From assembly GCA_021299185.1 (NCBI GenBank), contig JAJTHZ010000067.1, forward strand, positions 62,001 to 126,000: DNA of 64,000 bases. Reading direction: 5' to 3'. Numbering within the stretch: position 1 is the first letter of the stretch; the number at the start of each line of letters is the position of its first letter. The notes under the pieces are model-generated. The model saw only the letters and a list, made by a program, of their open reading frames with translations. It was not told the DNA's origin and did no database searches. This DNA is from Lysobacteraceae bacterium. Its GTDB lineage: Bacteria > Pseudomonadota > Gammaproteobacteria > Xanthomonadales > Ahniellaceae. This document shows, piece after piece, positions 1-64,000 of this stretch. The position numbers and the translations under genes are program-made.

Positions 1-54
1 TCCGATCGCATACGAACGGTCGGCGGGGCCGACCGGGCTGCGCTTTATCGCGCT

Positions 55-234
55 GCACGCAGCGCTCCCACAATGGACGCTCTGCCATGCGCCTCATCGC
101 GGCGAAGGCTGGTGGGAGTGGCGCGTGCGCCGCGATCCCTTCAGCCTGCCTCGCACGCAGCGCTCCCACCCCACACGCACTGCCATGGGCCTCGTCGCGG
201 CGAGGCCTTGTGGGAGCGGCGCGTGCGCCGCGCG
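55..234. repeat. Two tandem REP-like palindromic repeats
   Basis: Two copies of a roughly 80-bp unit lie at 55-134 and 153-234. Each opens with GCACGCAGCGCTCCCAC and closes with GTGGGAGYGGCGCGTGCGCC, so each is an inverted pair. The GTGGGAGCGGC core is a dispersed extragenic element that I recall from pseudomonads and xanthomonads. The pair fills the gap between the gene expected upstream (lolA in relatives, outside the window) and rarA. Role, such as transcript stabilisation or IS target, is inferred only. Confidence 0.65.
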
Positions 235-287
235 CTTTTCATCCCACCGATGAGCCCCACGCGCCGACCCTGCGGTAACCTGCGCCC

Positions 288-1628
288 ATGTCCACCAAGC
301 GCCGACCCTCGACGCCCTCGCTGTTCGCCGAACCCGAGGGCCTGAAGCCGCTCGCCGAGCGCATGCGCCCGCGCACGCTGGACGAGATCGTGGGTCAGGA
401 GCGCCTGCTCGGGCCCGGTACCGCGCTGCGCCGCGAACTGGAGGCCGGGCGGGTGCATTCGATGGTGCTGTGGGGGCCGCCGGGCTGCGGCAAGACCACG
501 CTGTCGCTGCTGCTCGCGCACTACGCGAAGGCCGAGTTCGTCGCGCTGTCGGCCGTGCTGTCGGGCATCGCCGAGGTGCGCGCGGCGCTGGCCGAGGCCG
601 AGGCGCGCTTCGCCGCCGGCCAGCGCACGGTGCTGTTCATCGACGAGGTGCACCGCTTCAACAAGGCGCAGCAGGACGCCTTCCTGCCGCATGTCGAGCG
701 CGGCGTGGTGGTGCTGGTGGGGGCCACCACCGAGAACCCTTCGTTCGAGCTGAACTCCGCGCTGCTGTCGCGCTGCCGGGTGCACGTGCTCGACGCGGTG
801 TCGCCGGAAGCCATCGCGCGCGCCCTGCATCGCGCGCTGGACGATCCTCAGCGCGGGCTCGGCGGACGCGGGCTGGCGGTCGACCCGGACACACTGGACG
901 AGATCGCCCGCGCGGCCGACGGCGACGTGCGTCGCGCGCTGACCCTGCTGGAGATCGCCGCCGACCTCGCACAGGACGACCGCATCGCGCGCGAGACGCT
1001 GGCCCAGGTGCTGGCCGACCGCACGCGGCGCTTCGACAAGGGCGGGGAGCAGTTCTACGACCAGATCTCGGCCCTGCACAAGTCGGTGCGCTCGTCCGAC
1101 CCGGACGCGGCGCTGTACTGGTTCGCGCGCATGCTCGACGGCGGCTGCGACCCACACTACCTCGCGCGGCGCCTGCTGCGGATGGCGATCGAGGACGTGG
1201 GCCTGGGCGATCCGCGCGCGCTGGCGATGGCGATCGACGCCTGGCAGGCCTTCGAGCGGCTCGGTTCGCCCGAGGGCGATCTCGCGCTGGCGCAACTCGT
1301 GGTCTACCTCGCGCTCGCGCCGCGCAGCAACGCGGTCTACGCCGCGCTCGGCGCCGTGCGGCGCGACATCGTGGCCACTGGCACGCTGCCGGTGCCGCTG
1401 GCGATCCGCAATGCGCCGACGAAGCTGATGAAGGAACTCGGCTACGGCCGCGACTACGTCTACGACCACGACCTCGCGGGCGGGGTGGCGATCGGGCAGC
1501 AGTGCCTGCCGGACGAACTCGCGGGCCGCCAGTGGTACCAGCCGGTCAGTCGCGGGCTGGAACAGAAGATCAAGGAAAAACTCGACGCCCTGCGCGCCGC
1601 ACGCGCCGCCGGAGCCGACGAGGCGTGA
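288..1628 (+). CDS. rarA: Replication-associated recombination protein A (RarA/MgsA AAA+ ATPase)
   Basis: This 446-residue AAA+ ATPase is related to clamp loaders and Mgs1/WRNIP1 and acts at stalled replication forks. The N-terminus has the 'PLAERMRPRTLDEIVGQ' lead-in typical of the family. Walker A GPPGCGKTT lies near residues 63-71 and Walker B VLFIDE near 115-120. A sensor-1 segment (GATTENPSFELN) follows, and the C-terminal half matches the MgsA tetramerisation region. Length is normal for RarA. The ATG at 288 is the first plausible start and gives a standard N-terminus. crcB overlaps its stop by 4 nt and serS follows, the order seen in Xanthomonas, where lolA lies upstream. Identification is firm. 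Confidence 0.96.
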   Translation: MSTKRRPSTPSLFAEPEGLKPLAERMRPRTLDEIVGQERLLGPGTALRRELEAGRVHSMVLWGPPGCGKTTLSLLLAHYAKAEFVALSAVLSGIAEVRAALAEAEARFAAGQRTVLFIDEVHRFNKAQQDAFLPHVERGVVVLVGATTENPSFELNSALLSRCRVHVLDAVSPEAIARALHRALDDPQRGLGGRGLAVDPDTLDEIARAADGDVRRALTLLEIAADLAQDDRIARETLAQVLADRTRRFDKGGEQFYDQISALHKSVRSSDPDAALYWFARMLDGGCDPHYLARRLLRMAIEDVGLGDPRALAMAIDAWQAFERLGSPEGDLALAQLVVYLALAPRSNAVYAALGAVRRDIVATGTLPVPLAIRNAPTKLMKELGYGRDYVYDHDLAGGVAIGQQCLPDELAGRQWYQPVSRGLEQKIKEKLDALRAARAAGADEA

Positions 1629-2020
1629 GCCCCGGCATCGGCCTGCAACTCGCGGTGGTGATGGCCGGCGGTGCGATCGGCGCGGCGGGCCGGTTCCTGG
1701 TCGGCCAGTGGCTGATGCGGCACGCCGAGGGCGGGTTCCCGTGGGGCACGCTGGTGGTCAACCTGCTGGGCTCGCTGGCGGCCGGGTTCCTGCTCGGCGT
1801 GCTCGACGAGCGTCACCCGCAGTTCCTGTGGTGGCGGCTGTTCCTGATGGTCGGGGTGCTGGGCGGCTTCACCACCTACTCGGCCCTGATGGTCGAGGTC
1901 CTGCTGCTGGCGCGCGCACCGAAGCCGCCGCTGCTGGCGGCCTATCTCGGCGCCACCCTCGTCGGCGGCCTGCTGCTGGTCTGGCTGGGCTTCCGCGCCG
2001 GCCTCGCGCTGCGCGGCTGA
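1625..2020 (+). CDS. crcB: Fluoride-specific ion channel CrcB/FluC
   Basis: This small (131-residue) four-helix membrane protein exports fluoride as an antiparallel dimer in the inner membrane. Family signatures are GGAIGAAGRF (residues about 15-24), GTLVVNLLGS (41-50) and GGFTTYSA (80-87), which hold the pore Asn and the Phe/Thr/Ser motif. The GTG at 1625 is chosen because it overlaps the rarA stop codon in a GTGA arrangement, typical of translational coupling, and gives the usual family length. No fluoride riboswitch is visible, as expected for a gene translated from an upstream cistron. Confidence 0.93.
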   Translation: MSPGIGLQLAVVMAGGAIGAAGRFLVGQWLMRHAEGGFPWGTLVVNLLGSLAAGFLLGVLDERHPQFLWWRLFLMVGVLGGFTTYSALMVEVLLLARAPKPPLLAAYLGATLVGGLLLVWLGFRAGLALRG

Positions 2021-3370
<1,350 letters not shown>

Positions 3371-3382
3371 GGGCGTTTTTTG

Positions 3383-3557
3383 AGGGCCCAGGGCTCAGGG
3401 CCCAGGGCCCAGTAAAGGCCGAGGCGTGGGGATTGGGGCAGTGATCGGCGTGACTGTTCGGTTGGCGCACGCGTGGCGGTGAGGGCAAGCCCCGCTTGGT
3501 CCGCGCTCCATGCACCGCAGGCTTTTTCTGGGCCCTGAGCCCTGGGCCCTGGGCCCT
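3383..3557. repeat. Long-range inverted repeat of GGGCCCAG units between serS and the yccA-like gene
   Basis: A 30-nt arm at 3383-3412 is built from AGGGCCCAGGGCTCAGGGCC-type repeats. It faces a near reverse complement at 3528-3557, with two mismatches and about 115 nt between arms. The two flanking genes are convergent (serS plus, yccA-like minus), so the structure could act as a bidirectional transcription barrier. No T-tract follows either arm. The tract between the arms holds no gene that I can support. Confidence 0.6.
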
Positions 3558-3567
3558 CGCCCAGAAA

Positions 3568-4236
3568 TCAGTCGTCGCCCCCCGCGAACCCAAACAGGTT
3601 CAACAGATGCACGAACAAGGCATAGATCGACGTGAACAGGTCCACGGTGACCATCACGTAGTTGTCCTCGCCGCCGTGCACGACCTCGCTGGTGCGGTAG
3701 AGGATGAGCGCCGACATCAGCAGCACCGCGGCGCCGGAGATCGCCAGCGACAACACCGGGATCTGCAGGAAGATGTTGGCCACGATCGCCGCCAGCAGCA
3801 CGAGGCATCCGGTGAACACGAAGCCGCGCAGGAAGGTGAAGCGCTGCTTCGACACCATCGCGTAGGCCGACAGCGCCACGAACACGAAGGCCGTGGTGCC
3901 GAGCGCGTTGACGACGATCGATTCGCCGCCGGGCACGCGCGTCAGGTAGAGGTTGATGATCGGACCGAGGAACCACCCCGTGGCGCCGGTATAGAGCAGC
4001 ACCGCCGGCAGGCTCAGTGGCGACCGGCTCACGCGCGCGATCAGGAATGGTCCGCCGATGAACACCACCATGAACACCAGCCAGTGCACCGGCGCGGCAT
4101 TGCTTGCGATCGCCACCGTGGCGGCCGCCGCGGCCGCGAACAGCGACAGGGCGAGCAGGATGTAGGCGTTGCGCAGGACCTTGTTGGTCTCCAGCGCACG
4201 GGTCGGAAGAGCAACGGAACGGGCGTACTCGGTCAT
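3568..4236 (-). CDS. Bax inhibitor-1/YccA family integral membrane protein
   Basis: This inner-membrane protein of 222 residues has seven hydrophobic segments separated by short loops, the layout of the BI-1/YccA (UPF0005/TMBIM) family. Family-like features are the N-terminal N-K-V-L-R-N-A-Y-I segment before the first helix and the late 'ALILYRTSEVVHGGEDNYV' stretch ahead of the last helices. YccA in E. coli modulates FtsH protease. A role here as FtsH modulator or ion-leak channel is inference. The ATG at 4236 is preferred over one 36 nt upstream because AAGGAGG lies 7 nt before it. It is convergent with serS. Confidence 0.85.
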   Translation of the reverse strand: MTEYARSVALPTRALETNKVLRNAYILLALSLFAAAAAATVAIASNAAPVHWLVFMVVFIGGPFLIARVSRSPLSLPAVLLYTGATGWFLGPIINLYLTRVPGGESIVVNALGTTAFVFVALSAYAMVSKQRFTFLRGFVFTGCLVLLAAIVANIFLQIPVLSLAISGAAVLLMSALILYRTSEVVHGGEDNYVMVTVDLFTSIYALFVHLLNLFGFAGGDD

Positions 4237-4684
4237 GGCGTGCCTCCTTGTTCGTCGCTTCGATTTCATCACGTGCGGCCTCGGGATGCCAGCGGCCTTC
4301 GGCGGTGAAAAATCCGTCGAGAACGTCGCTGATGGTGAGGCTCTGCGGTCCGGGACGCCTTTGCACGGCCCGCGGGCGCGGCCCGAGACCCGCGCGACCG
4401 GCCCACGGGATGGCTCCCACTGAGGGAATCGACGGTCTCAGCGCGATTCAGGACCAACAAATCGTGTTCGCGGCGCGCTGCCGATGGCCGCCGAGAAACC
4501 TCCGGGGTACATCATGGGCGAAACCCGTGGTCAGCAGTGCGCATTGACGAGCGACCCGACGCGGACTCGGAAGCGAACGCTGCGCCGAGGTCGCGGCAAC
4601 ATGGCTTCCGCGACCGTTCCTGTGGCGAGGACACGGCCGGCGCACCGTGCCCGTCGCGGTGCGATCCCGACGGATACGCTGCCG
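4237..4684. other. 448-nt gene-free interval
   Basis: This stretch lies between the 5' end of the yccA-like gene and the 3' end of the TIGR03032-like gene, both on the minus strand. It should hold the yccA-like promoter and the terminator of the gene behind it. Open frames exist on both strands, but none has a plausible start, ribosome site and amino-acid composition. I see no clear promoter consensus or strong hairpin. Confidence 0.4.
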
Positions 4685-5737
4685 TCACTGAACACCGGGC
4701 GGCAGCACGATGGTGCGGCGGATCTCGTCGTTGGAGAACCCCACCGCACCCGGGTTCCGCACGCCCGGCAACACCGCCACGTCGAACAGTTCGCTGACCA
4801 CGCCCTCGATGCGCACCTCGTGAACCACGTCTCCGCGCGCGAGGTCGATCACCTGCAGGGCGCAGCGCGCGGACACCCCCTTGTCGGCGAGCCGCTGGTC
4901 GAGGGCCAGGCCGCTGAAGGTTCGGTTCTCGCGCTGCATCGACAGCCCGACCACGGCGAAGTCGCCGATGAAGGCGAGCCCCCGCAGGAAACCCGGGCAG
5001 AACGCGATCGGCTCGAACCGCCCGGCGGCGAGATCGACCCAGCCGAACTCGCCGGTGCCGGCATTGACCAGCCAGAGGCGGTCGCGATACCAGCGCGGCG
5101 AGTGCGGCATGGACAGGCCCGCGCACGCGATTTCATCGGAGGCGACATCGAGCAGGAGGCCGCCGTGCGTGCGGTGTTCCCGCCATCCCTCGTTGGCGTC
5201 GCTGCGGGCCACGCAGGTGGCGAACGCCGGACGGCCGTCGCGCATCGCGAGCCCGTTCAGGTGGCAGCGGTCCTCGGCGGCGTAGCGGCTCACGAACGGC
5301 GGCTTCCAGACCGGCCGGAAGCTGTGCCTCGGATCGGGAAGCGCGATGCAGGAGAACAACGTGGACACGAACATGGGTTCGCCGTCGCCATCGACCGCCA
5401 CGTCGTGCACGTCGATGTCGCCGGTGGTGTACGCCATCTGCGGCACGTACCAGCGATCATGCGCGTCCTTGCGCTGGCCGGGCGGCAGCGCGTTCTCGAA
5501 GCGCCACAGTTGCCACAGTGTGGCCACCCACAGGGTGTCGCCATGCGCGGCCAGCCCCATCACCCGCGCCAGCGTACGGTTGAACAACGCGAGTTGGCCC
5601 CTGTCGTTAAGGCCGACGAAAAACAGCTTGCCCGCCTGGTAGGTCGTGAAGGCGAGGCTGGCGCCCTGCGAGGCGAGCCAGCCGGTGAACAGGCGCGAGG
5701 CGGTGATGTCGATGCGCAGGTCAGGCGTGACGCTCAT
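4685..5737 (-). CDS. TIGR03032 family (DUF4915) protein, beta-propeller-like
   Basis: A 350-residue soluble protein without signal peptide. The sequence resembles the conserved family TIGR03032 of unknown function: an N-terminal 'SRLFTGWLASQGASLAFTTYQ' region, then 'LARVMGLAAHGDTLWVAT', 'DIDVHDVAVDGDGEPMFV', a central 'HLNGLAMRDGRPAFATCV' and a C-terminal 'VSELFDVAVLPGVRNP' with 'GFSNDEIRRTI'. Repeating 'D-x-L-W-V' and 'G-L-A' strands suggest a propeller fold. Relatives often sit near tetratricopeptide or sulfotransferase-type genes. Here the neighbours are secreted FG-GAP proteins, so context gives no pathway. The ATG at 5737 is preferred to one at 5767 because the family begins near here. 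Function unknown. Confidence 0.8.
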   Translation of the reverse strand: MSVTPDLRIDITASRLFTGWLASQGASLAFTTYQAGKLFFVGLNDRGQLALFNRTLARVMGLAAHGDTLWVATLWQLWRFENALPPGQRKDAHDRWYVPQMAYTTGDIDVHDVAVDGDGEPMFVSTLFSCIALPDPRHSFRPVWKPPFVSRYAAEDRCHLNGLAMRDGRPAFATCVARSDANEGWREHRTHGGLLLDVASDEIACAGLSMPHSPRWYRDRLWLVNAGTGEFGWVDLAAGRFEPIAFCPGFLRGLAFIGDFAVVGLSMQRENRTFSGLALDQRLADKGVSARCALQVIDLARGDVVHEVRIEGVVSELFDVAVLPGVRNPGAVGFSNDEIRRTIVLPPGVQ

Positions 5738-5829
5738 GCAAGGCCCTTGTGCTTTGGCATGCGGCAAGTCTAGCCGCGCGTCGCATTGGCCTTGTAGGAT
5801 CGGGCCACCTCATCGGACGAGACGGATCA

Positions 5830-7851
5830 ATGAAACCCGGTGCGTTACACGGAAAGACACTAGCGAAAGGCATCGCGGGCGTACTGGCGGTCGCCCCGCT
5901 GGCACTGCTGCCCCGGCTGGCCGCGGCGCAGGGCGTCGACCTGGGCAACCTGGGCGACCGCGGATTCCGCATCGACGGCGCCGATGCCCATGACTACTCG
6001 GGCGTCAGCGTTTCGGGCGCGGGTGACGTCAATGGCGATGGATTGGCCGATCTGATCGTGGGCGCGCGTGGCGCCGAGCCCGGCGAAGAAACCAATGCCG
6101 GCCAGAGCTACGTGATCTTCGGCAAGGCCGGCAGCGCGCCGGTGGACATCGCGGTCCTTGGTGCAGGCGGCTTCCGCATCGAGGGAGTCGATGCCGGTGA
6201 CTTCTCCGGCTACAGCGTCTCCGGTGCCGGCGACGTCAATGGCGACGGCCTCGCCGACTTGATCGTCGGGGCAGCCTTCGCCGACCCGGATGGTGACGGC
6301 TTCGCCGGCGAAAGCTATGTCGTGTTCGGCAAGCCCACCCACACATCGGTGGATCTCTCGAATCTCGGCGCCGGTGGGTTCCGCATCGACGGAATCGATG
6401 CGGGTGACGAATCGGGCTGGAGCGTCGCCGGCGCGGGCGACGTCAATGGCGATGGCCTCGCAGACCTGATCATCGGCGCTTGGCGGGCTGACCCCATGGG
6501 CGACGAATCCGCCGGCGAAAGCTACGGCGTGTTCGGCAAGGCCGACAGTTCGCCAGTGGATCTGGCGGATCTCGGGTCGGGTGGTTTCCGGATCGACGGA
6601 ATCGATGCCGACGATCGCTTTGGCATCAGTGTTTCCGGTGCGGGGGACGTCAACGGCGACGGCCTGGCCGACCTGATCGTCGGCGCGCCTGGCGCGGGAG
6701 AGGGCAGTGACCTCGGCGCCGGCGAGAGCTACGTGGTGTTCGGAAAGACCAGCAGCACGCCGGTGGATCTGGCGGTCCTCGGGCCCGGCGGATTCCGGAT
6801 CGACGGCATCGATGGCTTCGACCGCTCCGGCTTCAGCGTCTCCGGCGCGGGTGACGTCAACGGAGATGGCCTGGGCGACCTGATCGTTGGCGCGTACGCC
6901 GCCGATCCCGGAGGCTACGGCTACGCCGGCGAGAGCTACGTGGTGTTCGGAAAGGCCGCCAGCACGCCAGTGGATCTGGCGGCCCTCGGAAACGGCGGCT
7001 TCCGGATCGACGGGATCTATTCCGGCGACGATTCGGGCCGCAGCGTGTCCGGGGCCGGAGACGTCAATGGCGATGGCCTCGCCGACCTGCTGGTCGGTGC
7101 GCGGTACGCCGACCCCGGCGGCAACGGCAGCGCCGGAGAGAGTTACCTGGTGTTCGGCAAGACGAGCAGCACGCCAGTGGATCTTGCGGCCCTCGGCACC
7201 GGGGGCTTCCGGATCCGCGGTGTCGATGTCCAGGATTTTTCGGGTTTCAGCGTGTCCGGGGCCGGCGACGTCAACGGGGATGGGCTCGCGGACTTGCTCA
7301 TCGGCGCCCATCGCGCCGACCCCGGCGGCGATCGCGCCGCCGGCGAAAGCTACGTCGTATTCAGCGCCTCGCCGCCCCAACCCAGCGCGACCTATCGCGT
7401 ACAAAGTCGCAACGGAGATCCTCCGCCGACCGCTGTCGGCATCACGGGCGACGGCAGCAACGACAGCACCCCCGACGGGCGCTTCTGGATCGACTTCGCC
7501 GATGGCGCCGATCCCGTCGCGCCCGCGTCTACCGAGATCGTTACGCTGACCCGCTCGGCAGGCGCCTTCCCGTCGACCGGCGCCAATGTGTCGTGGCGAA
7601 TCGAAACCACGCGGCAGGACTGGACTTCTGCCGAGGTCAAGGTGCGCTACCTCGACGACGAACTGGCCGCCGCAGACGAGAACGCGTTGATGCTGGTGTT
7701 CTCACCAACCGGCAGCGCGCCGTTCACGCTGCTGAACAGCGTGACCAACCCGCACCGCAACACGATCAGCGCCGACATCCCGCAGGCGGGCTTTCTCTAT
7801 GTCGGTGACGCGAGTGTTTTCGCCGACGGCTTCGAGCAACCACCGCCCTGA
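5830..7851 (+). CDS. Secreted FG-GAP repeat protein 1 (seven-bladed propeller, DGFE tail)
   Basis: A 673-residue exported protein. Residues 1-33 form a Sec signal peptide with a hydrophobic core and a likely cleavage after RLAAAQ. Seven FG-GAP (integrin-alpha-type) repeats of about 66 residues follow. Each runs 'VDLxxLGxGGFRIDGIDA', then 'SGxSVSGAGDVNGDGLADLI' and 'GESYVVFGK'. The DVNGDGLAD loops are calcium-binding type, and seven repeats fit a closed beta-propeller. A C-terminal domain of about 155 residues starts at ATYRVQSRNG and ends VFADGFEQPPP. It is the first of three tandem paralogues, each with its own leader. Partner and ligand are unknown; adhesion or extracellular binding is inferred from the fold. 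The ATG at 5830 starts directly at the signal peptide. Confidence 0.88.
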   Translation: MKPGALHGKTLAKGIAGVLAVAPLALLPRLAAAQGVDLGNLGDRGFRIDGADAHDYSGVSVSGAGDVNGDGLADLIVGARGAEPGEETNAGQSYVIFGKAGSAPVDIAVLGAGGFRIEGVDAGDFSGYSVSGAGDVNGDGLADLIVGAAFADPDGDGFAGESYVVFGKPTHTSVDLSNLGAGGFRIDGIDAGDESGWSVAGAGDVNGDGLADLIIGAWRADPMGDESAGESYGVFGKADSSPVDLADLGSGGFRIDGIDADDRFGISVSGAGDVNGDGLADLIVGAPGAGEGSDLGAGESYVVFGKTSSTPVDLAVLGPGGFRIDGIDGFDRSGFSVSGAGDVNGDGLGDLIVGAYAADPGGYGYAGESYVVFGKAASTPVDLAALGNGGFRIDGIYSGDDSGRSVSGAGDVNGDGLADLLVGARYADPGGNGSAGESYLVFGKTSSTPVDLAALGTGGFRIRGVDVQDFSGFSVSGAGDVNGDGLADLLIGAHRADPGGDRAAGESYVVFSASPPQPSATYRVQSRNGDPPPTAVGITGDGSNDSTPDGRFWIDFADGADPVAPASTEIVTLTRSAGAFPSTGANVSWRIETTRQDWTSAEVKVRYLDDELAAADENALMLVFSPTGSAPFTLLNSVTNPHRNTISADIPQAGFLYVGDASVFADGFEQPPP

Positions 7852-8099
7852 GCGTTCGGCGGCTTGACGTAGGCAGCGCGCCGCCGCTCGCGCCGGCGAC
7901 CTGACGCGCGTTCGGTGGGGCAGGACGGGCTCGCGCGCTAGGTGGAAGAGACGAAGGCGAGACGGTGAGAGGCCAGCGACGTAGAGGCGATACGCGTCCG
8001 GCGCGCCACTGCCGGGAGGTCCTGGGCGCGCTTTCCCGTTTGGCGCCGGGGGGATCGCGCAGCTATCCTTTTGACGATCGTCCGGCGGAGTGCCAAGGA

Positions 8100-10124
8100 A
8101 TGGGAAAGCCCAATGCTCCGCGCGCCGTCCTGGCGCGCGCCATCGCCACAGCGATGGCAGTTGCACCGTTCGCGCTGCTGCCGACCTCGGCCGCTGCGCA
8201 GGACGTCGACCTCGGCAATCTCGGCGACCGCGGCTTCCGCATCGACGGCATCGATGTCCAGGACTATTCGGGCCGCAGCGTTTCTGGCGCAGGCGACGTC
8301 AACGGCGATGGCCTCGCCGACCTCATCGTCGGCGCTTTCGTTGCCGATCCCGGTGGCGACAGCTCCGCCGGTGAGAGCTACGTGGTGTTTGGCAAGCCCA
8401 GCAACACGGTGGTCGATCTGGCCAACCTCGGCAGCGGCGGCTTCCGGATTGACGGCATCGATGCTGGCGACAATTCCGGCCGCAGCGTTTCCGGCGCGGG
8501 CGACGTCAATGGCGATGGCCTGGCCGACCTGATCGTCGGCGCGTATGGTGCCGATCCGTTCGGCGACAGCGCGGCCGGCGAAAGCTACGTGGTGTTTGGC
8601 AAGTCCGACAGCACGCCGGTTGATCTGGTCAATCTTGGTGGAGGAGGCTTTCGAATCGACGGCATCGATGCCGATGACTTCTCGGGCCGCAGCGTTTCCG
8701 GCGCCGGCGATGTCAACGGCGACGGCCTGGCTGACCTGATCGTTGGCGCATACCGCGCCGACCCCGGCGGCGACGGCGGTGCGGGCGAGAGCTACGTCGT
8801 GTTCGGCAAGGCCACCACCGGACGGGTTGATCTGGCCAACCTTGGCGCGGGCGGCTTCCGAATCGACGGCATCGATGCCTATGACTTCTCGGGCCGCAGT
8901 GTTTCCGGCGCGGGTGACGTCAACGGCGATGGTCTGGCCGACCTGATCGTCGGTGCAGATGGCGCCGACCCCGGCGGCGACGGCTATGGCGGCGAGAGCT
9001 ATGTCGTGTTCGGCAAGGCCGGCAGCGCGCCGGTCGAACTTGCGAATCTTGGCAGCGGAGGCTTCCGCATCAACGGTATCGACGCCTTCGAACACTCGGG
9101 CCGCAGCGTCTCCGGCGCGGGCGATGTCAACGGCGACGGCTTGGCCGACCTGATTGTCGGCGCATACGGCGCTGATGCTGGCGGCCTCTTCAGGGCCGGC
9201 GAGAGTTACGTGGTCTTCGGCAAGGCCGACGGCACGCCGGTCGATCTAGCCAATCTCGGCGCGGGGGGCTTCCGCATCGACGGCATCAATGCTAATGACT
9301 CTTCGGGCTACAGCGTCTCCGGCGCAGGCGACGTCAATGGCGATGGCCTTTCCGACCTCATCGTTGGCGCGTTCCTTGCCGACGCCGACGGCGACAGTGC
9401 TGCCGGCGAGAGCTACGTGGTGTTCGGCAAGAGCGGAAGTACCCCAATCAATCTCTCCGCGCTGGGTGCCGGCGGCGGCTTCCGCATCGACGGCATCAAT
9501 GCCGCCGATACGTAGGGCCGCAGCGTGTCCGGCGCGGGTGATGTCAACGGCGATGGCCTGGCCGACCTGATCGTCGGCGCAGGTGGCGCCGATCCGGGCG
9601 GCGAGGCCTATGCGGGCGAGAGCTACGTAGTGTTCAGTGCCTCGGGGCCCCCGCCGAGTGCCATCTACCGCGCACGCAGTCGCGACGGCAATCCGGCCCA
9701 GACTGCCGTCGGCATATCTGGCGATGGCAGCAACGACAGCACCCCCGATGCGCGGTTCTGGGTTGATTTCGCGGATGGTGATGACCCGGCCGCCACGGCC
9801 TCGATCGAGACCGTGACACTGACCCGGTCCGACGCTGGCTTCGTCGATTCGGCGGCGAATGTGTCCTGGCAGCTGCAGACCACACGCCAAGCTTGGACTT
9901 CTGCCGAGGTCAAGGTGCGTTATCTCGATAGCGAGCTGACCGTCACTGACGAGAGCGTGCTGCAACTGTTCTTTTCGGCGACGGGTTCCGGGCCATTCAC
10001 GGCGCTGAGCAGCGTGGTCAACTCGCTCGACAACACGGTCAGTGCAACCATTTCGCAGGCGGGCTTTCTTTACGTCGGTGACGTCCGTTTCTTCGCCGAC
10101 GGCTTCGAGCCACCACCGCCCTGA
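8100..10124 (+). pseudogene. Secreted FG-GAP repeat protein 2, interrupted by an in-frame TAG
   Basis: This is the second of the three paralogues. It would encode 674 residues: a signal peptide (to about TSAAAQ), seven FG-GAP repeats and the C-terminal domain ending FFADGFEPPPP. The frame stays open to 10124 except for one stop, TAG at 9513-9515, inside repeat seven. The other repeats carry TCG (Ser of SGRSVSG) at the same place, so a single C-to-A change explains it. The TAG-terminated product (8100-9515, 471 residues) would have six full repeats and no C-terminal domain. A fragment could restart at GTG 9525, but it has no signal peptide. No frameshift is seen and the rest is well conserved, so the mutation is recent, suppressed, or a sequencing error. 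Confidence 0.8.
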
Positions 10125-10372
10125 GCATTCGGCGGATCGGCGCAGTCAGCGTCCGACCGCCCGTGCCAGCGATCGACGCACACTCGGTGTTTGGGATGGC
10201 CTCGCTCGCCGGGCGGCGCTGGAACGTTCGCGGGCGGGGCGAGACGGGCAGATCGAGTCGTAGGTCCTCTGGCACGCCGGTGCCAGCAGATTCGGGGCGA
10301 TCGGATGAATCTCGTACGAGCGCGGCCCAATCAGGTACCTTTTGGGGCGTTCGACGGCCATAGAGCTTAAGG

Positions 10373-12394
10373 ATGAAAAGAATCGTCGCTCCACGAGGCC
10401 TCCTGGCTCGCGCCATCGCAACGGCGCTGGCGGCCGTGCCGGTCATTCTGCTGCCGAATGCTGCCGCTGCCGAAGACGTTGACCTCGGCAACCTCGGTGA
10501 CCGCGGGTTCCGCATCGACGGCATCGATGCCAGTGAGCGCTCGGGTTACAGCGTCTCCGGCGCCGGCGATGTCAATGGCGATGGGCTTGCGGATCTGGTC
10601 GTCGGCGCGTTGTCCGCCGACCCCGGCGGCGACGTCTCTGCAGGCGAGACCTACGTGGTGTTCGGCAAGACCGGCAGCACGGTGGTCGATCTGGCCAATC
10701 TCGGCAGTGGCGGCTTCCGGATCGAAGGCATCGATGCCGGCGACTCATCGGGCGTCAGCGTCTCCGGCGCGGGCGATGTCAATGGCGATGGCCTCGGGGA
10801 CATAATCATTGGCGCATTCACTGCCGGCTCCGGCGAGAACCTGTTTGCCGGCGAGAGTTACGTGGTGTTCGGCAAGACCGACAACAGGACGGTCGATCTT
10901 GGCAATCTCGGCGCGGGAGGCTTCCGGATCGACGGTATCGATGCTCGCGACAACTCTGGCCGCAGCGTCTCCGGCGCGGGCGATGTCAATGGCGACGGCC
11001 TCGCCGACCTGATCGTCGGCGCAGGCGGCGCCGACTCGGGCAGTGGCGGAGGTGTCGGCGAGAGTTACGTCGTCTTCGGCAAGACCAGCAGCACGGTGGT
11101 CGATCCGGCCAATCTCGGCAGTGGCGGCTTCCGGATCGAAGGCATCGATGGCGGCGACTCATCGGGCGGCAGCGTCTCCGGCGCTGGCGATGTCAATGGC
11201 GACGGCCTCGCCGACCTGATCCTCGGCGCGTATGGCGCCGACCCCGGCGGAGACGGCTATGCCGGCGAGAGCTACGTCGTGTTCGGCAAGGCCAGCAACA
11301 CGGCGGTCGATCTCGGCAACCTCGGCGCAGGAGGCTTCCGCATTGAAGGCATCGCTGCAGGTGACCGTTCTGGCCGCAGTGTCGCCGGCGCGGGCGATGT
11401 CAACGGCGATGGCCTGGCCGACCTGATCCTCGGCGCGTATCGCGCGAACCGGGACCGCGTCTTCAGGGCTGGGGAAAGCTACGTCGTGTTCGGCAAGGCG
11501 AGCAACGGAGCGGTCGATCTCGCCAACCTTGGCAGCGGAGGCTTCCGCATTGTCGGCATCGATCCATATGACCACTCGGGCTTCAGCGTCTCCGGAGCGG
11601 GCGACGTCGACGGCGATGGCCTGGCCGACCTGATCGTTGGGGCGTACCGCGGCGACCCCGGCGGCGTGGCCACTGCCGGCGAGAGCTACGTCGTGTTCGG
11701 CAAGTTCAGCAGCACGGCGGTCGATCTGAGCGCGCTCGGCAGCGGTGGTTTCCGCATCAATGGATACGATGTGCAGGATTACTCGGGCTTCAGCGTGTCC
11801 GGCGCGGGCGATGTCAACGGCGATGGCCTGGCCGACCTCCTCGTCGGCGCTTATCGCGCCGCCCCCGGCGGAGACGCCCTTGCCGGCCAGACGTACGTGG
11901 TGTTCAGTGCCTCGGCGCCCCCGCTCGATGCCACCTACCGCGCACGCAGTCGCGACGGTAATCCGCCGCGGACTGCCGTCGGCATCACTGGAGATGGCAG
12001 CAACGACAGCACCCCCGATGCGCGGTTCTGGGTTGATTTCGCGGATGGTGATGACCCGGCCGCCGCGGCCTCGATCGAGACCGTGACACTCACCCGGTCC
12101 AACGGAGGCTTCGCGGGGGCGGCGGCGAACGTGTCCTGGCAGCTGCAGACCACCCGCCAAGGCTGGACGTCTGCCGAGGTCAAGGTGCGCTACCTCGACA
12201 GTGAGCTGACGGTCACTGACGAAAGCTCGCTGGAACTGGTCTTCTCACCAACCGGAAGCGCGCCGTTTGCGCCACTGCCCAGCGTGGTGAATCCGCTCGA
12301 CAACACGATCAGCACCACGATCCCACAGGCGGGCTTTCTCTATCTTCGCGACTTCAGCATTTTCGCCAACGACTTCGAGGCGCCACCGCCCTGA
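10373..12394 (+). CDS. Secreted FG-GAP repeat protein 3 (seven-bladed propeller)
   Basis: The third tandem paralogue has 673 residues, the same length as copy 1. A signal peptide runs to about NAAAAE. Seven FG-GAP repeats follow with intact DVNGDGLAD-type loops; blade six has DVDGDGLAD. The C-terminal domain starts at ATYRARSRDG and ends IFANDFEAPPP, so the DGFE tail of the other copies has become NDFE. The 248-nt gap before it equals the gap before copy 2, and both gaps carry a related leader just upstream of the start (TAxCCTTTT followed by a GC-rich stretch). Gene and promoter were therefore duplicated together. Function is unknown beyond the extracellular propeller inference. Confidence 0.88.
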   Translation: MKRIVAPRGLLARAIATALAAVPVILLPNAAAAEDVDLGNLGDRGFRIDGIDASERSGYSVSGAGDVNGDGLADLVVGALSADPGGDVSAGETYVVFGKTGSTVVDLANLGSGGFRIEGIDAGDSSGVSVSGAGDVNGDGLGDIIIGAFTAGSGENLFAGESYVVFGKTDNRTVDLGNLGAGGFRIDGIDARDNSGRSVSGAGDVNGDGLADLIVGAGGADSGSGGGVGESYVVFGKTSSTVVDPANLGSGGFRIEGIDGGDSSGGSVSGAGDVNGDGLADLILGAYGADPGGDGYAGESYVVFGKASNTAVDLGNLGAGGFRIEGIAAGDRSGRSVAGAGDVNGDGLADLILGAYRANRDRVFRAGESYVVFGKASNGAVDLANLGSGGFRIVGIDPYDHSGFSVSGAGDVDGDGLADLIVGAYRGDPGGVATAGESYVVFGKFSSTAVDLSALGSGGFRINGYDVQDYSGFSVSGAGDVNGDGLADLLVGAYRAAPGGDALAGQTYVVFSASAPPLDATYRARSRDGNPPRTAVGITGDGSNDSTPDARFWVDFADGDDPAAAASIETVTLTRSNGGFAGAAANVSWQLQTTRQGWTSAEVKVRYLDSELTVTDESSLELVFSPTGSAPFAPLPSVVNPLDNTISTTIPQAGFLYLRDFSIFANDFEAPPP

Positions 12395-12609
12395 GCCATT
12401 TGGGTGTTTGCCCAGACCGGCCGCGTCTGCCGCAGTCCCTTGTCTGCGGCCTCATCTCGGCGGCTCAAGGCAGGCAGCGCGGCAGAGTGGAGCTGACCTG
12501 ACGGTGCGCGTCGAAAACGCGCATGGCCGTCGGCGCGCAGCGCCGAGAGCTTGGACGGCGCGAGGCACTGGAGCTGCCATCGCCCCGTTAGGGCATCATA
12601 TGGTCTTCC

Positions 12610-15133
<2,524 letters not shown>

Positions 15134-15144
15134 TGCCGGCCCAT

Positions 15145-15206
15145 GCCCCGGCGGCGGGTGCCGCCGGGGCCAGCGTCCGCGACCGGCCGCCGGGCCGGTC
15201 GCGGAC
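15145..15206 (+). terminator. Tandem 3' hairpins after katG
   Basis: Two perfect GC hairpins follow the katG stop. The first is 15145-15155 with 15160-15170 (11-bp stem, 4-nt loop). The second is 15175-15187 with 15194-15206 (13-bp stem, 6-nt loop). There is no U-tract, so this is an RNA stabiliser or atypical terminator rather than a classical intrinsic one. Confidence 0.5.
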
Positions 15207-15284
15207 GTGCGGGGCCCGGCGTCGATTTGCTATGGTCCGCACAGTCGCCGGCGGGGTGCCGGCATGTGTTCCGAGGACGGACCC

Positions 15285-15569
15285 GTGGCTGCACCGGATG
15301 AACGCGTCGAACTGATCCGCCAACGCATCACCGCGGCCCTTGCGCCGTCGAGCCTGTCCGTGACCGACGACAGCCACCGGCACGCCGGGCACGAGGGCGC
15401 GCGCGACGGGCGCGGCCACTTCACGGTCGACATCGTGTCGTCCGCCTTCGACGGGCGCGCGCCCCTGGCGCGCCATCGGATGGTCTATGCCGCGCTCGGC
15501 GAACTGATGGCCACCGACATCCATGCGCTGGCGATCCGCGCGCGGACGCCGGGTGAGGCCGCCTCGTGA
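15285..15569 (+). CDS. bolA: BolA family protein
   Basis: A small (94-residue) protein of the BolA/IbaG family, which pairs with monothiol glutaredoxins in iron-sulfur trafficking and affects stress morphology. The hallmark core is clear: SLSVTDDSHRHAGH, then GHFTVDIVS, then LARHRMVYAALGELMATDIHALAI. This includes the conserved histidines and the helix ending in the invariant HAL. The GTG at 15285 has GAGGA 7 nt upstream. An ATG at 15264 would add seven residues and is the alternative. It stands alone between katG and smc. Confidence 0.9.
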   Translation: MAAPDERVELIRQRITAALAPSSLSVTDDSHRHAGHEGARDGRGHFTVDIVSSAFDGRAPLARHRMVYAALGELMATDIHALAIRARTPGEAAS

Positions 15570-15745
15570 CGCCCGCAATCCACTGATCCGGAACGGCTTT
15601 CTGGCGCAGCCCGGGCGCCGTGGCGGCGCACGTTGCGAGTCGGGGCCGAGGCGCGGACAATGGCCGTTTCGCGCCCGCTCCGGCGGGGCCCGGGCCTTCG
15701 CGGCCCGCCGGCGGACCTTCGCCGACGACCCCCTCTCCCGACCCG

Positions 15746-18700
15746 ATGCGCCTGTCCTCCATCAAGCTGTCCGGCTTCAAGAGCTTCGTCGACCCGACCA
15801 CGCTCCACCTGCCGACCAACCTCACCGGCATCGTCGGCCCGAACGGCTGCGGCAAGTCGAACATCATCGACGCCATCCGCTGGGTGATGGGCGAGAGCGC
15901 GGCCAGCCGCCTGCGTGGCGATGCAATCACCGACGTGATCTTCTCCGGCTCCGGCAGCCGCAAGCCGGTCGGCACCGCCACGGTCGAACTGATCTTCGAC
16001 AACAGCGACGGCCTGGTCGGCGGCGAGTACGCTGGCTTCGCCGAGATCTCGGTCAAGCGCACGGTCAGCCGCGACGGCCAGTCGAGCTACTTCCTCAACG
16101 GCGGCCGCTGCCGCCGGCGCGACATCATCGACGTGTTCCTCGGCACCGGTCTCGGCGCGCGGTCCTATTCGATCATCGAGCAGGGCATGATCTCGCAGAT
16201 CGTCGAGGCCCGGCCGGAGGAACTGCGCACGCACCTGGAGGAAGCCGCCGGCATCTCCAAGTACAAGGAGCGCCGCAAGGAGACCGAATCGCGCATCAAG
16301 TCGACGCGCGAGAACCTGGAGCGCCTGAACGACGTGCGGCAGGAGGTCGAGAAGAACCTCGACCACCTCAACCGCCAGGCCCGCGCCGCCGAGCGCTGGC
16401 AGAAGCTGAAGGCCGAGTCGGCGCGGGTCGAGGCCGAACTGAAGGCACTGTCGCTCAAGGCGCAGGAGATGGAGCTCGATGCGCGCGGCGCCGCGCTGCG
16501 CGAGAGCGAGAGCGAAATCGAGCGCATCACCGCCGAGCAGCGCGCCGTCGAGGCCCAGCTCGAGACCTTCCGCGACCGCCAGATCGCCGCCAGCGACCGC
16601 TTCAACGCGGTGCAGGCCGAGGTCTACCGGGTCGGCGGCGAGATCGCCCGCGTCGAGCAGCAGATCCAGCACAACAAGGACCTCGCCGAGCGTCTTCAGC
16701 ACGCCGCGCGCGAGACCGAATCGCAACTGGCCGAACTCACCGGCCACCTGCTCGGCGACCGCGGCCAGATCGAGGAGATGACGCTGGCGCTGGAAGAGGC
16801 CACGCCGCGCATCGAGGCACTGGAGGCCGAGGCCGAATCGCGCAGCGAGGCGCTGCGGCTGGCCGAGCAGTCGCTGGCCGACTGGCAGGTGCGCTGGGAT
16901 GCCTACGCCAAGGACAGCGGCGAGGCCGCACGCCTGTCCGAGGTCGAACGCACGCGGCTGGACTACCTCGATCGGCAGGCCCTGGAGATCGCCCGCCGCC
17001 TGGAGCAGCTGGAAGCCGAACGTGCGCAGGCCGACGTGGCGAAGATCGGCGAGGCCGCGGGCCTGCTCGATGCCGAGCAGGACACCCAGCGCGAGCGCGT
17101 CGAGACGCTGACCACGTCGCTGGACGAGCGCAAGCGCCATCTGGAGCAACTGACCGAACAGCGCAACGCCGCGCAGGCCGAGCTGTCGCGCTGCCGCCAG
17201 GCGATGGAGTCGGCGAAGGGCCGGCTCGCCTCGCTGGAGGCGCTGCAGCACGCCGCACTCGGGCAGGAGAAGGGCGAGGCGAAGGAGTGGCTGGAACGCA
17301 TCGGCCTCGGCGGCCGGCGCCGGCTCGGCGAGGCGCTGGAAGTGGCCGACGGCTGGGAGCGCGCGGTCGAGACCGTGCTCGGCGGCGTGCTCGACGGTGT
17401 ACTGGTCGACGGCCCGCACGACTTCGCCGACCGCTTCGGCGAACTCGGGCAGGCCAACGTCAGTCTCTTCGCGGATGCAGCGGGGGGCAGTGGCGCGGTC
17501 GGCACCCTGGCCGCCAACGTGCGCGGCCCGGCGGCCGTGCTGGCCCTGCTGTCGAAGGTGCGCACCGCCGAAAGCCTCGGCCAGGCGCGCGGTCTCGCGC
17601 GTCGCCTCGCACCCGGCGAGTCGGTCATCACCCCATCCGGCGAGTGGCTCGGCGCCGACTGGGCGCGGATCAGCCGCGGCAGCGCCGCGCAGCAGGGCGT
17701 GATCGCGCGCGAGCGCGAGATCCACGCCGCGACCGCCGAGCGCGACGCGCAGGAAGCCCGCTCGCAGGCGCTGCTGGAGCGCCTCGACCAGTTGAAGTCC
17801 GAGTCCGGCGACGCCGAGATTTCGCGCGACGACGCCCAGCGCGAGCTGTATGCCGCGCACCGCCGCCTGTCCGAGATCGCCGGCCAGCTGCAGAGCCACC
17901 AGGGACGCCTGGAGGCCGCGCGCCAGCGCAGCGCCCGCATCGAGCAGGAAACCGGCGAACTGCGCACGCGCCTGGCCGAGGTCGAGGAGCAGACCCGCGA
18001 ATCGCGGCGCCAGCTCGACGCCTCGGTCGGCCGCATGGGCGACCTCGAGGCCGACCGCACGCGCCTCGACGCCGAGCGGCGCAGCCTGCTGGAGCGCCGC
18101 GAGGAGGCGCGCATCGATGCCCGCGAGGCGCGCGAACAGGCCCATGCGGTGTCGCTGCAGGTCGAGTCGCGCCGCGCCGCGCTGCGCGCGCTGGAGCAGT
18201 CGGTGGCGCGGATGGACACCCAGCAGCGCGCGCTGTCCTCGCGCGCGCAGGAAATCGCCGACCAGCTCGCCACCGGTGGCGAGCCGATGGACCGCCTGGA
18301 CGCCGAGCGCCGCACCTACCTCGACCAGCGCCTGCTGGTCGACAAGGAACTGGTCGAGGCGCGCAAGGCGCTGGACGAGCTCGACGCCGAGACGCGCCAG
18401 TACGACACCGAGCGCCACCGCATCGAACGCGCGCTGGCCGAGGCGCGCGAGCGGCTGTCGGCGCAGCGGCTGGAAGAGCAGGGCACGCGCCTGCGCGCCG
18501 GCCAGCTGGCCGAGGCGATCGCTGCCGCCGGCTTCGACGCGCAGGCGGTGATCGCGGAACTCCCGCCCGAGGCCGATGCCGAATCGTGGCAGTCGCGCCA
18601 TGTCGACCTGGAGGCGAAGATCAAGCGCCTCGAGCCGGTCAACCTCGCCGCGATCAGCGAACACGCCGAGCAGAGCGAGCGCAAGAACTACCTCGACGCG

Positions 18701-19246
18701 CAGTTGAACGACCTCAACACCGCGCTGGAGACGCTCGAGAACGCGATCAGGAAGATCGACCGCGAGACGCGCACGCGCTTCAAGGAGACCTTCGACAAGG
18801 TCAACCAGGGCCTGCAGGAACTCTTCCCGCGCCTGTTCGGCGGCGGCCACGCCTACCTCGAGCTCACCGGCGAGGACCTGCTCGACACCGGCGTGGCGAT
18901 CATGGCGCGCCCGCCCGGCAAGCGGGTCACCAACATCTCGCTGCTGTCCGGCGGCGAGAAGGCGCTGACCGCGGTGGCGCTGGTGTTCGCCATCTTCCGC
19001 CTCAACCCGGCGCCGTTCTGCCTGCTCGACGAGGTCGACGCGCCGCTGGACGAGGCCAACGTCGGCCGTTTCTGCCAGATGGTGGCCGAGATGAGCGAGC
19101 GGGTGCAGTTCATCTGTGTCACCCACAACAAGGTGACCATGGAGGCGGCGCGCCAGCTGTGCGGGGTGACGATGCGCGAAGCCGGCGTCTCGCGGCTGGT
19201 GCAGGTCGACCTCGCCGAGGCCGCCAAGCTGGCCGGCGCGGCCTGA
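15746..19246 (+). CDS. smc: Chromosome partition protein Smc
   Basis: An SMC condensin subunit of 1166 residues that compacts and segregates the chromosome with ScpA/ScpB. The N-terminal head has Walker A GPNGCGKSN near residue 32. Two long Glu/Arg/Ala/Leu-rich coiled coils flank a hinge around residues 500-660 (the GLGGRRRLGEALEVADG and VETVLGGVLDGVLVDG regions). The C-terminal head has the signature LLSGGEKALTAVAL and Walker B FCLLDEVDAPLDEAN. The ATG at 15746 gives the family start MRLSSIKLSGFKSFVDPT. zipA and ligA follow, the conserved gammaproteobacterial order. scpA/scpB are not in the window. Confidence 0.97.
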   Translation: MRLSSIKLSGFKSFVDPTTLHLPTNLTGIVGPNGCGKSNIIDAIRWVMGESAASRLRGDAITDVIFSGSGSRKPVGTATVELIFDNSDGLVGGEYAGFAEISVKRTVSRDGQSSYFLNGGRCRRRDIIDVFLGTGLGARSYSIIEQGMISQIVEARPEELRTHLEEAAGISKYKERRKETESRIKSTRENLERLNDVRQEVEKNLDHLNRQARAAERWQKLKAESARVEAELKALSLKAQEMELDARGAALRESESEIERITAEQRAVEAQLETFRDRQIAASDRFNAVQAEVYRVGGEIARVEQQIQHNKDLAERLQHAARETESQLAELTGHLLGDRGQIEEMTLALEEATPRIEALEAEAESRSEALRLAEQSLADWQVRWDAYAKDSGEAARLSEVERTRLDYLDRQALEIARRLEQLEAERAQADVAKIGEAAGLLDAEQDTQRERVETLTTSLDERKRHLEQLTEQRNAAQAELSRCRQAMESAKGRLASLEALQHAALGQEKGEAKEWLERIGLGGRRRLGEALEVADGWERAVETVLGGVLDGVLVDGPHDFADRFGELGQANVSLFADAAGGSGAVGTLAANVRGPAAVLALLSKVRTAESLGQARGLARRLAPGESVITPSGEWLGADWARISRGSAAQQGVIAREREIHAATAERDAQEARSQALLERLDQLKSESGDAEISRDDAQRELYAAHRRLSEIAGQLQSHQGRLEAARQRSARIEQETGELRTRLAEVEEQTRESRRQLDASVGRMGDLEADRTRLDAERRSLLERREEARIDAREAREQAHAVSLQVESRRAALRALEQSVARMDTQQRALSSRAQEIADQLATGGEPMDRLDAERRTYLDQRLLVDKELVEARKALDELDAETRQYDTERHRIERALAEARERLSAQRLEEQGTRLRAGQLAEAIAAAGFDAQAVIAELPPEADAESWQSRHVDLEAKIKRLEPVNLAAISEHAEQSERKNYLDAQLNDLNTALETLENAIRKIDRETRTRFKETFDKVNQGLQELFPRLFGGGHAYLELTGEDLLDTGVAIMARPPGKRVTNISLLSGGEKALTAVALVFAIFRLNPAPFCLLDEVDAPLDEANVGRFCQMVAEMSERVQFICVTHNKVTMEAARQLCGVTMREAGVSRLVQVDLAEAAKLAGAA

Positions 19247-19319
19247 ACCGCACCGGGCACGACCGAGTGACGCGCCGGTGCCATAATCGGCGCGACCGAC
19301 CCGCAACGACCGGCCCCGC

Positions 19320-23192
<3,873 letters not shown>

Positions 23193-23267
23193 GTGCGTTT
23201 CCCCCGCGTTTCTGCTGCGTCGGCAGCCGGCGTCCCGGCGCCGGATGGGCACGGTGTTAAGAACGCG

Positions 23268-23297
23268 TTGATATGTCGTTGCGGTTTCGTGAATACT
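23268..23297 (+). promoter_or_regulatory. Possible sigma-70 promoter of the TonB-dependent receptor
   Basis: TTGATA at 23268-23273 and AATACT at 23292-23297 are separated by 18 nt, in a locally AT-richer patch within the 239-nt gap before the receptor gene. The -10 matches the consensus at only four of six positions, so this is tentative. Confidence 0.3.
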
Positions 23298-23431
23298 GTG
23301 TCGCGGCGTGGCGGGGAAGGGGGCCCCGCGGCGCCGTGCCGGCGAAACCCGGAAGGTCGATCGGGAGCCGCCTCCGCAGGAGCCGGTGCGCATCCGCGCG
23401 CCCGGACCAACCACAGAATGGGGAGTCATCC

Positions 23432-26296
23432 ATGAAGCACACACGCCAACCGCTCGCACGCGCGATCCGCGCCGCGCTCTGCCTCGGCGCCACCACCGTG
23501 GCGCTGTCGATCGCCGTGCCGCTGGCGGCGCAGGAAAAGACGCTGGAGCGCATCGAGGTCACCGGATCGCGCATCAAGAAGGCCGAGATCGAAGGCCAGG
23601 CGCCGGTCCAGGTCATCACGCGGGAGCAGATCGACCAGTCGGGCGTGAGCTCGGTGGCCGACCTGCTGCAGCAGCTCACGGTGTCGGGCTCGGCGCTCAA
23701 CACCAAGTTCAACTCCTCCGGCAACTTCGGCTTCCCGCCGGACGGCGGCGGCGTGGGTGCCGGCGCGGCGACGGTGGACCTGCGCCACCTCGGCGCCAAG
23801 CGCGTGCTGGTGCTGGTCGACGGGATCCGCTGGGTCAACGAGAGTTCCGGCTCCGGCGTCGGCGGCGTGGTCGACCTCAACACCATCCCGCTGGCGGTGA
23901 TCGACCGCATCGAGGTGCTCGAGGACGGCGCCTCGTCGATCTACGGCTCCGACGCGATCGCAGGCGTGGTCAACATCATCACCCGCCGCAGCGCCGACGG
24001 CGTGCACCTGCACCTCGGCTACGGCGAGAACGAAGAGGGCGACGGCGCCACCACCGACGCGGAGGTCGGCTTCGGCGGCAGCGGCGAGCGGCACACCTTC
24101 TTCCTGGCCGCCAGCTACCACGAGACCGACGCGATCTTCTCGCGCGACCGCGAGCTCTCCAGCTTCCCGGTGCCCGGCACCGGCGTCGCACTGGGCAGCT
24201 CGTCGATCCCGGCCGGCCGCTTCATCGTGCGCGACCCCAACACCGGCCGCACGCTGGACATCGTGCCGAACGGCCTCAACCCGGTCTACAACCCGGCGCA
24301 GACCTGCCCGGGGCCGCGCACCGACGGCTTCCGCTGCTTCACCAGCGCCGATCGCTTCAACTTCGCACAGTTCAACCTGCTGCTGACGCCGAGCGAACGG
24401 CGCAGCCTGTTCGGCCAGGCACGGGTCGACCTCGGCGAAGACATGCAGTGGTGGATCAAGGGCCTGTACAACAACCGCGAGTCGCTGAACCAGGCCGCGC
24501 CCGAGCCGTTCTTCTTCGGCGCCGCGGTGCCGTCGAACTTCTGGGCCGACAACGTCCGCATCCCGCGCAACCACCCGTTCAACCCGTTCGGCTTCGATCT
24601 GAACGGCGGGGCAGGGGGCAACTTCCAGCTCGGCGGGCGCCGCCCGCTGGAGGGCGGCCCGCGCCGGTTCTTCCAGGACGTCGACACCTGGTACTTCGCC
24701 ACCGGACTGGAGGGCACGGTCGGCTTCGCCGATCGCAGCTGGTTCTGGGACCTCAACGCCGTGTTCAGCGAGAGCAAGGCGGTGCAGACCAACTTCGGCA
24801 GCTACAACGCGCGCCGGGCCTTCATCGCGCTGGGCGACCCCGCCGTCTGCGCGGCCAACCCGGGCTGCACGCCGCTCAACATCTTCGGCCAGGGCAGCAT
24901 CACGCCCGCGATGCTGGCCTACATCCAGCCGGTGCTGACCGACCGCAGCGACAACCAGCTCACGCAGTTCTCCGCGAACCTCAGTGGCGACCTGTTCGAG
25001 CTGCCGGCCGGCCCGCTGTCCTTCGCCACCGGCTACGAACACCGCGAGGTCGAGGGCTCCTACCGGCCGGACGGGCTGACCATTGCCGGTGAATACAACG
25101 GCGTGGTCTCGCGGCCGACCGCGGGCAGCTTCGACGTCGACGAGTTCTTCGTCGAGTTCAACGTGCCGCTGCTGGCCGACGTCACCGCCGTGCAGTCGCT
25201 GGACCTCAGCATCGCCGCCCGTTATTCGGACTACTCGACCTTCGGCGGCGAGACCACCGGCAAGGCCGGGCTTCGCTGGCAGGTGAACGACCAGCTGCTG
25301 CTGCGCGGCACCTTCGCCGAGGGCCTGCGCGCGCCCAACGTGGGCGAGCTCTTCGGCGGCCTGAGCGGCTTTGACGCGGTGCTCAACGACCCGTGCTCGG
25401 CGAACCGTCCTGGCGGCCGCGCGCCCAACTGCACCCAGCTCGGCGTGCCGGCCAGCTACGTGCAGCCGAACCCGCAGATCTCGGTGCTCACCGGCGGCAA
25501 CATCGCCCTCGAGCCCGAGACCTCGGACAGCTTCACGGCGGGCTTCGTGTTCAGCCCGGCGTTCGGCGCGGATGCCGCGTGGTCCAAGCGCCTCGACTTC
25601 GAGGTCACCTACTACGACCACGAGATCGACGGCGGCATCCAGGCGGTCGACGCGCAGACCCAGCTGAACCTGTGCGTGCAGACCCTCAGCGACGCCTTCT
25701 GCAACGGCATCAGCCGCAACAGCCTCGGCGCCATCGACCGCTTCGAGAACTTCCTGACCAACATCGGGCGGATCGAGACCAACGGCTACGACCTGAACAT
25801 CGGCTGGGCCCTGCCGGAGTCGAACTGGGGCGATTTCGTCGTCTCCTGGCGCAACACGTGGGTCGACGACTACGAGGCGATCGGCGCCGCGGGCGCCCGC
25901 CAGCCGCAGGGCGTGGGCATCGAGGTGTCGAACAGCGCGATCCCGGAGTGGACCTCCAACCTCGGGCTGGCCTGGTCCTACGGTGACTTCGACGCCGGCT
26001 GGACTATGCGCCACGTGAGCGACCTCGAGGAGTCGTGCGGTTCGGCGGCGACGTTCCCGGTCTGTCGCAACGACCCGCGCACGGGCCGCAACCGCCTCGG
26101 CAGCACGACCTACCACGACCTGCAGGTGGCGTGGGAGACGAAGTGGATCGCCGACATGAAGCTGACCGCGGGCGTCAACAACGCCTTCGACAAGGCGGCC
26201 CCGATCTGCCTGTCGTGCACGCTCAACGGCTACGACGCGTCGACCTACGACGTGCCCGGCCGCGTGTGGTACCTGCGCGCCGACTTCAAGTTCTAA
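23432..26296 (+). CDS. TonB-dependent outer-membrane receptor
   Basis: A 954-residue outer-membrane transporter. A Sec signal peptide covers residues 1 to about 33 (cut near LAAQ). A TonB-box-like region and plug domain follow ([31 protein letters not shown], then [20 protein letters not shown]-like motifs). A 22-strand barrel follows and ends [11 protein letters not shown] with the C-terminal Phe needed by BamA. The GSRIKK start and plug style match the large xanthomonad receptor family for peptides, carbohydrates or chelates; the substrate cannot be read here. GGGGAG lies just before the ATG at 23432. No TonB or transport gene adjoins it; an ExbBD-type pair lies near 43 kb. The next gene is convergent. 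Confidence 0.93.
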
Positions 26297-26307
26297 GCGC
26301 AGCGCGC

Positions 26308-26335
26308 GCTGCCCCGGGCATGGCCCCGGGGCAGC
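26308..26335. terminator. Bidirectional hairpin between convergent genes
   Basis: A perfect 11-bp GC stem (26308-26318 with 26325-26335, 6-nt loop) fills the 44-nt gap between the receptor stop and the stop of the minus-strand MFS gene. No T-tract. Its position suggests a shared terminator. Confidence 0.55.
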
Positions 26336-26340
26336 GTGGT

Positions 26341-27534
26341 TCAAGAGGCCTCGTCGCCCGCCAGCGGCACGTCGCGCGGCCGGCTTGCCGCATCACCGGG
26401 CTGCATCCCGCGCAGGGTGAGCCACAGCCCCGCGGCCGCCGCCGCGGCGGCGAACAGGAAGGCCGCACGACCGCCCCCGATGCCCCAGAACTGGCCGGCC
26501 AGCAGCGCGCCGGTGACGCCGCCGAGGCCGGACGACAGCCCGTAGAGCAGTCCCTGGCCTTGCCCGAGCAGGCGACCCGGGAACAGGCGCGCCGTGCGCT
26601 GCATGCCAGCGGAATGGAACAAACCGAAGGTCAGCGCGTGGCCGAGCTGCGCGATCGACAGCGCGATCGCCGAACCGGGCACCAGCGCGGTGGCGATGAA
26701 GCGCAGCACCGCGGCCACCATGCACCAGCGCATCAAGCGCACCGCGCCATGCCGCTCCAGCAGGCGCGCGGCGAACCAGAACATCACGATCTCGGCCAGC
26801 ACGCCGATCGCCCAGAACAGCCCCAGCGCGCCCTTGCTGTAGCCGGCCTCGGCGAGGTGCAGGGAGAAGAACACGTAGTATGGCCCGTGCGCGACCTGCA
26901 TCAGGAACCCGGCGCCGATCAGCGCGGCGACGCCCGGGCGGCGCAGGCTGCTGGCCAGCGACTCGCGCGGGCCGTCGTCGCGGTGCGCGGGGCCGTAGTC
27001 GTTGGCGAACGCGGCGATCAGCAGCAGGCCGAACATCGGCAGCATCACCCACGGCAGCCAGCCGATGCCGATGCGGTCGAACAGCGGCCCGAGCGCGGTC
27101 GCGGTCAGCAGGAAACCCACCGAACCCCACAGCCGGATGCGTCCGTAGCGATGCGGCGCCTCGGTGAGGTGCGACAGCGTGACCGCCTCGAACTGCGGCA
27201 TGATCGCGTTGTAGAAGAAGCTGAACGCCGCCATCACCGCCACCAGCGCGATCAGCGGCGCCTGCGGCCACAGAAAGCCGGCGAACGCCAGGACGGTGAG
27301 CGCCGCGCCGATCCGCAGCCAGTGGATCGGCCGCTTCGAGCTCAGCACCAGGTGGCCCCAGGCGCTGGGCGAGAGCACGCGCGTGCCGTACCACAACGAC
27401 ATCATCCCGCTGATCGCCACCGCCGACAGGCCCTGGTGGTCGAGCCACAGCGGGAAGTAGGGCGAGAACGCCCCGAGCGCCGCGAGGTAGAAGAAATAGA
27501 ACCCCGACAGGCGCAGCGTGGGGACCGGCGCCAT
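26341..27534 (-). CDS. MFS transporter (PPP / HcaT-NupG-like, MFS_1_like)
   Basis: An inner-membrane secondary transporter of 397 residues with twelve predicted transmembrane segments in two halves. The opening LSGFYFFYLAALGAFSPYFP and the YGRIRLWGSVGF segment are typical of the 3-phenylpropionate/MFS_1-like subfamily, where the R-x-R-x-W-G-S-x-G-F motif follows helix 4. The ATG at 27534 is the first start that places helix 1 at the N-terminus; frames open further upstream belong to the neighbouring gene. It sits 25 nt after the DUF2461 gene on the same strand, so the two may be co-transcribed. Substrate unknown. Confidence 0.87.
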   Translation of the reverse strand: MAPVPTLRLSGFYFFYLAALGAFSPYFPLWLDHQGLSAVAISGMMSLWYGTRVLSPSAWGHLVLSSKRPIHWLRIGAALTVLAFAGFLWPQAPLIALVAVMAAFSFFYNAIMPQFEAVTLSHLTEAPHRYGRIRLWGSVGFLLTATALGPLFDRIGIGWLPWVMLPMFGLLLIAAFANDYGPAHRDDGPRESLASSLRRPGVAALIGAGFLMQVAHGPYYVFFSLHLAEAGYSKGALGLFWAIGVLAEIVMFWFAARLLERHGAVRLMRWCMVAAVLRFIATALVPGSAIALSIAQLGHALTFGLFHSAGMQRTARLFPGRLLGQGQGLLYGLSSGLGGVTGALLAGQFWGIGGGRAAFLFAAAAAAAGLWLTLRGMQPGDAASRPRDVPLAGDEAS

Positions 27535-27559
27535 CAGCCCGCTGCCGCCGTCGCGCCGG

Positions 27560-28246
27560 TCAGAACGGCAGGTCCAGCGCGGCGCACAGATAGTCGACCA
27601 GCGGTGCGGTCGCCTTGAAGTGCGAGGCGAGCAGGTTCGGCAGGCGCGGCGAGCACATTTCGGCATCGTCGAGCGGCGCCACCACGCTGAAGCCCTTGCG
27701 CTTGAGGTCGTCGATCAGCGGGTGTGCCGGGTCGTAGCCGCGCGGTGCACGGCTGAGCGTTTCGCCCGCGAATGCGTAGCGCCGCGCGAACATCGGCGCG
27801 CGCGTCGCCGCCGTCCACGCCGCCGGGTTGTCGACGATGAAGTCACGGATGCGGCGCAGGGTCGGCGGCTCCGGATGCCACAGGCCCGCGCCGACGAAGC
27901 AGTTGCCGGGCTGCAGGTGGAGGTAGAACGACGGCGCCTCGATGTCGCGACCGCGCGCGTGGAAGAAACGCGCGCCCGACCACGTCTTGTATGGCGACTT
28001 GTCGCCGGAGAAGCGCGTGTCGCGCTGGATGCGGAACAGCGAGCCACCGACCAACCGGGGGTCGGCGCGGTAGTGCGCGCTGATCTTCGACAGCGGCGCG
28101 TCCATCGCCGCGATCACCGCCAGGAAGGGCTGCCGCACGTGGTCCTCGTAGCGCGCCTTGTGGGCGGCGAACCAGGCGCGGTCGTTGTGGCGCGCGAGTG
28201 CGCGCAGGAAGGTGAAGGCGGCGGGCGTGAAGCAGGCAGGCGTCAT
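27560..28246 (-). CDS. TIGR02453/DUF2461 family protein
   Basis: A 228-residue soluble protein of the widespread DUF2461 family. Signatures are the start FTPAAFTFLRALARHNDRAWF with ARYEDHVRQPF, the RIQRDTRFSGDKSPYKTW block and FYLHLQPGNCFVGAGLWHP. The biochemical role is not established; the fold resembles nucleic-acid or nucleotide-handling proteins only loosely. Its ATG overlaps the sbcB stop by 4 nt (ATGA), so it is translated with exonuclease I, which may hint at a DNA-related function. That link is inference. Confidence 0.88.
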   Translation of the reverse strand: MTPACFTPAAFTFLRALARHNDRAWFAAHKARYEDHVRQPFLAVIAAMDAPLSKISAHYRADPRLVGGSLFRIQRDTRFSGDKSPYKTWSGARFFHARGRDIEAPSFYLHLQPGNCFVGAGLWHPEPPTLRRIRDFIVDNPAAWTAATRAPMFARRYAFAGETLSRAPRGYDPAHPLIDDLKRKGFSVVAPLDDAEMCSPRLPNLLASHFKATAPLVDYLCAALDLPF

Positions 28247-29694
28247 GCGGCGAATTCGGCGGTGAGGGTGCGGCCCCAGTCGAGGTAGCGGTCGAGCAGG
28301 GCCTGTTGCGGGCCGCTGGCGCCGGCGCGCAGCGCGGCGATGCGGGCTTCATAGCTGGCAAGATCGAGCGTGCCGAGCGGGTCGCCGCCCAGCAGCCGGC
28401 GACGCCGCTGCTCGCGCCAGCGCGCGCGCTCCGGCGGCGACAGCGTATCGGGCCAGTTGGCGACGCGGTAGCGGAACAGCAGTTCGCGATAGCGCGGATC
28501 GGCGAACGGGAAGTCCTCCGTGCCGAGCCGTTCGGGCGGGGTGGCCCGCACGCGCCGCAGCAGCGGTCGGTCGCCATCGGGCAGGAAGCCGCCATACAGC
28601 GCGAGTTCCGGATCCGCGGCCGGGGCGCGATCGCGGCCCGCGGCGCCGAACACCGCGCGCACCTTGGCGGGCAGCCCTTCGGCCGCGCGGATCCGCTCCA
28701 GGTGGCGCTCGCAGGTGGCGACGTCGAGGCCGATGCGGGCGGTGTCGACGCCGGCCAGCGTGCGCAGCGGCGCCAGCGCCGGGCTGCGGTTGGCCTGCAC
28801 CAGTTTCAGCGGCACCCGCGCCAGGTCCTCCGGCAGGTCCTCGCGCGCGGTGAACACGCGGTCGGCCAGCGACTCGGCGTCGAGCGCGATCAGGTCGTCG
28901 GGCGGCACCGCGAGGTCGTAGACGATCACGCCGTTGCGGTTGACCGGATGCTCGGCCAACGGCACCACCATCGCCAGGCAGCCGCGCTGCGCGGGGTAAC
29001 GCTGCGAGGCGTGCAGCACCGGCGTCATGCCGACCCAGTCCAGCAACTCCATGGCGCGGCGCTTCTGGCGCAGGCCGAAGTGCCAGTCGAACAGGCGCGG
29101 CTGGCGCTGCTTGAGCTGGCGCGCCAGGGCGAGCGTCGCTTCGACGTCGCCGAGCGCGTCGTGCGCCTTGCGGTGGGCGAGGCCGTTGGCGCGCGCGAGG
29201 TCTTCGAGTCGGAAGCTCGGCGCGCCGTCCTCGCGCGACGGCCACTGCAGGCCGTCGGGGCGAAGCGCGTAGCACAGCCGCGCGAGGTCGATCAGGTCCC
29301 AGCGCGAGTTGCCGTGCTCCCACTCGCGCGCGTAGGGATCGAAGAAGTTGCGGTAAAGCAGGTGGCGGCTGAACTCGTCGTCGAAGCGGATCGAGTTCCA
29401 GCCGGCAGCGCAGGTGCCGGGCTCGGCCAGTTGCACGTGCACGGCTGCCGCGAACGCCGCTTCGGCGAGTCCGGTGGCCGCGAGCTCCTGCGGCACCAGG
29501 CCGGTGACGAGACCCGCCTCGGGGGAGGGCAGTCGATCGCGCGGCGGCGCGCACCAGAGCACCACCGGCTCGGCCACCGGCTCGAGGTCCATGCCCGTGC
29601 GCCACGCGGCGAACTGCAGCGGCCGGTCGCGCCGCGGATCCGCGCCGCTGGTTTCGTAGTCGTGCCAGAGGAAGGTCGCGTCGGACGCGGTCAT
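28243..29694 (-). CDS. sbcB: Exodeoxyribonuclease I
   Basis: A DEDD-family 3'-5' single-strand DNA exonuclease of 483 residues that acts in recombination and mismatch repair. The first acidic motif is WHDYETSGADP near residue 10. The second is in AAGWNSIRFDDEF, and the H-D-x-x-x-D motif is HDALGDVEAT. The SH3-like and C-terminal helical domains of ExoI follow (KRRAMELLDW..., then EDFPFADPRYRELLFRYRVANWP near the end). The ATG at 29694 gives the family start. It lies 53 nt downstream of the GGDEF/EAL gene. Confidence 0.95.
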   Translation of the reverse strand: MTASDATFLWHDYETSGADPRRDRPLQFAAWRTGMDLEPVAEPVVLWCAPPRDRLPSPEAGLVTGLVPQELAATGLAEAAFAAAVHVQLAEPGTCAAGWNSIRFDDEFSRHLLYRNFFDPYAREWEHGNSRWDLIDLARLCYALRPDGLQWPSREDGAPSFRLEDLARANGLAHRKAHDALGDVEATLALARQLKQRQPRLFDWHFGLRQKRRAMELLDWVGMTPVLHASQRYPAQRGCLAMVVPLAEHPVNRNGVIVYDLAVPPDDLIALDAESLADRVFTAREDLPEDLARVPLKLVQANRSPALAPLRTLAGVDTARIGLDVATCERHLERIRAAEGLPAKVRAVFGAAGRDRAPAADPELALYGGFLPDGDRPLLRRVRATPPERLGTEDFPFADPRYRELLFRYRVANWPDTLSPPERARWREQRRRRLLGGDPLGTLDLASYEARIAALRAGASGPQQALLDRYLDWGRTLTAEFAA

Positions 29695-29747
29695 CCGCGC
29701 AGTATCGCCGCGCGCGGCGCCCGCGCCAATGGGCGCGGGACGACGGA

Positions 29748-32315
29748 TCAGCGTGCCGCGCGCAGGGTGCCGCCGCCCAAGGTCGGCGGCGCCGTGCTGC
29801 CGGGCAGGTGCAGCATCGGCATCGCCACCGCGTGGCCTTGCGCGACGTCCACGCCGCAGGCCAGCAGCGCCGGCAGCGCGGCCGGGTTCTCGACGCACTC
29901 CGCGACCGTGCGCTTGCCGGCGGCGCGCGCGATCGCGGCGAGGCCGGAGATGATCGCCCGGTCCAGCGGATCGCCCGGCAGGCCCTGCACCAGGGAGCCG
30001 TCGATCTTGAGATAGTCGGCGTCGAGCGTGCGCAGGCTGCCCAGCGACGACAAGCCGCTGCCGAAGTCGTCGACCGCGAGCCCGCAACCCAGCGCGCGCA
30101 ACGCGGCCAGCGGCGCGCGCAGCGCCTCTTCGGCGGCCAGCGCGCCGGCCTCGCTGAGTTCGAACACCAGCGACGCGGCTTCCGCGTTGTGCTGTACCAG
30201 GCGATCGGTCACGAAGGCCACGAAACCGGGGCTCGCCAGCGCCTGCGCCGACAGGTTGATCGACAGCACGATCGGGCGCCCGGAGCGCGCCTCGCGCAGC
30301 GCGCGCAAGGCGCGATCCAGCACCCAGCGGTCGATCTCCGGCATCAGCCCGAAGCGTTCGGCCGACGGCAGGAAAGCCCCCGGCAGCACCAGGCTGCCGC
30401 CCGGTTCGCGCAACCGCAGCAGGACCTCGAACTTGGCGGGGCGATCGGGGTTGCGCGACAGTTGGCGCTCCCACAGGCCCGGTTCGCCCGGCGCCGGATC
30501 GTCCTCGATCGCCGCCAGCGGCACCATCGGCTGGAAGCACAGCACGAAGCGATCGGTGCGCAGCGCCTCCTCGAGGCGCGCCGACCAGCCGAGGTCGAGG
30601 TCCATCGCCGCGCGCCCGCCGCTGTCCTCGCGGTAGACGTGTGCCTGGTTGCGCCCGGCGTTCTTGGCCAGGTGCAGCGCGATGTCGGCGGCCGCCATCG
30701 CGTCGCCTGCCGACGCGGTGGCGCTGTCGATCGCCGCCACGCCGATCGACACCGTGACCCGGTAGGTCTTGCCGCCGTAGACGAACGGCGCGCGGGTGAG
30801 CGCGCGGCGGAAGCCTTCGGCCAGCGTGGCCGCCTCGCCGCGCGGCACGTTGCGCAGGATCAGCGCGTACTCGTCGCCGCCCATGCGCGCGAGGTGGTCG
30901 CTGCCGCGCAGGCGCGACTTCAGGCGCATCGACACCTCGACCAGCAGCTGGTCGCCGGCGGTGTGGCCCGCGGTGTCGTTGATGTACTTGAAGCGGTCGA
31001 GGTCGACGAACAGCACCAGCGAGGACTGGTCGGTGCGCTTGAGCCGCGCGATCTCCTGCTCGAGCTGGGCCTCGAACCACGCGCGGTTGTGCAGCTTGGT
31101 CAGCGCGTCGTGCTCAGCCTGCCAGCGCAGCTCCTCTTCCAGCAGGCGCCGCGCGGACACGTCGCGGAAGGCGACCACCGACCCGCGGCGCTCGCCGTCG
31201 ACCGAAAGTGGGTAGACCGTGCACTCCACCGGCACCGCGCGGCGACCGGCGGTCCAGAACGTGGTCTGCCAGGCCGGCACCGCGTTGCCGCTGGCGTAGG
31301 CCTGGACCAGGAACGAGGCCGCGCGCGGCATCGCCGTGCCATCCTCGAATGCATGGTGGAAGGCCTCGAAGGCGTCGCGGCCGACCAGGTCGCACGGCGC
31401 CGCGAGGCCGAGGATGTCGAGCGCGGCGGGGTTGACGAAGGTGATCCGGCCTTCGGTGTCGACGCCGTATACGCCGTCGCCGACCGACGACAGGATTCCC
31501 TCCAGCCGGCGCCGCTCGGCGTCGATCGCCTTGCGGTCGGCGATGGTGCGCGACAGCGAGGCCACGCGCGCCAGGAACAGTTCGCGCGCCTCGCTCTTGA
31601 ACAGGCACTCGACCGCGCCGGCGGCGAGCGATTCGGTGATCACCGCATCCGAGTACGTGCCGGTGATGGTCGCGCACAGGATGTGCGCGGTGGACGGATC
31701 GGCGCGCAGCGCGGCGATCAGGCCCGTGCCGAGCATGCCGGGCATCAGATAGTCGACCACCACGATGTCGAACGGCTCGCGGCGCGCGAGGGCGAGCCCC
31801 GCGTCGGCATTCGGGGCGACCTGGACCTGGTAGCCGTGCTTGTGCAGCAGGCGCGAGAACGCGAGGCGCACGGTCGCCGAATCGTCGACCAGCAGGATGC
31901 GCATGGCGCCGCCGTCCACCCGCGGCGCGGGTACGCTGGCCGGACGCAGCAGCTGGTCGAGCGCCTCCGGGGCCTCGATGTAGTCGGACCAGGGCAGCAG
32001 CGAGGTGCGCGGCCGCGTCATGCGCCAGTTCATCGCCCCCGCGCTGCCGGAATCGGACAGCACGAGCACGGGCAGGTGCTCGAAACGGTCGGCGTGCAGC
32101 AGGCCGAACACGTCCTCGACCACGCCGTCCACGTGTTCCGGCCAGCCGACCAGGACCGCGCTGTAACCACCGGCCGTGTCCACGCTGCGCGCGAGCACGC
32201 CGTAGGCGTCATCGAGCGACGCCAGCGCGGTGACCGCATAGCCACGCTCCGCCAGCAGCGCGGACAAGGCGCGCCGCCGGGTCTGGGAGGACTCGGCCAG
32301 CAGGACGGGCTTCAA
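29748..32315 (-). CDS. Two-receiver PAS-GGDEF-EAL cyclic-di-GMP signalling protein
   Basis: An 855-residue cytoplasmic signalling protein. Residues 1-125 resemble a receiver domain whose phospho-acceptor is lost (VLVGW where Asp is expected). Residues 138-258 are an intact receiver with Asp188 (VVVDYLMPG) and Lys240. A PAS domain covers about 272-390. GGDEF: 400-560, with GGDEY at 479-483 and an inhibitory-site RGSD at 470-473. EAL: 580-840, with E630VL, N687, E719, D749-D750, K770 and E806, so the metal and catalytic residues are kept. Both synthesis and hydrolysis of c-di-GMP look possible. It follows a PhnD-like binding protein by 187 nt on the same strand, a possible sensory partner. Confidence 0.93.
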   Translation of the reverse strand: MKPVLLAESSQTRRRALSALLAERGYAVTALASLDDAYGVLARSVDTAGGYSAVLVGWPEHVDGVVEDVFGLLHADRFEHLPVLVLSDSGSAGAMNWRMTRPRTSLLPWSDYIEAPEALDQLLRPASVPAPRVDGGAMRILLVDDSATVRLAFSRLLHKHGYQVQVAPNADAGLALARREPFDIVVVDYLMPGMLGTGLIAALRADPSTAHILCATITGTYSDAVITESLAAGAVECLFKSEARELFLARVASLSRTIADRKAIDAERRRLEGILSSVGDGVYGVDTEGRITFVNPAALDILGLAAPCDLVGRDAFEAFHHAFEDGTAMPRAASFLVQAYASGNAVPAWQTTFWTAGRRAVPVECTVYPLSVDGERRGSVVAFRDVSARRLLEEELRWQAEHDALTKLHNRAWFEAQLEQEIARLKRTDQSSLVLFVDLDRFKYINDTAGHTAGDQLLVEVSMRLKSRLRGSDHLARMGGDEYALILRNVPRGEAATLAEGFRRALTRAPFVYGGKTYRVTVSIGVAAIDSATASAGDAMAAADIALHLAKNAGRNQAHVYREDSGGRAAMDLDLGWSARLEEALRTDRFVLCFQPMVPLAAIEDDPAPGEPGLWERQLSRNPDRPAKFEVLLRLREPGGSLVLPGAFLPSAERFGLMPEIDRWVLDRALRALREARSGRPIVLSINLSAQALASPGFVAFVTDRLVQHNAEAASLVFELSEAGALAAEEALRAPLAALRALGCGLAVDDFGSGLSSLGSLRTLDADYLKIDGSLVQGLPGDPLDRAIISGLAAIARAAGKRTVAECVENPAALPALLACGVDVAQGHAVAMPMLHLPGSTAPPTLGGGTLRAAR

Positions 32316-32502
32316 GTGGATTTCCCCTGGTCACGCGCCGCACGCAGCGCGTCGGATACAGAGGCTAACGGCGCGACCGCGGCGCGCCAAGGCGGAAAAG
32401 GCGCCGCCCGGTCACCCGGGACCGCCGATCGACCCACCGTTACAGAGTTTCACGCCATGGGCGGTCGCGGCGCTGCCGGCGTCGCCGCGCCGCCGGCCCG
32501 GC

Positions 32503-33336
32503 TCACTGGTAGCCGTAGAACTCGCGCAGCATCTGTTCGGCACCGCGATACTCGGCGGCGCTGGCTTCCTCGAAGCGCGTGATGCCGAGTTCGTTCAGCA
32601 CTTCGTACACCGACGGGTCTTCGTGCAACTTGAGCAGGGCGGTCTTGATGTCGGCCTTGATCTGCGGATCGAGGCCGGACGACGCGGACAGCGCGATGCC
32701 CGGGAACTCGCGCGAGGTGCGCAGCGGGATCAGGTTGGGGTACTGCGCCTGCAGCCAGGTCGGCACGATCGTCGCGTCCGCCTCGCCGGCGAACACGATT
32801 TCCACGCCGTCGCGCCAGGACGACGCCGACGACAGGATGTTGGGCTGCGACACCGGGTTGGGGAAGAATTCCAGCAGCAAGGCGAAGCCCAGGCTGGGGC
32901 TCGGCATGGTCACGATGTTGCGGCCGTACAGCGACTCCAGCGTGGGGTTCTCCAGGGTGTCGCCGGCCAGCAGGGTGTAGCTGGTCGGTTCCGCGGTGCG
33001 GACCAGCGGCTCGGCGCCGAAGCGCTGCACGCGGTAGTCGGTGATCGGCGGCTCGGCGAGCATCAGGTCGACGGCCGCGTTCTGGCGCACGTCGCGCCAG
33101 AAGAAGTGGTAATTGCGCGGCGTGACCAGTTCGATCCGGTGGCCGGTGGCGGTGCCGAGGTAACTGATCAGCGGCGCGTAGACCTCCGCCGCGCGCTCCG
33201 GCGTGTAGAAGGGCTCGACCAACATCTTCAGGTCGGCCGCGCGCGCCGGGGCGACCACCGTCGCCCAGCCCAAGAGTGTGACAGCCAAGGCGCCGAAAAT
33301 CCGTGGCCAGACAAGGACTCGCGTGATCTTCTTCAT
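32503..33336 (-). CDS. PhnD-like periplasmic substrate-binding protein
   Basis: A 277-residue periplasmic type 2 binding protein. The Sec signal peptide is MKKITRVLVWPRIFGALAVT through APARA. The mature part reads as a phosphate/phosphite/phosphonate-type (PhnD/PtxB) domain: YTPERAAEVYAPLISYLGTATGHRIEL, then the VDLMLAEPPITDYRVQRF region and SLGFALLLEFFPNP. No ABC permease or ATPase is adjacent. The neighbour is the GGDEF/EAL protein, which fits solitary PhnD-like proteins that feed signalling proteins rather than uptake. Ligand unknown. The start is the ATG that begins the signal peptide. Confidence 0.82.
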   Translation of the reverse strand: MKKITRVLVWPRIFGALAVTLLGWATVVAPARAADLKMLVEPFYTPERAAEVYAPLISYLGTATGHRIELVTPRNYHFFWRDVRQNAAVDLMLAEPPITDYRVQRFGAEPLVRTAEPTSYTLLAGDTLENPTLESLYGRNIVTMPSPSLGFALLLEFFPNPVSQPNILSSASSWRDGVEIVFAGEADATIVPTWLQAQYPNLIPLRTSREFPGIALSASSGLDPQIKADIKTALLKLHEDPSVYEVLNELGITRFEEASAAEYRGAEQMLREFYGYQ

Positions 33337-33358
33337 GTAGCCTCCCCTGAGGCTGCCG

Positions 33359-34300
33359 CTATAGCATTTTCGCCGCGTCGGCGCCAGCGCCGGGCAGGGG
33401 ATCGAAGCGGGCGACGGCCTCGCCCTGGCGCAGCTGGGCCGGCGCGTCCTCGCGCGCGACCAGCAGCAGGGCGACGCCGGCGGGCGTCATGGCGGCCTGC
33501 ACGGTTTCGGCCATCGTCTCTCCGCCGGGCGCCGCGTCATCGGCGAGCCAGCGCGAGCCAGGCGCCGGCAGGGCGCCGCCCGCAGGCAGCCAGCCGACCC
33601 GGGGACCGCGCTTGTTGCGGCCCAGGAAATGGGTGCGCGCGACGATCTCCTGGCCCGGGTAGCACCCCTTGCCGGTGCTGAAGGCCGCCACCCGCTGCAA
33701 CGCGAGCGCGTGCGCGGTGAAGGCATCGACCGCGGCGTCCTCGATCCGCGGCAGCGCGTCGAGCACGTCGAACGCGCGCCACGCCTCGGCGGCCGAGCGG
33801 TCGATCGGTGCTGCGTCACCCGCCGGGACCGATGCGATATCGAGCCAGCGTCCGCCGACACCGCCCAAGGCCAGCCGCCAGCCGTCGGGCCGGTCGGCGA
33901 GGGCGCCGGAGGCATGCGGCACGGGCGTGGGCGGACCGCCGGCATGGCCTTCCAATGTGAAGGGCGCGGCAGACAAGGCGACCTTGCGGCGCAGGACGAA
34001 GCGCTGCAGCGCGGCCAGCAGCGCATCGCGCCGCGACACCGGCACGATCCACAGCAGGCGCTGGTCGGTCGGGCGCAGCAGGGGACCGAAGCCCAGCACG
34101 CGGCCCTGCGGGGACAGCAGGGCCGCCCACATCCAGTGCGCCACCGGCAGCGTGGCGACGTCGGCGGCCAGTTGCGCCTGCGCGAAGGGCACCGCGTCCG
34201 GCCCGTCGAAGGCGAGCACCGCCAGGTCGTCGAGCACGCCCGGAAGGGCGCCCTGCAGGCGCGAAATTCGCGTGTTCGACGTTTCGCTTGCTTGTTTCAT
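33359..34300 (-). CDS. ygfZ: Folate-binding protein YgfZ (tRNA-modifying GcvT-like)
   Basis: A 313-residue GcvT-like protein that helps maintain Fe-S enzymes such as MiaB, using a folate. The diagnostic K-G-C-Y-x-G-Q-E motif is present as STGKGCYPGQEIVARTHFLG. The N-terminal half (LLSPQGRVLGFGPLLRP) matches the folate-binding fold. The ATG at 34300 is preferred over an upstream extension, which would run into the divergent gene. It is divergent from the SDHAF4-like gene, with only 42 nt between start codons, an apt location beside Fe-S succinate dehydrogenase. Confidence 0.92.
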   Translation of the reverse strand: MKQASETSNTRISRLQGALPGVLDDLAVLAFDGPDAVPFAQAQLAADVATLPVAHWMWAALLSPQGRVLGFGPLLRPTDQRLLWIVPVSRRDALLAALQRFVLRRKVALSAAPFTLEGHAGGPPTPVPHASGALADRPDGWRLALGGVGGRWLDIASVPAGDAAPIDRSAAEAWRAFDVLDALPRIEDAAVDAFTAHALALQRVAAFSTGKGCYPGQEIVARTHFLGRNKRGPRVGWLPAGGALPAPGSRWLADDAAPGGETMAETVQAAMTPAGVALLLVAREDAPAQLRQGEAVARFDPLPGAGADAAKML

Positions 34301-34342
34301 CACGGCCCGGCGCGATAACCTTCCGCCGCTTTGGAGGACCCG

Positions 34343-34507
34343 ATGATAAGCGAGTCGAACACGCAGCCCGCACCCGCGCCCCAGGCGCCGCGGACCGATG
34401 GCGACTCGGTCGGCGTCCGACCGGAGAAAGAAGTGGGCGGCCGCCCCGGTCCCGATCCGACGCGCTACGGCGACTGGGAAAAGAACGGCCGCTGTATCGA
34501 TTTCTGA
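34343..34507 (+). CDS. DUF1674 / SDHAF4-like succinate dehydrogenase assembly factor
   Basis: A 54-residue protein. The C-terminal motif GGRPGPDPTRYGDWEKNGRC followed by IDF is the conserved signature of DUF1674, the bacterial counterpart of eukaryotic SDHAF4 (Sdh8), which binds flavinylated SdhA before it joins SdhB. The N-terminal 30 residues are Pro/Ala/Glu-rich and probably disordered. GGAGG lies 5 nt before the ATG at 34343. It sits 39 nt ahead of sdhC, so its location fits the assembly role. It is short enough to be missed by automated calling. Confidence 0.88.
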   Translation: MISESNTQPAPAPQAPRTDGDSVGVRPEKEVGGRPGPDPTRYGDWEKNGRCIDF

Positions 34508-34546
34508 CGGCGTCGAGCCCGGCGCCCGCCGCACGAGGTCCACGGA

Positions 34547-34960
34547 ATGAGCAGCTCGCCATCCGGCAGCAAGCGTCCCCTGTCACCCTTCATGATCGGG
34601 CCGTACTACCGGCCGCAACTGACCTCCACGCTGTCCATCCTGCATCGCATCACGGGCGTTGCCCTGAGCGCGGGCGCGCTGGGCTTCGCCTGGTGGCTGC
34701 TCGCCACCGCGGCGGGGCCCCACCAGCACGTGGTGTTCGACAACTTCATCCGCAGCCTGCCCGGCACCGTGCTGCTCCTGCTGGTCGTGTTCTCGCTCGT
34801 CTACCACTGGCTCAACGGCCTGCGCCACCTGCTGTGGGACGCCGGCTGGGGGCTCGAGATCCCGCGTGCCTACGCCACCGGCTGGGTGGTGGTGGCGCTG
34901 TCGGGCGTGCTCACCGCGGGCATCGGCTGGGCGATGATCGCCACGCGGGGTGCGGCATGA
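34547..34960 (+). CDS. sdhC: Succinate dehydrogenase cytochrome b556 subunit SdhC
   Basis: A 137-residue inner-membrane subunit of complex II with three transmembrane helices. The opening RPLSPFMIGPYYRPQLTSTL with SILHRITGVAL is the SdhC signature; the Ser and Arg of this segment line the quinone site. The haem-ligand His lies in the second helix region (LVYHWLNGLRHLLWD). The start has a typical position 39 nt after the SDHAF4-like gene. sdhD overlaps its stop by 4 nt. Confidence 0.94.
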   Translation: MSSSPSGSKRPLSPFMIGPYYRPQLTSTLSILHRITGVALSAGALGFAWWLLATAAGPHQHVVFDNFIRSLPGTVLLLLVVFSLVYHWLNGLRHLLWDAGWGLEIPRAYATGWVVVALSGVLTAGIGWAMIATRGAA

Positions 34961-35331
34961 GCCTGCGCCATCCGCTCGCCCGCGTGCGCGGGCTCGGGTC
35001 CGCGAAGGAAGGCACCGGGCACTGGGTCGCGCAGCGCATCACCGCGGTCGCGCTGATGCCGCTGGCGGTGTGGTTCCTGGTCTGCGCGTTCGGGCTCGGC
35101 AGCTACGCCGACGCGCGCGCGTTTCTGGCCCAGCCGCTCAACGCGGTCCTCACCGCGGCGCTCGTATTCTGCATCTTCCACCACGCGCAGCTCGGCCTGC
35201 AGGTGGTGATCGAGGACTACGTGCACCTGCGCTGGCTGGAGATCGTGCTGCAAGTGGTGGTCAAGTTCACCGCCTTCCTCGCCGGGCTGGCCAGCCTGCT
35301 GGCCATCGTGCGCATCGTGCTCGGGACCTGA
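34957..35331 (+). CDS. sdhD: Succinate dehydrogenase hydrophobic anchor subunit SdhD
   Basis: A 124-residue membrane anchor with three helices. The start MSLRHPLARVRGLGSAKEGT and GHWVAQRITAVALMPLAVW match the SdhD family, whose 'S-A-K-E-G-x-x-H-W' motif contacts quinone and SdhB. The second-helix histidines (FHHAQLGLQVVIEDYVH) include the haem b ligand and the Asp-Tyr pair of the quinone site. ATGA overlap with sdhC shows coupling. Confidence 0.94.
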   Translation: MSLRHPLARVRGLGSAKEGTGHWVAQRITAVALMPLAVWFLVCAFGLGSYADARAFLAQPLNAVLTAALVFCIFHHAQLGLQVVIEDYVHLRWLEIVLQVVVKFTAFLAGLASLLAIVRIVLGT

Positions 35332-35337
35332 TCCAGC

Positions 35338-37125
35338 ATGTCCGCCTACAAGATCACCGAACACAAGTACGACATCGTCGTGGTCGGCGCCGGCGGCGCG
35401 GGCCTGCGCGCCACCTTCGGGCTGGCGCAGAAGGGCCTGACCACCGCCTGCCTGACCAAGGTCTTCCCGACCCGCTCGCACACCGTGGCCGCGCAAGGCG
35501 GCATCTCGGCCGCGCTCGGCAACATGGGCGAGGACGACTGGCGCTTCCACTTCTACGACACCATCAAGGGGTCGGACTGGCTGGGCGACCAGGACGCCAT
35601 CGAGTACATGTGCAAGGAGGCCATCCCGGCCATCATCGAACTCGAGCACTACGGCGTGCCGTTCAGCCGCACCGAGGACGGACGCATCTACCAGCGCCCC
35701 TTCGGCGGCATGACCACGCACTACGGCAAGGGCACGGCGCAGCGCACCTGCGCGGCCGCCGACCGCACCGGACACGCGATCCTGCACACGCTCTACCAGC
35801 AGTCGCTGGCGCACGATGCGCGCTTCTTCATCGAGTACTTCGCCCTCGACCTGATCTTCGACGCCGAGGGCGCCTGCCGCGGCGTGCTGGCGTTGGACAT
35901 GGCGGAAGGCACGCTGCACCTGTTCCGCTCGCACGGCGTGGTGCTGGCCACCGGCGGCTACGGCCGCGCCTACTTCAGCGCCACGTCGGCCCACACCTGC
36001 ACCGGCGACGGCGGCGGCATGGCGCTGCGCGCCGGCCTGCCGCTGCAGGACATGGAGTTCGTGCAGTTCCACCCGACCGGCATCTACGGCTCCGGCTGCC
36101 TCATCACCGAGGGCTCGCGCGGCGAGGGCGGCTACCTCACGAACTCGAAGGGCGAGCGCTTCATGGAGCGCTACGCGCCCAACGCCAAGGACCTCGCCTC
36201 GCGCGACGTGGTCAGCCGCGCGATGACGATGGAGATCCGGGAAGGGCGGGGCGTGGGCGGCAACGCCGACCACATCCACCTCAACCTGCACCACCTCGGC
36301 GCCGACGTGCTGCACGAGCGCCTGCCGGGCATCTCCGAGACGGCCAAGATCTTCGCCGGCGTCGACGTCACCAAGGAGCCGATCCCGGTGCTGCCGACCG
36401 TGCACTACAACATGGGCGGCCTGCAGACCAACTACCACGGCGAGGTGGTCACGCTGCGCAACGGCGATCCCGACGCCGTGGTGCCGGGCCTGTACGCCAT
36501 CGGCGAGGCGGCCTGCGTCTCGGTGCACGGCGCGAACCGCCTCGGCTCGAACTCGCTGCTCGACCTCGTGGTGTTCGGCCGCGCGGTGGCCAACCGCTGC
36601 GCGGAGACGATGCGCCCGAACCAGCCGCATCCCGCGCTGCCGGCCTCGGCCACCGACAAGGCGCTGGCCAACCTCGACCGGTTGCGCAATGCCTCCGGTG
36701 GCACGCCGACCGCGAAGATCCGCGCCGACATGCAGCGCGTGATGCAGAACAACGCCGCCGTGTTCCGCACCGGCGAGACGCTCAAGGACGGCGTGGCGAA
36801 GATCACCGCGGTGCATGAGTCCTTCGCGGACGTGAAGGTGGCGGATCGGTCCCTGGTCTGGAACTCCGACCTGATCGAGACGCTGGAACTGCAGAACCTG
36901 CTCGGGCAGGCCGTGGCGACCCTGGTGTCGGCGGAGAACCGCAAGGAGTCGCGCGGCGCGCACGCACGCGAGGACTTCAAGGACCGCGACGACGAGCACT
37001 GGATGAAGCACACCTTGTGCTGGGTGGACGAGCAGGGCAAGACCCGCATCGACTACCGACCGGTGCACCTGAACACGCTGACGAAAGACGTCGATCCGGT
37101 GCCGCCGAAGGCGCGCACGTACTGA
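35338..37125 (+). CDS. sdhA: Succinate dehydrogenase flavoprotein subunit SdhA
   Basis: A 595-residue flavoprotein that oxidises succinate to fumarate in the TCA cycle and respiratory chain. The FAD-binding start is [20 protein letters not shown]. The covalent-FAD histidine lies in [20 protein letters not shown]. The substrate-site region includes [16 protein letters not shown] and the catalytic Arg loop 'NADHIHL...' region, with [11 protein letters not shown] and [17 protein letters not shown] later. Length and C-terminus ([12 protein letters not shown]) are normal. It lies 6 nt after sdhD. SdhE, its flavinylation factor, is encoded downstream. Confidence 0.97.
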
Positions 37126-37129
37126 GCGG

Positions 37130-37924
37130 ATGCCGCAGACCATGGCCGAATTCAGCCTTCCGAAGAACTCCAAGGTCCAGCCGGGCAAGCACTTCGCCGC
37201 CCAGGGCGCGAAGCGCACGCAGGTGTTCAAGATCTACCGCTGGAACCCGGACGACGGCGCCAACCCGCGCACCGACACGTACGAGGTCGACATGGACGCG
37301 TGCGGGCCGATGGTCCTGGACGCCCTGATCAAGATCAAGAACGAGATCGACCCGACGCTGACCTTCCGCCGCTCCTGCCGCGAGGGCATCTGCGGCTCCT
37401 GTGCGATGAACATCGACGGCACCAACACGCTGGCCTGCACCAAGGCCTGCGCCGATGTCTCGGGCGAGGTGCGCGTCTACCCGCTGCCGCACATGCCGGT
37501 GATCAAGGACCTGGTGCCGGACCTCACGCACTTCTATGCGCAGTACGCCTCGATCAAGCCGTGGCTGCGCACGCAGAGCCCGACCCCGGCCGACCGCGAG
37601 CGCCTGCAGTCGCCGGACGACCGCAAGAAGCTCGACGGGCTGTACGAGTGCATCCTGTGCGCCTGCTGCAGCACCTCGTGCCCGTCGTACTGGTGGAACG
37701 GCGACCGCTACCTGGGCCCTGCGATCCTGCTGCAGGCCTACCGCTGGATCGTGGATTCGCGCGACGAGGACACCGGCGCGCGGCTCGACGACCTGGAGGA
37801 TCCGTTCCGCCTCTATCGCTGCCACACCATCATGAACTGCGCGAAGACCTGCCCCAAGGGACTCAATCCCGCCAAGGCGATCGCGGAGATCAAGAAGCTG
37901 ATGGTGCAGCGGCGTGGGCTCTGA
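37130..37924 (+). CDS. sdhB: Succinate dehydrogenase iron-sulfur subunit SdhB
   Basis: A 264-residue subunit carrying three Fe-S clusters. The 2Fe-2S site is [13 protein letters not shown] with a later Cys in NTLAC. The 4Fe-4S and 3Fe-4S sites are [16 protein letters not shown] and [17 protein letters not shown]. The N-terminal '[20 protein letters not shown]' is the usual strand. An ATG at 37142 is an alternative start four codons in. The 3' end overlaps the next small gene by 11 nt. Confidence 0.97.
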
Positions 37925-38192
37925 GCCACCGGGCTCGCGTCGGCACCTGCCGGAGTTGCGCTGGCCTTATCGGATCGCGGGTGGACTGGTGGCGTTGGTC
38001 GGTCTGCCCGGCCACCTGAAGTCGCTGTTCGACGGTATCGTCAAGGGCGATTGGACCTCGTCGCTCTATGGTTCGGTCTGGATCGCCTCGATCACCTTGG
38101 CCATGACGATCGTCTTCGGTGCTGCTGCGATTCTGGGCCGGGTGCCCAGGCCCCTGTGGCGGCTTTTCGTCTGGTCCAGCGACAGACCGTGA
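37914..38192 (+). CDS. Small two-helix membrane protein in the sdh operon (unknown)
   Basis: A 92-residue open frame from a GTG that overlaps the end of sdhB. It has two hydrophobic segments: residues about 21-35 ([15 protein letters not shown]) and about 52-78 ([22 protein letters not shown]). A short Pro/Arg-rich N-terminus precedes them. Its TGA overlaps the GTG of sdhE, so the frame fills the space between sdhB and sdhE exactly, which supports it being a real coupled cistron. I do not recognise the family. It could be a lineage-specific membrane accessory of complex II or unrelated. Confidence 0.55.
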
Positions 38193-38437
38193 ACGCCGAC
38201 CGACTGCCACGCCTGCGCTGGCGGTGCCGGCGCGGCATGCGCGAACTGGACCAATTGTTCGTCGGGTGGCTGGACCGACATGGCGCCACGGCCGACCCGT
38301 TCACCCTCGACGCCTTCGAGGCCCTGCTGGCCGTCGAGGACAGCGACCTCTGGGCCTGGTGCATGGGCCGCGGCGCGCCGGAACGTGCCGACTGGCAGGC
38401 GATCCTTGGCCAGATCCGAAGCCCCGCTGGTCCTTGA
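38189..38437 (+). CDS. sdhE: FAD assembly factor SdhE (YgfY)
   Basis: An 82-residue cytoplasmic factor that promotes covalent attachment of FAD to SdhA. The conserved RGxxE motif appears in RLRWRCRRGMRELDQLF. The DLWAWCMGRGAPE segment is the other family hallmark. The start is a GTG at 38189 overlapping the preceding stop. It is encoded just after sdhCDAB and just before ygfX, the same pairing as ygfY-ygfX in E. coli. Confidence 0.93.
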   Translation: MNADRLPRLRWRCRRGMRELDQLFVGWLDRHGATADPFTLDAFEALLAVEDSDLWAWCMGRGAPERADWQAILGQIRSPAGP

Positions 38438-38849
38438 AACGCGCGCCTCGCGCGGATTCCGGCTCGGTCTCGTCGCGCTCGCCGCGGCGGCCCTCGGCGC
38501 GGTGCTGATGGCCGACCTGCCGCTGGCCATCGCGCCGCCCTTGGCGCTGTTCGTCGCGCTGGCCACGCTCCGGGCCTGGCGCAGCCACGCCTGGGCCGCG
38601 GCGCTGCGCCTGCGCCTGTCGGCCGACGGCATGCTGGACTGGCGCGACGCGGCGGGTGCGGAAGGGCAGGGCCGGCTGGCGTCGTCCGCGCGGGTCGGGC
38701 CGCTGGTGGCGCTCGAAGTGCGCGAGCCCTCGGGCAAGCAGCGCCGCATCGCGCTCTGGCGCGACATGCTCGATGCCGACGCCTGGCGACGCCTGCAGGT
38801 CGCACTCGCACGCCGGCCGTCGGCGGATTCCTACAACGACCGCGCCTGA
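38406..38849 (+). CDS. YgfX/CptA-family membrane protein
   Basis: A 147-residue protein with an N-terminal hydrophobic region of two helices (residues about 20-60) and a soluble beta-rich C-terminal domain (LRLSADGMLDWRDA..., RRIALWRDMLDADAWRRLQV). The C-terminal 'D-x-x-x-x-D-x-W-R-R-L-R/Q' ending is typical of YgfX, described as the toxin-like CptA partner of SdhE/YgfY. The only start near the expected N-terminus is TTG at 38406, inside sdhE. The 32-nt overlap implies coupled translation. Call rests on context plus the C-terminal pattern. Confidence 0.75.
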   Translation: MARSEAPLVLETRASRGFRLGLVALAAAALGAVLMADLPLAIAPPLALFVALATLRAWRSHAWAAALRLRLSADGMLDWRDAAGAEGQGRLASSARVGPLVALEVREPSGKQRRIALWRDMLDADAWRRLQVALARRPSADSYNDRA

Positions 38850-38889
38850 CGCGCGCTAGACTGCGCGTCGTCTTCCGACCGGTTCCCGC

Positions 38890-40134
38890 ATGTTCCGTCC
38901 CCTGCCGTGGTTCATCGGCCTGCGCTACCTGCGCGCCAAGCGCCGCAACCACTTCATCTCCTTCATCTCGCTGGTCTCGATGCTGGGCATCGCGCTCGGC
39001 GTGGCGGCCCTGATCACCGTGATCTCGGTGATGAACGGCTTCGAGAAGGAGCTGCGCGCGCGCATCCTCGGCATGGTCTCGCATGCCACCGTGTCCGGCG
39101 TGGGCGAGGGCATGGCCGACTGGCCGCGCGCGGTGGAGGTCGCCAAGGGCACGCCGCACGTGCTGGGCGCGGCGCCCTTCGTCGAGCGCGAGGTGATGCT
39201 GCAGGGTGCGCGCGTCAGCGGCGGCGCGATCCGTGGCGTGCGCCCCGACCTGGAACCCGAGGTCAGCGAGATCGATCGCCGGATGGCGGAGGGCGAATGG
39301 TCCTCGCTGGTGGCGGGCGAGTACCACATCGTGCTCGGGCGCGAACTCGCGCGGTGGCTCGGGGCCGGCGTCGGCGACACGGTGATGGTCTACGCGCCAA
39401 TGGCGCGCTCGACGCCAGTCGGCACCATGCCCGTGACCCGGCGGTTCACCGTGACCGGCATCTTCGAGGCCGGCATGGCCGAATACGACCGCTACCTCGC
39501 GGTGGTGCACATCGACGATGCCGCGCGCCTGTTCCGGATGGGCGACAACGTCAGCGGCGTGCGCCTCAAGCTGGACGACATGTTCCGCGCCTGGGCGGTG
39601 GCACGCGACCTCGCCGAGCGCCTGGGCGGCTACTTCCGCGTGCGCGACTGGACGCAGGAGCACGCCAACTTCTTCCGCGCGGTGAAGACCGAGCGGGTGG
39701 TGATGTTCGTGATCCTGTCGCTGATCGTCGCCGTGGCGGCGTTCAACCTGGTGTCCACCCTGGTCATGCTGGTCACCGACAAGCAGGCCGACATCGCGAT
39801 CCTGCGCACGCTCGGCGCGAGCCCGGGCACCGTCATGGGCATCTTCGTGGTGCAGGGCATGATCTCGGGCGTGATCGGCATTGCGCTGGGCCTGGTCGGC
39901 GGCATCCTGCTGGCCGAGAACGTGCAGGCCGTGATGTCCACCATCGAAGGCGCGTTCGGCTTCCAGTTGATGCCGGCGGACGTGTACTACATCAGCGACC
40001 TGCCGTCCGAACTGCGCTGGGGCGACGTCGCGCGGATCGGCGTGGTGGCCTTCCTGTTCTGCCTCGTCGCGACCCTGTATCCCGCGTGGCGCGCCGCGCG
40101 CACGCAGCCGGCGGAGGCGCTGCGCTATGAGTGA
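38890..40134 (+). CDS. lolC: Lipoprotein-releasing ABC transporter permease (LolC/LolE family)
   Basis: A 414-residue inner-membrane permease that extracts outer-membrane lipoproteins and passes them to LolA. The start [20 protein letters not shown] is the family signature with the first helix. A large periplasmic domain follows (residues about 50-260), then three more helices ([40 protein letters not shown], and a last one). Only one permease gene is present beside lolD, so it could form a homodimer (LolF-like), or its partner may lie elsewhere. lolD overlaps its end by 8 nt. Confidence 0.93.
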
Positions 40135-40819
40135 GGCCACGCCCGTGCTGCGCGCGCGCGGCATCGCCAAGACCTACGCCGAGGGCGACCTGCGCACCGA
40201 GGTGCTGCAGGGCGTGGACCTCGAGGTCCGGGCCGGCGAGACGGTCGCCATCGTCGGCGCATCGGGCGCCGGCAAGAGCACCCTGCTGCACATCCTCGGC
40301 GGGCTGGACCTGCCCAGCGCCGGCGAGGTCGAGGTCACCGGCCAGCGGATGTCCGACCTCTCGGATCGTGCGCGCGGTGCATTGCGCAACCGCGCGCTCG
40401 GTTTCGTCTACCAGTTCCACCACCTGCTGCCCGAGTTCACCGCGCTGGAGAACGTCGCGATGCCGCTGCTGGTCGCGGGCGCGCCGGTCGCCGACGCAGC
40501 GGCGCGCGCGTCGAACCTGCTGGAACGCGTCGGCCTCGGCGCGCGCCTGCGCCACAAGCCCGGCGAATTGTCCGGCGGCGAGCGGCAACGCGCGGCCGTG
40601 GCCCGCGCGCTCGTCACGCGCCCGGCCTGCGTGCTGGCCGACGAGCCGACCGGCAACCTCGACGAGCGCAATGCGCGGCACATCTACGACCTGATGCTGG
40701 AACTCAACCGCGAGGCGCGCACCAGCCTGGTGCTGGTGACCCACGACCGCGCGCTCGCACGGCGCATGGATCGCGTGCTGGAACTCGGCGGCGGCGGGCT
40801 GCACCCCGCGCCCGACTGA
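40127..40819 (+). CDS. lolD: Lipoprotein-releasing ABC transporter ATPase LolD
   Basis: A 230-residue ABC ATPase that powers the LolC/E permease. Walker A is GASGAGKST (residues about 42-50). The LolD-specific '[20 protein letters not shown]' Q-loop region is clear. The signature is [15 protein letters not shown], followed by Walker [14 protein letters not shown] and the H-loop THD. It overlaps the permease gene and is followed by comEC 16 nt later. Confidence 0.96.
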
Positions 40820-40835
40820 CGCAACGCCCGCCGGC

Positions 40836-43112
40836 ATGGACGCCGCCCCCATCGCCCCGTTCGGACGCGCCGCCGCGATCGCGCTGCTCGCGGGCTGTCT
40901 GCTCGGCGTGCAACTGCCGGGGCTGCCGTCCGCCGGCGTGGCGCTGCTGGCCTGTGCCACGGGCTGCGTGGCCTGGCGCCGCGGCGATGCGTGGCGCGTG
41001 CTGGGCGCCGGACTGTTCGGCTTCGGCTGGTGCCTCGTGCACCTGCATGCCGCCATGGCGATGCGCATCGACGCCGCATGGGAGGATCGCCCGCTGCGCG
41101 TGGTCGGACAGGTGGTCGGCCTGCCGGAGGTGTTCCCGGACCGCCAGCGTTTCGACTTCGTCGCCCGCGACGCCTGGCTCGGCGAACGTCGACTGCGGAT
41201 CGAGGGCGAGCTGCGCCTGTCGCGCTGGCGCGACCCGGTGCCGATCGTCGCCGGCGAGCGGCTCGAGTTGCTGGTCGTGCTGCGGCGGCCGCGCGGCCTG
41301 CGCAATCCCGGGGGCTTCGACTTCGAGCGGCTGGCCGCCGAGCGGCGCATCGCCGCGATCGGCCACGTGCGCGAAATCCGCGCCCGCAGCAGCGTCGGGA
41401 CCGGCCTCGATGCGCGCCGCGCGGCGCTGTCGGCGCGGATCGCCGCGACGGTCGCCGACCGCGAAGCCGCGGCCCTGCTGCGCGCCCTCGCGGTCGGCGA
41501 CCAGGCGGCGATCCCCGACCCGCTGTGGGACGTGTTCCGCGCCACCGGCACCACCCACCTGGTGGCGATCTCCGGCTTCCATATCGGCCTGGTCGGCGCC
41601 TTCGCCGGCCTGCTGGGCGGGCTCGCGCACCGGATGCTGCCGCGCGCAGGCTGGTCGGTCCCGCGCCGCGTGTTCGCGGCCTGCTGCGCGCTGCTGGCGG
41701 CGGCCGCCTATTCGGGGCTCGCGGGCCTGTCGCTGCCGGTGCAGCGCACGCTGGCCATGCTGGCCGCCGTGCTCGTCGCGATCGCCTGGCGGCGCCGCCT
41801 GCCGGCAGGTGGCGCGCTGGGGCTGGCCGTGCTGGCGGTGCTGCTGTTCGATCCGCTGGCGGTGCTGAACGCAGGGTTCTGGCTGTCGTTCGGCGGCGTG
41901 TTCTGCCTGCTGTATGCGCTGGACGGCCGCAGCCCGCAGCCGTGGTGGCGCGGCTACGCGAAGGCGCAGGGGGTGGCGTTCGTGGCGCTGCTGCCGCTCG
42001 GCGTGGCGTGGTTCCAGCAGGCCTCGCTGATCGGGCCGCTGGTGAACCTGCCGGCGATCCCGTGGATCAGTTTCCTCGTGGTGCCGGTGCTGCTCGCCGG
42101 CGTCGCGCTCGGATCGCTCGGTGAACCGCTGCTGCAGTTCGCGGGCCTGCTCGCCCGCGTCTACCTCGACGGGCTCGCGATCGCCGCGCGAGCGCCGCTG
42201 GCCGCGGTCGACCTGCCGCCACCCGGCGCGCCGGCGCTGCTGCTCGCGCTGGCCGGGGCGGGCGTGCTGCTGCTGCCACGCGCGGTGCCGGGCCGCGCCC
42301 TCGGCGCGCTGCTGTGTCTGCCGCTGCTCCTGCCGCGCATCGCGCAGCCACCGCCGGACGCCTTCGACGTCGTGGTGCTGGACGTCGGACAGGGACTGTC
42401 GGTGGTGGTGCGCACGGCGAACCACGCGCTTCTGTTCGACGCCGGGCCGGCGCGCGGGGAGGGCCACGACGCCGGTGAAGCGATCGTGCTTCCCGCGCTG
42501 CGGGCACTCGGCATCCGCCGGCTCGAGCGCGTCATCATCAGCCACGCGGACAACGACCACGCCGGCGGGGCGCCGAGCGTGCTGCGCCGCTTCGCGACGG
42601 CGGACGTGCTTTCCGGCCCGGGCACCGGCCTTGGACGGACCTGCGAGGCGGGAATGGCCTGGCGCTGGGACGGGGTGTCGTTCGAGATCCTGCATCCGGG
42701 CCGGTATTTCCCGGCGCTGCGCAACGAAAGTTCCTGCGTGCTTCGCGTGTCCGTGGGGCCGCACGCGGCCCTCCTGCCGGGCGACATCGGCGCCCTCATC
42801 GAAGCGCGCCTCGTGCACGCCCGCGCGCCGCTGGCCGCCGATCTCCTGCTGCTGCCGCACCACGGCAGCCGCGGCAGCAACACGCCGGCCTTCCTGGCCG
42901 CGGTCGCGCCCTCGGTCGCCGTGGCGGCGGCCGGCCACCGCAACCGCTTCGGCCATCCGGCCGCGGACGTGGTGGCGCGGCTGCAAAGCGCCGCCATCGC
43001 GCTGCACGCCAGCGCCGAAGCCGGCGCGCGGACCTACCGGATCGACGCACGGGGCATGGTCGCGCAGCGGCCGGATCGACGCCGCGATCGGCGGCCCTGG
43101 CAGGAGCCGTGA
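40836..43112 (+). CDS. comEC: DNA internalisation competence protein ComEC/Rec2
   Basis: A 758-residue inner-membrane channel for single-stranded DNA uptake in natural transformation. An N-terminal OB-like periplasmic domain (DUF4131; [20 protein letters not shown]) follows two helices. The Competence membrane domain begins around [20 protein letters not shown] with [13 protein letters not shown]. The C-terminal domain is a metallo-beta-lactamase fold ([37 protein letters not shown]), the candidate nuclease. All metal-site histidines of that domain appear present. Intact length argues that the gene is functional; other com/pil genes lie outside the window. Confidence 0.94.
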
Positions 43113-43202
43113 CGGCGCGCACGGAACCACCCGCCCGTCGCTCCGGCGCGCTGGGGTGCGCTGCTATCATCCGCCGGTCGGTTCACACCTCGAGGTCGAC
43201 GC

Positions 43203-43829
43203 GTGCTGGAATTGCTGATGGCCGGCGGTTGGGGCATGGTCCCGATCGCGATCTGCTCGGTGCTGGTGCTCGCCATCGTGGTCGAGCGCTTCTGGACGCT
43301 GCGCCGCAAGGTGGTGGCCCCGCAGGGCCTCGGCGCCGAGGTCCGCGAATGGGCGGTCGGGCGGCGCTTCGAGGGCAGCCACATCGATGCCCTGGAGAAG
43401 ACCTCGCCGCTGGGCCAGCTGCTGGCCGGCGTGCTGCGCGTGCGCCACCTCGGCCGAGACGCGGTGCGCGAGCGGGTCGAGGACGTCGGCCGCCAGGTGA
43501 TGCACGACCTCAACCGCTTTCTCACCACGCTCGGCACGCTGGCGCTGATCTCGCCGCTGCTGGGCCTGCTCGGCACCGTGATCGGCCTGATCCGTATGTT
43601 CCTCGCCGCGATGGTGCACGGCGTGGGTGATGCGCAGTACATGGCGGGCGGCATCGGCGAGGCGCTGGTGTGCACCGCGGCCGGACTCTGCGTGGCCGTG
43701 CCGGCCTACATCTTCCATCGCTACTTCCGCTCGCGCATCGCGTCCTACGGGATCGCGATGGAGCGCGAGGTGCTGGCCCTGCTCGATGCGATGGAAGCGC
43801 CCGCCGCGCCGCGGAGCGCGCCGCGATGA
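43203..43829 (+). CDS. exbB: ExbB/TolQ/MotA-family proton channel protein
   Basis: A 208-residue inner-membrane protein with three helices (residues about 10-28, 112-132 and 160-180). The TolQ/ExbB core is seen in LALISPLLGLLGTVIGLIRM and in IGEALVCTAAGLCVAVPAYI. With ExbD it forms a proton-driven motor that energises TonB or a similar transducer. The GTG at 43203 is chosen, with an ATG at 43218 as alternative. The pair lies between comEC and msbA as in Xanthomonas. It could energise the receptor at 23.4 kb, but tonB itself is not nearby. Confidence 0.9.
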   Translation: MLELLMAGGWGMVPIAICSVLVLAIVVERFWTLRRKVVAPQGLGAEVREWAVGRRFEGSHIDALEKTSPLGQLLAGVLRVRHLGRDAVRERVEDVGRQVMHDLNRFLTTLGTLALISPLLGLLGTVIGLIRMFLAAMVHGVGDAQYMAGGIGEALVCTAAGLCVAVPAYIFHRYFRSRIASYGIAMEREVLALLDAMEAPAAPRSAPR

Positions 43830-44251
43830 AGATCGCGCCGAACGCCGGCGAGGACGAGTTCGAGATCAACGTCATCCCGTTGATCGACGTGATGCTCGTG
43901 CTGCTGATGTTCCTCGTGCTGACCACCACCTTCCACAACACCACCCGGGTCAAGATCACCCTGCCGGAAGCCAGCGCCACTGCGGCGTCGACCGACGGGC
44001 AGGAACTGGTGGTGATGATCGACCGCGACGCGCGCTTCTACGTCGGGCCCAACGAGGTGCTCAATCCGTCGCTGGAGACGCTGAAGGAAGCGCTGGCGCA
44101 GGCCGCCGGCAACAACCGCGGCCAGCGCGTGGTGCTGCGCGCCGACGGCCGCACGCCGCACCAGGCGGTGGTCACCGCGATGGACGCGCTGGCGCAACTC
44201 GGGTTCGCCAACCTGCAGATCGCCACGGTGCCGGCCGAGGCCGGGAACTAG
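43826..44251 (+). CDS. exbD: ExbD/TolR-family biopolymer transport protein
   Basis: A 141-residue partner of the ExbB-like protein. One N-terminal helix (INVIPLIDVMLVLLMFLVLT) carries the essential Asp of the proton path. A periplasmic domain follows (VKITLPEAS..., ELVVMIDRDARFYV, VVLRADGRTPHQAVVTAMDA). The ATG overlaps the exbB stop (ATGA), so the two are translated together. ExbD rather than TolR is preferred because no tolA/tolB genes are nearby. Confidence 0.92.
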   Translation: MKIAPNAGEDEFEINVIPLIDVMLVLLMFLVLTTTFHNTTRVKITLPEASATAASTDGQELVVMIDRDARFYVGPNEVLNPSLETLKEALAQAAGNNRGQRVVLRADGRTPHQAVVTAMDALAQLGFANLQIATVPAEAGN

Positions 44252-44255
44252 GCGG

Positions 44256-46022
44256 ATGGACGCGCCGGCGCCGGACGCCGGGAGCCGCGCCAGCAGCGCG
44301 GCGACCTATCGCAGGCTGCTCGGCTATGCGGCGGCGCATTGGCCGCTGGCCTCGCTGGCGCTGTGCGGGATGATGATCGAGGCGGCGGCGGCCGGCGCAT
44401 TCACCGCGCTGATGAACCCGCTGATCGACCAGACCTTCGTCGAAAAGAACCCGGCCGCCGCGGCGTGGCTGCCGTTCGCCATCGTGGGCCTGTTCCTCGC
44501 GCGCGGCATCGCCACCTTCATCACCGACTACGGCATGGCGCGCATCGGCCGCGGGGTCGTGCAGACCCTGCGCCAGGAAGTGCTGGCCAAGTACCTGCGC
44601 ATGCCCGCACGCTGGTTCGACGCGCGCCCCTCGGCGGTGCTGGTCGCCCGCCTGACCTACAACACCGAACAGGTCGCGCAGGCCAGCAGCGACGCGGTGA
44701 AGGTCGCGATCACCGACCTGTTGACGCTGTGCGCGCTGCTGACGGTGATGCTGATGCAGAGCGTGCGCGTGACCATCACCATGCTGGTGATGGGCCCGCT
44801 GATCGCCGGCATCATCGCCGTGGTCGGACGCCGCTACCGGCGCATCAACACGCGCATCCAGGCCTCGGTGGGCGAGCTGGCGCACATCGCCGAGGAGGCG
44901 GTCGGGGCGCAGCACGTGGTCAAGGTCTACGGCGGCCAGGCGCGCGAGGAAGCGCGCTTCGCCGCGGTCGCCGAGCGCAACCGCCGCCTGCAGGTCAAGG
45001 TCGAGACCACCAAGGCGACCAGTTCCGCCCTGGTGCAGCTGCTGGCCGCGATCGCGCTGGCGGTGATCGTCTATGTCGCCGGGCGCGAGGCGATGGCCGG
45101 GCGGCTGACACCGGGCGCCTTCGTCTCGCTGATGACCGCGATGATGGCGATGCTGCCCTCGCTCAAGCGCATCACCAACGTGCAGGGCATGATCCAGAAG
45201 GGCGTTGCGGCGGCGGGCGGGCTGTTCGAAGTGCTCGATGCCGAACCCGAGGCCGACCGCGGCACGCGCGCGATCACGCGCGCCACCGGGCATCTCGAGT
45301 TCCGCGACGTGGTGGTGCGCTACGCCGACGACAAGCCGCCGGCGCTGGACGGGATCGGCTTCGTCGCCGAGCCGGGCAGCGTCACCGCGATCGTCGGCCG
45401 CTCCGGCAGCGGCAAGTCCACCCTGACGCGCCTGCTGCCGCGCCTGTACGAGGCCGACGCCGGCACCGTGCTGCTGGACGGCGTGTCGCTCGCCGACTAC
45501 CGGCTGGTCGACCTGCGCCGGCAGATCGCGCTGGTCAGCCAGGACGTGCTGCTGTTCGACGACACGGTCGCCGCCAACATCGCCTACGGCCTGCCCGGCG
45601 AGGTGCCGCGCGAGCAACTCGCCGAGGCCGCGCGCGCGGCCAACGCGCTGGACTTCATCGAGCGCCTGCCGCAGGGCTTCGACACCCGCATCGGCGAGGG
45701 CGGGGCGCTGCTGTCGGGTGGCCAGCGGCAGCGCCTGGCGATCGCGCGCGCCCTGCTCAAGGACGCGCCGATCCTGATCCTCGACGAGGCCACGTCCTCG
45801 CTCGACACCGAGTCCGAACGCCTGATCCAGGAGGCGCTCGAACGCATCATGCGCGGCCGCACGACCCTGGTCATCGCGCACCGGCTGTCGACCGTCGAAC
45901 ATGCGGACCAGATCCTGGTGCTCGACCACGGCCGCATCGTCGAGCGTGGCCGGCATGCCGAACTGCTGGCGCGCGGCGGTCCCTACGCGCGCCTGGCCGG
46001 CTTCGAACTGCAGGGAGCCTGA
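44256..46022 (+). CDS. msbA: Lipid A export permease/ATPase MsbA
   Basis: A 588-residue ABC half-transporter that flips lipid A-core from the inner to the outer leaflet of the inner membrane. The six-helix membrane domain (residues about 25-325) begins [19 protein letters not shown]. The ATPase domain has Walker [10 protein letters not shown], the Q-loop [17 protein letters not shown], signature [17 protein letters not shown], Walker [17 protein letters not shown] and an [12 protein letters not shown]-loop. It starts 4 nt after exbD and precedes lpxK, the conserved lipid A export/biosynthesis pair. Confidence 0.95.
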
Positions 46023-46027
46023 GCCCG

Positions 46028-47032
46028 GTGCCGGCCGCTGGCCTGCGCGCGCGGCTGGAGGCGGCCTGGTATGGCGGCGCGCCGGTGCCGGCGTGGGCGT
46101 CGGCGCTCGAGCACCTTTATGCCGCCCTGCTTCGGGTGCGGCGCGCGCTGTATGCCGCCGGTATCCGACGCAGCACGCGGGTCGACGTGCCGGTGGTGGT
46201 GGTCGGCAACCTGACGGTCGGTGGCACCGGCAAGACACCGCTGGTCGCGACGCTGGGCACCGAACTGCGCCAGCGCGGCTGGTCGCCCGGCATCGCGCTG
46301 CGCGGCTATGGCGGGTCGCAGCGCAGCGCCGGACTGCTGCCCGCCGATGCCGATCCCGCGCGGCGCGGCGACGAGGCGGTGCTGCTGGCGCGCGCGACCG
46401 GCCTGCCGGTGGCCACCGGTCGCGCGCGGGTCGATGCGGCGCGCCTGCTCGCCGGGCACGGCTGCGACCTGGTGCTGTGCGACGACGGCCTGCAGCACTG
46501 GGCCCTGGCGCGCGACATCGAGATCCTGGTCATCGACGGCGAGCGCCGCTTCGGCAACGGCCGGCTGCTGCCCGCGGGTCCGCTGCGCGAGCCGGTGGAG
46601 CGTGCAGCGCGCGTGGACCACGTGGTGGTCAACGGCGCGACGGCGGCCGAGGGCGAGGTCACGATGCGGATCGTCGGCCAGCGCGCGCTGGCGCTGGACG
46701 GCTCGGCGCGCGCGCTGGCGCTCGATGGCCTGCGCGGCCGCCGCGTCCACGCAGTGGCGGGCATCGGCAACCCGGAGCGGCTCTTCGCCATGCTGGAGCG
46801 CTTCGGCATCGTGGTGGCGCGCCACCCGCTGGCCGACCACCATGCCTTCGACGGCAGCGAGCTGGCTTTCGCCGACGACGACCTGGTGCTGGTGACCGAG
46901 AAGGACGCCGTGAAGTGCGCGTGCTTCGCCGATGCGCGCACCTTCGTGGTGCCGGTCGAAGCCGAACTGCCGGCATCCTTCGTCGACCGCATCCACGCCG
47001 ACCTCCACGCGCTGCGCAGGAGCCCCGCATGA
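46028..47032 (+). CDS. lpxK: Tetraacyldisaccharide 4'-kinase LpxK
   Basis: A 334-residue inner-membrane-associated kinase that phosphorylates the 4' position of the lipid A disaccharide. The P-loop is [12 protein letters not shown] (residues about 58-69). [20 protein letters not shown] is the DGLQH family motif, and [11 protein letters not shown] follows. The C-terminal half ends ...[10 protein letters not shown], another LpxK hallmark. GTG at 46028 is chosen, 5 nt after the msbA stop. It overlaps kdsB by 4 nt. Confidence 0.95.
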
Positions 47033-47817
47033 CCGTTCCCTTCGTGGTCGCCATTCCCGCGCGCCTCGGCTCGACCCGCCTGCCGCGCAAGCCGCTGCGC
47101 CTGCTCGCTGGCCGTCCGCTGGTGGTGCACGTCGTCGAGCGCGCACGCGTCGCCGGCGCGCTGGAGGTGGTGGTGGCCACCGATTCGCCCGAGATCGCCG
47201 ATGTCGTCGCGCCGCTCGGCGTCGGACTGGCGATGACCCGCGCGGACCATCCGTCCGGGACCGACCGGCTGGCCGAAGTCGCCACGCAGCGCGGCTGGGC
47301 CGACGACACCGTGGTGGTAAACCTGCAGGGCGACGAGCCGTTCGCGCCCGCCAGTGGCATCGTCGCCGTCGCCGCCACGCTGGCCGCCGACCCCGGCGTG
47401 CCGATGGCGACGCTCGCCACCCCGGTGGCGTCGGCGGAGCAGCTGTTCGATGCGAATGCGGTCAAGGTAGTGCGCGACGCGCGGGGCCGCGCCCTGTATT
47501 TCTCGCGCGCGCCGGTGCCTTGGGCGCGCGACGTGTTCGCCGCGCGCCGCGACGCGCTGCCGGACGGCGTGCCGTTCCTGCGCCACATCGGCATCTACGC
47601 CTACCGCGCGGCCTTCCTGCGCCAGTTCACGCGCTTGCCGCGCGGCCTGTTGGAGGACGCCGAGGCCCTGGAGCAACTGCGCGTCCTCGAAGCCGGGCAC
47701 GGCATCGCGGTCGGCATCGCCCCCGAGCCGTTCCCACCGGGGGTCGACACGGAAGCCGACCTTGCGCGGGCGGAAGCGGCCATGACAGCCCTCGGCGCGG
47801 CCCGCCAAGCACCCTGA
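47029..47817 (+). CDS. kdsB: 3-deoxy-manno-octulosonate cytidylyltransferase KdsB
   Basis: A 262-residue enzyme that activates Kdo as CMP-Kdo for lipopolysaccharide inner core. The nucleotide-binding start is [40 protein letters not shown] and [10 protein letters not shown] follow in the family order. [12 protein letters not shown] and [12 protein letters not shown] mark the second half. It overlaps lpxK (ATGA) and ends the msbA-lpxK-kdsB envelope block. Confidence 0.96.
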
Positions 47818-47830
47818 GGAAAGACCGCTA

Positions 47831-47850
47831 GCCCTTTGATCGCAAAGGGC
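47831..47850 (+). terminator. Short hairpin after kdsB
   Basis: GCCCTTTG at 47831-47838 pairs perfectly with CAAAGGGC at 47843-47850 (loop ATCG) and is followed by TTAT. It lies 13 nt after the kdsB stop and 2 nt before the next start codon, so it may attenuate read-through or modulate initiation of the next gene. Confidence 0.4.
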
Positions 47851-47852
47851 TT

Positions 47853-49328
47853 ATGCTCCGCCCCGAAGAGGCGAACGTGGCTGAAGGCGAAGCAATCTTG
47901 GACATCCGCGTACCCGCGCCGGAACTGCCGGACGAACTGGAGTGGGTGAATACCCGCGAACCGGTCCGCCTCGGCGCGCTGCGCGGACGGGTCGTCGTGC
48001 TGCACTTCTGGTGCCACAGCAGCGTCAACGCGCAGCACAACCTGCCGGACCTGCGCCACCTCGAGAACAAGTACCACGACGGGCTCAGCGTGGTCTCGAT
48101 CCACTGCCCGCGCTTTCCGGCCGAGCGCGTCGGCGCCAACGTGCTCAAGGCGGTGAACCGCGCCTTCATTCGCCACGCGGTGGCGTCCGATCCGGACTTC
48201 CGCGCCTGGCAGTTGTTCAAGGTGCCCGCGTGGCCGACCGTGGTGGTGCTCGATACGGAGGGCAACATCGCGCGGGTGCTGGTCGGCGAAGGCCATCGTG
48301 CGACGCTCGATGCCCTGGTGCACCAGTTGCTCGAGGACGCCGCGCGCCGCGACGCGCGGGTGTACGAGTCCGCGGTGCCGGTCTCGCGCCCGGAACCGAA
48401 GATGCCGCTGCGCTTCCCCGGCCGCGTGCTCGCGACCGAGACCGCGCTCTACGTCGCCGACTCCGGCCACAACCGGATCCTCGAGACCACCCACGACGGC
48501 CGCATCCTGTGCCAGTTCGGCTCCGGCAATCCCGGGTTCTGGGACGGCAAGGCGACCGATGCCGGCTTCTCCAACCCGCAGGGCATGGCGATCGTCAAGG
48601 ACGTGCTCTATGTCGCCGACCAGGGCAACCACGCGATCCGCCGCGTGCGGCTGCACACCGGCGAGGTGGATACCATCGCCGGCACCGGGCAGCAGGGCCT
48701 CGGCGTGGTCGACGACAGCGAAGCGCTGCGCGAGACCGGCCTGAATGCACCGTGCGACCTCGCCGCGGCGGGCGAACGGATCTTCATCGCGATGTCGGGC
48801 GCCAACCAGGTGTGGGCGCTGGATCTCGCGCGGCAGCGCATCGGGCGGGTCGCCGGCACCGGCGCCAACGCCTCCCACGACGGCGGGCTCGACGTCGCCG
48901 CCTTCGCGCGGCCCAGCGGCGTGGTCAGCCACGGGCAGATGGTCTACGTCGCCGATGCCGACGGCTCCGCGATCCGTTCGATCCGCCTGATCGACCTGCA
49001 GGTCCGCACGCTCGCCGGGGCCGGGCCCTGGGAGCCGGGCGACGTCGACGGCGTGCCGGAGAAGGCCCGGCTGCAGGCGCCGGGCGCGATCGCGATCGAT
49101 CCGGGCGGCGCGCTGCTGTGGGTGGCCGACACGCTCAACAGCAAGATCAAGGCGCTGTCGCTGCGCGGCGGCGGCGTGCGCACGCTGGCGCTGCCGTTCC
49201 GCTTCCACGAGCCGACCGGGCTGTCGGTGGCCGCGCGCGCGCTGTGGGTAGCCAACACCAATGCCCACGAGGTGGTGCGCATCGACACCGCCAGCGGGCA
49301 GATCAAGCGCCTCCCGATCGGCGAGTAG
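47853..49328 (+). CDS. NHLRC2-like protein: thioredoxin-like domain fused to NHL propeller
   Basis: A 491-residue protein without a signal peptide. Residues about 15-165 form a thioredoxin/TlpA-like domain; residues about 185-490 form an NHL-type six-bladed propeller with repeated 'LYVADxGNHxIRRV' strands. The layout matches eukaryotic NHLRC2 and its bacterial relatives. The redox site reads FWCHSSVNAQHNLPDL, so only one Cys is kept where relatives have a vicinal pair with a resolving Cys. Classical dithiol exchange is therefore unlikely. Xanthomonads I know carry a phosphatase gene between kdsB and uvrC; this protein occupies that slot. An internal GTG (at residue 9) could also serve as start. 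Function unknown. Confidence 0.82.
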   Translation: MLRPEEANVAEGEAILDIRVPAPELPDELEWVNTREPVRLGALRGRVVVLHFWCHSSVNAQHNLPDLRHLENKYHDGLSVVSIHCPRFPAERVGANVLKAVNRAFIRHAVASDPDFRAWQLFKVPAWPTVVVLDTEGNIARVLVGEGHRATLDALVHQLLEDAARRDARVYESAVPVSRPEPKMPLRFPGRVLATETALYVADSGHNRILETTHDGRILCQFGSGNPGFWDGKATDAGFSNPQGMAIVKDVLYVADQGNHAIRRVRLHTGEVDTIAGTGQQGLGVVDDSEALRETGLNAPCDLAAAGERIFIAMSGANQVWALDLARQRIGRVAGTGANASHDGGLDVAAFARPSGVVSHGQMVYVADADGSAIRSIRLIDLQVRTLAGAGPWEPGDVDGVPEKARLQAPGAIAIDPGGALLWVADTLNSKIKALSLRGGGVRTLALPFRFHEPTGLSVAARALWVANTNAHEVVRIDTASGQIKRLPIGE

Positions 49329-49331
49329 CGA

Positions 49332-51149
49332 ATGTCCGAGGCGTTCGACGGCAAGGCGGTCGCATCGACCCTGGCCGCCGGGCCGGGCGTGTACCGCATG
49401 CTCGACGAGGAGCGCACGGTCCTCTACGTCGGCAAGGCATCCAGCCTGCGCAAGCGCGTGGCCAGCTACTTCGCCCGGCCGCAGATGGCCCCGCGACTGA
49501 TGGCGATGGTCTCGCGCATCGCCGCCATCGAGACCACGGTGACCCGCACCGAGGCGGAAGCGCTGCTGCTCGAGAACGAACTGATCAAGTCGCTCAAGCC
49601 GCGCTACAACATCCTGCTGCGCGACGACAAGAGCTATCCCTGGATCCACCTCGAGACCGGGCATGCGTTCCCGCGCCTGCGCTTCCATCGCGGCGCGCGC
49701 GGCAAGTCGGGCCGCTACTTCGGGCCGTTCCCGAGCGCGCACGCGGTGCGCGAGAGCCTCGACCTGATGCAGAAACTGTTCCGCGTCCGGCAGTGCGAGG
49801 ACAGCTACTTCCGCGGTCGCTCACGACCCTGCCTGCAGCACCAGATCGGCCGCTGCACCGCGCCCTGCGTGGACCTGATCAGCGCCGAGGACTACGCGCG
49901 AGACGTGCGCCACGCGGCGATGTTCCTCGACGGCCGCAGCACCGCGGTCACCGACGAACTGGTCGCCGACATGGATGCCGCCAGCCGCGCGCTCGACTTC
50001 GAGCGAGCCGCGCTGCTGCGCGACCAGGTCGCGACGCTGAAGCAGATCCAGGCCAAGCAGTACGTCAGCGGCGCCGAACAGGACGCCGACGTGCTCGGCT
50101 GCGCGGTGGGCGAGGGCATGGCCTGCGTGCACGCGCTGTTCTTTCGCAACGGGGTCAGCCTCGGCGGACGCTCGTTCTTCCCGCGCGCGCCGGCCGATGC
50201 GGACGCCGCCAGCGTGCTCGGCGCGTTCGTCTCGCAGTACTACGTCGACCACCCGGCGCCGCCGCTGGTGCTGCTCTCGCATGCGATCGAGGACGACGAC
50301 CTGCTCGCCACCGCCTTCTCCGAGCGTCGCGGCAGCCGGGTCGAACTGCGCCACGCGCAGCGCGGTGAGCGGGCGCGGCTGGTCGAGATGGCGCTGCGCA
50401 ACGCCGGGCAGGCGATCGCCAGCGAGAAGGTCAGCAAGGACACCGTCGAGGCGCGCTGGAACGCGCTGGTCGCGCTGCTCGGCCTGCCGGCATCGCCGGC
50501 GCGGATCGAGTGCTTCGACATCAGTCACACGCGCGGCGAGGCCACGGTCGCCTCCTGCGTGGTGTTCGACCGCGGTGGCCCGGTGAAGGCGCAGTACCGC
50601 CGCTACAACATCGAGGGCGTGGCGCCGGGCGACGACTACGGCGCGATGCGGCAGGCGCTGGAGCGGCGCTTCCGCCGGGCGATCAAGGAAGACGGCCCGC
50701 TGCCCGACCTGCTGCTGATCGACGGCGGGCGAGGGCAGTTGGCGCAGGCCGAGGCCGTGCTGGCCGAACTCGCGGTGCAGGGCGTGGCGCTGCTGGGCGT
50801 GGCCAAGGGCGCGGATCGCAAGGCCGGGCTGGAGGAACTGATCCTCGGCGGCAGCCGCGGGCGAGCGCTGCATCCGCGCGGCGACGAGCCCGGCCTGCAC
50901 CTCGTGCAGTGGGTGCGCGACGAGGCACACCGCTTCGCCATCGTGGGCCACCGCGCGCGCCGCCAGAAGGCGCGCGACACCAGCACGCTGGAGGGCATCG
51001 CCGGGGTCGGCGCGCGGCGCCGCTCGCTGCTGCTCAAGCACTTCGGCGGGCTGTCCGGCGTACAGGGCGCCGGCGTGGAGGAACTGGCCGCGGTGCCCGG
51101 CATCGACCGCGCGCTGGCCCAGCGCATCTACGACGCGCTGCACGGATGA
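49332..51149 (+). CDS. uvrC: Excinuclease ABC subunit C
   Basis: A 605-residue nuclease that makes both incisions in nucleotide excision repair after UvrAB damage recognition. The N-terminal GIY-YIG domain is seen in GPGVYRMLDEERTVLYVGKA. A UvrB-interaction (UVR) motif lies around residues 200-235 (ALDFERAALLRDQVATLKQ). The RNase H-like 5'-incision domain has the DISHTRGEATVASCVVF and LLIDGGRGQLAQA motifs. Tandem helix-hairpin-helix motifs end the protein (EGIAGVGARRRSLLLKHFGG). It starts 3 nt after the NHLRC2-like gene. Confidence 0.97.
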   Translation: MSEAFDGKAVASTLAAGPGVYRMLDEERTVLYVGKASSLRKRVASYFARPQMAPRLMAMVSRIAAIETTVTRTEAEALLLENELIKSLKPRYNILLRDDKSYPWIHLETGHAFPRLRFHRGARGKSGRYFGPFPSAHAVRESLDLMQKLFRVRQCEDSYFRGRSRPCLQHQIGRCTAPCVDLISAEDYARDVRHAAMFLDGRSTAVTDELVADMDAASRALDFERAALLRDQVATLKQIQAKQYVSGAEQDADVLGCAVGEGMACVHALFFRNGVSLGGRSFFPRAPADADAASVLGAFVSQYYVDHPAPPLVLLSHAIEDDDLLATAFSERRGSRVELRHAQRGERARLVEMALRNAGQAIASEKVSKDTVEARWNALVALLGLPASPARIECFDISHTRGEATVASCVVFDRGGPVKAQYRRYNIEGVAPGDDYGAMRQALERRFRRAIKEDGPLPDLLLIDGGRGQLAQAEAVLAELAVQGVALLGVAKGADRKAGLEELILGGSRGRALHPRGDEPGLHLVQWVRDEAHRFAIVGHRARRQKARDTSTLEGIAGVGARRRSLLLKHFGGLSGVQGAGVEELAAVPGIDRALAQRIYDALHG

Positions 51150-51197
51150 CGGCGCTTCGGGCAGACTAGGGAATCGACCGAGAACGCCCGGCACGCG

Positions 51198-51767
51198 ATG
51201 CCCCTGAACCTGCCCAACCTGCTGACCCTGTTCCGCATCGCGCTGGTGCCGCTGATGGTGGTGGCGTTCTACCTGCCGTACGACGGCATGAACCTGCTCG
51301 CCGCCAGCCTGTTCGTGGCCGGCGCGCTGACCGACTGGGCCGACGGCTGGATCGCGCGACGCTGGGGCATGACCTCCGCCTTCGGCGCCTTCCTCGACCC
51401 GGTGGCGGACAAGATCTCGGTGGTGGTGGCGCTGTTCCTGATCGTGCAGGCCGATCCGACGCCGCTGATGGCGGTGGTGGCGGCGATCATCGTCGGGCGC
51501 GAGGTCACGATCTCGGCGCTGCGCGAATGGATGGCCGAGATCGGCCAGCGGGTGAAGGTCGGCGTGGCGACCATCGGAAAGGTCAAGACCATCGTGCAGA
51601 TGGTCGCGATCAGCGTGCTGCTGTTCCAGCACCCGAAGTTCCCGCTGCTGCCGCTGCCGCTGTACGAGATCGGCCGCTGGCTGCTGATCGCGGCGGCCGT
51701 GCTGACCCTGTGGTCGGCCGCGCAGTACCTGTCGGCGGCCTGGCCCGTGATCCGCGGTCGCCGCTGA
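51198..51767 (+). CDS. pgsA: CDP-diacylglycerol-glycerol-3-phosphate 3-phosphatidyltransferase PgsA
   Basis: A 189-residue inner-membrane enzyme for phosphatidylglycerol-phosphate synthesis. The CDP-alcohol phosphotransferase motif (D-x2-D-G-x2-A-R-x8-G-x3-D-x3-D) is intact in TDWADGWIARRWGMTSAFGA and FLDPVADK. The N-terminal NLPNLLTLFRIALVPLMVVA is the first helix. It follows uvrC by 48 nt and precedes the tRNA cluster, a very conserved order in gammaproteobacteria. Confidence 0.96.
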   Translation: MPLNLPNLLTLFRIALVPLMVVAFYLPYDGMNLLAASLFVAGALTDWADGWIARRWGMTSAFGAFLDPVADKISVVVALFLIVQADPTPLMAVVAAIIVGREVTISALREWMAEIGQRVKVGVATIGKVKTIVQMVAISVLLFQHPKFPLLPLPLYEIGRWLLIAAAVLTLWSAAQYLSAAWPVIRGRR

Positions 51768-51792
51768 GGCCGTTGCGCCCTGTTTCAAGGGG

Positions 51793-51820
51793 TTGACAGC
51801 CCGGGCAGCATCCGTATGAT
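51793..51820 (+). promoter_or_regulatory. Sigma-70 promoter of the tRNA cluster
   Basis: TTGACA (51793-51798, perfect -35) and TATGAT (51815-51820, five of six for -10) are spaced by 16 nt. The tRNA-Gly gene begins 12 nt after the -10. This is the clearest promoter in the window. The three tRNA genes are likely one transcript. Confidence 0.85.
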
Positions 51821-51831
51821 GCGCGTTCCCT

Positions 51832-51907
<76 letters not shown>

Positions 51908-51994
51908 GTTTCGAAGCCTCGGCTTCCACGCAGGACCTCGGCGACCCCGGGGTCTTGTCGTTTCTGGCGGTGCATTCGGCGCCGCCGCCATCAC

Positions 51995-52068
51995 GGCCTG
52001 GTGGCAGAGTGGTCATGCAGCGGCCTGCAAAGCCGTGTACGCCGGTTCGATTCCGACCCAGGCCTCCA
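51995..52068 (+). tRNA. tRNA-Cys (GCA)
   Basis: A 74-nt tRNA with acceptor GGCCTGG/CCAGGCC, discriminator T and encoded CCA. The anticodon stem CGGC/GCCG encloses CTGCAAA with anticodon GCA. It lies 87 nt after tRNA-Gly. Confidence 0.96.
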
Positions 52069-52171
52069 TCGAATCCCTGACCGACGGCGCCGCGAGGCGT
52101 CGTCGGCATGCCCATCGCGATGCGCGCGGGGCAGGGCGTCGGCGCCTGCGCGTCGCTAAGATGGCGCGCAT

Positions 52172-52260
52172 GCCCGGGTGGCGAAATCGGTAGCCGCAGG
52201 GGACTTAAAATCCTCCGGCCCGCAAGGGCCATGCCGGTTCGAGTCCGGCCCCGGGCACCA
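52172..52260 (+). tRNA. tRNA-Leu (UAA), integration target of the 8.8-kb element
   Basis: An 89-nt class II tRNA with acceptor GCCCGGG/CCCGGGC, discriminator A and CCA. The anticodon loop CTTAAAA has anticodon TAA. A long variable arm (TCCGGCCCGCAAGGGCCA region) is present. Its 3' part from 52203 is repeated at 61041-61098, so the tRNA gene serves as the attachment site and remains intact after insertion. Confidence 0.97.
52203..52260 (+). other. attL (within tRNA-Leu 3' end)
   Basis: Left copy of the 58-bp attachment repeat. It spans the anticodon loop to the CCA of tRNA-Leu. It differs from the right copy only at 52209 (A here, G at 61047). The 51 nt from 52210 to 52260 are identical to 61048-61098, so strand exchange took place to the right of position 52209. 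Confidence 0.92.
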
Positions 52261-52321
52261 ATGTAATCAACGGGTTGCGGCGGCATTTGACCGGCCACCG
52301 CGGCGCGCGCAAACTGGCCTC

Positions 52322-52338
52322 GGGACAAGCTCGGGACA
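52322..52338 (+). promoter_or_regulatory. Putative left arm-type integrase sites (GGGACA pair)
   Basis: Two GGGACA hexamers start at 52322 and 52333, 11 nt apart, between attL and the integrase start. A matching pair with the same 11-nt spacing sits near the right end (60928, 60939). Equal spacing at both ends suggests arm-type binding sites, or operators shared with int control. Confidence 0.5.
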
Positions 52339-52348
52339 GTGACGCGGC

Positions 52349-53464
52349 ATGGCGACGATCACGCGGCGAGTAGGGCGCACGGGGCGCGTCACCTGGCAGG
52401 CGAAGGTTCGCCCGCTCGGCGAGCTGCCGCGCTCGCGCACGTTCGCCCGCAAAGCCGACGCCGACGCCTGGGCGAAGGCGATCGAAACCGACCTCGCGCG
52501 CGGGCTCGTAGTGCCCACGACCGCCGACCGGCGCCGCACGGTGTCCGACCTGATCGACGAATACCTGCGCGACGCGCTGCCGCGCACGAGCACCGCGAGG
52601 GCATACCGGCGGCAATTGGAATGGTGGCGCGCGCAGGTCGGCGCGCTGGCAATCGAGAAACTCACGCCGGCCGCAATCGCCGACGCGCGCGCGAAGCTGA
52701 TGCGGCCCGACGCCGATGGAACCAAGCGCAAGTCGGCGACCGTGAACCGCTACCTCGCCGCGCTCAGCGCCGCCTGCAAATGGGGATGGAAGGAACGCCG
52801 CTGGCTGCCGCGGAATCCCGTCCTAGACATCGCCAAGGGCCGCGAGTCGCCCGGCGTGGTCCGGTTCCTCACCGAGCCGGAGCGCGCCGCGCTGATGACC
52901 GCTGCGCGCGCCAGCGACGATCCCAACATCTACACCGCGCTGATCCTCGCACTCGCCACCGGCGCGCGTTACGCGAACGTCCGCGGTCTCACGGTCGACG
53001 ACGTGGCGATCGACCGCACGGCGCTGCGATTCACGACGACCAAGAACGGGCAGGGGCGATGGGTGCCGCTGATTCCTGCCGCGCGTGCGCAACTGGCGGC
53101 GCACCTGGAGCGACACCCGACCGGCGAGGGCTGGCTATTCCCGGGCTGGCGCAACGATTCGCCCGCAGACCTGGACAAGGCCTGGCGCAAGGTCCGCACC
53201 GCAGCCGCGAAGGTGGAGCCCACGCTCGCGACCTTCCGCTGGCACGACCTGCGCCACACGACCGCTACCTACCTCCTCGAGGCCGGAGCGAGCACGATCG
53301 AGATTGCCGCGGCACTCGGGCACAAGACGCTGGCAATGGCGCAGCGCTACGCGCACCAATCGCCCGCCTTTGCGCGCGAGACGTTCAACCGCCTGGCCGA
53401 CCGGCTAGGCGACCTACAAACCGACGCCGGCGGCACCGGCGAAGCGGCGCCGACCCGGACGTGA
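52349..53464 (+). CDS. int: Tyrosine recombinase (phage-type integrase)
   Basis: A 371-residue site-specific recombinase that would integrate and excise the element at tRNA-Leu. An N-terminal arm-binding beta region (MATITRRVGRTGRVTWQAKV) precedes a SAM-like core-binding domain (TVSDLIDEYLRD... to about 165). The catalytic domain has Arg I in ATGARYANVRGL, Lys in TTKNGQGRWVPL, the H-x-x-R box WHDLRHTTATYLLEAG, and the His/Tyr end LGHKTLAMAQRYAH. The catalytic set is complete. The acidic residue after Arg I that is usual (Glu/Asp) is Asn here. The gene sits directly next to attL and reads into the element. Confidence 0.93.
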   Translation: MATITRRVGRTGRVTWQAKVRPLGELPRSRTFARKADADAWAKAIETDLARGLVVPTTADRRRTVSDLIDEYLRDALPRTSTARAYRRQLEWWRAQVGALAIEKLTPAAIADARAKLMRPDADGTKRKSATVNRYLAALSAACKWGWKERRWLPRNPVLDIAKGRESPGVVRFLTEPERAALMTAARASDDPNIYTALILALATGARYANVRGLTVDDVAIDRTALRFTTTKNGQGRWVPLIPAARAQLAAHLERHPTGEGWLFPGWRNDSPADLDKAWRKVRTAAAKVEPTLATFRWHDLRHTTATYLLEAGASTIEIAAALGHKTLAMAQRYAHQSPAFARETFNRLADRLGDLQTDAGGTGEAAPTRT

Positions 53465-53509
53465 CCCGGGCCGGCGCCTTCCACAACCGAAACGCTGGAG
53501 GTTTCGATC

Positions 53510-53818
53510 ATGGTCAACGGGAATCGTAGCGAGTTTGAGCGCTTCATCGTCGCGGTGGCTGGCCGCACGCCCGAAGCGATGGTGGCCGAGCTGCCGGATG
53601 CCGGCGCGCGCGACCTGGCGCGGCGGCTGTGCGAGGATCGCCGCGACCTCGCCCGGCAGTCGGCCGCGCTGGCGCACGCGCTGGTGCACGCGCGTGGTGA
53701 GCTGGACGCACACGAGGTCGAGGCGATCGCCTGGTGCTTGCGGGATTTGGCGCAGCGCGCCGAGTTCTGCAACGACCTGCAGGTCCTGGTCGACAACCGC
53801 CTCGACCGGGCCGCGTGA
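53510..53818 (+). CDS. Element protein of unknown function (102 aa)
   Basis: A 102-residue, helix-rich, charged protein (MVNGNRSEFERFIVAVAGRT...). It has runs such as ARDLARRLCEDRRDLARQSA that suggest a helical bundle or coiled coil. No motif that I recognise. GGAGG lies 8 nt before the ATG at 53510, which supports translation. Its stop overlaps the GTG of the next gene. An early-region regulatory role is possible from position only. Confidence 0.7.
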   Translation: MVNGNRSEFERFIVAVAGRTPEAMVAELPDAGARDLARRLCEDRRDLARQSAALAHALVHARGELDAHEVEAIAWCLRDLAQRAEFCNDLQVLVDNRLDRAA

Positions 53819-54456
53819 AGCGGGCCAACCCGCGCTGGCGTGACGCGGTCGCGCGGCTGCGCGTGGGCATCAGCGGCTGGCGGATGCCGGTTGGCGATGC
53901 GCCATGCAGCCTAAGCGCCGAGGACCTGGAGCGCCTCGACCGGGTCCTCGACGCGATCCTGACCGCCAAGTCGGCCGAGGCCGCCGGCGCCGGCATGCTG
54001 GCCGCCGTGGGCATCCCGCGCGCGCGCAGGCCCCGCAGGTCACTTGCCAAAACGGCAAGTGACCTGCGGGGCCTGCGCGACCGCCTGTACGCCGACTTCA
54101 CTTTCAGCGACAGCTACACCGTCCCGCTGGTCGAGGTGCTGGACGCTATCGCCGCGGGCGGCACTGCACGCGCGATCGGCGAGCGCGTGCTGGCGTTGTT
54201 CGGCGCACCTGGTGGCCGTGGTCGCCGACCGTCGCGCGCCATCGCGCAACAGGATGCGTTGGCCGCTGCACAAGGCCAGTACGAGTATTGGCTCCACGTC
54301 GTCGACGACGACGAGCGCGCCTACATGGAAGTCAAGCGCCTTTACCGTGCCGGCCGCACCGTGGCCGAGATCGCCTTTGCCGTCCGCTGGCCGGTCGACC
54401 GCGTGGTCGCCGCGTTGGAACCGATCTTCGGCAAGGTCAGTAACGCGCCCACGTAA
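53815..54456 (+). CDS. Element protein with C-terminal HTH-like segment (213 aa)
   Basis: A 213-residue protein from a GTG overlapping the previous stop. The N-terminal part (residues 1-68) is helical. Residues about 70-88 are encoded by a long perfect palindrome (54023-54079). The C-terminal segment YMEVKRLYRAGRTVAEIAFA followed by VRWPVDRVVAAL looks like a sigma-region-4 or resolvase-type helix-turn-helix. I do not recognise the family. The palindrome may be an insertion that the gene has accommodated, since the reading frame continues. A DNA-binding regulator is the best guess. Confidence 0.6.
   Translation: MKRANPRWRDAVARLRVGISGWRMPVGDAPCSLSAEDLERLDRVLDAILTAKSAEAAGAGMLAAVGIPRARRPRRSLAKTASDLRGLRDRLYADFTFSDSYTVPLVEVLDAIAAGGTARAIGERVLALFGAPGGRGRRPSRAIAQQDALAAAQGQYEYWLHVVDDDERAYMEVKRLYRAGRTVAEIAFAVRWPVDRVVAALEPIFGKVSNAPT
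54023..54079. repeat. Perfect 26-bp inverted repeat inside the 213-aa gene
   Basis: Arm 54023-54048 and arm 54054-54079 are exact reverse complements (26 bp) with a 5-nt loop AAAAC. The core reads CAGGTCACTTGCC / GGCAAGTGACCTG. A perfect stem of this length inside a coding region is far beyond chance and is the strongest cruciform in the element. Confidence 0.9.
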
Positions 54457-54551
54457 TTCCGATTTTCTCCGACCTCACCCGCGCACCAAGCGGCGCGCGC
54501 TTAGCACTATTGCCCAACGTCGGCCATCCGCGGCCGGGTTGGGAGCACGGC

Positions 54552-54767
54552 ATGCAACAGCGAACCTTGAAGGACGTGGCGGGTTTTGCCGCCACGGCCG
54601 GCTTTACCGAGGCGCAGCTCCGGTGGTGGATCCACAACGCCGAAGGGAACGGCCTCGCGCGCGCTGGCGCCATCGTGCGAATCCAGCGCCGCGTTTACAT
54701 CGACGCCGATCGGTTCTGGCATTGGGTCGATTCCGGCGCGGCGGCCGGTCGCCGGAGCGCCGCATGA
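54552..54767 (+). CDS. Small HTH DNA-binding protein (excisionase/AlpA-like)
   Basis: A 71-residue protein from the ATG at 54552, which has GGGAG about 7 nt upstream. It reads TLKDVAGFAATAGFTEAQLR, then WWIHNAEGNGLARAGAIVRI and RRVYIDADRFWHWVD. This has the shape of a MerR-type winged helix: the recognition helix near TEAQLRWWIHN, a wing with a basic hairpin, then a terminal helix. Such proteins serve as excisionase (AlpA/Xis) or replication activators in P4-like islands. Which role applies here cannot be read. Confidence 0.65.
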   Translation: MQQRTLKDVAGFAATAGFTEAQLRWWIHNAEGNGLARAGAIVRIQRRVYIDADRFWHWVDSGAAAGRRSAA

Positions 54768-55009
54768 CGACCGCGAGCAGCTTGCCGGCGCTGCCGGCAA
54801 CCGCTGCCGCCCTGGCGGACCACGCGCGGCAGGCTGCGGCGCTTGCCGAGCAATTCCGCAACCAGCCGTCGCGCGAGTCGCTCGATGCGTTTCTCGCAAC
54901 CAGCCGTGGCGCAACAATGGCAGCGCTGCGCGCTGCGCGGATGCTGCGCGGCGATCCGCTGCCACCGACGCCCGGCGAGCCGCCCGCGCGCAGCCGGCGG
55001 GCCGCCTGA
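54764..55009 (+). CDS. Element protein of unknown function (81 aa)
   Basis: An 81-residue Ala-rich helical protein. Its ATG overlaps the previous stop (ATGA) and its TGA overlaps the next ATG (TGATG), so it is embedded in a tightly coupled replication operon. The N-terminal 55 residues form one or two amphipathic helices; the tail (PLPPTPGEPPARSRR) is Pro/Arg-rich and probably disordered. No family recognised. Confidence 0.65.
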   Translation: MTTASSLPALPATAAALADHARQAAALAEQFRNQPSRESLDAFLATSRGATMAALRAARMLRGDPLPPTPGEPPARSRRAA

Positions 55010-55491
55010 TGGCGCGACCGATCGACCTCGTGTTGTCGCGGCTGCCGCGCGCCAAGAAGGCCGGCGCGGGCTGGCGAGCGCCGTGCCCGAACTGCGGGCC
55101 GGACTCGAAGTCGGAAAAGCTCGCCGTCACCGAGGGCGACGATGGACGCGTGCTGCTTCACTGCTTTGCCGGCTGCGCGCCGGCTGCCGTCCTGGCTGCG
55201 GTCGGGTTGGCGGTCGCGGACCTGTTCGACCGGCCGACAGCCGCGGCCGACGCGAGCCCCGCCGAGCGGCGACTGCGCCGCGTCGAGCTGGAGCTCGCCG
55301 ACGTGCGCGCTGCTGCCGCGGCGCTCGACCTCGAAGCGGTGGTGCTCGAAGTCGCGGCCGAGCAAATCGCCGACGGCCGTCCGCTCGCCGGACCGGATCG
55401 CGAGCGCCTGACGCTCGCACATCGCCGCATCGGCGACGTGCTGCTGCGCCTGCGCGCCGCGCACGCGCGCCGGCCGAGGGCTGCCGCATGA
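55009..55491 (+). CDS. CHC2-like zinc-finger (primase zinc-ribbon) protein
   Basis: A 160-residue protein. Residues 23-55 form a primase-type zinc ribbon: CPNCG, then KSEKLAVTEGDDGRVLLHCF with AGC. This gives the C-x2-C ... H-C-x3-C pattern of DnaG/P4-alpha zinc-binding domains. The remaining 100 residues are Ala/Leu/Glu-rich and helical, without the Toprim catalytic core. It overlaps the SF3 helicase start (ATGA). In P4 alpha, primase and helicase are one chain; here the zinc finger is on a separate protein and no catalytic primase domain is visible. It may load or regulate the helicase, or help a host primase. Confidence 0.75.
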   Translation: MARPIDLVLSRLPRAKKAGAGWRAPCPNCGPDSKSEKLAVTEGDDGRVLLHCFAGCAPAAVLAAVGLAVADLFDRPTAAADASPAERRLRRVELELADVRAAAAALDLEAVVLEVAAEQIADGRPLAGPDRERLTLAHRRIGDVLLRLRAAHARRPRAAA

Positions 55492-56873
55492 CCGACGGAC
55501 CTGCCCGCGTGGTGTCATTGGCCGAGCGCGCCGAGCAACGGCAGGCGGAGGGCCTCGATGTGAAGCGGCCGCTCGATGCGGCGCGGCTGTTGCGCGAGCG
55601 GGCGAAGGTTGGCGGCTGGCACGGCATCGCCAACGTGGCGGGTGGGTTCTACGAATGGGACGGCGAGTGCTGGCGCCCGCTGCCGCAGCCCCGGCTAGAT
55701 GCGCGCATCTACGCAATGCTTGAACAGGCGGCCGCGCCGGCGCATCGTCGATCCGTCGGCGACGTAGTGCATGCGCTCGCGGCGCTGTCGTTCGTTCCTG
55801 GCGCGCCGCCGTTCTGGATGCCGGGCGCCGAAGGCCCGGACCCGCTTGACCTGGTGCCGCTGCGGAACGGGCTCTACCACCCCGCAGCGAAGAAGCTCTA
55901 TCCCCACACGCCGGCGCTGTTCAACGTCAGCGCGGCGCCGGTTTCGTTCGACCCCGACGCGACATGCCCGCGGTGGGAGCGGTTCGTGGGCGAGGCGATC
56001 CCGGACGCGGACAGCCGGCGCGCGCTGCAACAGTTCATGGGCGTGCTGGTGTGCAGCCGAACGACGAAGTATCAGCGCGCGCTCACGATGATCGGACCGC
56101 CGCGAAGCGGAAAGGGCGTGATTCAGCGCACGATCACCGCGCTTGTTGGCCGCGATGCCGTGGCCGCGCCGACGTTCGATGAACTCGGCGGCCGATTCGG
56201 CCTGAGCGGGCTGATCGGCAAAACGGTTGCCACCATCACCGACGCTCGCATTGTGCCCGGCGATCAAGGGCGCGGCGCGCTGCAGAAGTTCCTCGCACTC
56301 ACTGGCGAGGATCACGTGCAGGTCGAGATGAAGTACGGCCCGCCGCAGACCATGCGGCTGCCCGTGCGCTTGTTGATCGCAAGCAATGATGTGCCCGTGT
56401 TCCGTGACGCCAGCTCGGCGGCGACGGCGCGGCTGCTGCTGATCCGCAGTGGCGCGTCGCACGTCGGCACCGAGTCGCTAGACCTCGAGGATGAACTCGC
56501 GGCGGAATTGCCTGGCATCTTCAACTGGTGTGCCGCGGGGCTCGCGGACCTTGAGGGATGCGGGCGGTTCGTTCAGCCCGCCGACGGGCAGGCGCTGCTC
56601 GATGAGCTGCGCGATGCCAGCAGCCCGATCGGCGCATTCGTGCGCGAGCGCTGCGAGCTGCGGCCCGATGAGTGGATCGCCAAGGCTTCGATCTTCAACG
56701 CTTGGTGCGACTGGTGCCGCGAGGAAGGGCGCAACCCTGGAGAGCTTGCAGCGTTCGCCCGCGCGCTTCACGCGGCAGCGCCCGGCATTTCAGCGACCCG
56801 TGGCCGCGATGAAAACGGCAAGCGCTACCAGCGCTTCAACGGCATCCGCCTTGCGCTGGAGCCCGGCCCGTGA
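55488..56873 (+). CDS. SF3 helicase, phage/plasmid primase P4 family (DUF5906-type)
   Basis: A 461-residue replication protein. The N-terminal region (residues about 60-160) resembles the D5/P4 N-domain (LVPLRNGLYHPAAKKLYPHT with FNVSAAPVSFDPDATCPRW). The SF3 helicase core has Walker A IGPPRSGKGVIQRT at about residue 204, a Walker-B-like acidic strand near KTVATITDARI, and motif C LLIASNDVPVFRDAS with the sensor Asn. A C-terminal winged-helix region ends the protein. It probably opens the origin and unwinds DNA. An iteron array lies directly after its stop, as expected for an origin-binding helicase such as P4 alpha. Confidence 0.88.
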   Translation: MTDGPARVVSLAERAEQRQAEGLDVKRPLDAARLLRERAKVGGWHGIANVAGGFYEWDGECWRPLPQPRLDARIYAMLEQAAAPAHRRSVGDVVHALAALSFVPGAPPFWMPGAEGPDPLDLVPLRNGLYHPAAKKLYPHTPALFNVSAAPVSFDPDATCPRWERFVGEAIPDADSRRALQQFMGVLVCSRTTKYQRALTMIGPPRSGKGVIQRTITALVGRDAVAAPTFDELGGRFGLSGLIGKTVATITDARIVPGDQGRGALQKFLALTGEDHVQVEMKYGPPQTMRLPVRLLIASNDVPVFRDASSAATARLLLIRSGASHVGTESLDLEDELAAELPGIFNWCAAGLADLEGCGRFVQPADGQALLDELRDASSPIGAFVRERCELRPDEWIAKASIFNAWCDWCREEGRNPGELAAFARALHAAAPGISATRGRDENGKRYQRFNGIRLALEPGP

Positions 56874-56884
56874 CCGCCGGCCGC

Positions 56885-57142
56885 GGTCAGGGGTCGGGTC
56901 AGGGCGTGGTCAGGGGGACGCCGGCCAGAACCGCCCGTTTTCGCCTTCACGGTCAGGGTGGTCAGGGTGGTCAGGGTGGATCGGCACTACTTCCTGCGTA
57001 CCCCATGCGCCGCTTTCCGGTGGGCTCTGCTGTTTCTTTCAAGGTTTGCCATCGGACCCCTGACCACCCTGACCAGCCCGCGCCGCACAAGGGTTTGCGG
57101 GGTGTCTCGACCCCTGACCTACCCCTGACCCGACCCCTGACC
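56885..57142. other. Candidate replication origin: dyad-symmetric GGTCAGGG iterons
   Basis: Eleven copies of GGTCAGGG lie in a 387-nt gap. Six are direct, starting at 56885, 56897, 56908, 56951, 56960 and 56969. Five are inverted (CCCTGACC), starting at 57058, 57067, 57112, 57123 and 57135. The spacing is mirror-symmetric: 12, 11, then 43, 9, 9 on the left; 9, 45, 11, 12 on the right. The centre near 57013 holds a less GC-rich patch (TGTTTCTTTCAAGG). The position next to the SF3 helicase gene and the iteron symmetry fit an origin. The gap has no gene that I can support. Confidence 0.75.
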
Positions 57143-57260
57143 CGACGGGCCGGGCGGCTGCTTAGGTACTTCCTGGGCTTCGCCTGGTGCGGGTGGAACA
57201 GGCGCAGGAGCCGCGTAGGTAGCGCCCCTGCTGCGAAGGTTGCCCCGTTGAGGTTGCGCG

Positions 57261-58004
57261 ATGACACACACCCCTGAAAAACCCGACTTCGAGCCCGAGG
57301 ACGATGCGCTGTCAACCGATCGGCCGGACGGGCTGTTTCCCACCGCGCTTGACGACGTGCGACTCACGCAGGCGCAGCTCGGCGACCTGCTCGGCGTGAG
57401 CCGGCAAGCCGTCGGCAAGCAGGTGAAGCGCGGCGCCTTGCGCGTCGATCCCGATGGATTGATGCCAGCGCGTCGCGCCCTGGCTGACTGGCGCCGGAAC
57501 GTCGATCCGAGCCGCACGCGCGCACGCTTCAACGCCCGCCGCCCTAGCGCAACCGACCCGGCGCTGATCCAGCGCCTTGAGGCGATCGAGCGCCGGCTCG
57601 CCGAGGACTTGGGCGAGATGCTCGGCGACGATGGCGCGGCGCCTGGCAGCCTCGCCGCCGCGCGGGCCGACCTGGTGCGGGTGCAGCTCGAACGGGCGCG
57701 GTTCCTCGCGGAGCGCGAGCGGCGCGAATGGATTCGCGTCGCCGAGGTCGATGAAGCCCTGGCGCACTTCGCCGCCATCATGCGCGGCGCCATCATGGAT
57801 CTCCCGGGGCGCATCGCCTACGCGCTGAGCCTCGAAGGCGATGCCGCGCAGCTCGCGCACAACCTGGTGCACGAAACGACCCACGCCTGGCAGTGGGAGC
57901 TCGCCCGCGCTCTGGCGCGCCTGAACCCGAACGGCGAGCCGATCCCAGGCGATCCCCTGCACGCCTCGCCGCCGAACGGGAGCGGGGAGGGCGGCGCCGA
58001 ATGA
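57261..58004 (+). CDS. Terminase small subunit candidate (Nu1-like HTH protein)
   Basis: A 247-residue protein. Residues about 33-58 form a winged-helix DNA-binding motif (VRLTQAQLGDLLGVSRQAVG then KQVKRGALRVD) like Nu1-type small terminases and DUF1441 proteins. Residues about 95-180 are a charged coiled-coil region (LEAIERRLAEDLGEM..., VRVQLERARFLAERERREWI), which would give oligomerisation. GAGG precedes the ATG at 57261. The position directly ahead of the capsid region supports a packaging role, such as recognising the element's own DNA. A plain regulatory HTH protein is the alternative. No large terminase gene follows. Confidence 0.6.
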   Translation: MTHTPEKPDFEPEDDALSTDRPDGLFPTALDDVRLTQAQLGDLLGVSRQAVGKQVKRGALRVDPDGLMPARRALADWRRNVDPSRTRARFNARRPSATDPALIQRLEAIERRLAEDLGEMLGDDGAAPGSLAAARADLVRVQLERARFLAERERREWIRVAEVDEALAHFAAIMRGAIMDLPGRIAYALSLEGDAAQLAHNLVHETTHAWQWELARALARLNPNGEPIPGDPLHASPPNGSGEGGAE

Positions 58005-58441
58005 CCGAAGCGCGCGCCGCCGAGCTGTTGCGCTGCGCGATCGAGGGCCGCGAGCCCGAGGCCGTGGCGCGGTGGCTGGGTGGCGCACTGTCGGCGCTGC
58101 TGCGCGGCGAAGCCGACAAGCTGGGGCACGCGCTCGGGCTGCCCGGCACAGCGCTGCGCGCTGCGCTGGCGTCCGAACGCGAGCGGGCACGCGCCGTTTC
58201 GTACGGACTGCAGGACGCGGCAGCCGGCGCAGTCGCGCGCCTGGCGGATGACCTGGCCGACGGCTGCGCCGCGCTCGCGGAGCGCCACACGGCGGGCCGC
58301 CTGCGGCGTGCGGTGGCATCGGGCGCCCTGGCGTGGCTGATCAACCGCGAGGCCGCGCGCTGCGGGCTGTATGGCCTGGCGGACGCGCTCGGGAAAGTAG
58401 GTCGATCAAATGATCGACCTACTTTCGACGACGACGCATGA
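58001..58441 (+). CDS. Element protein of unknown function (146 aa)
   Basis: A 146-residue Ala/Leu/Arg-rich helical protein whose ATG overlaps the previous stop (ATGA). It begins MTEARAAELLRCAIEGREPE. Regularly spaced Leu/Ala suggest a helical bundle. No recognised domain or membrane segment. Residues near the C-terminus (KVGRSNDRPTFDDDA) are encoded by a perfect palindrome (58393-58426). A minor head or scaffolding role is possible from position only. Confidence 0.6.
   Translation: MTEARAAELLRCAIEGREPEAVARWLGGALSALLRGEADKLGHALGLPGTALRAALASERERARAVSYGLQDAAAGAVARLADDLADGCAALAERHTAGRLRRAVASGALAWLINREAARCGLYGLADALGKVGRSNDRPTFDDDA
58393..58426. repeat. Perfect 16-bp palindrome near the end of the 146-aa gene
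   Basis: GAAAGTAGGTCGATCA (58393-58408) and its exact reverse complement (58411-58426) are separated by AA. It is AT-richer than its surroundings and lies 13 nt before the gene's stop. It could be an RNA stem, a protein-binding dyad ahead of the next genes, or an inserted repeat. Confidence 0.85.
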
Positions 58442-58444
58442 CCG

Positions 58445-58918
58445 ATGCGCGCCCCGTTCGCCACCGCAGCCGATCTTGCACGGGGGGAGGGCGCCATCGA
58501 TGGCGCTGCCGCCGCGTGGATTCGGGATGGCCTGCGCGCATGGCTGGCGACGGGTGGTGCTGTCCCGCTCCATCGATGCCTGGAGCTGCCGGGCAGTATT
58601 CGCGCCGGCCGGCTGGCTCGCCGCGACGCGCTGATAGCCGAAGCCGCGGCGGAGTTGTCCGCAAGCCTTGGGCCGTACCAGCGCGCGGGCGCCCTGGCGG
58701 CCGTGATCGCTGAAAGCGGCCACCATCGCGCTGCGATGCGAAGGGGGCGCGCCGGGCAGTGGGCGCGTGGGCTGGTGATCGGCCTGCTGTTTGAAGCCGA
58801 GCAATTTGCCGAACTGCCGACTACGACGAAACAACTGCGCAACATCCTGCGCCGCACCGAAACGGAAACCGAAAGCGGCTTCGGCGATTCGCTGGCACGC
58901 TCAGAAATCCAAACATGA
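58445..58918 (+). CDS. Element protein of unknown function (157 aa)
   Basis: A 157-residue protein starting 3 nt after the previous stop. It is helical with short hydrophobic stretches (LVIGLLFEAEQFAEL) and an Arg-rich middle (HHRAAMRRGRAGQWARG). The C-terminal TTTKQLRNILRRTETETESG is polar. No recognised family. It immediately precedes the capsid gene, the slot where phages often carry a portal, protease or scaffold. It is much too short for a portal and shows no Ser protease motif. Confidence 0.6.
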   Translation: MRAPFATAADLARGEGAIDGAAAAWIRDGLRAWLATGGAVPLHRCLELPGSIRAGRLARRDALIAEAAAELSASLGPYQRAGALAAVIAESGHHRAAMRRGRAGQWARGLVIGLLFEAEQFAELPTTTKQLRNILRRTETETESGFGDSLARSEIQT

Positions 58919-58930
58919 AAGGAAACCCCA

Positions 58931-60055
58931 ATGAGCCACGCGCTCGAAATGCACTACGAACGAAAAGTACGCGAGCTGGCCGAAGTCGAGCGCGCGCTCG
59001 GCGCACGCGAAAAGGATCGGATCTCGCTCGGCAACGCGCTTGATGCCCTGCGCCATGGGAAGCCCGACCTGGCGTCGCGTGAGCGCGACTACTCCGAGTC
59101 GCTGCAATATGCACACAATCTTCCGCCGCTCGGCGCGCACTCGATGTACTTTTCGTGGCGCGGGATCGCCGCGTGCCTGGGCGATGGCATCCTGCCCCGC
59201 GGCCGCCGTGACCTCGGCACCACGCCCACGTCTGCCGGTGGCGCGCTCGTCACCACGCAGTTGCACGACGAAATCGCGGACGCGCTTCGGCCGTTTTCGG
59301 CGGCCTACCGACTGGGCGCAACTTCGGTGCCGCTGACCGGCGGGCAGGTGGGCGTGCCGCGAATCAACACCACTACCACGGGGGCGTGGCTCGGCAGCGA
59401 AACGACACCCGCACCCGAGAGCCAGCCCGTGCTCGGACAGATTGCGTTGTCGCCGAAAACCGCTGCGACCTACGTCGAATCGTCCCGGCAATTGCGCATC
59501 CAGAGCGGCCAAGCCGGCGAGCGCATGATCGCACTGGATTTGATGCGTGCGGTTGGCTCGCTCGTGGATGTGGCGGTGTTCGCTGGCTCCGGCGCGTCCG
59601 GTCAACCGTTGGGACTGGCCAACACCGCGGGCGTGACCGCGATTTCCGGCGGCACGCTGAATCGCGGGGGGTTGCTCGAACTTCAGCGCCGCGTGGCCGC
59701 TGCGAACGGGATCACCAACGCGGCGACCATCGGCTACGCGACCACGCCGCAGGTTGCCGAAATACTGGCCAACCGCGCTGTTGTCGCCAGTTCGGACGTG
59801 AGCGCTTGGCAAGGCAACCTCGCCGAGGGCACCGCAGCCGGTGCGCTGGCTGTCACCAGCACCGGCGTGCCGGCGGGCGTGGTTGCATTCGGCGATTGGA
59901 GCCAGTGCCTAGTCGCATCCTGGGGCGTTTTGCGAATCGAAGTGAATCCGACCGCGAATTTCCCGGCCGGGGTCGTCGGCTATCGCGCGTTTCTGGATGC
60001 CGATGTCGGCTTCCGGCAGACCGGCAGTTTTTGCCTCGCGACGGCGACGACGTAA
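58931..60055 (+). CDS. HK97-fold phage major capsid protein
   Basis: A 374-residue capsid protein. Residues about 1-90 are charged and helical, the delta/scaffold region of HK97-type capsids. The fold starts near LGTTPTSAGGALVTTQLHDE. The P-domain and E-loop region follow (AAYRLGATSVPLTGGQVGVP with TGAWLGSETTPAPESQPVLG), then LSPKTAATYVESSRQLRIQS and the SLVDVAVFAGSGASGQPLGL segment diagnostic of the family. The end GYRAFLDADVGFRQTGSFCL is the usual C-terminal strand. AAAGGAAA precedes the ATG. No protease gene is nearby, so maturation would need a helper enzyme or not occur. Confidence 0.88.
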   Translation: MSHALEMHYERKVRELAEVERALGAREKDRISLGNALDALRHGKPDLASRERDYSESLQYAHNLPPLGAHSMYFSWRGIAACLGDGILPRGRRDLGTTPTSAGGALVTTQLHDEIADALRPFSAAYRLGATSVPLTGGQVGVPRINTTTTGAWLGSETTPAPESQPVLGQIALSPKTAATYVESSRQLRIQSGQAGERMIALDLMRAVGSLVDVAVFAGSGASGQPLGLANTAGVTAISGGTLNRGGLLELQRRVAAANGITNAATIGYATTPQVAEILANRAVVASSDVSAWQGNLAEGTAAGALAVTSTGVPAGVVAFGDWSQCLVASWGVLRIEVNPTANFPAGVVGYRAFLDADVGFRQTGSFCLATATT

Positions 60056-60363
60056 TGGCACCGGCAACGGTTCTGATCCGCGCGCGGCGCGCGCTGCATA
60101 CTGACGGCCGAACCGTCGCGCCTGGCGATGTGGCGCGGATGCCGGTCGAGAGCGCGCTCGCAGGCATCGCCTGCGGGCAACTCGAAATCATCGGCCCCGA
60201 GGCGGTCGGCGTCATCGTGCGGCCATGCTTGATCGGCGACAACCACGCGCCGCGGTGGCGATTGGTCTACTGTCGCCGGCTGCTGGCGCGGCTTGTGCGC
60301 CTTGACCTGGCGCGCGCATTCGCAACCCCTCGCCGCCGTTCCGCGAGGGCGGCCCGCGCCTAG
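60055..60363 (+). CDS. Small element protein downstream of the capsid gene (102 aa)
   Basis: A 102-residue protein whose ATG overlaps the capsid stop (TAATG). Residues 1-55 (VLIRARRALHTDGRTVAPGD, then VARMPVESALAGIACGQLEI) form a beta-rich unit that resembles small phage proteins encoded after capsid genes. The rest is Arg-rich (RRLLARLVRLDLARAF...) and basic to the end. A decoration or head-completion role is possible. The basic tail may instead be read-through of a degraded end. Confidence 0.55.
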   Translation: MAPATVLIRARRALHTDGRTVAPGDVARMPVESALAGIACGQLEIIGPEAVGVIVRPCLIGDNHAPRWRLVYCRRLLARLVRLDLARAFATPRRRSARAARA

Positions 60364-60419
60364 GCGTAACGCGCGGCCGCGCGCGCGGCACCAATAGGAC
60401 CTCCCCGGCCGCGCCGGGT

Positions 60420-60868
60420 TGCACCCCGCCGCTCACGGGGTGCATGCAGCGCGGGGCGTGGCCGGCACGCTGTTGATAGTCCGGAGCGTGAGCCGCGGCG
60501 TGGAAATCAGCGGCGAGCGGCGGCCCGCCGATCCTGGCAATGGGATCGGCGGGCCGGCGGGTTGATCCGTTATTCGGCGAGGCATCGAGCCCGCCGCCGA
60601 ATCCCGTGTAAGCGGTTTCCTACACGCCCCCTAGCGCTTGCCCTACACGCTGACGCTGACGCTGCGCTCGCCGCTGGCTTCCTGGGAGGCGCGGCGGCAC
60701 GATGGTGTCGCACGATTCGACACCTTCGCTCCGCGAGGGATGCCGAACACCACGCGCCGGACATCAAAGTCGCACGATGCGACTTTGAAGCTGTCCGACC
60801 TGGGGAGTTGTCCCCGATCGGCAAGCGTGGAAAACGTCGAAAGATGCGACGTTTTCCACGCTTGCCGA
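60420..60868 (+). ncRNA. Stem-loop array at the right end of the element (possible RNA or binding sites)
   Basis: Five perfect hairpins: 60420-60444 (9-bp stem, 7-nt loop), 60521-60556 (14 bp, 8 nt), 60704-60724 (7 bp, 7 nt), 60764-60788 (9 bp, 7 nt) and 60818-60868 (22 bp, 7 nt). The last three share the core GTCG-loop-CGAC with loops CACGATT, CACGATG and AAAGATG. A repeated stem end and loop with changing outer stems suggests compensatory evolution of structured RNA or of dyad sites. Whether it is transcribed is unknown. No U-tract follows any stem. Confidence 0.45.
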
Positions 60869-60927
60869 CATGGGGCTGAGCGCGGTGACCGCGGCACCTC
60901 GCCGGGCACGAGACGGGCAGGGCGCTT

Positions 60928-60963
60928 GGGACAAATTTGGGACAGTGAACCCGCCTCGGGACA
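60928..60963 (+). promoter_or_regulatory. Putative right arm-type integrase sites (GGGACA triplet)
   Basis: GGGACA starts at 60928, 60939 and 60958. The first two have the same 11-nt spacing as the left-end pair (52322, 52333), and the surroundings also match (GGGACA, four nt, then the second GGGACAGTGA). They lie about 80-110 nt inside the right att. Confidence 0.5.
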
Positions 60964-61040
60964 GCAACAGCCAACAACCGGCGCACTCTACGCCATTGAA
61001 TACATTGGCTATCAACACCCCGCAATAACTGCCTAGCCCA

Positions 61041-61098
61041 ACTTAAGATCCTCCGGCCCGCAAGGGCCATGCCGGTTCGAGTCCGGCCCCGGGCACCA
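61041..61098 (+). other. attR (tRNA-Leu 3' fragment copy)
   Basis: Right copy of the attachment repeat. It lacks the 5' half of the tRNA and so is not a gene. It carries G at 61047 where the intact tRNA has A at position 37. That fits the left part of attR being element-derived (attP) and the right part being the displaced original tRNA 3' end. Confidence 0.92.
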
Positions 61099-61237
61099 TG
61101 ATTCGCGCGGCATCACCGCGAGCCGCACCGGCCGGAACCATGCAACGCGCTGATGCGCGTGATTTTTCCGGTAGATTATTGCGTGACGCCAGCCGACTTG
61201 CGACGGTTGCCGTCCCGCATCGACGGAGACCTTCACC

Positions 61238-61297
61238 ATGGTCCTGCACGCCCGCGGTGGCGCGCATCGCACGTCCGGCACGAGCGCGCCGCCATGA
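61238..61297 (+). CDS. Possible 19-residue leader peptide
   Basis: A short frame, MVLHARGGAHRTSGTSAPP, starts at an ATG with GGAGA about 7 nt upstream. Its TGA overlaps the ATG of the next gene (ATGA at 61294). The next gene has no ribosome site of its own, so translation may be coupled through this leader. It could also be a chance frame. Confidence 0.35.
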   Translation: MVLHARGGAHRTSGTSAPP

Positions 61298-61743
61298 GTC
61301 GCCCCTCCGCACGCCGCAAGGCCACCGCAAAGCCGGCATCGACGTGGAAGACCCGCGTGGCGAAGGCCAAGGCCGCCCACGTGGTGGTCACCGAGTCCGA
61401 TTTCGCCGGCATTCGCGCCGGCAGCCGCCTGCTGATCGCGAGTCCGGACATCCTGGTGCGCTACCTGATGCAGATTCCGTCCGGTGAGACCCGCACCATC
61501 CAGCGCCTGCGCAACGAACTGGCACGCCGGCACCGCGCCGACGCGACCTGTCCGGTCACCACCGCGATCTACCTGCGCGCGGTCGCCGAGGCCGGGTGGG
61601 AGGACCTTGCAGGCGGCGCCGACCGCGATGCGGTCCCGCCGTTCTGGCGCGTGATCGAGCCCGGCAGCCCGATCGCCAAGCGACTGTCCTGCGGCAATGC
61701 CGTGCTGGAACGCGAGCGCGCGTTCGAGCGCGACGGCACATGA
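61294..61743 (+). CDS. MGMT-family-like (alkyltransferase winged-helix) protein
   Basis: A 149-residue protein. The N-terminus is basic (RPSARRKATAKPASTWKTRV). The core, MQIPSGETRTIQRLRNELAR then CPVTTAIYLRAVAEAGWED and PPFWRVIEPGSPIAKRL, matches a family I recall as annotated 'MGMT family'. That family has the winged-helix fold of O6-alkylguanine alkyltransferases but not the P-C-H-R active site; no such motif is present here. It might bind DNA or alkylated bases without repair chemistry. An ATG at 61153 would add 47 residues that do not fit the family. It is the first chromosomal gene after the element. Confidence 0.5.
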   Translation: MSRPSARRKATAKPASTWKTRVAKAKAAHVVVTESDFAGIRAGSRLLIASPDILVRYLMQIPSGETRTIQRLRNELARRHRADATCPVTTAIYLRAVAEAGWEDLAGGADRDAVPPFWRVIEPGSPIAKRLSCGNAVLERERAFERDGT

Positions 61744-61877
61744 GGTCGTCCTGTCTTCGCCCTACCACGACGCACTGCCGGGATCGCGCCTGATCTGAAC
61801 CATCCGCACCGCGCCCGCGCGCTCCCGATCGGCGCGACGCATGCCGGCGCCGAACGCCCGCGCCGCGGTACGCCGGC

Positions 61878-62240
61878 TCACGGGGCCTGGTGCAGGCCGA
61901 TCCGGTTGCCCTCGCAGTCCTCGAACTCAGCGACCCGTCCCCACGCGCCGACCGCCTTGGGCGGGTAGAGGATCCGCGCGCCCGCCGCTTCGGCGCGCGC
62001 CAGCGTCGCTTCGAGGTCCGCCACCGCCACGTAGATCAGCGGACCGGCCTTGGCCGGTACGTAGACGTCGCCGACCACCAGCGCGCAACTGGCTCCGGGA
62101 GCTCCCGCATCGACCGGGAACAACGCCATTGCATAGCCGTCGGCGGCCACCCGCTCCAGCGTTTCCCCGAACACGCGTTCGTAGAAGCCGATCGCACGTT
62201 CGAGGTCGGCCACGGGGATCTCGACGTTGATGATCAACAC
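61878..62240 (-). CDS. VOC family (glyoxalase-like) protein
   Basis: A 120-residue protein of the vicinal-oxygen-chelate fold. It has two beta-alpha-beta-beta-beta units: LIINVEIPVADLERAIGFYE with RVFGETL, then LIYVAVADLEATLARAEAAG. The end VAEFEDCEGNRIGLHQ is the classic VOC C-terminus with a metal-site Glu. The start is GTG at 62240; GGTGGG upstream may act as a weak ribosome site. The gene lies 19 nt after the cyclase gene on the same strand and may be co-transcribed. Substrate unknown. Confidence 0.85.
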   Translation of the reverse strand: MLIINVEIPVADLERAIGFYERVFGETLERVAADGYAMALFPVDAGAPGASCALVVGDVYVPAKAGPLIYVAVADLEATLARAEAAGARILYPPKAVGAWGRVAEFEDCEGNRIGLHQAP

Positions 62241-62259
62241 GTTCCCACCCCGGCGGCGT

Positions 62260-63183
62260 TCAGGACAGGCTGGCGATTTCGTGCAGGGTCGATTCCTCGC
62301 TGCGCCCGGGCAGCCGCGCGCGCACGCTGCGGGCCACCACGACATGGTCGCCGAGCGCCTCCACCACGGCGTCGCTGGCGAGGACGCACGTGCCGAACTG
62401 CTTGTTCGCCTGCTCGATGCGCGAGGCGAGGTTGATCGTGTCGCCGATCGCCGTCAGGCGACCCTCGCCGGCACGGGCGAGGGCGCCCAGCACGACCTCG
62501 CCGAGATGCAGGCCGATCCCGATGTCGAGCACGTGGCCGTAGGTGGTCTCGACATAGGTCTTGACCTCGTCCATCGCGGCGACCATCGCCAGCGCGGCGG
62601 CCACCGCTTCCAGCGCGCCGTCGCGCCGTGACGCGACATCGCCGGGAAACAGCGCCATCAGGCCATCGCCCATCGTGTTGTTGATCCGCCCGCCATGGCG
62701 CTCGACCGCCCGCGACATCGCCGCGAAGTAGCGGTTGAGCACGTGGATCACGTCGTACGGCGGAAGGTGCTCGGCGAAATGCGTGAAGCCGCGAAGGTCG
62801 GCGAACATCACGGTCAGGCGCTGCTCGGCGCCGACCGCGCGGGACGGGTCGTCGGCACGATTCTGCGCCAGCGCGAGCTCGAGGTCCTCGCTGTCCAGCA
62901 CGAGGCGCCGCACCACCACGTCGCCGCCGACCCGCGTCTGGCACGCCAGCCGCACGGCCGGATCGAAACCGAATCGATCCGCCATCGCGGCCTCGTCGCG
63001 GTTGCGCGGCAGGCAGTCGTCGATGCCGGAGACCACCCGTACGCGGCAGGTGGAGCAGCGCGCGCGCCCGCCGCAGGCGTGCGCATGGCCGATGCCGGCG
63101 CGCAGGGCGGCGGCGAGCAGGGTTTCATTGGCGCCGAGGTCGATGTCGATCTCGTCGGGAAGCAGGGTCAGGGTGCCGTTCAA
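62260..63183 (-). CDS. Ferredoxin-adenylate/guanylate cyclase fusion
   Basis: A 307-residue protein. Residues 1-95 form a plant-type 2Fe-2S ferredoxin domain with Cys37, Cys43, Cys46 and Cys81 (CGGRARCSTCRVRV and RLACQT). Residues about 118-300 form a class III nucleotide cyclase: Asp129 (VMFADLRGF) and Asp173 (NTMGDGLMALFP) bind metals, and IGDTINLASRIEQAN holds the transition-state Asn/Arg. The fusion suggests a redox- or iron-controlled cAMP output. The start TTG at 63183 is chosen because AAGGA lies 6 nt upstream and the ferredoxin fold begins there. No membrane segment. Confidence 0.87.
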   Translation of the reverse strand: MNGTLTLLPDEIDIDLGANETLLAAALRAGIGHAHACGGRARCSTCRVRVVSGIDDCLPRNRDEAAMADRFGFDPAVRLACQTRVGGDVVVRRLVLDSEDLELALAQNRADDPSRAVGAEQRLTVMFADLRGFTHFAEHLPPYDVIHVLNRYFAAMSRAVERHGGRINNTMGDGLMALFPGDVASRRDGALEAVAAALAMVAAMDEVKTYVETTYGHVLDIGIGLHLGEVVLGALARAGEGRLTAIGDTINLASRIEQANKQFGTCVLASDAVVEALGDHVVVARSVRARLPGRSEESTLHEIASLS

Positions 63184-63805
63184 GCGAGGTCCTTCTTCAA
63201 GCGTCGCGTTGCCGGCCGGAGGAAAGCACACACGAGAAAGCCGGTCGTGACGACCCACGCGTGCGCATGGCCGTTTGCACCATCCTAGCGACATCGCCGG
63301 GTGGCATGACGTGGCACACACGTGATTGCGAAGGGGTGACCACGGAGCGGGGACGAACTGCACGCGTCCTTGTCATCACTGCGTCATCGGACCGATGTGC
63401 GAGCGTCCCGGATGAAGCCAGGTGGGCGATGCGGTCATGCGGAGATCGGCGTTCGGAAGGACTCGCATCGCATGTCGATGGCGCGGTTACGGGCTTGAGC
63501 CACAGCATCCGGGGCCGGCGCGATCGGAACCGAGGCGCGGAGCGGATTCGAGCTCGCATTGGGGTCGCTGGTGGGTGCCGGGGTCGTCTGCGCCACGGCA
63601 AGGGCCGCAAGCGATTGGTGATCCGGAGCGAGGGCACGGCCGCGAAGGTTGGTCCGGGTGCGGACCCACGATTCGGTGCCCGAGGTGACTTGACATAATA
63701 TACATTAGGCGCATTATTGGAGCCCGGGCTCGCCCCCGGGCCAGCGACACCGACGCCCTCGAATTCGTGGCCTCGTCCCGCCCGCCGGCATGGCAAAGTC
63801 CCGCC
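63184..63805. other. 622-nt gene-free interval with an AT-rich promoter-like patch
   Basis: The interval separates the divergent cyclase and hydrolase genes. Open frames here have atypical composition and no ribosome site. At 63690-63718 a sharply AT-rich patch contains TTGACA (63690-63695) and, 17 nt on, ATTATT (63713-63718), with TAATATACATTA partly dyad-symmetric between them. It is a plausible promoter/operator for the hydrolase gene. The rest shows nothing that I can name. Confidence 0.45.
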
Positions 63806-64000
63806 ATGTGGCTGCTGCTCCGGATCATCCTCGTCTGCGCCATCGCCTGGCTCGCCTGGGCCACCCTGTTGTTCGTCCCGCAGCGCGCGCTGATGTATCC
63901 CGGCGCGAACCTGCGTGCCCCGGCGATCGCCTTGCCGCCGGCCGCCGAGCGCATCGTGCTGCAGTCGTCCGGCATGCCGGGCCACGCGATCCTCTTGCGC
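63806..64000 (+). CDS. Alpha/beta hydrolase, N-terminal part (cut by window end)
   Basis: The first 65 codons are present. One N-terminal transmembrane or signal-anchor helix (WLLLRIILVCAIAWLAWATL) is followed by FVPQRALMYPGANL. This resembles the Q-R-x-L-x-Y-x-P-G lead-in of BEM46/ABHD13-like serine hydrolases, in which the anchor leaves the hydrolase on the periplasmic face. The catalytic triad lies beyond the window, so the call rests on the N-terminus. Confidence 0.6.
   Translation, partial: MWLLLRIILVCAIAWLAWATLLFVPQRALMYPGANLRAPAIALPPAAERIVLQSSGMPGHAILLR

Follow-up and report, generated by a model that had tools for sequence, protein, structure and literature searches.

The window, that is, the whole 64-kb stretch of DNA that was analysed, contains an island of 8,838 bp bounded by 58-bp direct repeats. 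The repeats are spaced by 8,838 bp and are identical at 57 of the 58 positions (one mismatch), and the left copy lies inside a tRNA-Leu(taa) gene, the integration target. Between the repeats, 12 closely packed genes are placed, all on the forward strand, in the order int, o2, o3, the AlpA-like gene, o5, the primase zinc-finger half, the helicase, terS, o9, o10, mcp and o12, with an iteron cluster between the helicase and terS (Table 1). Several neighbours overlap, and the junctions read in the sequence are GTGA (o2/o3), ATGA (alpA/o5, primase/helicase and terS/o9), TGATG (o5/primase) and TAATG (mcp/o12).

Table 1. Features of the island and its integration site, with positions in the window.
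Feature	Position	Strand	Evidence
tRNA-Leu(taa), integration target	52172..52260	+	ARAGORN, Rfam
attL, 58 bp	52203..52260	+	direct repeat; equals 3' part of tRNA-Leu(taa)
Tyrosine integrase (int), pointing inward	52349..53464	+	PF00589 9e-24, PHROG_1 5e-65
PtaRNA1-like antisense RNA across o2 start codon, sub-threshold	53442..53516	-	42.5 bits against gathering threshold 47, E 6e-6
o2, 102 aa	53510..53818	+	ORF, no Pfam match
o3, 213 aa, GTG start overlapping o2	53815..54456	+	ORF, codon-position GC 0.74/0.54/0.85
AlpA/excisionase-like small DNA-binding candidate, weak	54552..54767	+	PHROG_9668 excisionase E 0.029; position
o5, 81 aa	54764..55009	+	ORF
Primase N-terminal zinc-finger half	55009..55491	+	PHROG_6088 DNA primase 3e-10
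P4-type SF3 (DUF5906) helicase	55488..56873	+	TIGR01613 'primase, P4 family' 1e-41, DUF5906 2e-12, PHROG_6088 5e-59
Iteron cluster, likely replication origin	56885..57142		6 GGTCAGGG on + facing 5 on -
TerS, Nu1/DUF1441 type	57261..58004	+	PHROG_57 9.7e-17; PHROG_57 relatives at same place in L026, L029, L116
o9, 146 aa, overlaps terS	58001..58441	+	ORF
o10, 157 aa	58445..58918	+	tblastn 30%, 8e-8 to L029; aligned with L026, L029
HK97-type major capsid protein (mcp), 374 aa	58931..60055	+	PF05065 1.3e-24, TIGR01554 1.9e-23, PHROG_617 3.9e-38
o12, 102 aa, overlaps mcp	60055..60363	+	ORF
Three perfect hairpins clustered ahead of attR, arms 14, 11, 22	60521..60868		hairpin search
attR, 58 bp	61041..61098	+	direct repeat

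The iterons are copies of GGTCAGGG, which occurs 11 times within 258 bp as an inverted array. The entire 64 kb holds 13 copies versus 2.5 expected, a count reached in none of 100 shuffles. In the PtaRNA1-like alignment the CAU of the RNA faces the ATG of o2, and a perfect hairpin of 26 bp is located inside o3. The Rfam search detected no C4 or isrK immunity RNA in the window element, and its matches to mir-431 and rox1 in the window were rejected as hairpin artefacts.

The small terminase subunit is recognised by its PHROG family; the match to Pfam DUF1441 reaches only 1.5e-3, under the Pfam cut-off, and a comparison with phage records gave no match. The major capsid protein (MCP) has a complete capsid domain preceded by an N-terminal region of about 95 residues, and lacks a protease. 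Its phage relatives, for example those of VP882, phiHAP-1, Persinger and Alexa, are proteins of 600-680 aa in which a protease-like N-terminal part precedes the capsid domain. Since the window MCP aligns solely to the capsid half of the protease-MCP family PHROG_617 (positions 341-624 of 626), the island protein is the equivalent of this half without the protease. Its identity to anything found is 25-31%, and its codon-position GC (0.68/0.56/0.78) follows a pattern like that of the neighbouring genes. In the 4.84-Mb host assembly the MCP matches solely itself at E<=0.001. The AlphaFold models were too poor for use (mean pLDDT 39.5 for the MCP and 57 for o10), and the Foldseek matches for o10, which rest on the latter, were discarded as meaningless.

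Among the island proteins scanned with Pfam, TIGRFAM-type and PHROG profiles, none gave a hit to a family of portal, protease, large terminase (TerL), tail or lysis proteins, the PHROG scan covering the proteins other than o2 and o12. The sequence-only reading had described the 58-bp repeats at tRNA-Leu, the tight gene overlaps, the integrase and SF3 helicase, the iterons, a Nu1-like protein and an HK97-type capsid, as well as the absence of these phage families. Every one of these elements is confirmed by the repeat, junction and profile evidence given above, the absences holding for the proteins scanned.

The distribution of the capsid gene was followed by an MCP search in 300 genomes of the order and 369 genomes of the class, and that of the replication module by a helicase search in 399 genomes of the order. 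The absence of portal and TerL from related loci was judged by tblastn with references from VP882 and capsid-forming PICI (cf-PICI), by inspecting the ORFs and by scanning a selection of them with PHROG, which constitutes a non-exhaustive annotation. Some of the MCP matches lie in complete phage modules of the VP882/Alexa type, in genomes of this order and of the class (L023, L025, L027 and L062), in a locus with MCP and TerL-like pieces (L065), or beside a cf-PICI-type portal (L024 and L028). In five other loci, all of them islands, neither portal nor TerL was recognised (L026, L029, L030, L061 and L064), and L063, which reaches the contig end, probably belongs with them. One MCP-matching locus (L022) was placed in no class.

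Two of these islands reproduce the TerS-o10-MCP run of the window element. The first (L026, genome G236) is 9,021 bp long, lies at tRNA-Val with flanking repeats of 48 bp, and has the same plan: int, small genes, a DUF5906 helicase (37-38% to that of the window), TerS (PHROG_57 2e-6), o10 and MCP. The second (L029, genome G253) is 14,426 bp long, lies at tRNA-Cys with flanking repeats of 19 bp, and encodes TerS (3e-24), o10, MCP and a tape measure protein of 1,047 aa. In both, o10 is placed directly upstream of the MCP. As both hosts represent other families of the same order as the window host, the TerS-o10-MCP run is present in three families. A weaker o10 match was found in L055, ahead of a ClpP-type protease-MCP and a tape measure. 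A scan of genome contigs had the G253 contig (Lysobacteraceae bacterium PS02065) as its sole match. Further tRNA islands contain an MCP together with TerS and/or a tape measure, and the L061 protein matches PHROG_617 across its whole length. In L029, a C4 antisense RNA also scores above its curated threshold, and isrK and c4-a1b1 narrowly miss theirs, which ties the closest relatives of the cassette to the P4 and Gram-negative PICI (GN-PICI) world.

The helicase search returned six further carriers, one of which was again G236. Three of them (L117, L118 and L119; 9.5-10.2 kb) contain int, an alpA-like gene, the helicase, an MCP (PHROG_617) and, where scanned, a TerS of PHROG_83. L116 shares the helicase and TerS with the window and has no MCP. 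L115 (genome G018) is an island of 11,327 bp at the same tRNA-Leu, with identical 58-bp repeats and a TerL-like gene, in which no capsid gene was recognised. The sequence-only reading had pointed to tRNA-Leu as the place to look for the same layout: TerS-o10-MCP without portal or TerL was found at tRNA-Val and tRNA-Cys, and the one island found at tRNA-Leu itself, with a related helicase, has no recognised capsid gene. In IMG/VR, the window helicase matched a 12-kb cf-PICI-like contig (L012, 38%) carrying portal, protease, MCP, HNH, TerS and TerL, whereas searches with the MCP, TerS, an o10 profile and the G236 MCP gave no match. A candidate o10 homologue in L012 was rejected by hhalign.

The window island is very probably a phage satellite dependent on a helper. 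The opposite possibility, a deletion remnant of a formerly complete prophage, would agree with the phage relatives of every head gene and with the gene order, as the VP882-type phages have TerS, TerL, gpW, portal and protease-MCP where the island has TerS, o9, o10 and MCP, so that TerL and portal would be gone from between. Such a history is nevertheless very improbable, as several islands, integrated at different tRNAs, would each have had to suffer the identical loss on their own. The intact frames, the strong codon-position bias and the overlapping starts also argue against it, as do a replication module of the P4/PICI type, an inward-pointing integrase, two intact att copies and the lack of any tail or lysis scraps. 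Rather than the features of a defective prophage, the comparison found relatives that are islands of 9-14 kb. The earlier judgement in favour of a satellite over a remnant is thus upheld, since unrelated islands inserted at other tRNAs show the layout without portal and TerL again, and the relative at tRNA-Leu (G018, 11.3 kb) is not the full-length prophage that would have spoken for decay. A comparison aimed at a precise empty site yielded none, as the right flank of the island is not conserved in relatives.

Purifying selection acts on the capsid genes of related satellites. The MCP of L117-L119 are 72-80% identical, with NG86 dN/dS of 0.12-0.22 and a YN00 value of 0.08 for the one pair computed among them, all for L117-L119 genes and not for the window MCP, which is at most about 31% identical to any relative. 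These ratios resemble those of the helicase, TerS and integrase, and their low level indicates that a portal-less satellite MCP has been maintained in the L117-L119 lineage. This counts for the earlier view that random decay does not explain the island; a capsid gene free of purifying selection, which would have spoken against that view, was not seen in these relatives (dN/dS about 0.08-0.22), the window gene standing outside the calculation.

The nature of the helper was approached through the MCP and through the host assembly. The kinship of the window MCP points to helper modules of the VP882/Alexa type, an assignment that is uncertain given the 25-31% identity and the loose place of the protein in the tree. 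The capsid phylogeny that the sequence-only reading had called for was built: satellite and phage MCP cluster in it, neither forming cleanly one clade, and the window branch is loosely placed. GpA-type TerL (GpA ATPase), Phage_portal and Phage_portal_2 are all missing from the host assembly, and the helper is therefore probably external.

The Gram-negative PICI (EcCICFT073 and PmCI172) are among the closest known satellites. Their zones are ordered as integration (int and alpA), replication by primase and DUF5906 with an origin, and a late zone (PMC10111431). The window element shares with them this zone order, the size (about 8-22 kb), the att flanks, the inward integrase, the primase/DUF5906 replication with its own origin, and a late zone that often contains an MCP homologue, sometimes terS, and no portal or tail set (PMC6092414, PMC10111431). 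It differs in its weakly recognisable AlpA and in the C4/isrK immunity RNA, which several GN-PICI encode (PMC10111431) and which the window element lacks, although its relative L029 has C4. Further differences are an MCP akin to the capsid half of VP882-type fusions and a host probably of the order Lysobacterales.

Other satellites resemble the island in part. The cf-PICI have a kindred P4-type primase-helicase (38% to L012) but carry an entire head and packaging set, whereas portal, protease, TerL and connectors are absent among the island proteins scanned. P4 shares the P4-type SF3 helicase, an iteron origin and tRNA integration; the window element differs from it by the MCP and TerS, with no sid, psu or delta match to Pfam or PHROG among the proteins scanned, and has in common with P4 alpha just the helicase domain. 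PICMI are defined by having no capsid or capsid-remodelling genes (PMC10803314), whereas the window element has an MCP. SaPIbov5 combines an HK97-fold capsid homologue and an N-terminal delta-like region with no other head gene (PMC8569155), and in the window satellite, too, an HK97-fold MCP homologue is the sole head protein, putatively in a Ccm-type role. SaPIbov5 differs by its Gram-positive host and its helper cos site, in place of which the window island has its own TerS.

The favoured and moderately probable interpretation is a GN-PICI-like satellite in which TerS diverts packaging and a Ccm-like MCP co-assembles with the helper capsid protein. The satellite status is strongly founded, and the capsid mechanism is proposed by analogy. 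A helper phage, probably tailed and with a head module of the VP882/Alexa/Persinger kind, would trigger the island. The integrase would then excise it at the tRNA-Leu att, and the island helicase would replicate it from the iterons. Subsequently, the satellite TerS would bring the helper large terminase to satellite DNA, whereas portal, protease, TerL, tail and lysis would be supplied by the helper. The satellite MCP, with its delta-like N-terminal region and no protease, would co-assemble with the helper capsid protein much like Ccm of SaPIbov5, which probably would yield smaller heads that shut out helper DNA. The weak AlpA match, the lack of C4/isrK in the window element and the loose MCP tree position speak against this interpretation. 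The same holds for the host assembly, where the three marker families revealed no resident helper of the expected type, and for EcCICFT073, whose tested capsid genes could be spared in transfer (PMC6092414, PMC10111431).

The analogy is drawn from two satellites. Ccm of SaPIbov5 is an MCP homologue, 24% identical to the helper capsid protein, that takes up the pentamer positions and so imposes small isometric heads (PMC8569155). PmCI172, which belongs to the Gram-negative PICI and encodes an MCP homologue, makes small heads as well (PMC6092414). On this basis, remodelling of helper heads is the most likely role of the window MCP, and an altered head size is plausible. The complete capsid domain and the N-terminal region of the MCP would also suit a shell built wholly from the satellite protein, the helper giving only portal, protease, TerL and tail. 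That arrangement is quite unlikely: Ccm by itself is unable to form shells (PMC8569155), the island encodes neither protease nor portal, and a shell that is to fit those of another phage needs a close match, which 25-31% identity to the phage MCP found does not offer.

The capsid gene of the same satellite might instead be ornamental or interfering, either a late gene that was captured from a helper and is superfluous to mobilisation, or the source of a decoy subunit that spoils the heads of the helper while no heads of satellite size are made. No late gene is found more often in GN-PICI than the capsid gene, yet transfer did not require those tested in EcCICFT073 (PMC6092414, PMC10111431), and L116, with helicase and TerS and no MCP, indicates that the MCP is optional in the family. 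The purifying selection on the L117-L119 MCP, and a TerS-o10-MCP run that returns in three families of the order, argue that the gene is of use, and this alternative is considered unlikely.

The sequence-only reading had seen in the island an intermediate and new design. This is not sustained, as SaPIbov5 with Ccm, PmCI172 and 21 of the 29 reference GN-PICI (PMC10111431) already carry an MCP without a head module. The combination of TerS and MCP in a satellite is a known design, represented here by a recurring and apparently undescribed family. It extends the capsid-carrying satellites to what is probably the order Lysobacterales, for which literature searches found no such satellite, and its recurrence at many tRNA sites indicates that MCP capture is a common strategy.

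The freshest lead lies outside the window, in islands with both MCP and tape measure. Four loci (L029, L055, L061 and L064) combine the two without a recognised portal or TerL. PLE11 of Vibrio cholerae has its own tape measure protein and a chimeric tail, and putative tmp genes are also present in other satellites (PMC12987554). The parallel is a satellite virion part that replaces a helper part, with the difference that the window element itself has no tape measure gene, which is found in its relatives. It is possible, though rather doubtful, that the window element forms part of a broad group of Gammaproteobacterial satellites, so far undescribed, that swaps in size-setting virion proteins (MCP and, in some, the tape measure) together with TerS and borrows the rest, so that the particles would be chimeric, with head size and in some cases tail length set by the satellite. 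In the islands with MCP and tape measure, it could be tested cleanly whether single swapped subunits dictate the size of the head and the length of the tail.

A PtaRNA1-like antisense RNA, scoring below its gathering threshold, was detected in the satellite at the beginning of o2, the 102-aa ORF that follows the integrase gene. In the alignment, the CAU of this RNA is placed exactly opposite the ATG start codon of o2, which suggests that the two work together within the satellite, either as a regulatory pair or in the manner of a type I toxin-antitoxin system.

Five of the eight perfect hairpins in the 64-kb window with arms of at least 11 bp fall inside the element, the longest arm being 26 bp, and none of this arm length appeared in three mononucleotide shuffles. 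A hairpin cluster sits between o12, the 102-aa ORF after the capsid gene, and attR.

Features of the satellite and of other loci
Feature	Sequence	Position	Strand	Remark
PtaRNA1-like antisense RNA	window	53442-53516	-	42.5 bits (gathering 47)
o2	window	53510-53818	+	
Perfect hairpins	window	54023-54079, 58393-58426, 60521-60556, 60764-60788, 60818-60868		
Two lower-GC cargo ORFs	L029	16102-18208		right end of G253 satellite
11.3-kb island	L115 (G018)	4077-15461		identical 58-bp att repeats at tRNA-Leu(taa)
tRNA-Cys; tRNA-Leu 3' fragment	G031:C1	1690930; 1731394		

Three closely related islands of 9.5-10.2 kb (L117, L118 and L119) contain an integrase, an AlpA-like gene, a DUF5906 helicase, a major capsid protein and, where scanned, a PHROG_83-type TerS, as well as a conserved protein of ~180 aa with no assigned function. 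Four tRNA islands (L029, L055, L061 and L064) encode a tape measure protein and a capsid protein, the latter fused to a protease in some of them and not in others; no portal or TerL was recognised in these four by tblastn, ORF inspection and PHROG scans of selected ORFs. The cargo ORFs of L029 are possibly defence genes.

The G018 island differs from the window element and occupies the same tRNA-Leu(taa). It carries a prim-pol/helicase and a large-terminase-like gene, and no capsid gene was recognised in it. In G031, another genome of the order, tRNA-Cys and the tRNA-Leu 3' fragment are separated by ~40 kb, which suggests that the same tRNA cluster has taken up a large insertion.

Follow-up and report, generated by a model that had tools for sequence, protein, structure and literature searches.

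In phage-inducible chromosomal islands (PICIs), the origin lies 3′ of rep and has an AT-rich region with an iteron set on either side; in EcCICFT073, plasmid replication needs both rep and ori (PMC6092414). The Rep protein of SaPIs recognizes an origin downstream of its own gene through its C-terminal domain (PMC7581432), and the archaeal plasmid pRN1 is likewise reported to need sequence downstream of its replication gene (PMC4234260). The inverted iteron layout of PICI origins has been published as occurring in no other known bacterial replicon. Here, we describe an iteron array at positions 56885-57142 of the window (the whole 64-kb stretch of DNA that was analyzed), which, judged from its sequence, is very probably the helicase-recognized origin from which a PICI-like phage satellite of 8.8 kb is replicated.

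The island unit was 8,838 bp long (8.84 kb), intact-looking, and bounded by 58-bp direct repeats at tRNA-Leu. All assigned ORFs lay on the plus strand, reading rightward. The features of the island were as follows.

52203-52260, plus strand: left attachment repeat, the 3′ end of tRNA-Leu(taa) (tRNA at 52172-52260); 58-bp direct repeat (98%)
52349-53464, plus strand: tyrosine integrase (PF00589; phrog_1, E 5e-65)
54552-54767, plus strand: small possible excisionase/AlpA-like protein (weak; phrog_9668, E 0.03)
55009-55491, plus strand: ORF matching the N-terminal (zinc-finger-like) part of DNA primase phrog_6088 (E 3e-10, profile positions 7-87)
55488-56873, plus strand: P4-type SF3 helicase/initiator, 461 amino acids (TIGR01613, 143 bits; D5_N; DUF5906; phrog_6088)
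57261-58004, plus strand: terminase small subunit-like protein (TerS-like) with an N-terminal HTH (phrog_57, E 1e-16)
58931-60055, plus strand: HK97-type major capsid protein (PF05065, E 1e-24; TIGR01554, E 2e-23)
61041-61098, plus strand: right attachment repeat, 58-bp direct repeat

Small ORFs, one of them the weak excisionase match and no more than a weak candidate for the AlpA-type activator of PICIs, lay between the integrase gene and the ORF with the primase part; two ORFs without assigned function separated the TerS and capsid genes, and short ones followed the capsid gene, which was the sole capsid-family match in the genome assembly. Among the scanned island ORFs, there were no portal, TerL, or tail matches and no relatives of sid, delta, or psu (PHROGs), of which distant versions could escape such a scan. 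Queries with TerS and the capsid protein against viral contigs, and with TerS against phage records, returned no relatives, so that these collections yielded no sister satellite sharing the TerS-capsid pair. No other helicase match at E 1e-40 or better was present among 369 genomes of the class. The primase N-terminal domain (55009-55491) and the helicase (55488-56873) were encoded by separate, overlapping ORFs; in many relatives, they are fused. The island carried capsid and TerS genes without a portal or large terminase, and capsid homologues in other PICIs have been suggested to redirect helper capsids.

The array fills the gap between the helicase gene and the terminase-small-subunit gene. 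The original prediction, made from the sequence, had placed 11 copies of GGTCAGGG here, six direct and five inverted, beside a P4-family helicase; exact matches were located for all 11, and the helicase scored 143 bits against TIGR01613 (cut-off, 109). Copies started at 56885, 56897, 56908, 56951, 56960, and 56969 on the plus strand and at 57058, 57067, 57112, 57123, and 57135 on the minus strand, reproducing each of the predicted spacings (12, 11, 43, 9, and 9 in the direct set; 9, 45, 11, and 12 in the inverted set). The array is laid out as follows.

56885-56915, plus strand: outer left iteron set, 3 × GGTCAGGG, pitch 12/11 bp
56951-56976, plus strand: inner left iteron set, 3 × GGTCAGGG(T), pitch 9 bp as in relatives
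56977-57057, no strand: central gap, 81 bp, proposed melting region, mirror center about 57013
57058-57074, minus strand: inner right iteron set, two inverted copies, pitch 9 bp
57112-57142, minus strand: outer right iteron set, three inverted copies, pitch 11/12 bp

In 200 dinucleotide shuffles of the 550 bp after the helicase stop, the commonest 8-mer reached a mean of 2.1 copies, compared with 11 in the real sequence (P ≤ 0.005). Elsewhere in the 64-kb window, GGTCAGGG occurred exactly only twice (52075 and 63166), both times outside the island, and a search of the island found neither a further exact copy nor a second cluster. The spacing had been called almost palindromic around a center near 57013; when the right-hand set was reflected onto the left, the total misfit was indeed within 4 bp (best center, 57013.5), a mirror equaled by 21 of 20,000 random right-hand placements (P about 0.001). 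The mirror is only near-perfect, with an inner left triplet (56951/56960/56969) facing an inner right doublet and with centers of the inner and outer sets that differ by roughly 1 bp. The inner inverted arms (56956-56976 and 57058-57078) were 95% complementary, and the outer ones (56885-56916 and 57111-57142) were 91% complementary. The central gap is AT-enriched, modestly in absolute terms (58% GC versus 70% for the island); its least stable 60-mer ranked within the bottom 2-3% of the island for stability, and about six further spots there equaled or exceeded it in weakness.

P4-type helicase loci were drawn from the window, IMG/VR, phage records, and whole genomes (a sample of 60 usable loci, partly related), and each was scored for its best ungapped inverted arms (gap, 40 to 140 bp) in 360 bp at the gene end and in four control stretches. 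Arms scoring at least 12 lay at or just 3′ of the helicase stop in 28 of the 60 loci; among the controls, the counts were 0/60 for upstream sequence, 1/60 and 0/60 for the two stretches within the gene, and 2/59 for the stretch farther 3′. In the other 32 loci, no arms of that strength followed the helicase gene. The window scored 18 with its 81-bp gap. Arm sequences of the 28 positive loci were all different, their gaps were mostly 60-70 bp long, and gap A+T was above locus A+T in 26. A 9-bp pitch was common to the arms (lag-9 self-match of 0.54 versus 0.29 in gene controls, with other lags flat).

The closest relative of the helicase (38-39% identical) was found on a 12-kb contig, L009, which also encodes a portal (phrog_12) and, as recognized by eye, MCP- and TerL-like ORFs. 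It had its own GGCACGCGGTGG-type inverted arms in the same place, with an 83-bp gap; L032, a relative of L009 (58% to L009), had no strong arms by the survey test. Exact GGTCAGGG was absent from every relative examined, and function therefore rests on the layout. Absence of the motif beside homologous helicases had been named in advance as evidence against the original prediction: the exact motif is missing there, but the layout is kept with a changed motif, which is how an initiator and its site would be predicted to behave. An origin with mirrored iteron sets is not unusual for its class, the two-set layout having already been published; the concentric double mirror, with a pitch of 9 bp inside and 11-12 bp outside, is a local elaboration. 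Nested or adjacent inverted iteron sets were also seen downstream of the helicase in L049 (11 copies) and L015 (8148-8410; nine copies), and since these arrays are similarly rich, rich arrays are not unique to the window. On a Sumerlaeota contig (L007, 8311-8457), CACGGAC repeats, direct then inverted, lay far from a short helicase match.

Complete phages also carried such arms. They were found just after the primase gene in Acidithiobacillus phage AcaML1 (GGTCTGACGG; score, 17) and Bacillus phage phi105 (TGTTACTTT; score, 16), and Mycobacterium phage Hurricane had weaker arms (score of 13 versus a null maximum of 12). The layout is therefore not confined to satellites, and its published restriction to PICIs looks too narrow. 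Phages 9NA, Dryad, Tbat2_2, TG1, and Wrath had no arms by the survey test; the layout is thus common, not universal.

We propose that the iterons are read by a winged-helix-like domain at the C terminus of the helicase (residues about 380-461). In the AF2 model, residues 380-461 formed a helix-strand-helix-helix-strand-strand domain (pLDDT of about 79-93, last residues excepted), a predicted fold consistent with a winged helix; the top solved-structure match of the model was the SaPI5 primase-helicase 7OLA (Z 24.2). Across loci, arm similarity correlated with C-terminal-domain identity (Mantel r of 0.31; P = 0.0005; n = 29), a signal that is partly shared ancestry, and the correlation was smaller for the ATPase core (partial r of 0.04, versus 0.17 for the C-terminal domain). 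Neither the Mantel nor the shuffle values are fully freed of ancestry effects. Loci L028 and L023 were 83% alike in the core and 51% alike at the C terminus, and their iterons differed; L028/L024 and L023/L050, each similar in core and C terminus, had iterons common to the pair.

The TerS-like product of the gene directly downstream has an N-terminal HTH, and cosB of lambda comprises three TerS-binding R sites (PMC6092414); the array could instead be a cosB/pac-like packaging recognition site bound by that product. We consider this unlikely. The layout adjoins many helicases followed within two ORFs by RuvC-like resolvases (four loci), SSB, or other proteins, and terminase-small-subunit families appear there in just 3-4 or so of the 28 loci, a low count that makes a tie between array and TerS less likely. 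Arm sequence varies with the C-terminal domain of the helicase, and EcCICFT073 has such an origin without encoding TerS (PMC6092414). Similarly improbable is a crr-like accessory element, bound by the helicase for copy control or for stimulation while replication starts elsewhere, as in P4. The crr of P4 does adjoin the 3′ end of alpha, contains type-1 repeats in inverted orientation, and passes the survey test (score, 12; gap, 45), but a second P4 cluster lies at ori, whereas the island has only the one, and PICIs use the site 3′ of rep as the origin itself (PMC6092414). Although the array is intergenic and upstream of terS, we give very little credence to an operator or other transcription-control element of the terS-capsid operon, bound by some regulator, because 11 sites over 258 bp, a weak core, and a family-wide tie to the helicase do not fit, and a sigma-70 scan of the region found no promoter-like site (weak evidence; promoter and terminator scans of the array region returned nothing useful).

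Recognition by the helicase as a replication origin is the reading that we prefer. The proposal of a helicase-bound origin stands as very probable, given the layout, the C-terminal link, and the likeness to EcCICFT073 and crr; P4 as its model does not, because one site 3′ of rep, two iteron sets, and an AT-rich core bring the array closer to PICIs and SaPIs, and the repeats of P4 are split between ori and crr. In the mechanism that we envisage, the helicase encoded upstream would read the 8-bp iterons through its C-terminal domain, and copies bound at 9-bp pitch on either side of the core would nucleate rings in opposite orientations. The weaker 81-bp core would melt between the rings, and from there each ring would move outwards and unwind its own side; primers would come from the split primase module, the host, or a helper. 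The outer triplets at 11-12-bp pitch might, at a guess, increase affinity or accommodate additional subunits. It is plausible by analogy that two opposed hexamers fire the origin bidirectionally, with the fork direction and ring number that this implies.

More tentatively, and with the balance of our judgment somewhat against it, D5/P4-type primase-helicases may have a general origin class in the double iteron set that lies 3′ of their gene, mirrored and with a 9-bp pitch; complete phages as well as satellites, from several bacterial phyla, would share it, and the motif would co-evolve with the C-terminal domain. The second concentric 11-12-bp mirror would here make a two-shell site that fixes two opposed hexamers. 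A probable origin has been placed by sequence alone in a satellite without experimental history, and inverted 9-bp-pitch arms just past the helicase stop can be found without knowing the motif. The many initiator-iteron pairs of differing specificity offer material on repeat choice by winged helices and on two-ring SF3 loading.

Among known systems, P4 shares with the island the helicase family (TIGR01613, 143 bits) and, in the crr that follows alpha on its 3′ side, type-1 8-bp repeats of either orientation. It differs in having two distant sites (ori lies several kilobases from crr) where the island has a single cluster, and neither the separate ori/crr clusters nor the sid/delta/psu genes of P4-like satellites were found in the island. 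The SCCmec protein Cch2, also a D5/primase_Cterm helicase, uses its C-terminal domain to bind iterons that immediately follow its gene; it differs in that these are only three short AAGTG iterons (PMC7581432). SaPIs have an origin of short iterons downstream of rep, bound by the Rep C-terminal domain, apparently as two hexamers (PMC7581432), and SaPI5 7OLA is the structure closest to the island helicase model; however, sequence identity is under 20%, the primase part is a separate ORF in the island, and the island genome is GC rich (70%). A full head/packaging set of its own, including portal and TerL, as in cf-PICIs, is lacking in the island, although relative L009 encodes a portal.

EcCICFT073 has the gene order integrase, small genes, primase, origin, SSB, PerC, capsid, and decoration protein, and its origin scored 12 in the survey test (gap, 47). 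As in the island, the site lies directly 3′ of the primase/helicase gene, with opposed iteron sets around an AT-richer core (PMC6092414); the innermost pair has a 9-bp pitch, many extra copies are present, and integrase, rep, ori, and the capsid gene run rightward. It differs in its GGTAGACA-type motif (GGTCAGGG in the island), in extra sets that are mostly side by side and not nested concentrically, in a central gap of 47 bp (81 bp in the island), and in TerS, which the island encodes and EcCICFT073 does not. With an integrase (52349-53464) and its own attachment site (58-bp repeats 8,838 bp apart), an origin that by sequence layout has two iteron sets 3′ of primase/rep, one-directional rightward genes, and few structural genes (TerS and MCP only), the island matches Gram-negative PICIs in predicted gene order and origin position.

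Follow-up and report, generated by a model that had tools for sequence, protein, structure and literature searches.

What could three neighbouring stem-loops that share one tip and differ in their outer stems be doing at the right end of an integrated element? We addressed this question in a window of 64,000 nucleotides, by which we mean the whole stretch of bacterial DNA that was analysed. The stem-loop array covers 191 nt (60690–60880) and lies directly to the left of the probable integrase arm-type repeats and the attR site of an 8.8-kb integrated element. The array, its three hairpins and the two separate hairpins described below (60420–60444 and 60521–60556) are all annotated without a strand.

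The nature of the element, which spans 52261–61098, frames the question. Its attL site (52210–52260, + strand) is the 3′ end of a tRNA-Leu (52172–52260), and attR (61048–61098, + strand) is a 51-bp direct repeat of that end. All genes of the element lie on the + strand: a tyrosine integrase (52349–53464) is followed by small ORFs, a P4-family primase/helicase (55485–56873; D5_N, DUF5906, TIGR01613), a small terminase subunit (phrog_57; 57261–58004) and an HK97-type major capsid protein (58931–60055). No large terminase or tail gene was recognised in a scan of ten ORFs, and ORF 54510–54767, in which an AlpA/MerR regulator was sought, had no Pfam, PHROG or NCBIfam match. Directly 3′ of the primase sits an origin of PICI type (56885–57142, + strand), in which six direct copies of GGTCAGGG and five inverted copies of CCCTGACC enclose a 78-bp spacer of 57.7% GC, lower than the approximately 70% (70.1%) of the element. 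A study of PICIs, in its accessible part, locates the origin downstream (3′) of the replication gene and describes an AT-rich stretch flanked by two iteron sets (PMC6092414). The element here likewise has two iteron sets flanking a more AT-rich stretch directly after its replication gene, and, as for PICI attachment, a 51-bp att repeat of tRNA-Leu with the integrase at one end. Given this gene content and origin layout, the element is, as far as its sequence indicates, best described as a PICI-like satellite carrying a capsid gene. Between the array and attR are direct repeats of TTGGGACA / CGGGACA (60925–60963, + strand), and the same repeat type occurs at the left end (52319–52342; 74% over 38 nt). 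The GGGACA direct repeats near both ends probably serve as integrase arm sites. A GGGGACA pair also stands between the tRNA and the integrase start in G036, whose integrase is the most similar one found (35% identical).

Within the array, hairpin 1 (60694–60734) has 17-nt arms, 14/17 paired on the + strand (82% complementary, 3 mismatches), around the apex GTCG-CACGATT-CGAC at 60707–60721; its perfect core is GGTGTCG[CACGATT]CGACACC at 60704–60724, and its A.C mismatch on the + strand reads as a G.U pair on the − strand. Hairpin 2 (60758–60797) consists of an outer helix CGGACA/TGTCCG, a 3-nt bulge and an inner helix of 9–11 bp, with the apex GTCG-CACGATG-CGAC at 60769–60783; its core at 60764–60788, TCAAAGTCG[CACGATG]CGACTTTGA, has an alternative pairing of 11 bp with a 3-nt loop. 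Hairpin 3 (60818–60868) is a perfect 22-bp stem with the loop AAAGATG and the apex GTCG-AAAGATG-CGAC at 60836–60850. The apex common to all three has a 7-nt loop closed by four pairs and can be written GTCG-NNNGATK-CGAC, and successive apices are spaced 62 and 67 nt apart. The long stems contain almost no G.U pairs. Within the whole window, the + strand has GTCGMAMGAT at three sites, all of them in the element. The initial annotation had listed three hairpins (60704, 60764 and 60818) with the same inner four base pairs, 7-nt GATK loops and different outer stems, the largest of 22 bp without mismatch. Each of these was located as described, and the stems of hairpins 1 and 2 extend beyond the cores it gave. 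It had also grouped with them a fourth hairpin at 60420. This one (60420–60444) does have a 7-nt loop, CCGCTCA, on a 9-bp stem, but it stands outside the family: its stem is not closed by GTCG/CGAC pairs and its loop is not of the GATK type.

How readily would chance produce such an arrangement? When the three copies are aligned, the four inner pairs are invariant and 5/5 of the outer pairs counted are altered on both sides. Paired cells reach 96.3% in this alignment, against 33–50% with the partner slid; the rows are paralogues in one element, and as there are just three of them, the shuffle statistics are a guide only. Because no homologue was found, covariation is limited to these three paralogues, and it does not separate selection from arm-copying mutation. 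Compared with a DNA operator, in which half-sites keep a fixed spacing, the apex dyad is conserved, yet the flanks pair as well. None of 1,000 Markov sequences of 577 nt contained a perfect arm of at least 14, and none contained three hairpins with 7-nt loops and the same inner 4 bp. Over 60 Markov sequences of 50 kb, the best same-apex cluster had one member (58 runs) or two (2 runs), never three; the largest in 387 kb of host sequence had two. We also scanned 1,494,704 bases (~1.49 Mb), comprising the window and the collected loci, minus 15 loci overlapping the window, and including the 387 kb of host sequence. With a fixed criterion (perfect stems of at least 7, loops of 4–10, at least three hairpins within 300 nt, equal loop length, identical inner 4 bp and three distinct outer triplets), the array was the sole match. 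Folded as RNA, the 191 nt give −109.4 kcal/mol on the + strand and −112 on the − strand (z about −9.7 each against shuffles); folded as DNA, the z values over the two strands are −10.96 and −10.92. As both strands fold equally well, folding does not favour RNA over DNA.

The array does not appear to encode protein. A coding reading through the 132-aa ORF 60638–61036 and four other ORFs over the array was rejected on flat codon-position GC, no family and no convincing homologue: third-position GC is 0.59–0.73 in these ORFs compared with 0.78–0.87 in the integrase, primase, terminase and capsid genes, of which the first three have 0.82–0.87. The 132-aa ORF has no Pfam match, and tblastn found nothing convincing for it in phages or for its last 77 codons in plasmids. 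Against 299 genomes of the order the whole ORF gave weak matches, as did its last 77 codons against 369 genomes of the class. The best match outside the own genome had an E value of 6.6e-5, and the hairpins were absent at the 10 loci inspected among the 29 non-own ORF-match loci of the 299-genome search. On the low third-position GC and these ORFs without family or homologue, we take the array as non-coding. Phage leader peptides of the Icd/Ash type have a similar hairpin-coded motif. Such a reading was likewise discarded, as a search with the hairpin-3 stem gave three viral loci without related context and, among 369 genomes, the own genome alone; the P4 immunity region contains neither such a leader peptide nor such a hairpin.

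Ordinary terminators, or RNA-stabilising hairpins closing the late operon, are an improbable account. The hairpins do come after the last gene, a separate 14-bp GC-rich hairpin at 60521–60556 is a possible U-less terminator, and U-tracts are often missing in G+C-rich genomes. However, no T-run follows any hairpin of the array, termination needs no shared apex, and three more hairpins lie beyond the first. The only terminator-like sites in 60000–61300 are at 61145–61161, outside the element. The absence of a T-run behind the stems thus bears out the earlier suggestion that the feature is structured, or a set of repeated dyads, and not a run of terminators. A scan of 60000–61300 for sigma-70-type sites found no promoter-like site. 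N4-type hairpin promoters, which have a 3-nt loop, were rejected because hairpins 1 and 3 are unable to form one.

At the Rfam gathering score, only four tRNAs were found in the window and nothing at the array; the best sub-threshold matches, a microRNA and rox1, are weak and unrelated. This bears on the idea, raised with the first description, of an antisense immunity RNA like P4 CI RNA. The satellite context and the structured stretch would suit such an RNA, but the longest complements of the apex elsewhere in the element are 9–10 nt, the same as in shuffled sequence, there is no Rfam match at the gathering score, and no element gene lies downstream of the array in the integrated state. The idea found no support in these comparisons, and we regard it as very improbable.

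Homology searches left the array without relatives. Queries with the integrase, primase, capsid gene and array covered viral contigs, phages, plasmids, E. coli and the genomes of the order and class, and genome contigs were searched by pattern; no homologue of the array emerged from these collections. In blastn, the array matched nothing in E. coli genomes and gave short matches with E values of at least 2 in phages and at least 0.2 in plasmids. In 74 of 299 genomes the region had short matches, many of which hit a GACGCTG repeat; the arm-site phrase was present at three matched loci, two of which were read and both proved to be chance. A two-copy motif pattern retrieved 3 viral and 42 genome stretches, and among the copies listed per locus (up to six) there was no set of different paired outer stems. 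One locus alone (L101) had, among the copies listed, two with at least three outer pairs, and its outer stems are identical. Relatives of the primase (33–41% identical) were present in 5 of 298 other genomes of the order, with one at 38% in a viral contig at the cut-off used. One of these relatives belongs to an element at tRNA-Val in G236, which has integrase, primase and capsid in common with ours, and at its right end only a GC-rich terminator-like hairpin. The same-apex cluster is also absent from six distantly related satellites (L056, L178, L188, L189, L190 and L191). With no homologous right end found, the array is at present an orphan. A dispersed host repeat was considered and rejected, since the own genome contains no second copy of the region and the other motif matches there lack the outer stem (5/6 read). 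A literature search, from which subscription papers were largely out of reach, found no description of such an array.

Could the array be a by-product of mutation? An ancestral stem-loop may have been duplicated and its arms kept complementary by replication template switching, with no present function. Perfect hairpins are rich across the whole element: five with arms of at least 11 lie in its 8.8 kb (54023–54079, 58393–58426 and those at 60521, 60764 and 60818), compared with 25 across 387 kb of the host (Poisson p ~3e-4), and four with arms of at least 14, against seven (Poisson p 2e-5). Two of them fall in coding sequence. The perfect 26-bp palindrome at 54023–54079, with a 5-nt loop, is inside the open frame 53884–54456, and no further full copy of it was found in its own genome. 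By eye, the protein of that frame has two similar halves, with the palindrome in the first only. The perfect 15-bp palindrome at 58393–58426, with a 4-nt loop, overlaps the last codons of an ORF ending at 58441 and includes GTCG...CGAC within its stem. In the accessible parts of the sources, template switching is said to be capable of generating a perfect stem in a single event and of re-establishing pairing (PMC8794818), and perfect inverted repeats are described inside working genes of nematomorph mitochondria (PMC6649704). In part, the palindrome excess speaks for a process that generates or mends palindromes, template switching being one example. However, no such excess is seen in the six distant satellites, where ~68 kb (element bounds set by eye) contain 5 hairpins with arms of at least 11, and mutation alone leaves the same apex and 7-nt loop in three copies with differing outer stems unexplained. 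We therefore rate a purely mutational origin as rather unlikely.

Further palindromes were seen in the G241 satellite and in the host. The satellite of G241 has three hairpins (ACGTCGCA-TG-TGCGACGT, a 13-bp stem and a 10-bp stem) at L191 7842–8233, just upstream of an ORF that is AlpA-like by eye. A likeness between 58393–58426 and a hairpin of that satellite (L191:8157-8187) looked strong in a single-pair test; with all 5 x 33 pairs counted, shuffles equalled it in 91/500, and it is not significant. In the host, L163 9724–9793 and L170 18915–18984 are perfect 30-bp hairpins that have the same arms but differ in their 10-nt loops, which we take to be probably a REP-like dispersed repeat of Xanthomonadales.

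We favour, with a probability of roughly 0.38, the reading that the three paralogous stem-loops act as folded nucleic acid, most likely RNA, which offers the apex to a protein and leaves the outer stem free to vary as long as it is paired. An apex kept on stems that are rewritten but still paired would be expected if a protein reads the tip of a folded strand. Support comes from the rewritten, paired stems with the same apex, the uniqueness of the cluster, the strong folding, the non-coding GC, the position at attR and the arm repeats, and the lack of T-runs. Against it stand the covariation among paralogues only, the lack of a sigma-70-type promoter-like site in 60000–61300, the few G.U pairs and the similar folding of the two strands.

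An RNA-level mechanism is preferred because of where the array lies in the two states of the element. In the integrated state it closes the late (capsid) operon, ahead of attR; in the excised circle the late operon would be followed by the array, then attP, then int, which places the array upstream of int. A run-off transcript of the late operon could then carry the three stem-loops ahead of int, and a protein bound to the apex, or processing at the stems, might block int expression from the late transcript while packaging is under way. Alternatively, the array RNA might titrate the apex-binding protein. Here we infer transcription of the array, a protein that reads the apex, the identity of that protein and the effect on int. 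Such insulation of int does not apply to the gene-internal or gene-end perfect hairpins at 54023–54079 and 58393–58426.

The structure may instead work as DNA. Single-stranded or extruded (cruciform) DNA could serve as a cis site for replication or for site-specific recombination by attP, bound by the primase, the integrase or an HTH protein. The element encodes its own primase, perfect palindromes are alike on both strands, the G4 origin likewise folds into three hairpins within ~100 nt, and P4 crr is annotated ~200 bp from the attP core, comparable to the position of the array. Yet a separate iteron origin is already present right after the primase, and the array lacks the GGTCAGGG iteron, whereas P4 crr shares its iterons with ori according to the annotation. 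We consider a DNA site doubtful, though a serious alternative. We consider it improbable that the array is a cos/pac-like packaging signal to which the small terminase binds. Lambda cosB has its recognition sites in repeats, and the element here encodes a phrog_57 small terminase and has a 15-bp motif three times. However, terminases act on double-stranded DNA, and recognition of double-stranded DNA leaves divergent yet paired outer stems unexplained; the array is also not adjacent to terS.

Taken together, the original observation is confirmed and its interpretation partly supported. With this array the satellite has a clearly defined structure that is at present an orphan. Structured RNAs and single-stranded sites remain, to our knowledge, little charted in phage satellites. 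A family in which one apex sits on freely varying stems offers direct access to the protein that reads the apex, and its position by attP permits a simple test of whether satellites separate late expression from integration by folded nucleic acid. Tentatively, and we do not think it likely, the array may represent a new class of apex-recognised stem-loop arrays in capsid-carrying satellites, RNA or single-stranded DNA, read by a protein of the element or of the helper, in an element that also retains perfect palindromes within genes and would thus use one-strand structure throughout its life cycle.

The array has points in common with several known systems. P4 CI RNA and P1 C4 RNA are likewise structured stretches in a satellite or phage, and they act by antisense complementarity. 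In contrast, no antisense complementarity above the shuffle level was found for the array, and it has no Rfam match at the gathering score. P4 crr also lies near attP, at ~200 bp from its core, and the satellite around it likewise encodes a P4-type primase; it differs from the array in that P4 crr has origin iterons in 120-bp direct repeats, whereas the array has three hairpins, and neither GGTCAGGG nor CCCTGACC is present in 60690–60880. The complementary-strand origin of phage G4 has three neighbouring stem-loops, as the array does when shape only is compared, although G4 is a different kind of phage and its stems are shorter. For PICIs, no right-end hairpin array is met in the accessible part of PMC6092414, and the element here further differs from Gram-negative PICIs in carrying an HK97 capsid gene. 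It nonetheless shares with them an integrase at the left end, a primase followed by an origin with two iteron sets, and a small terminase.
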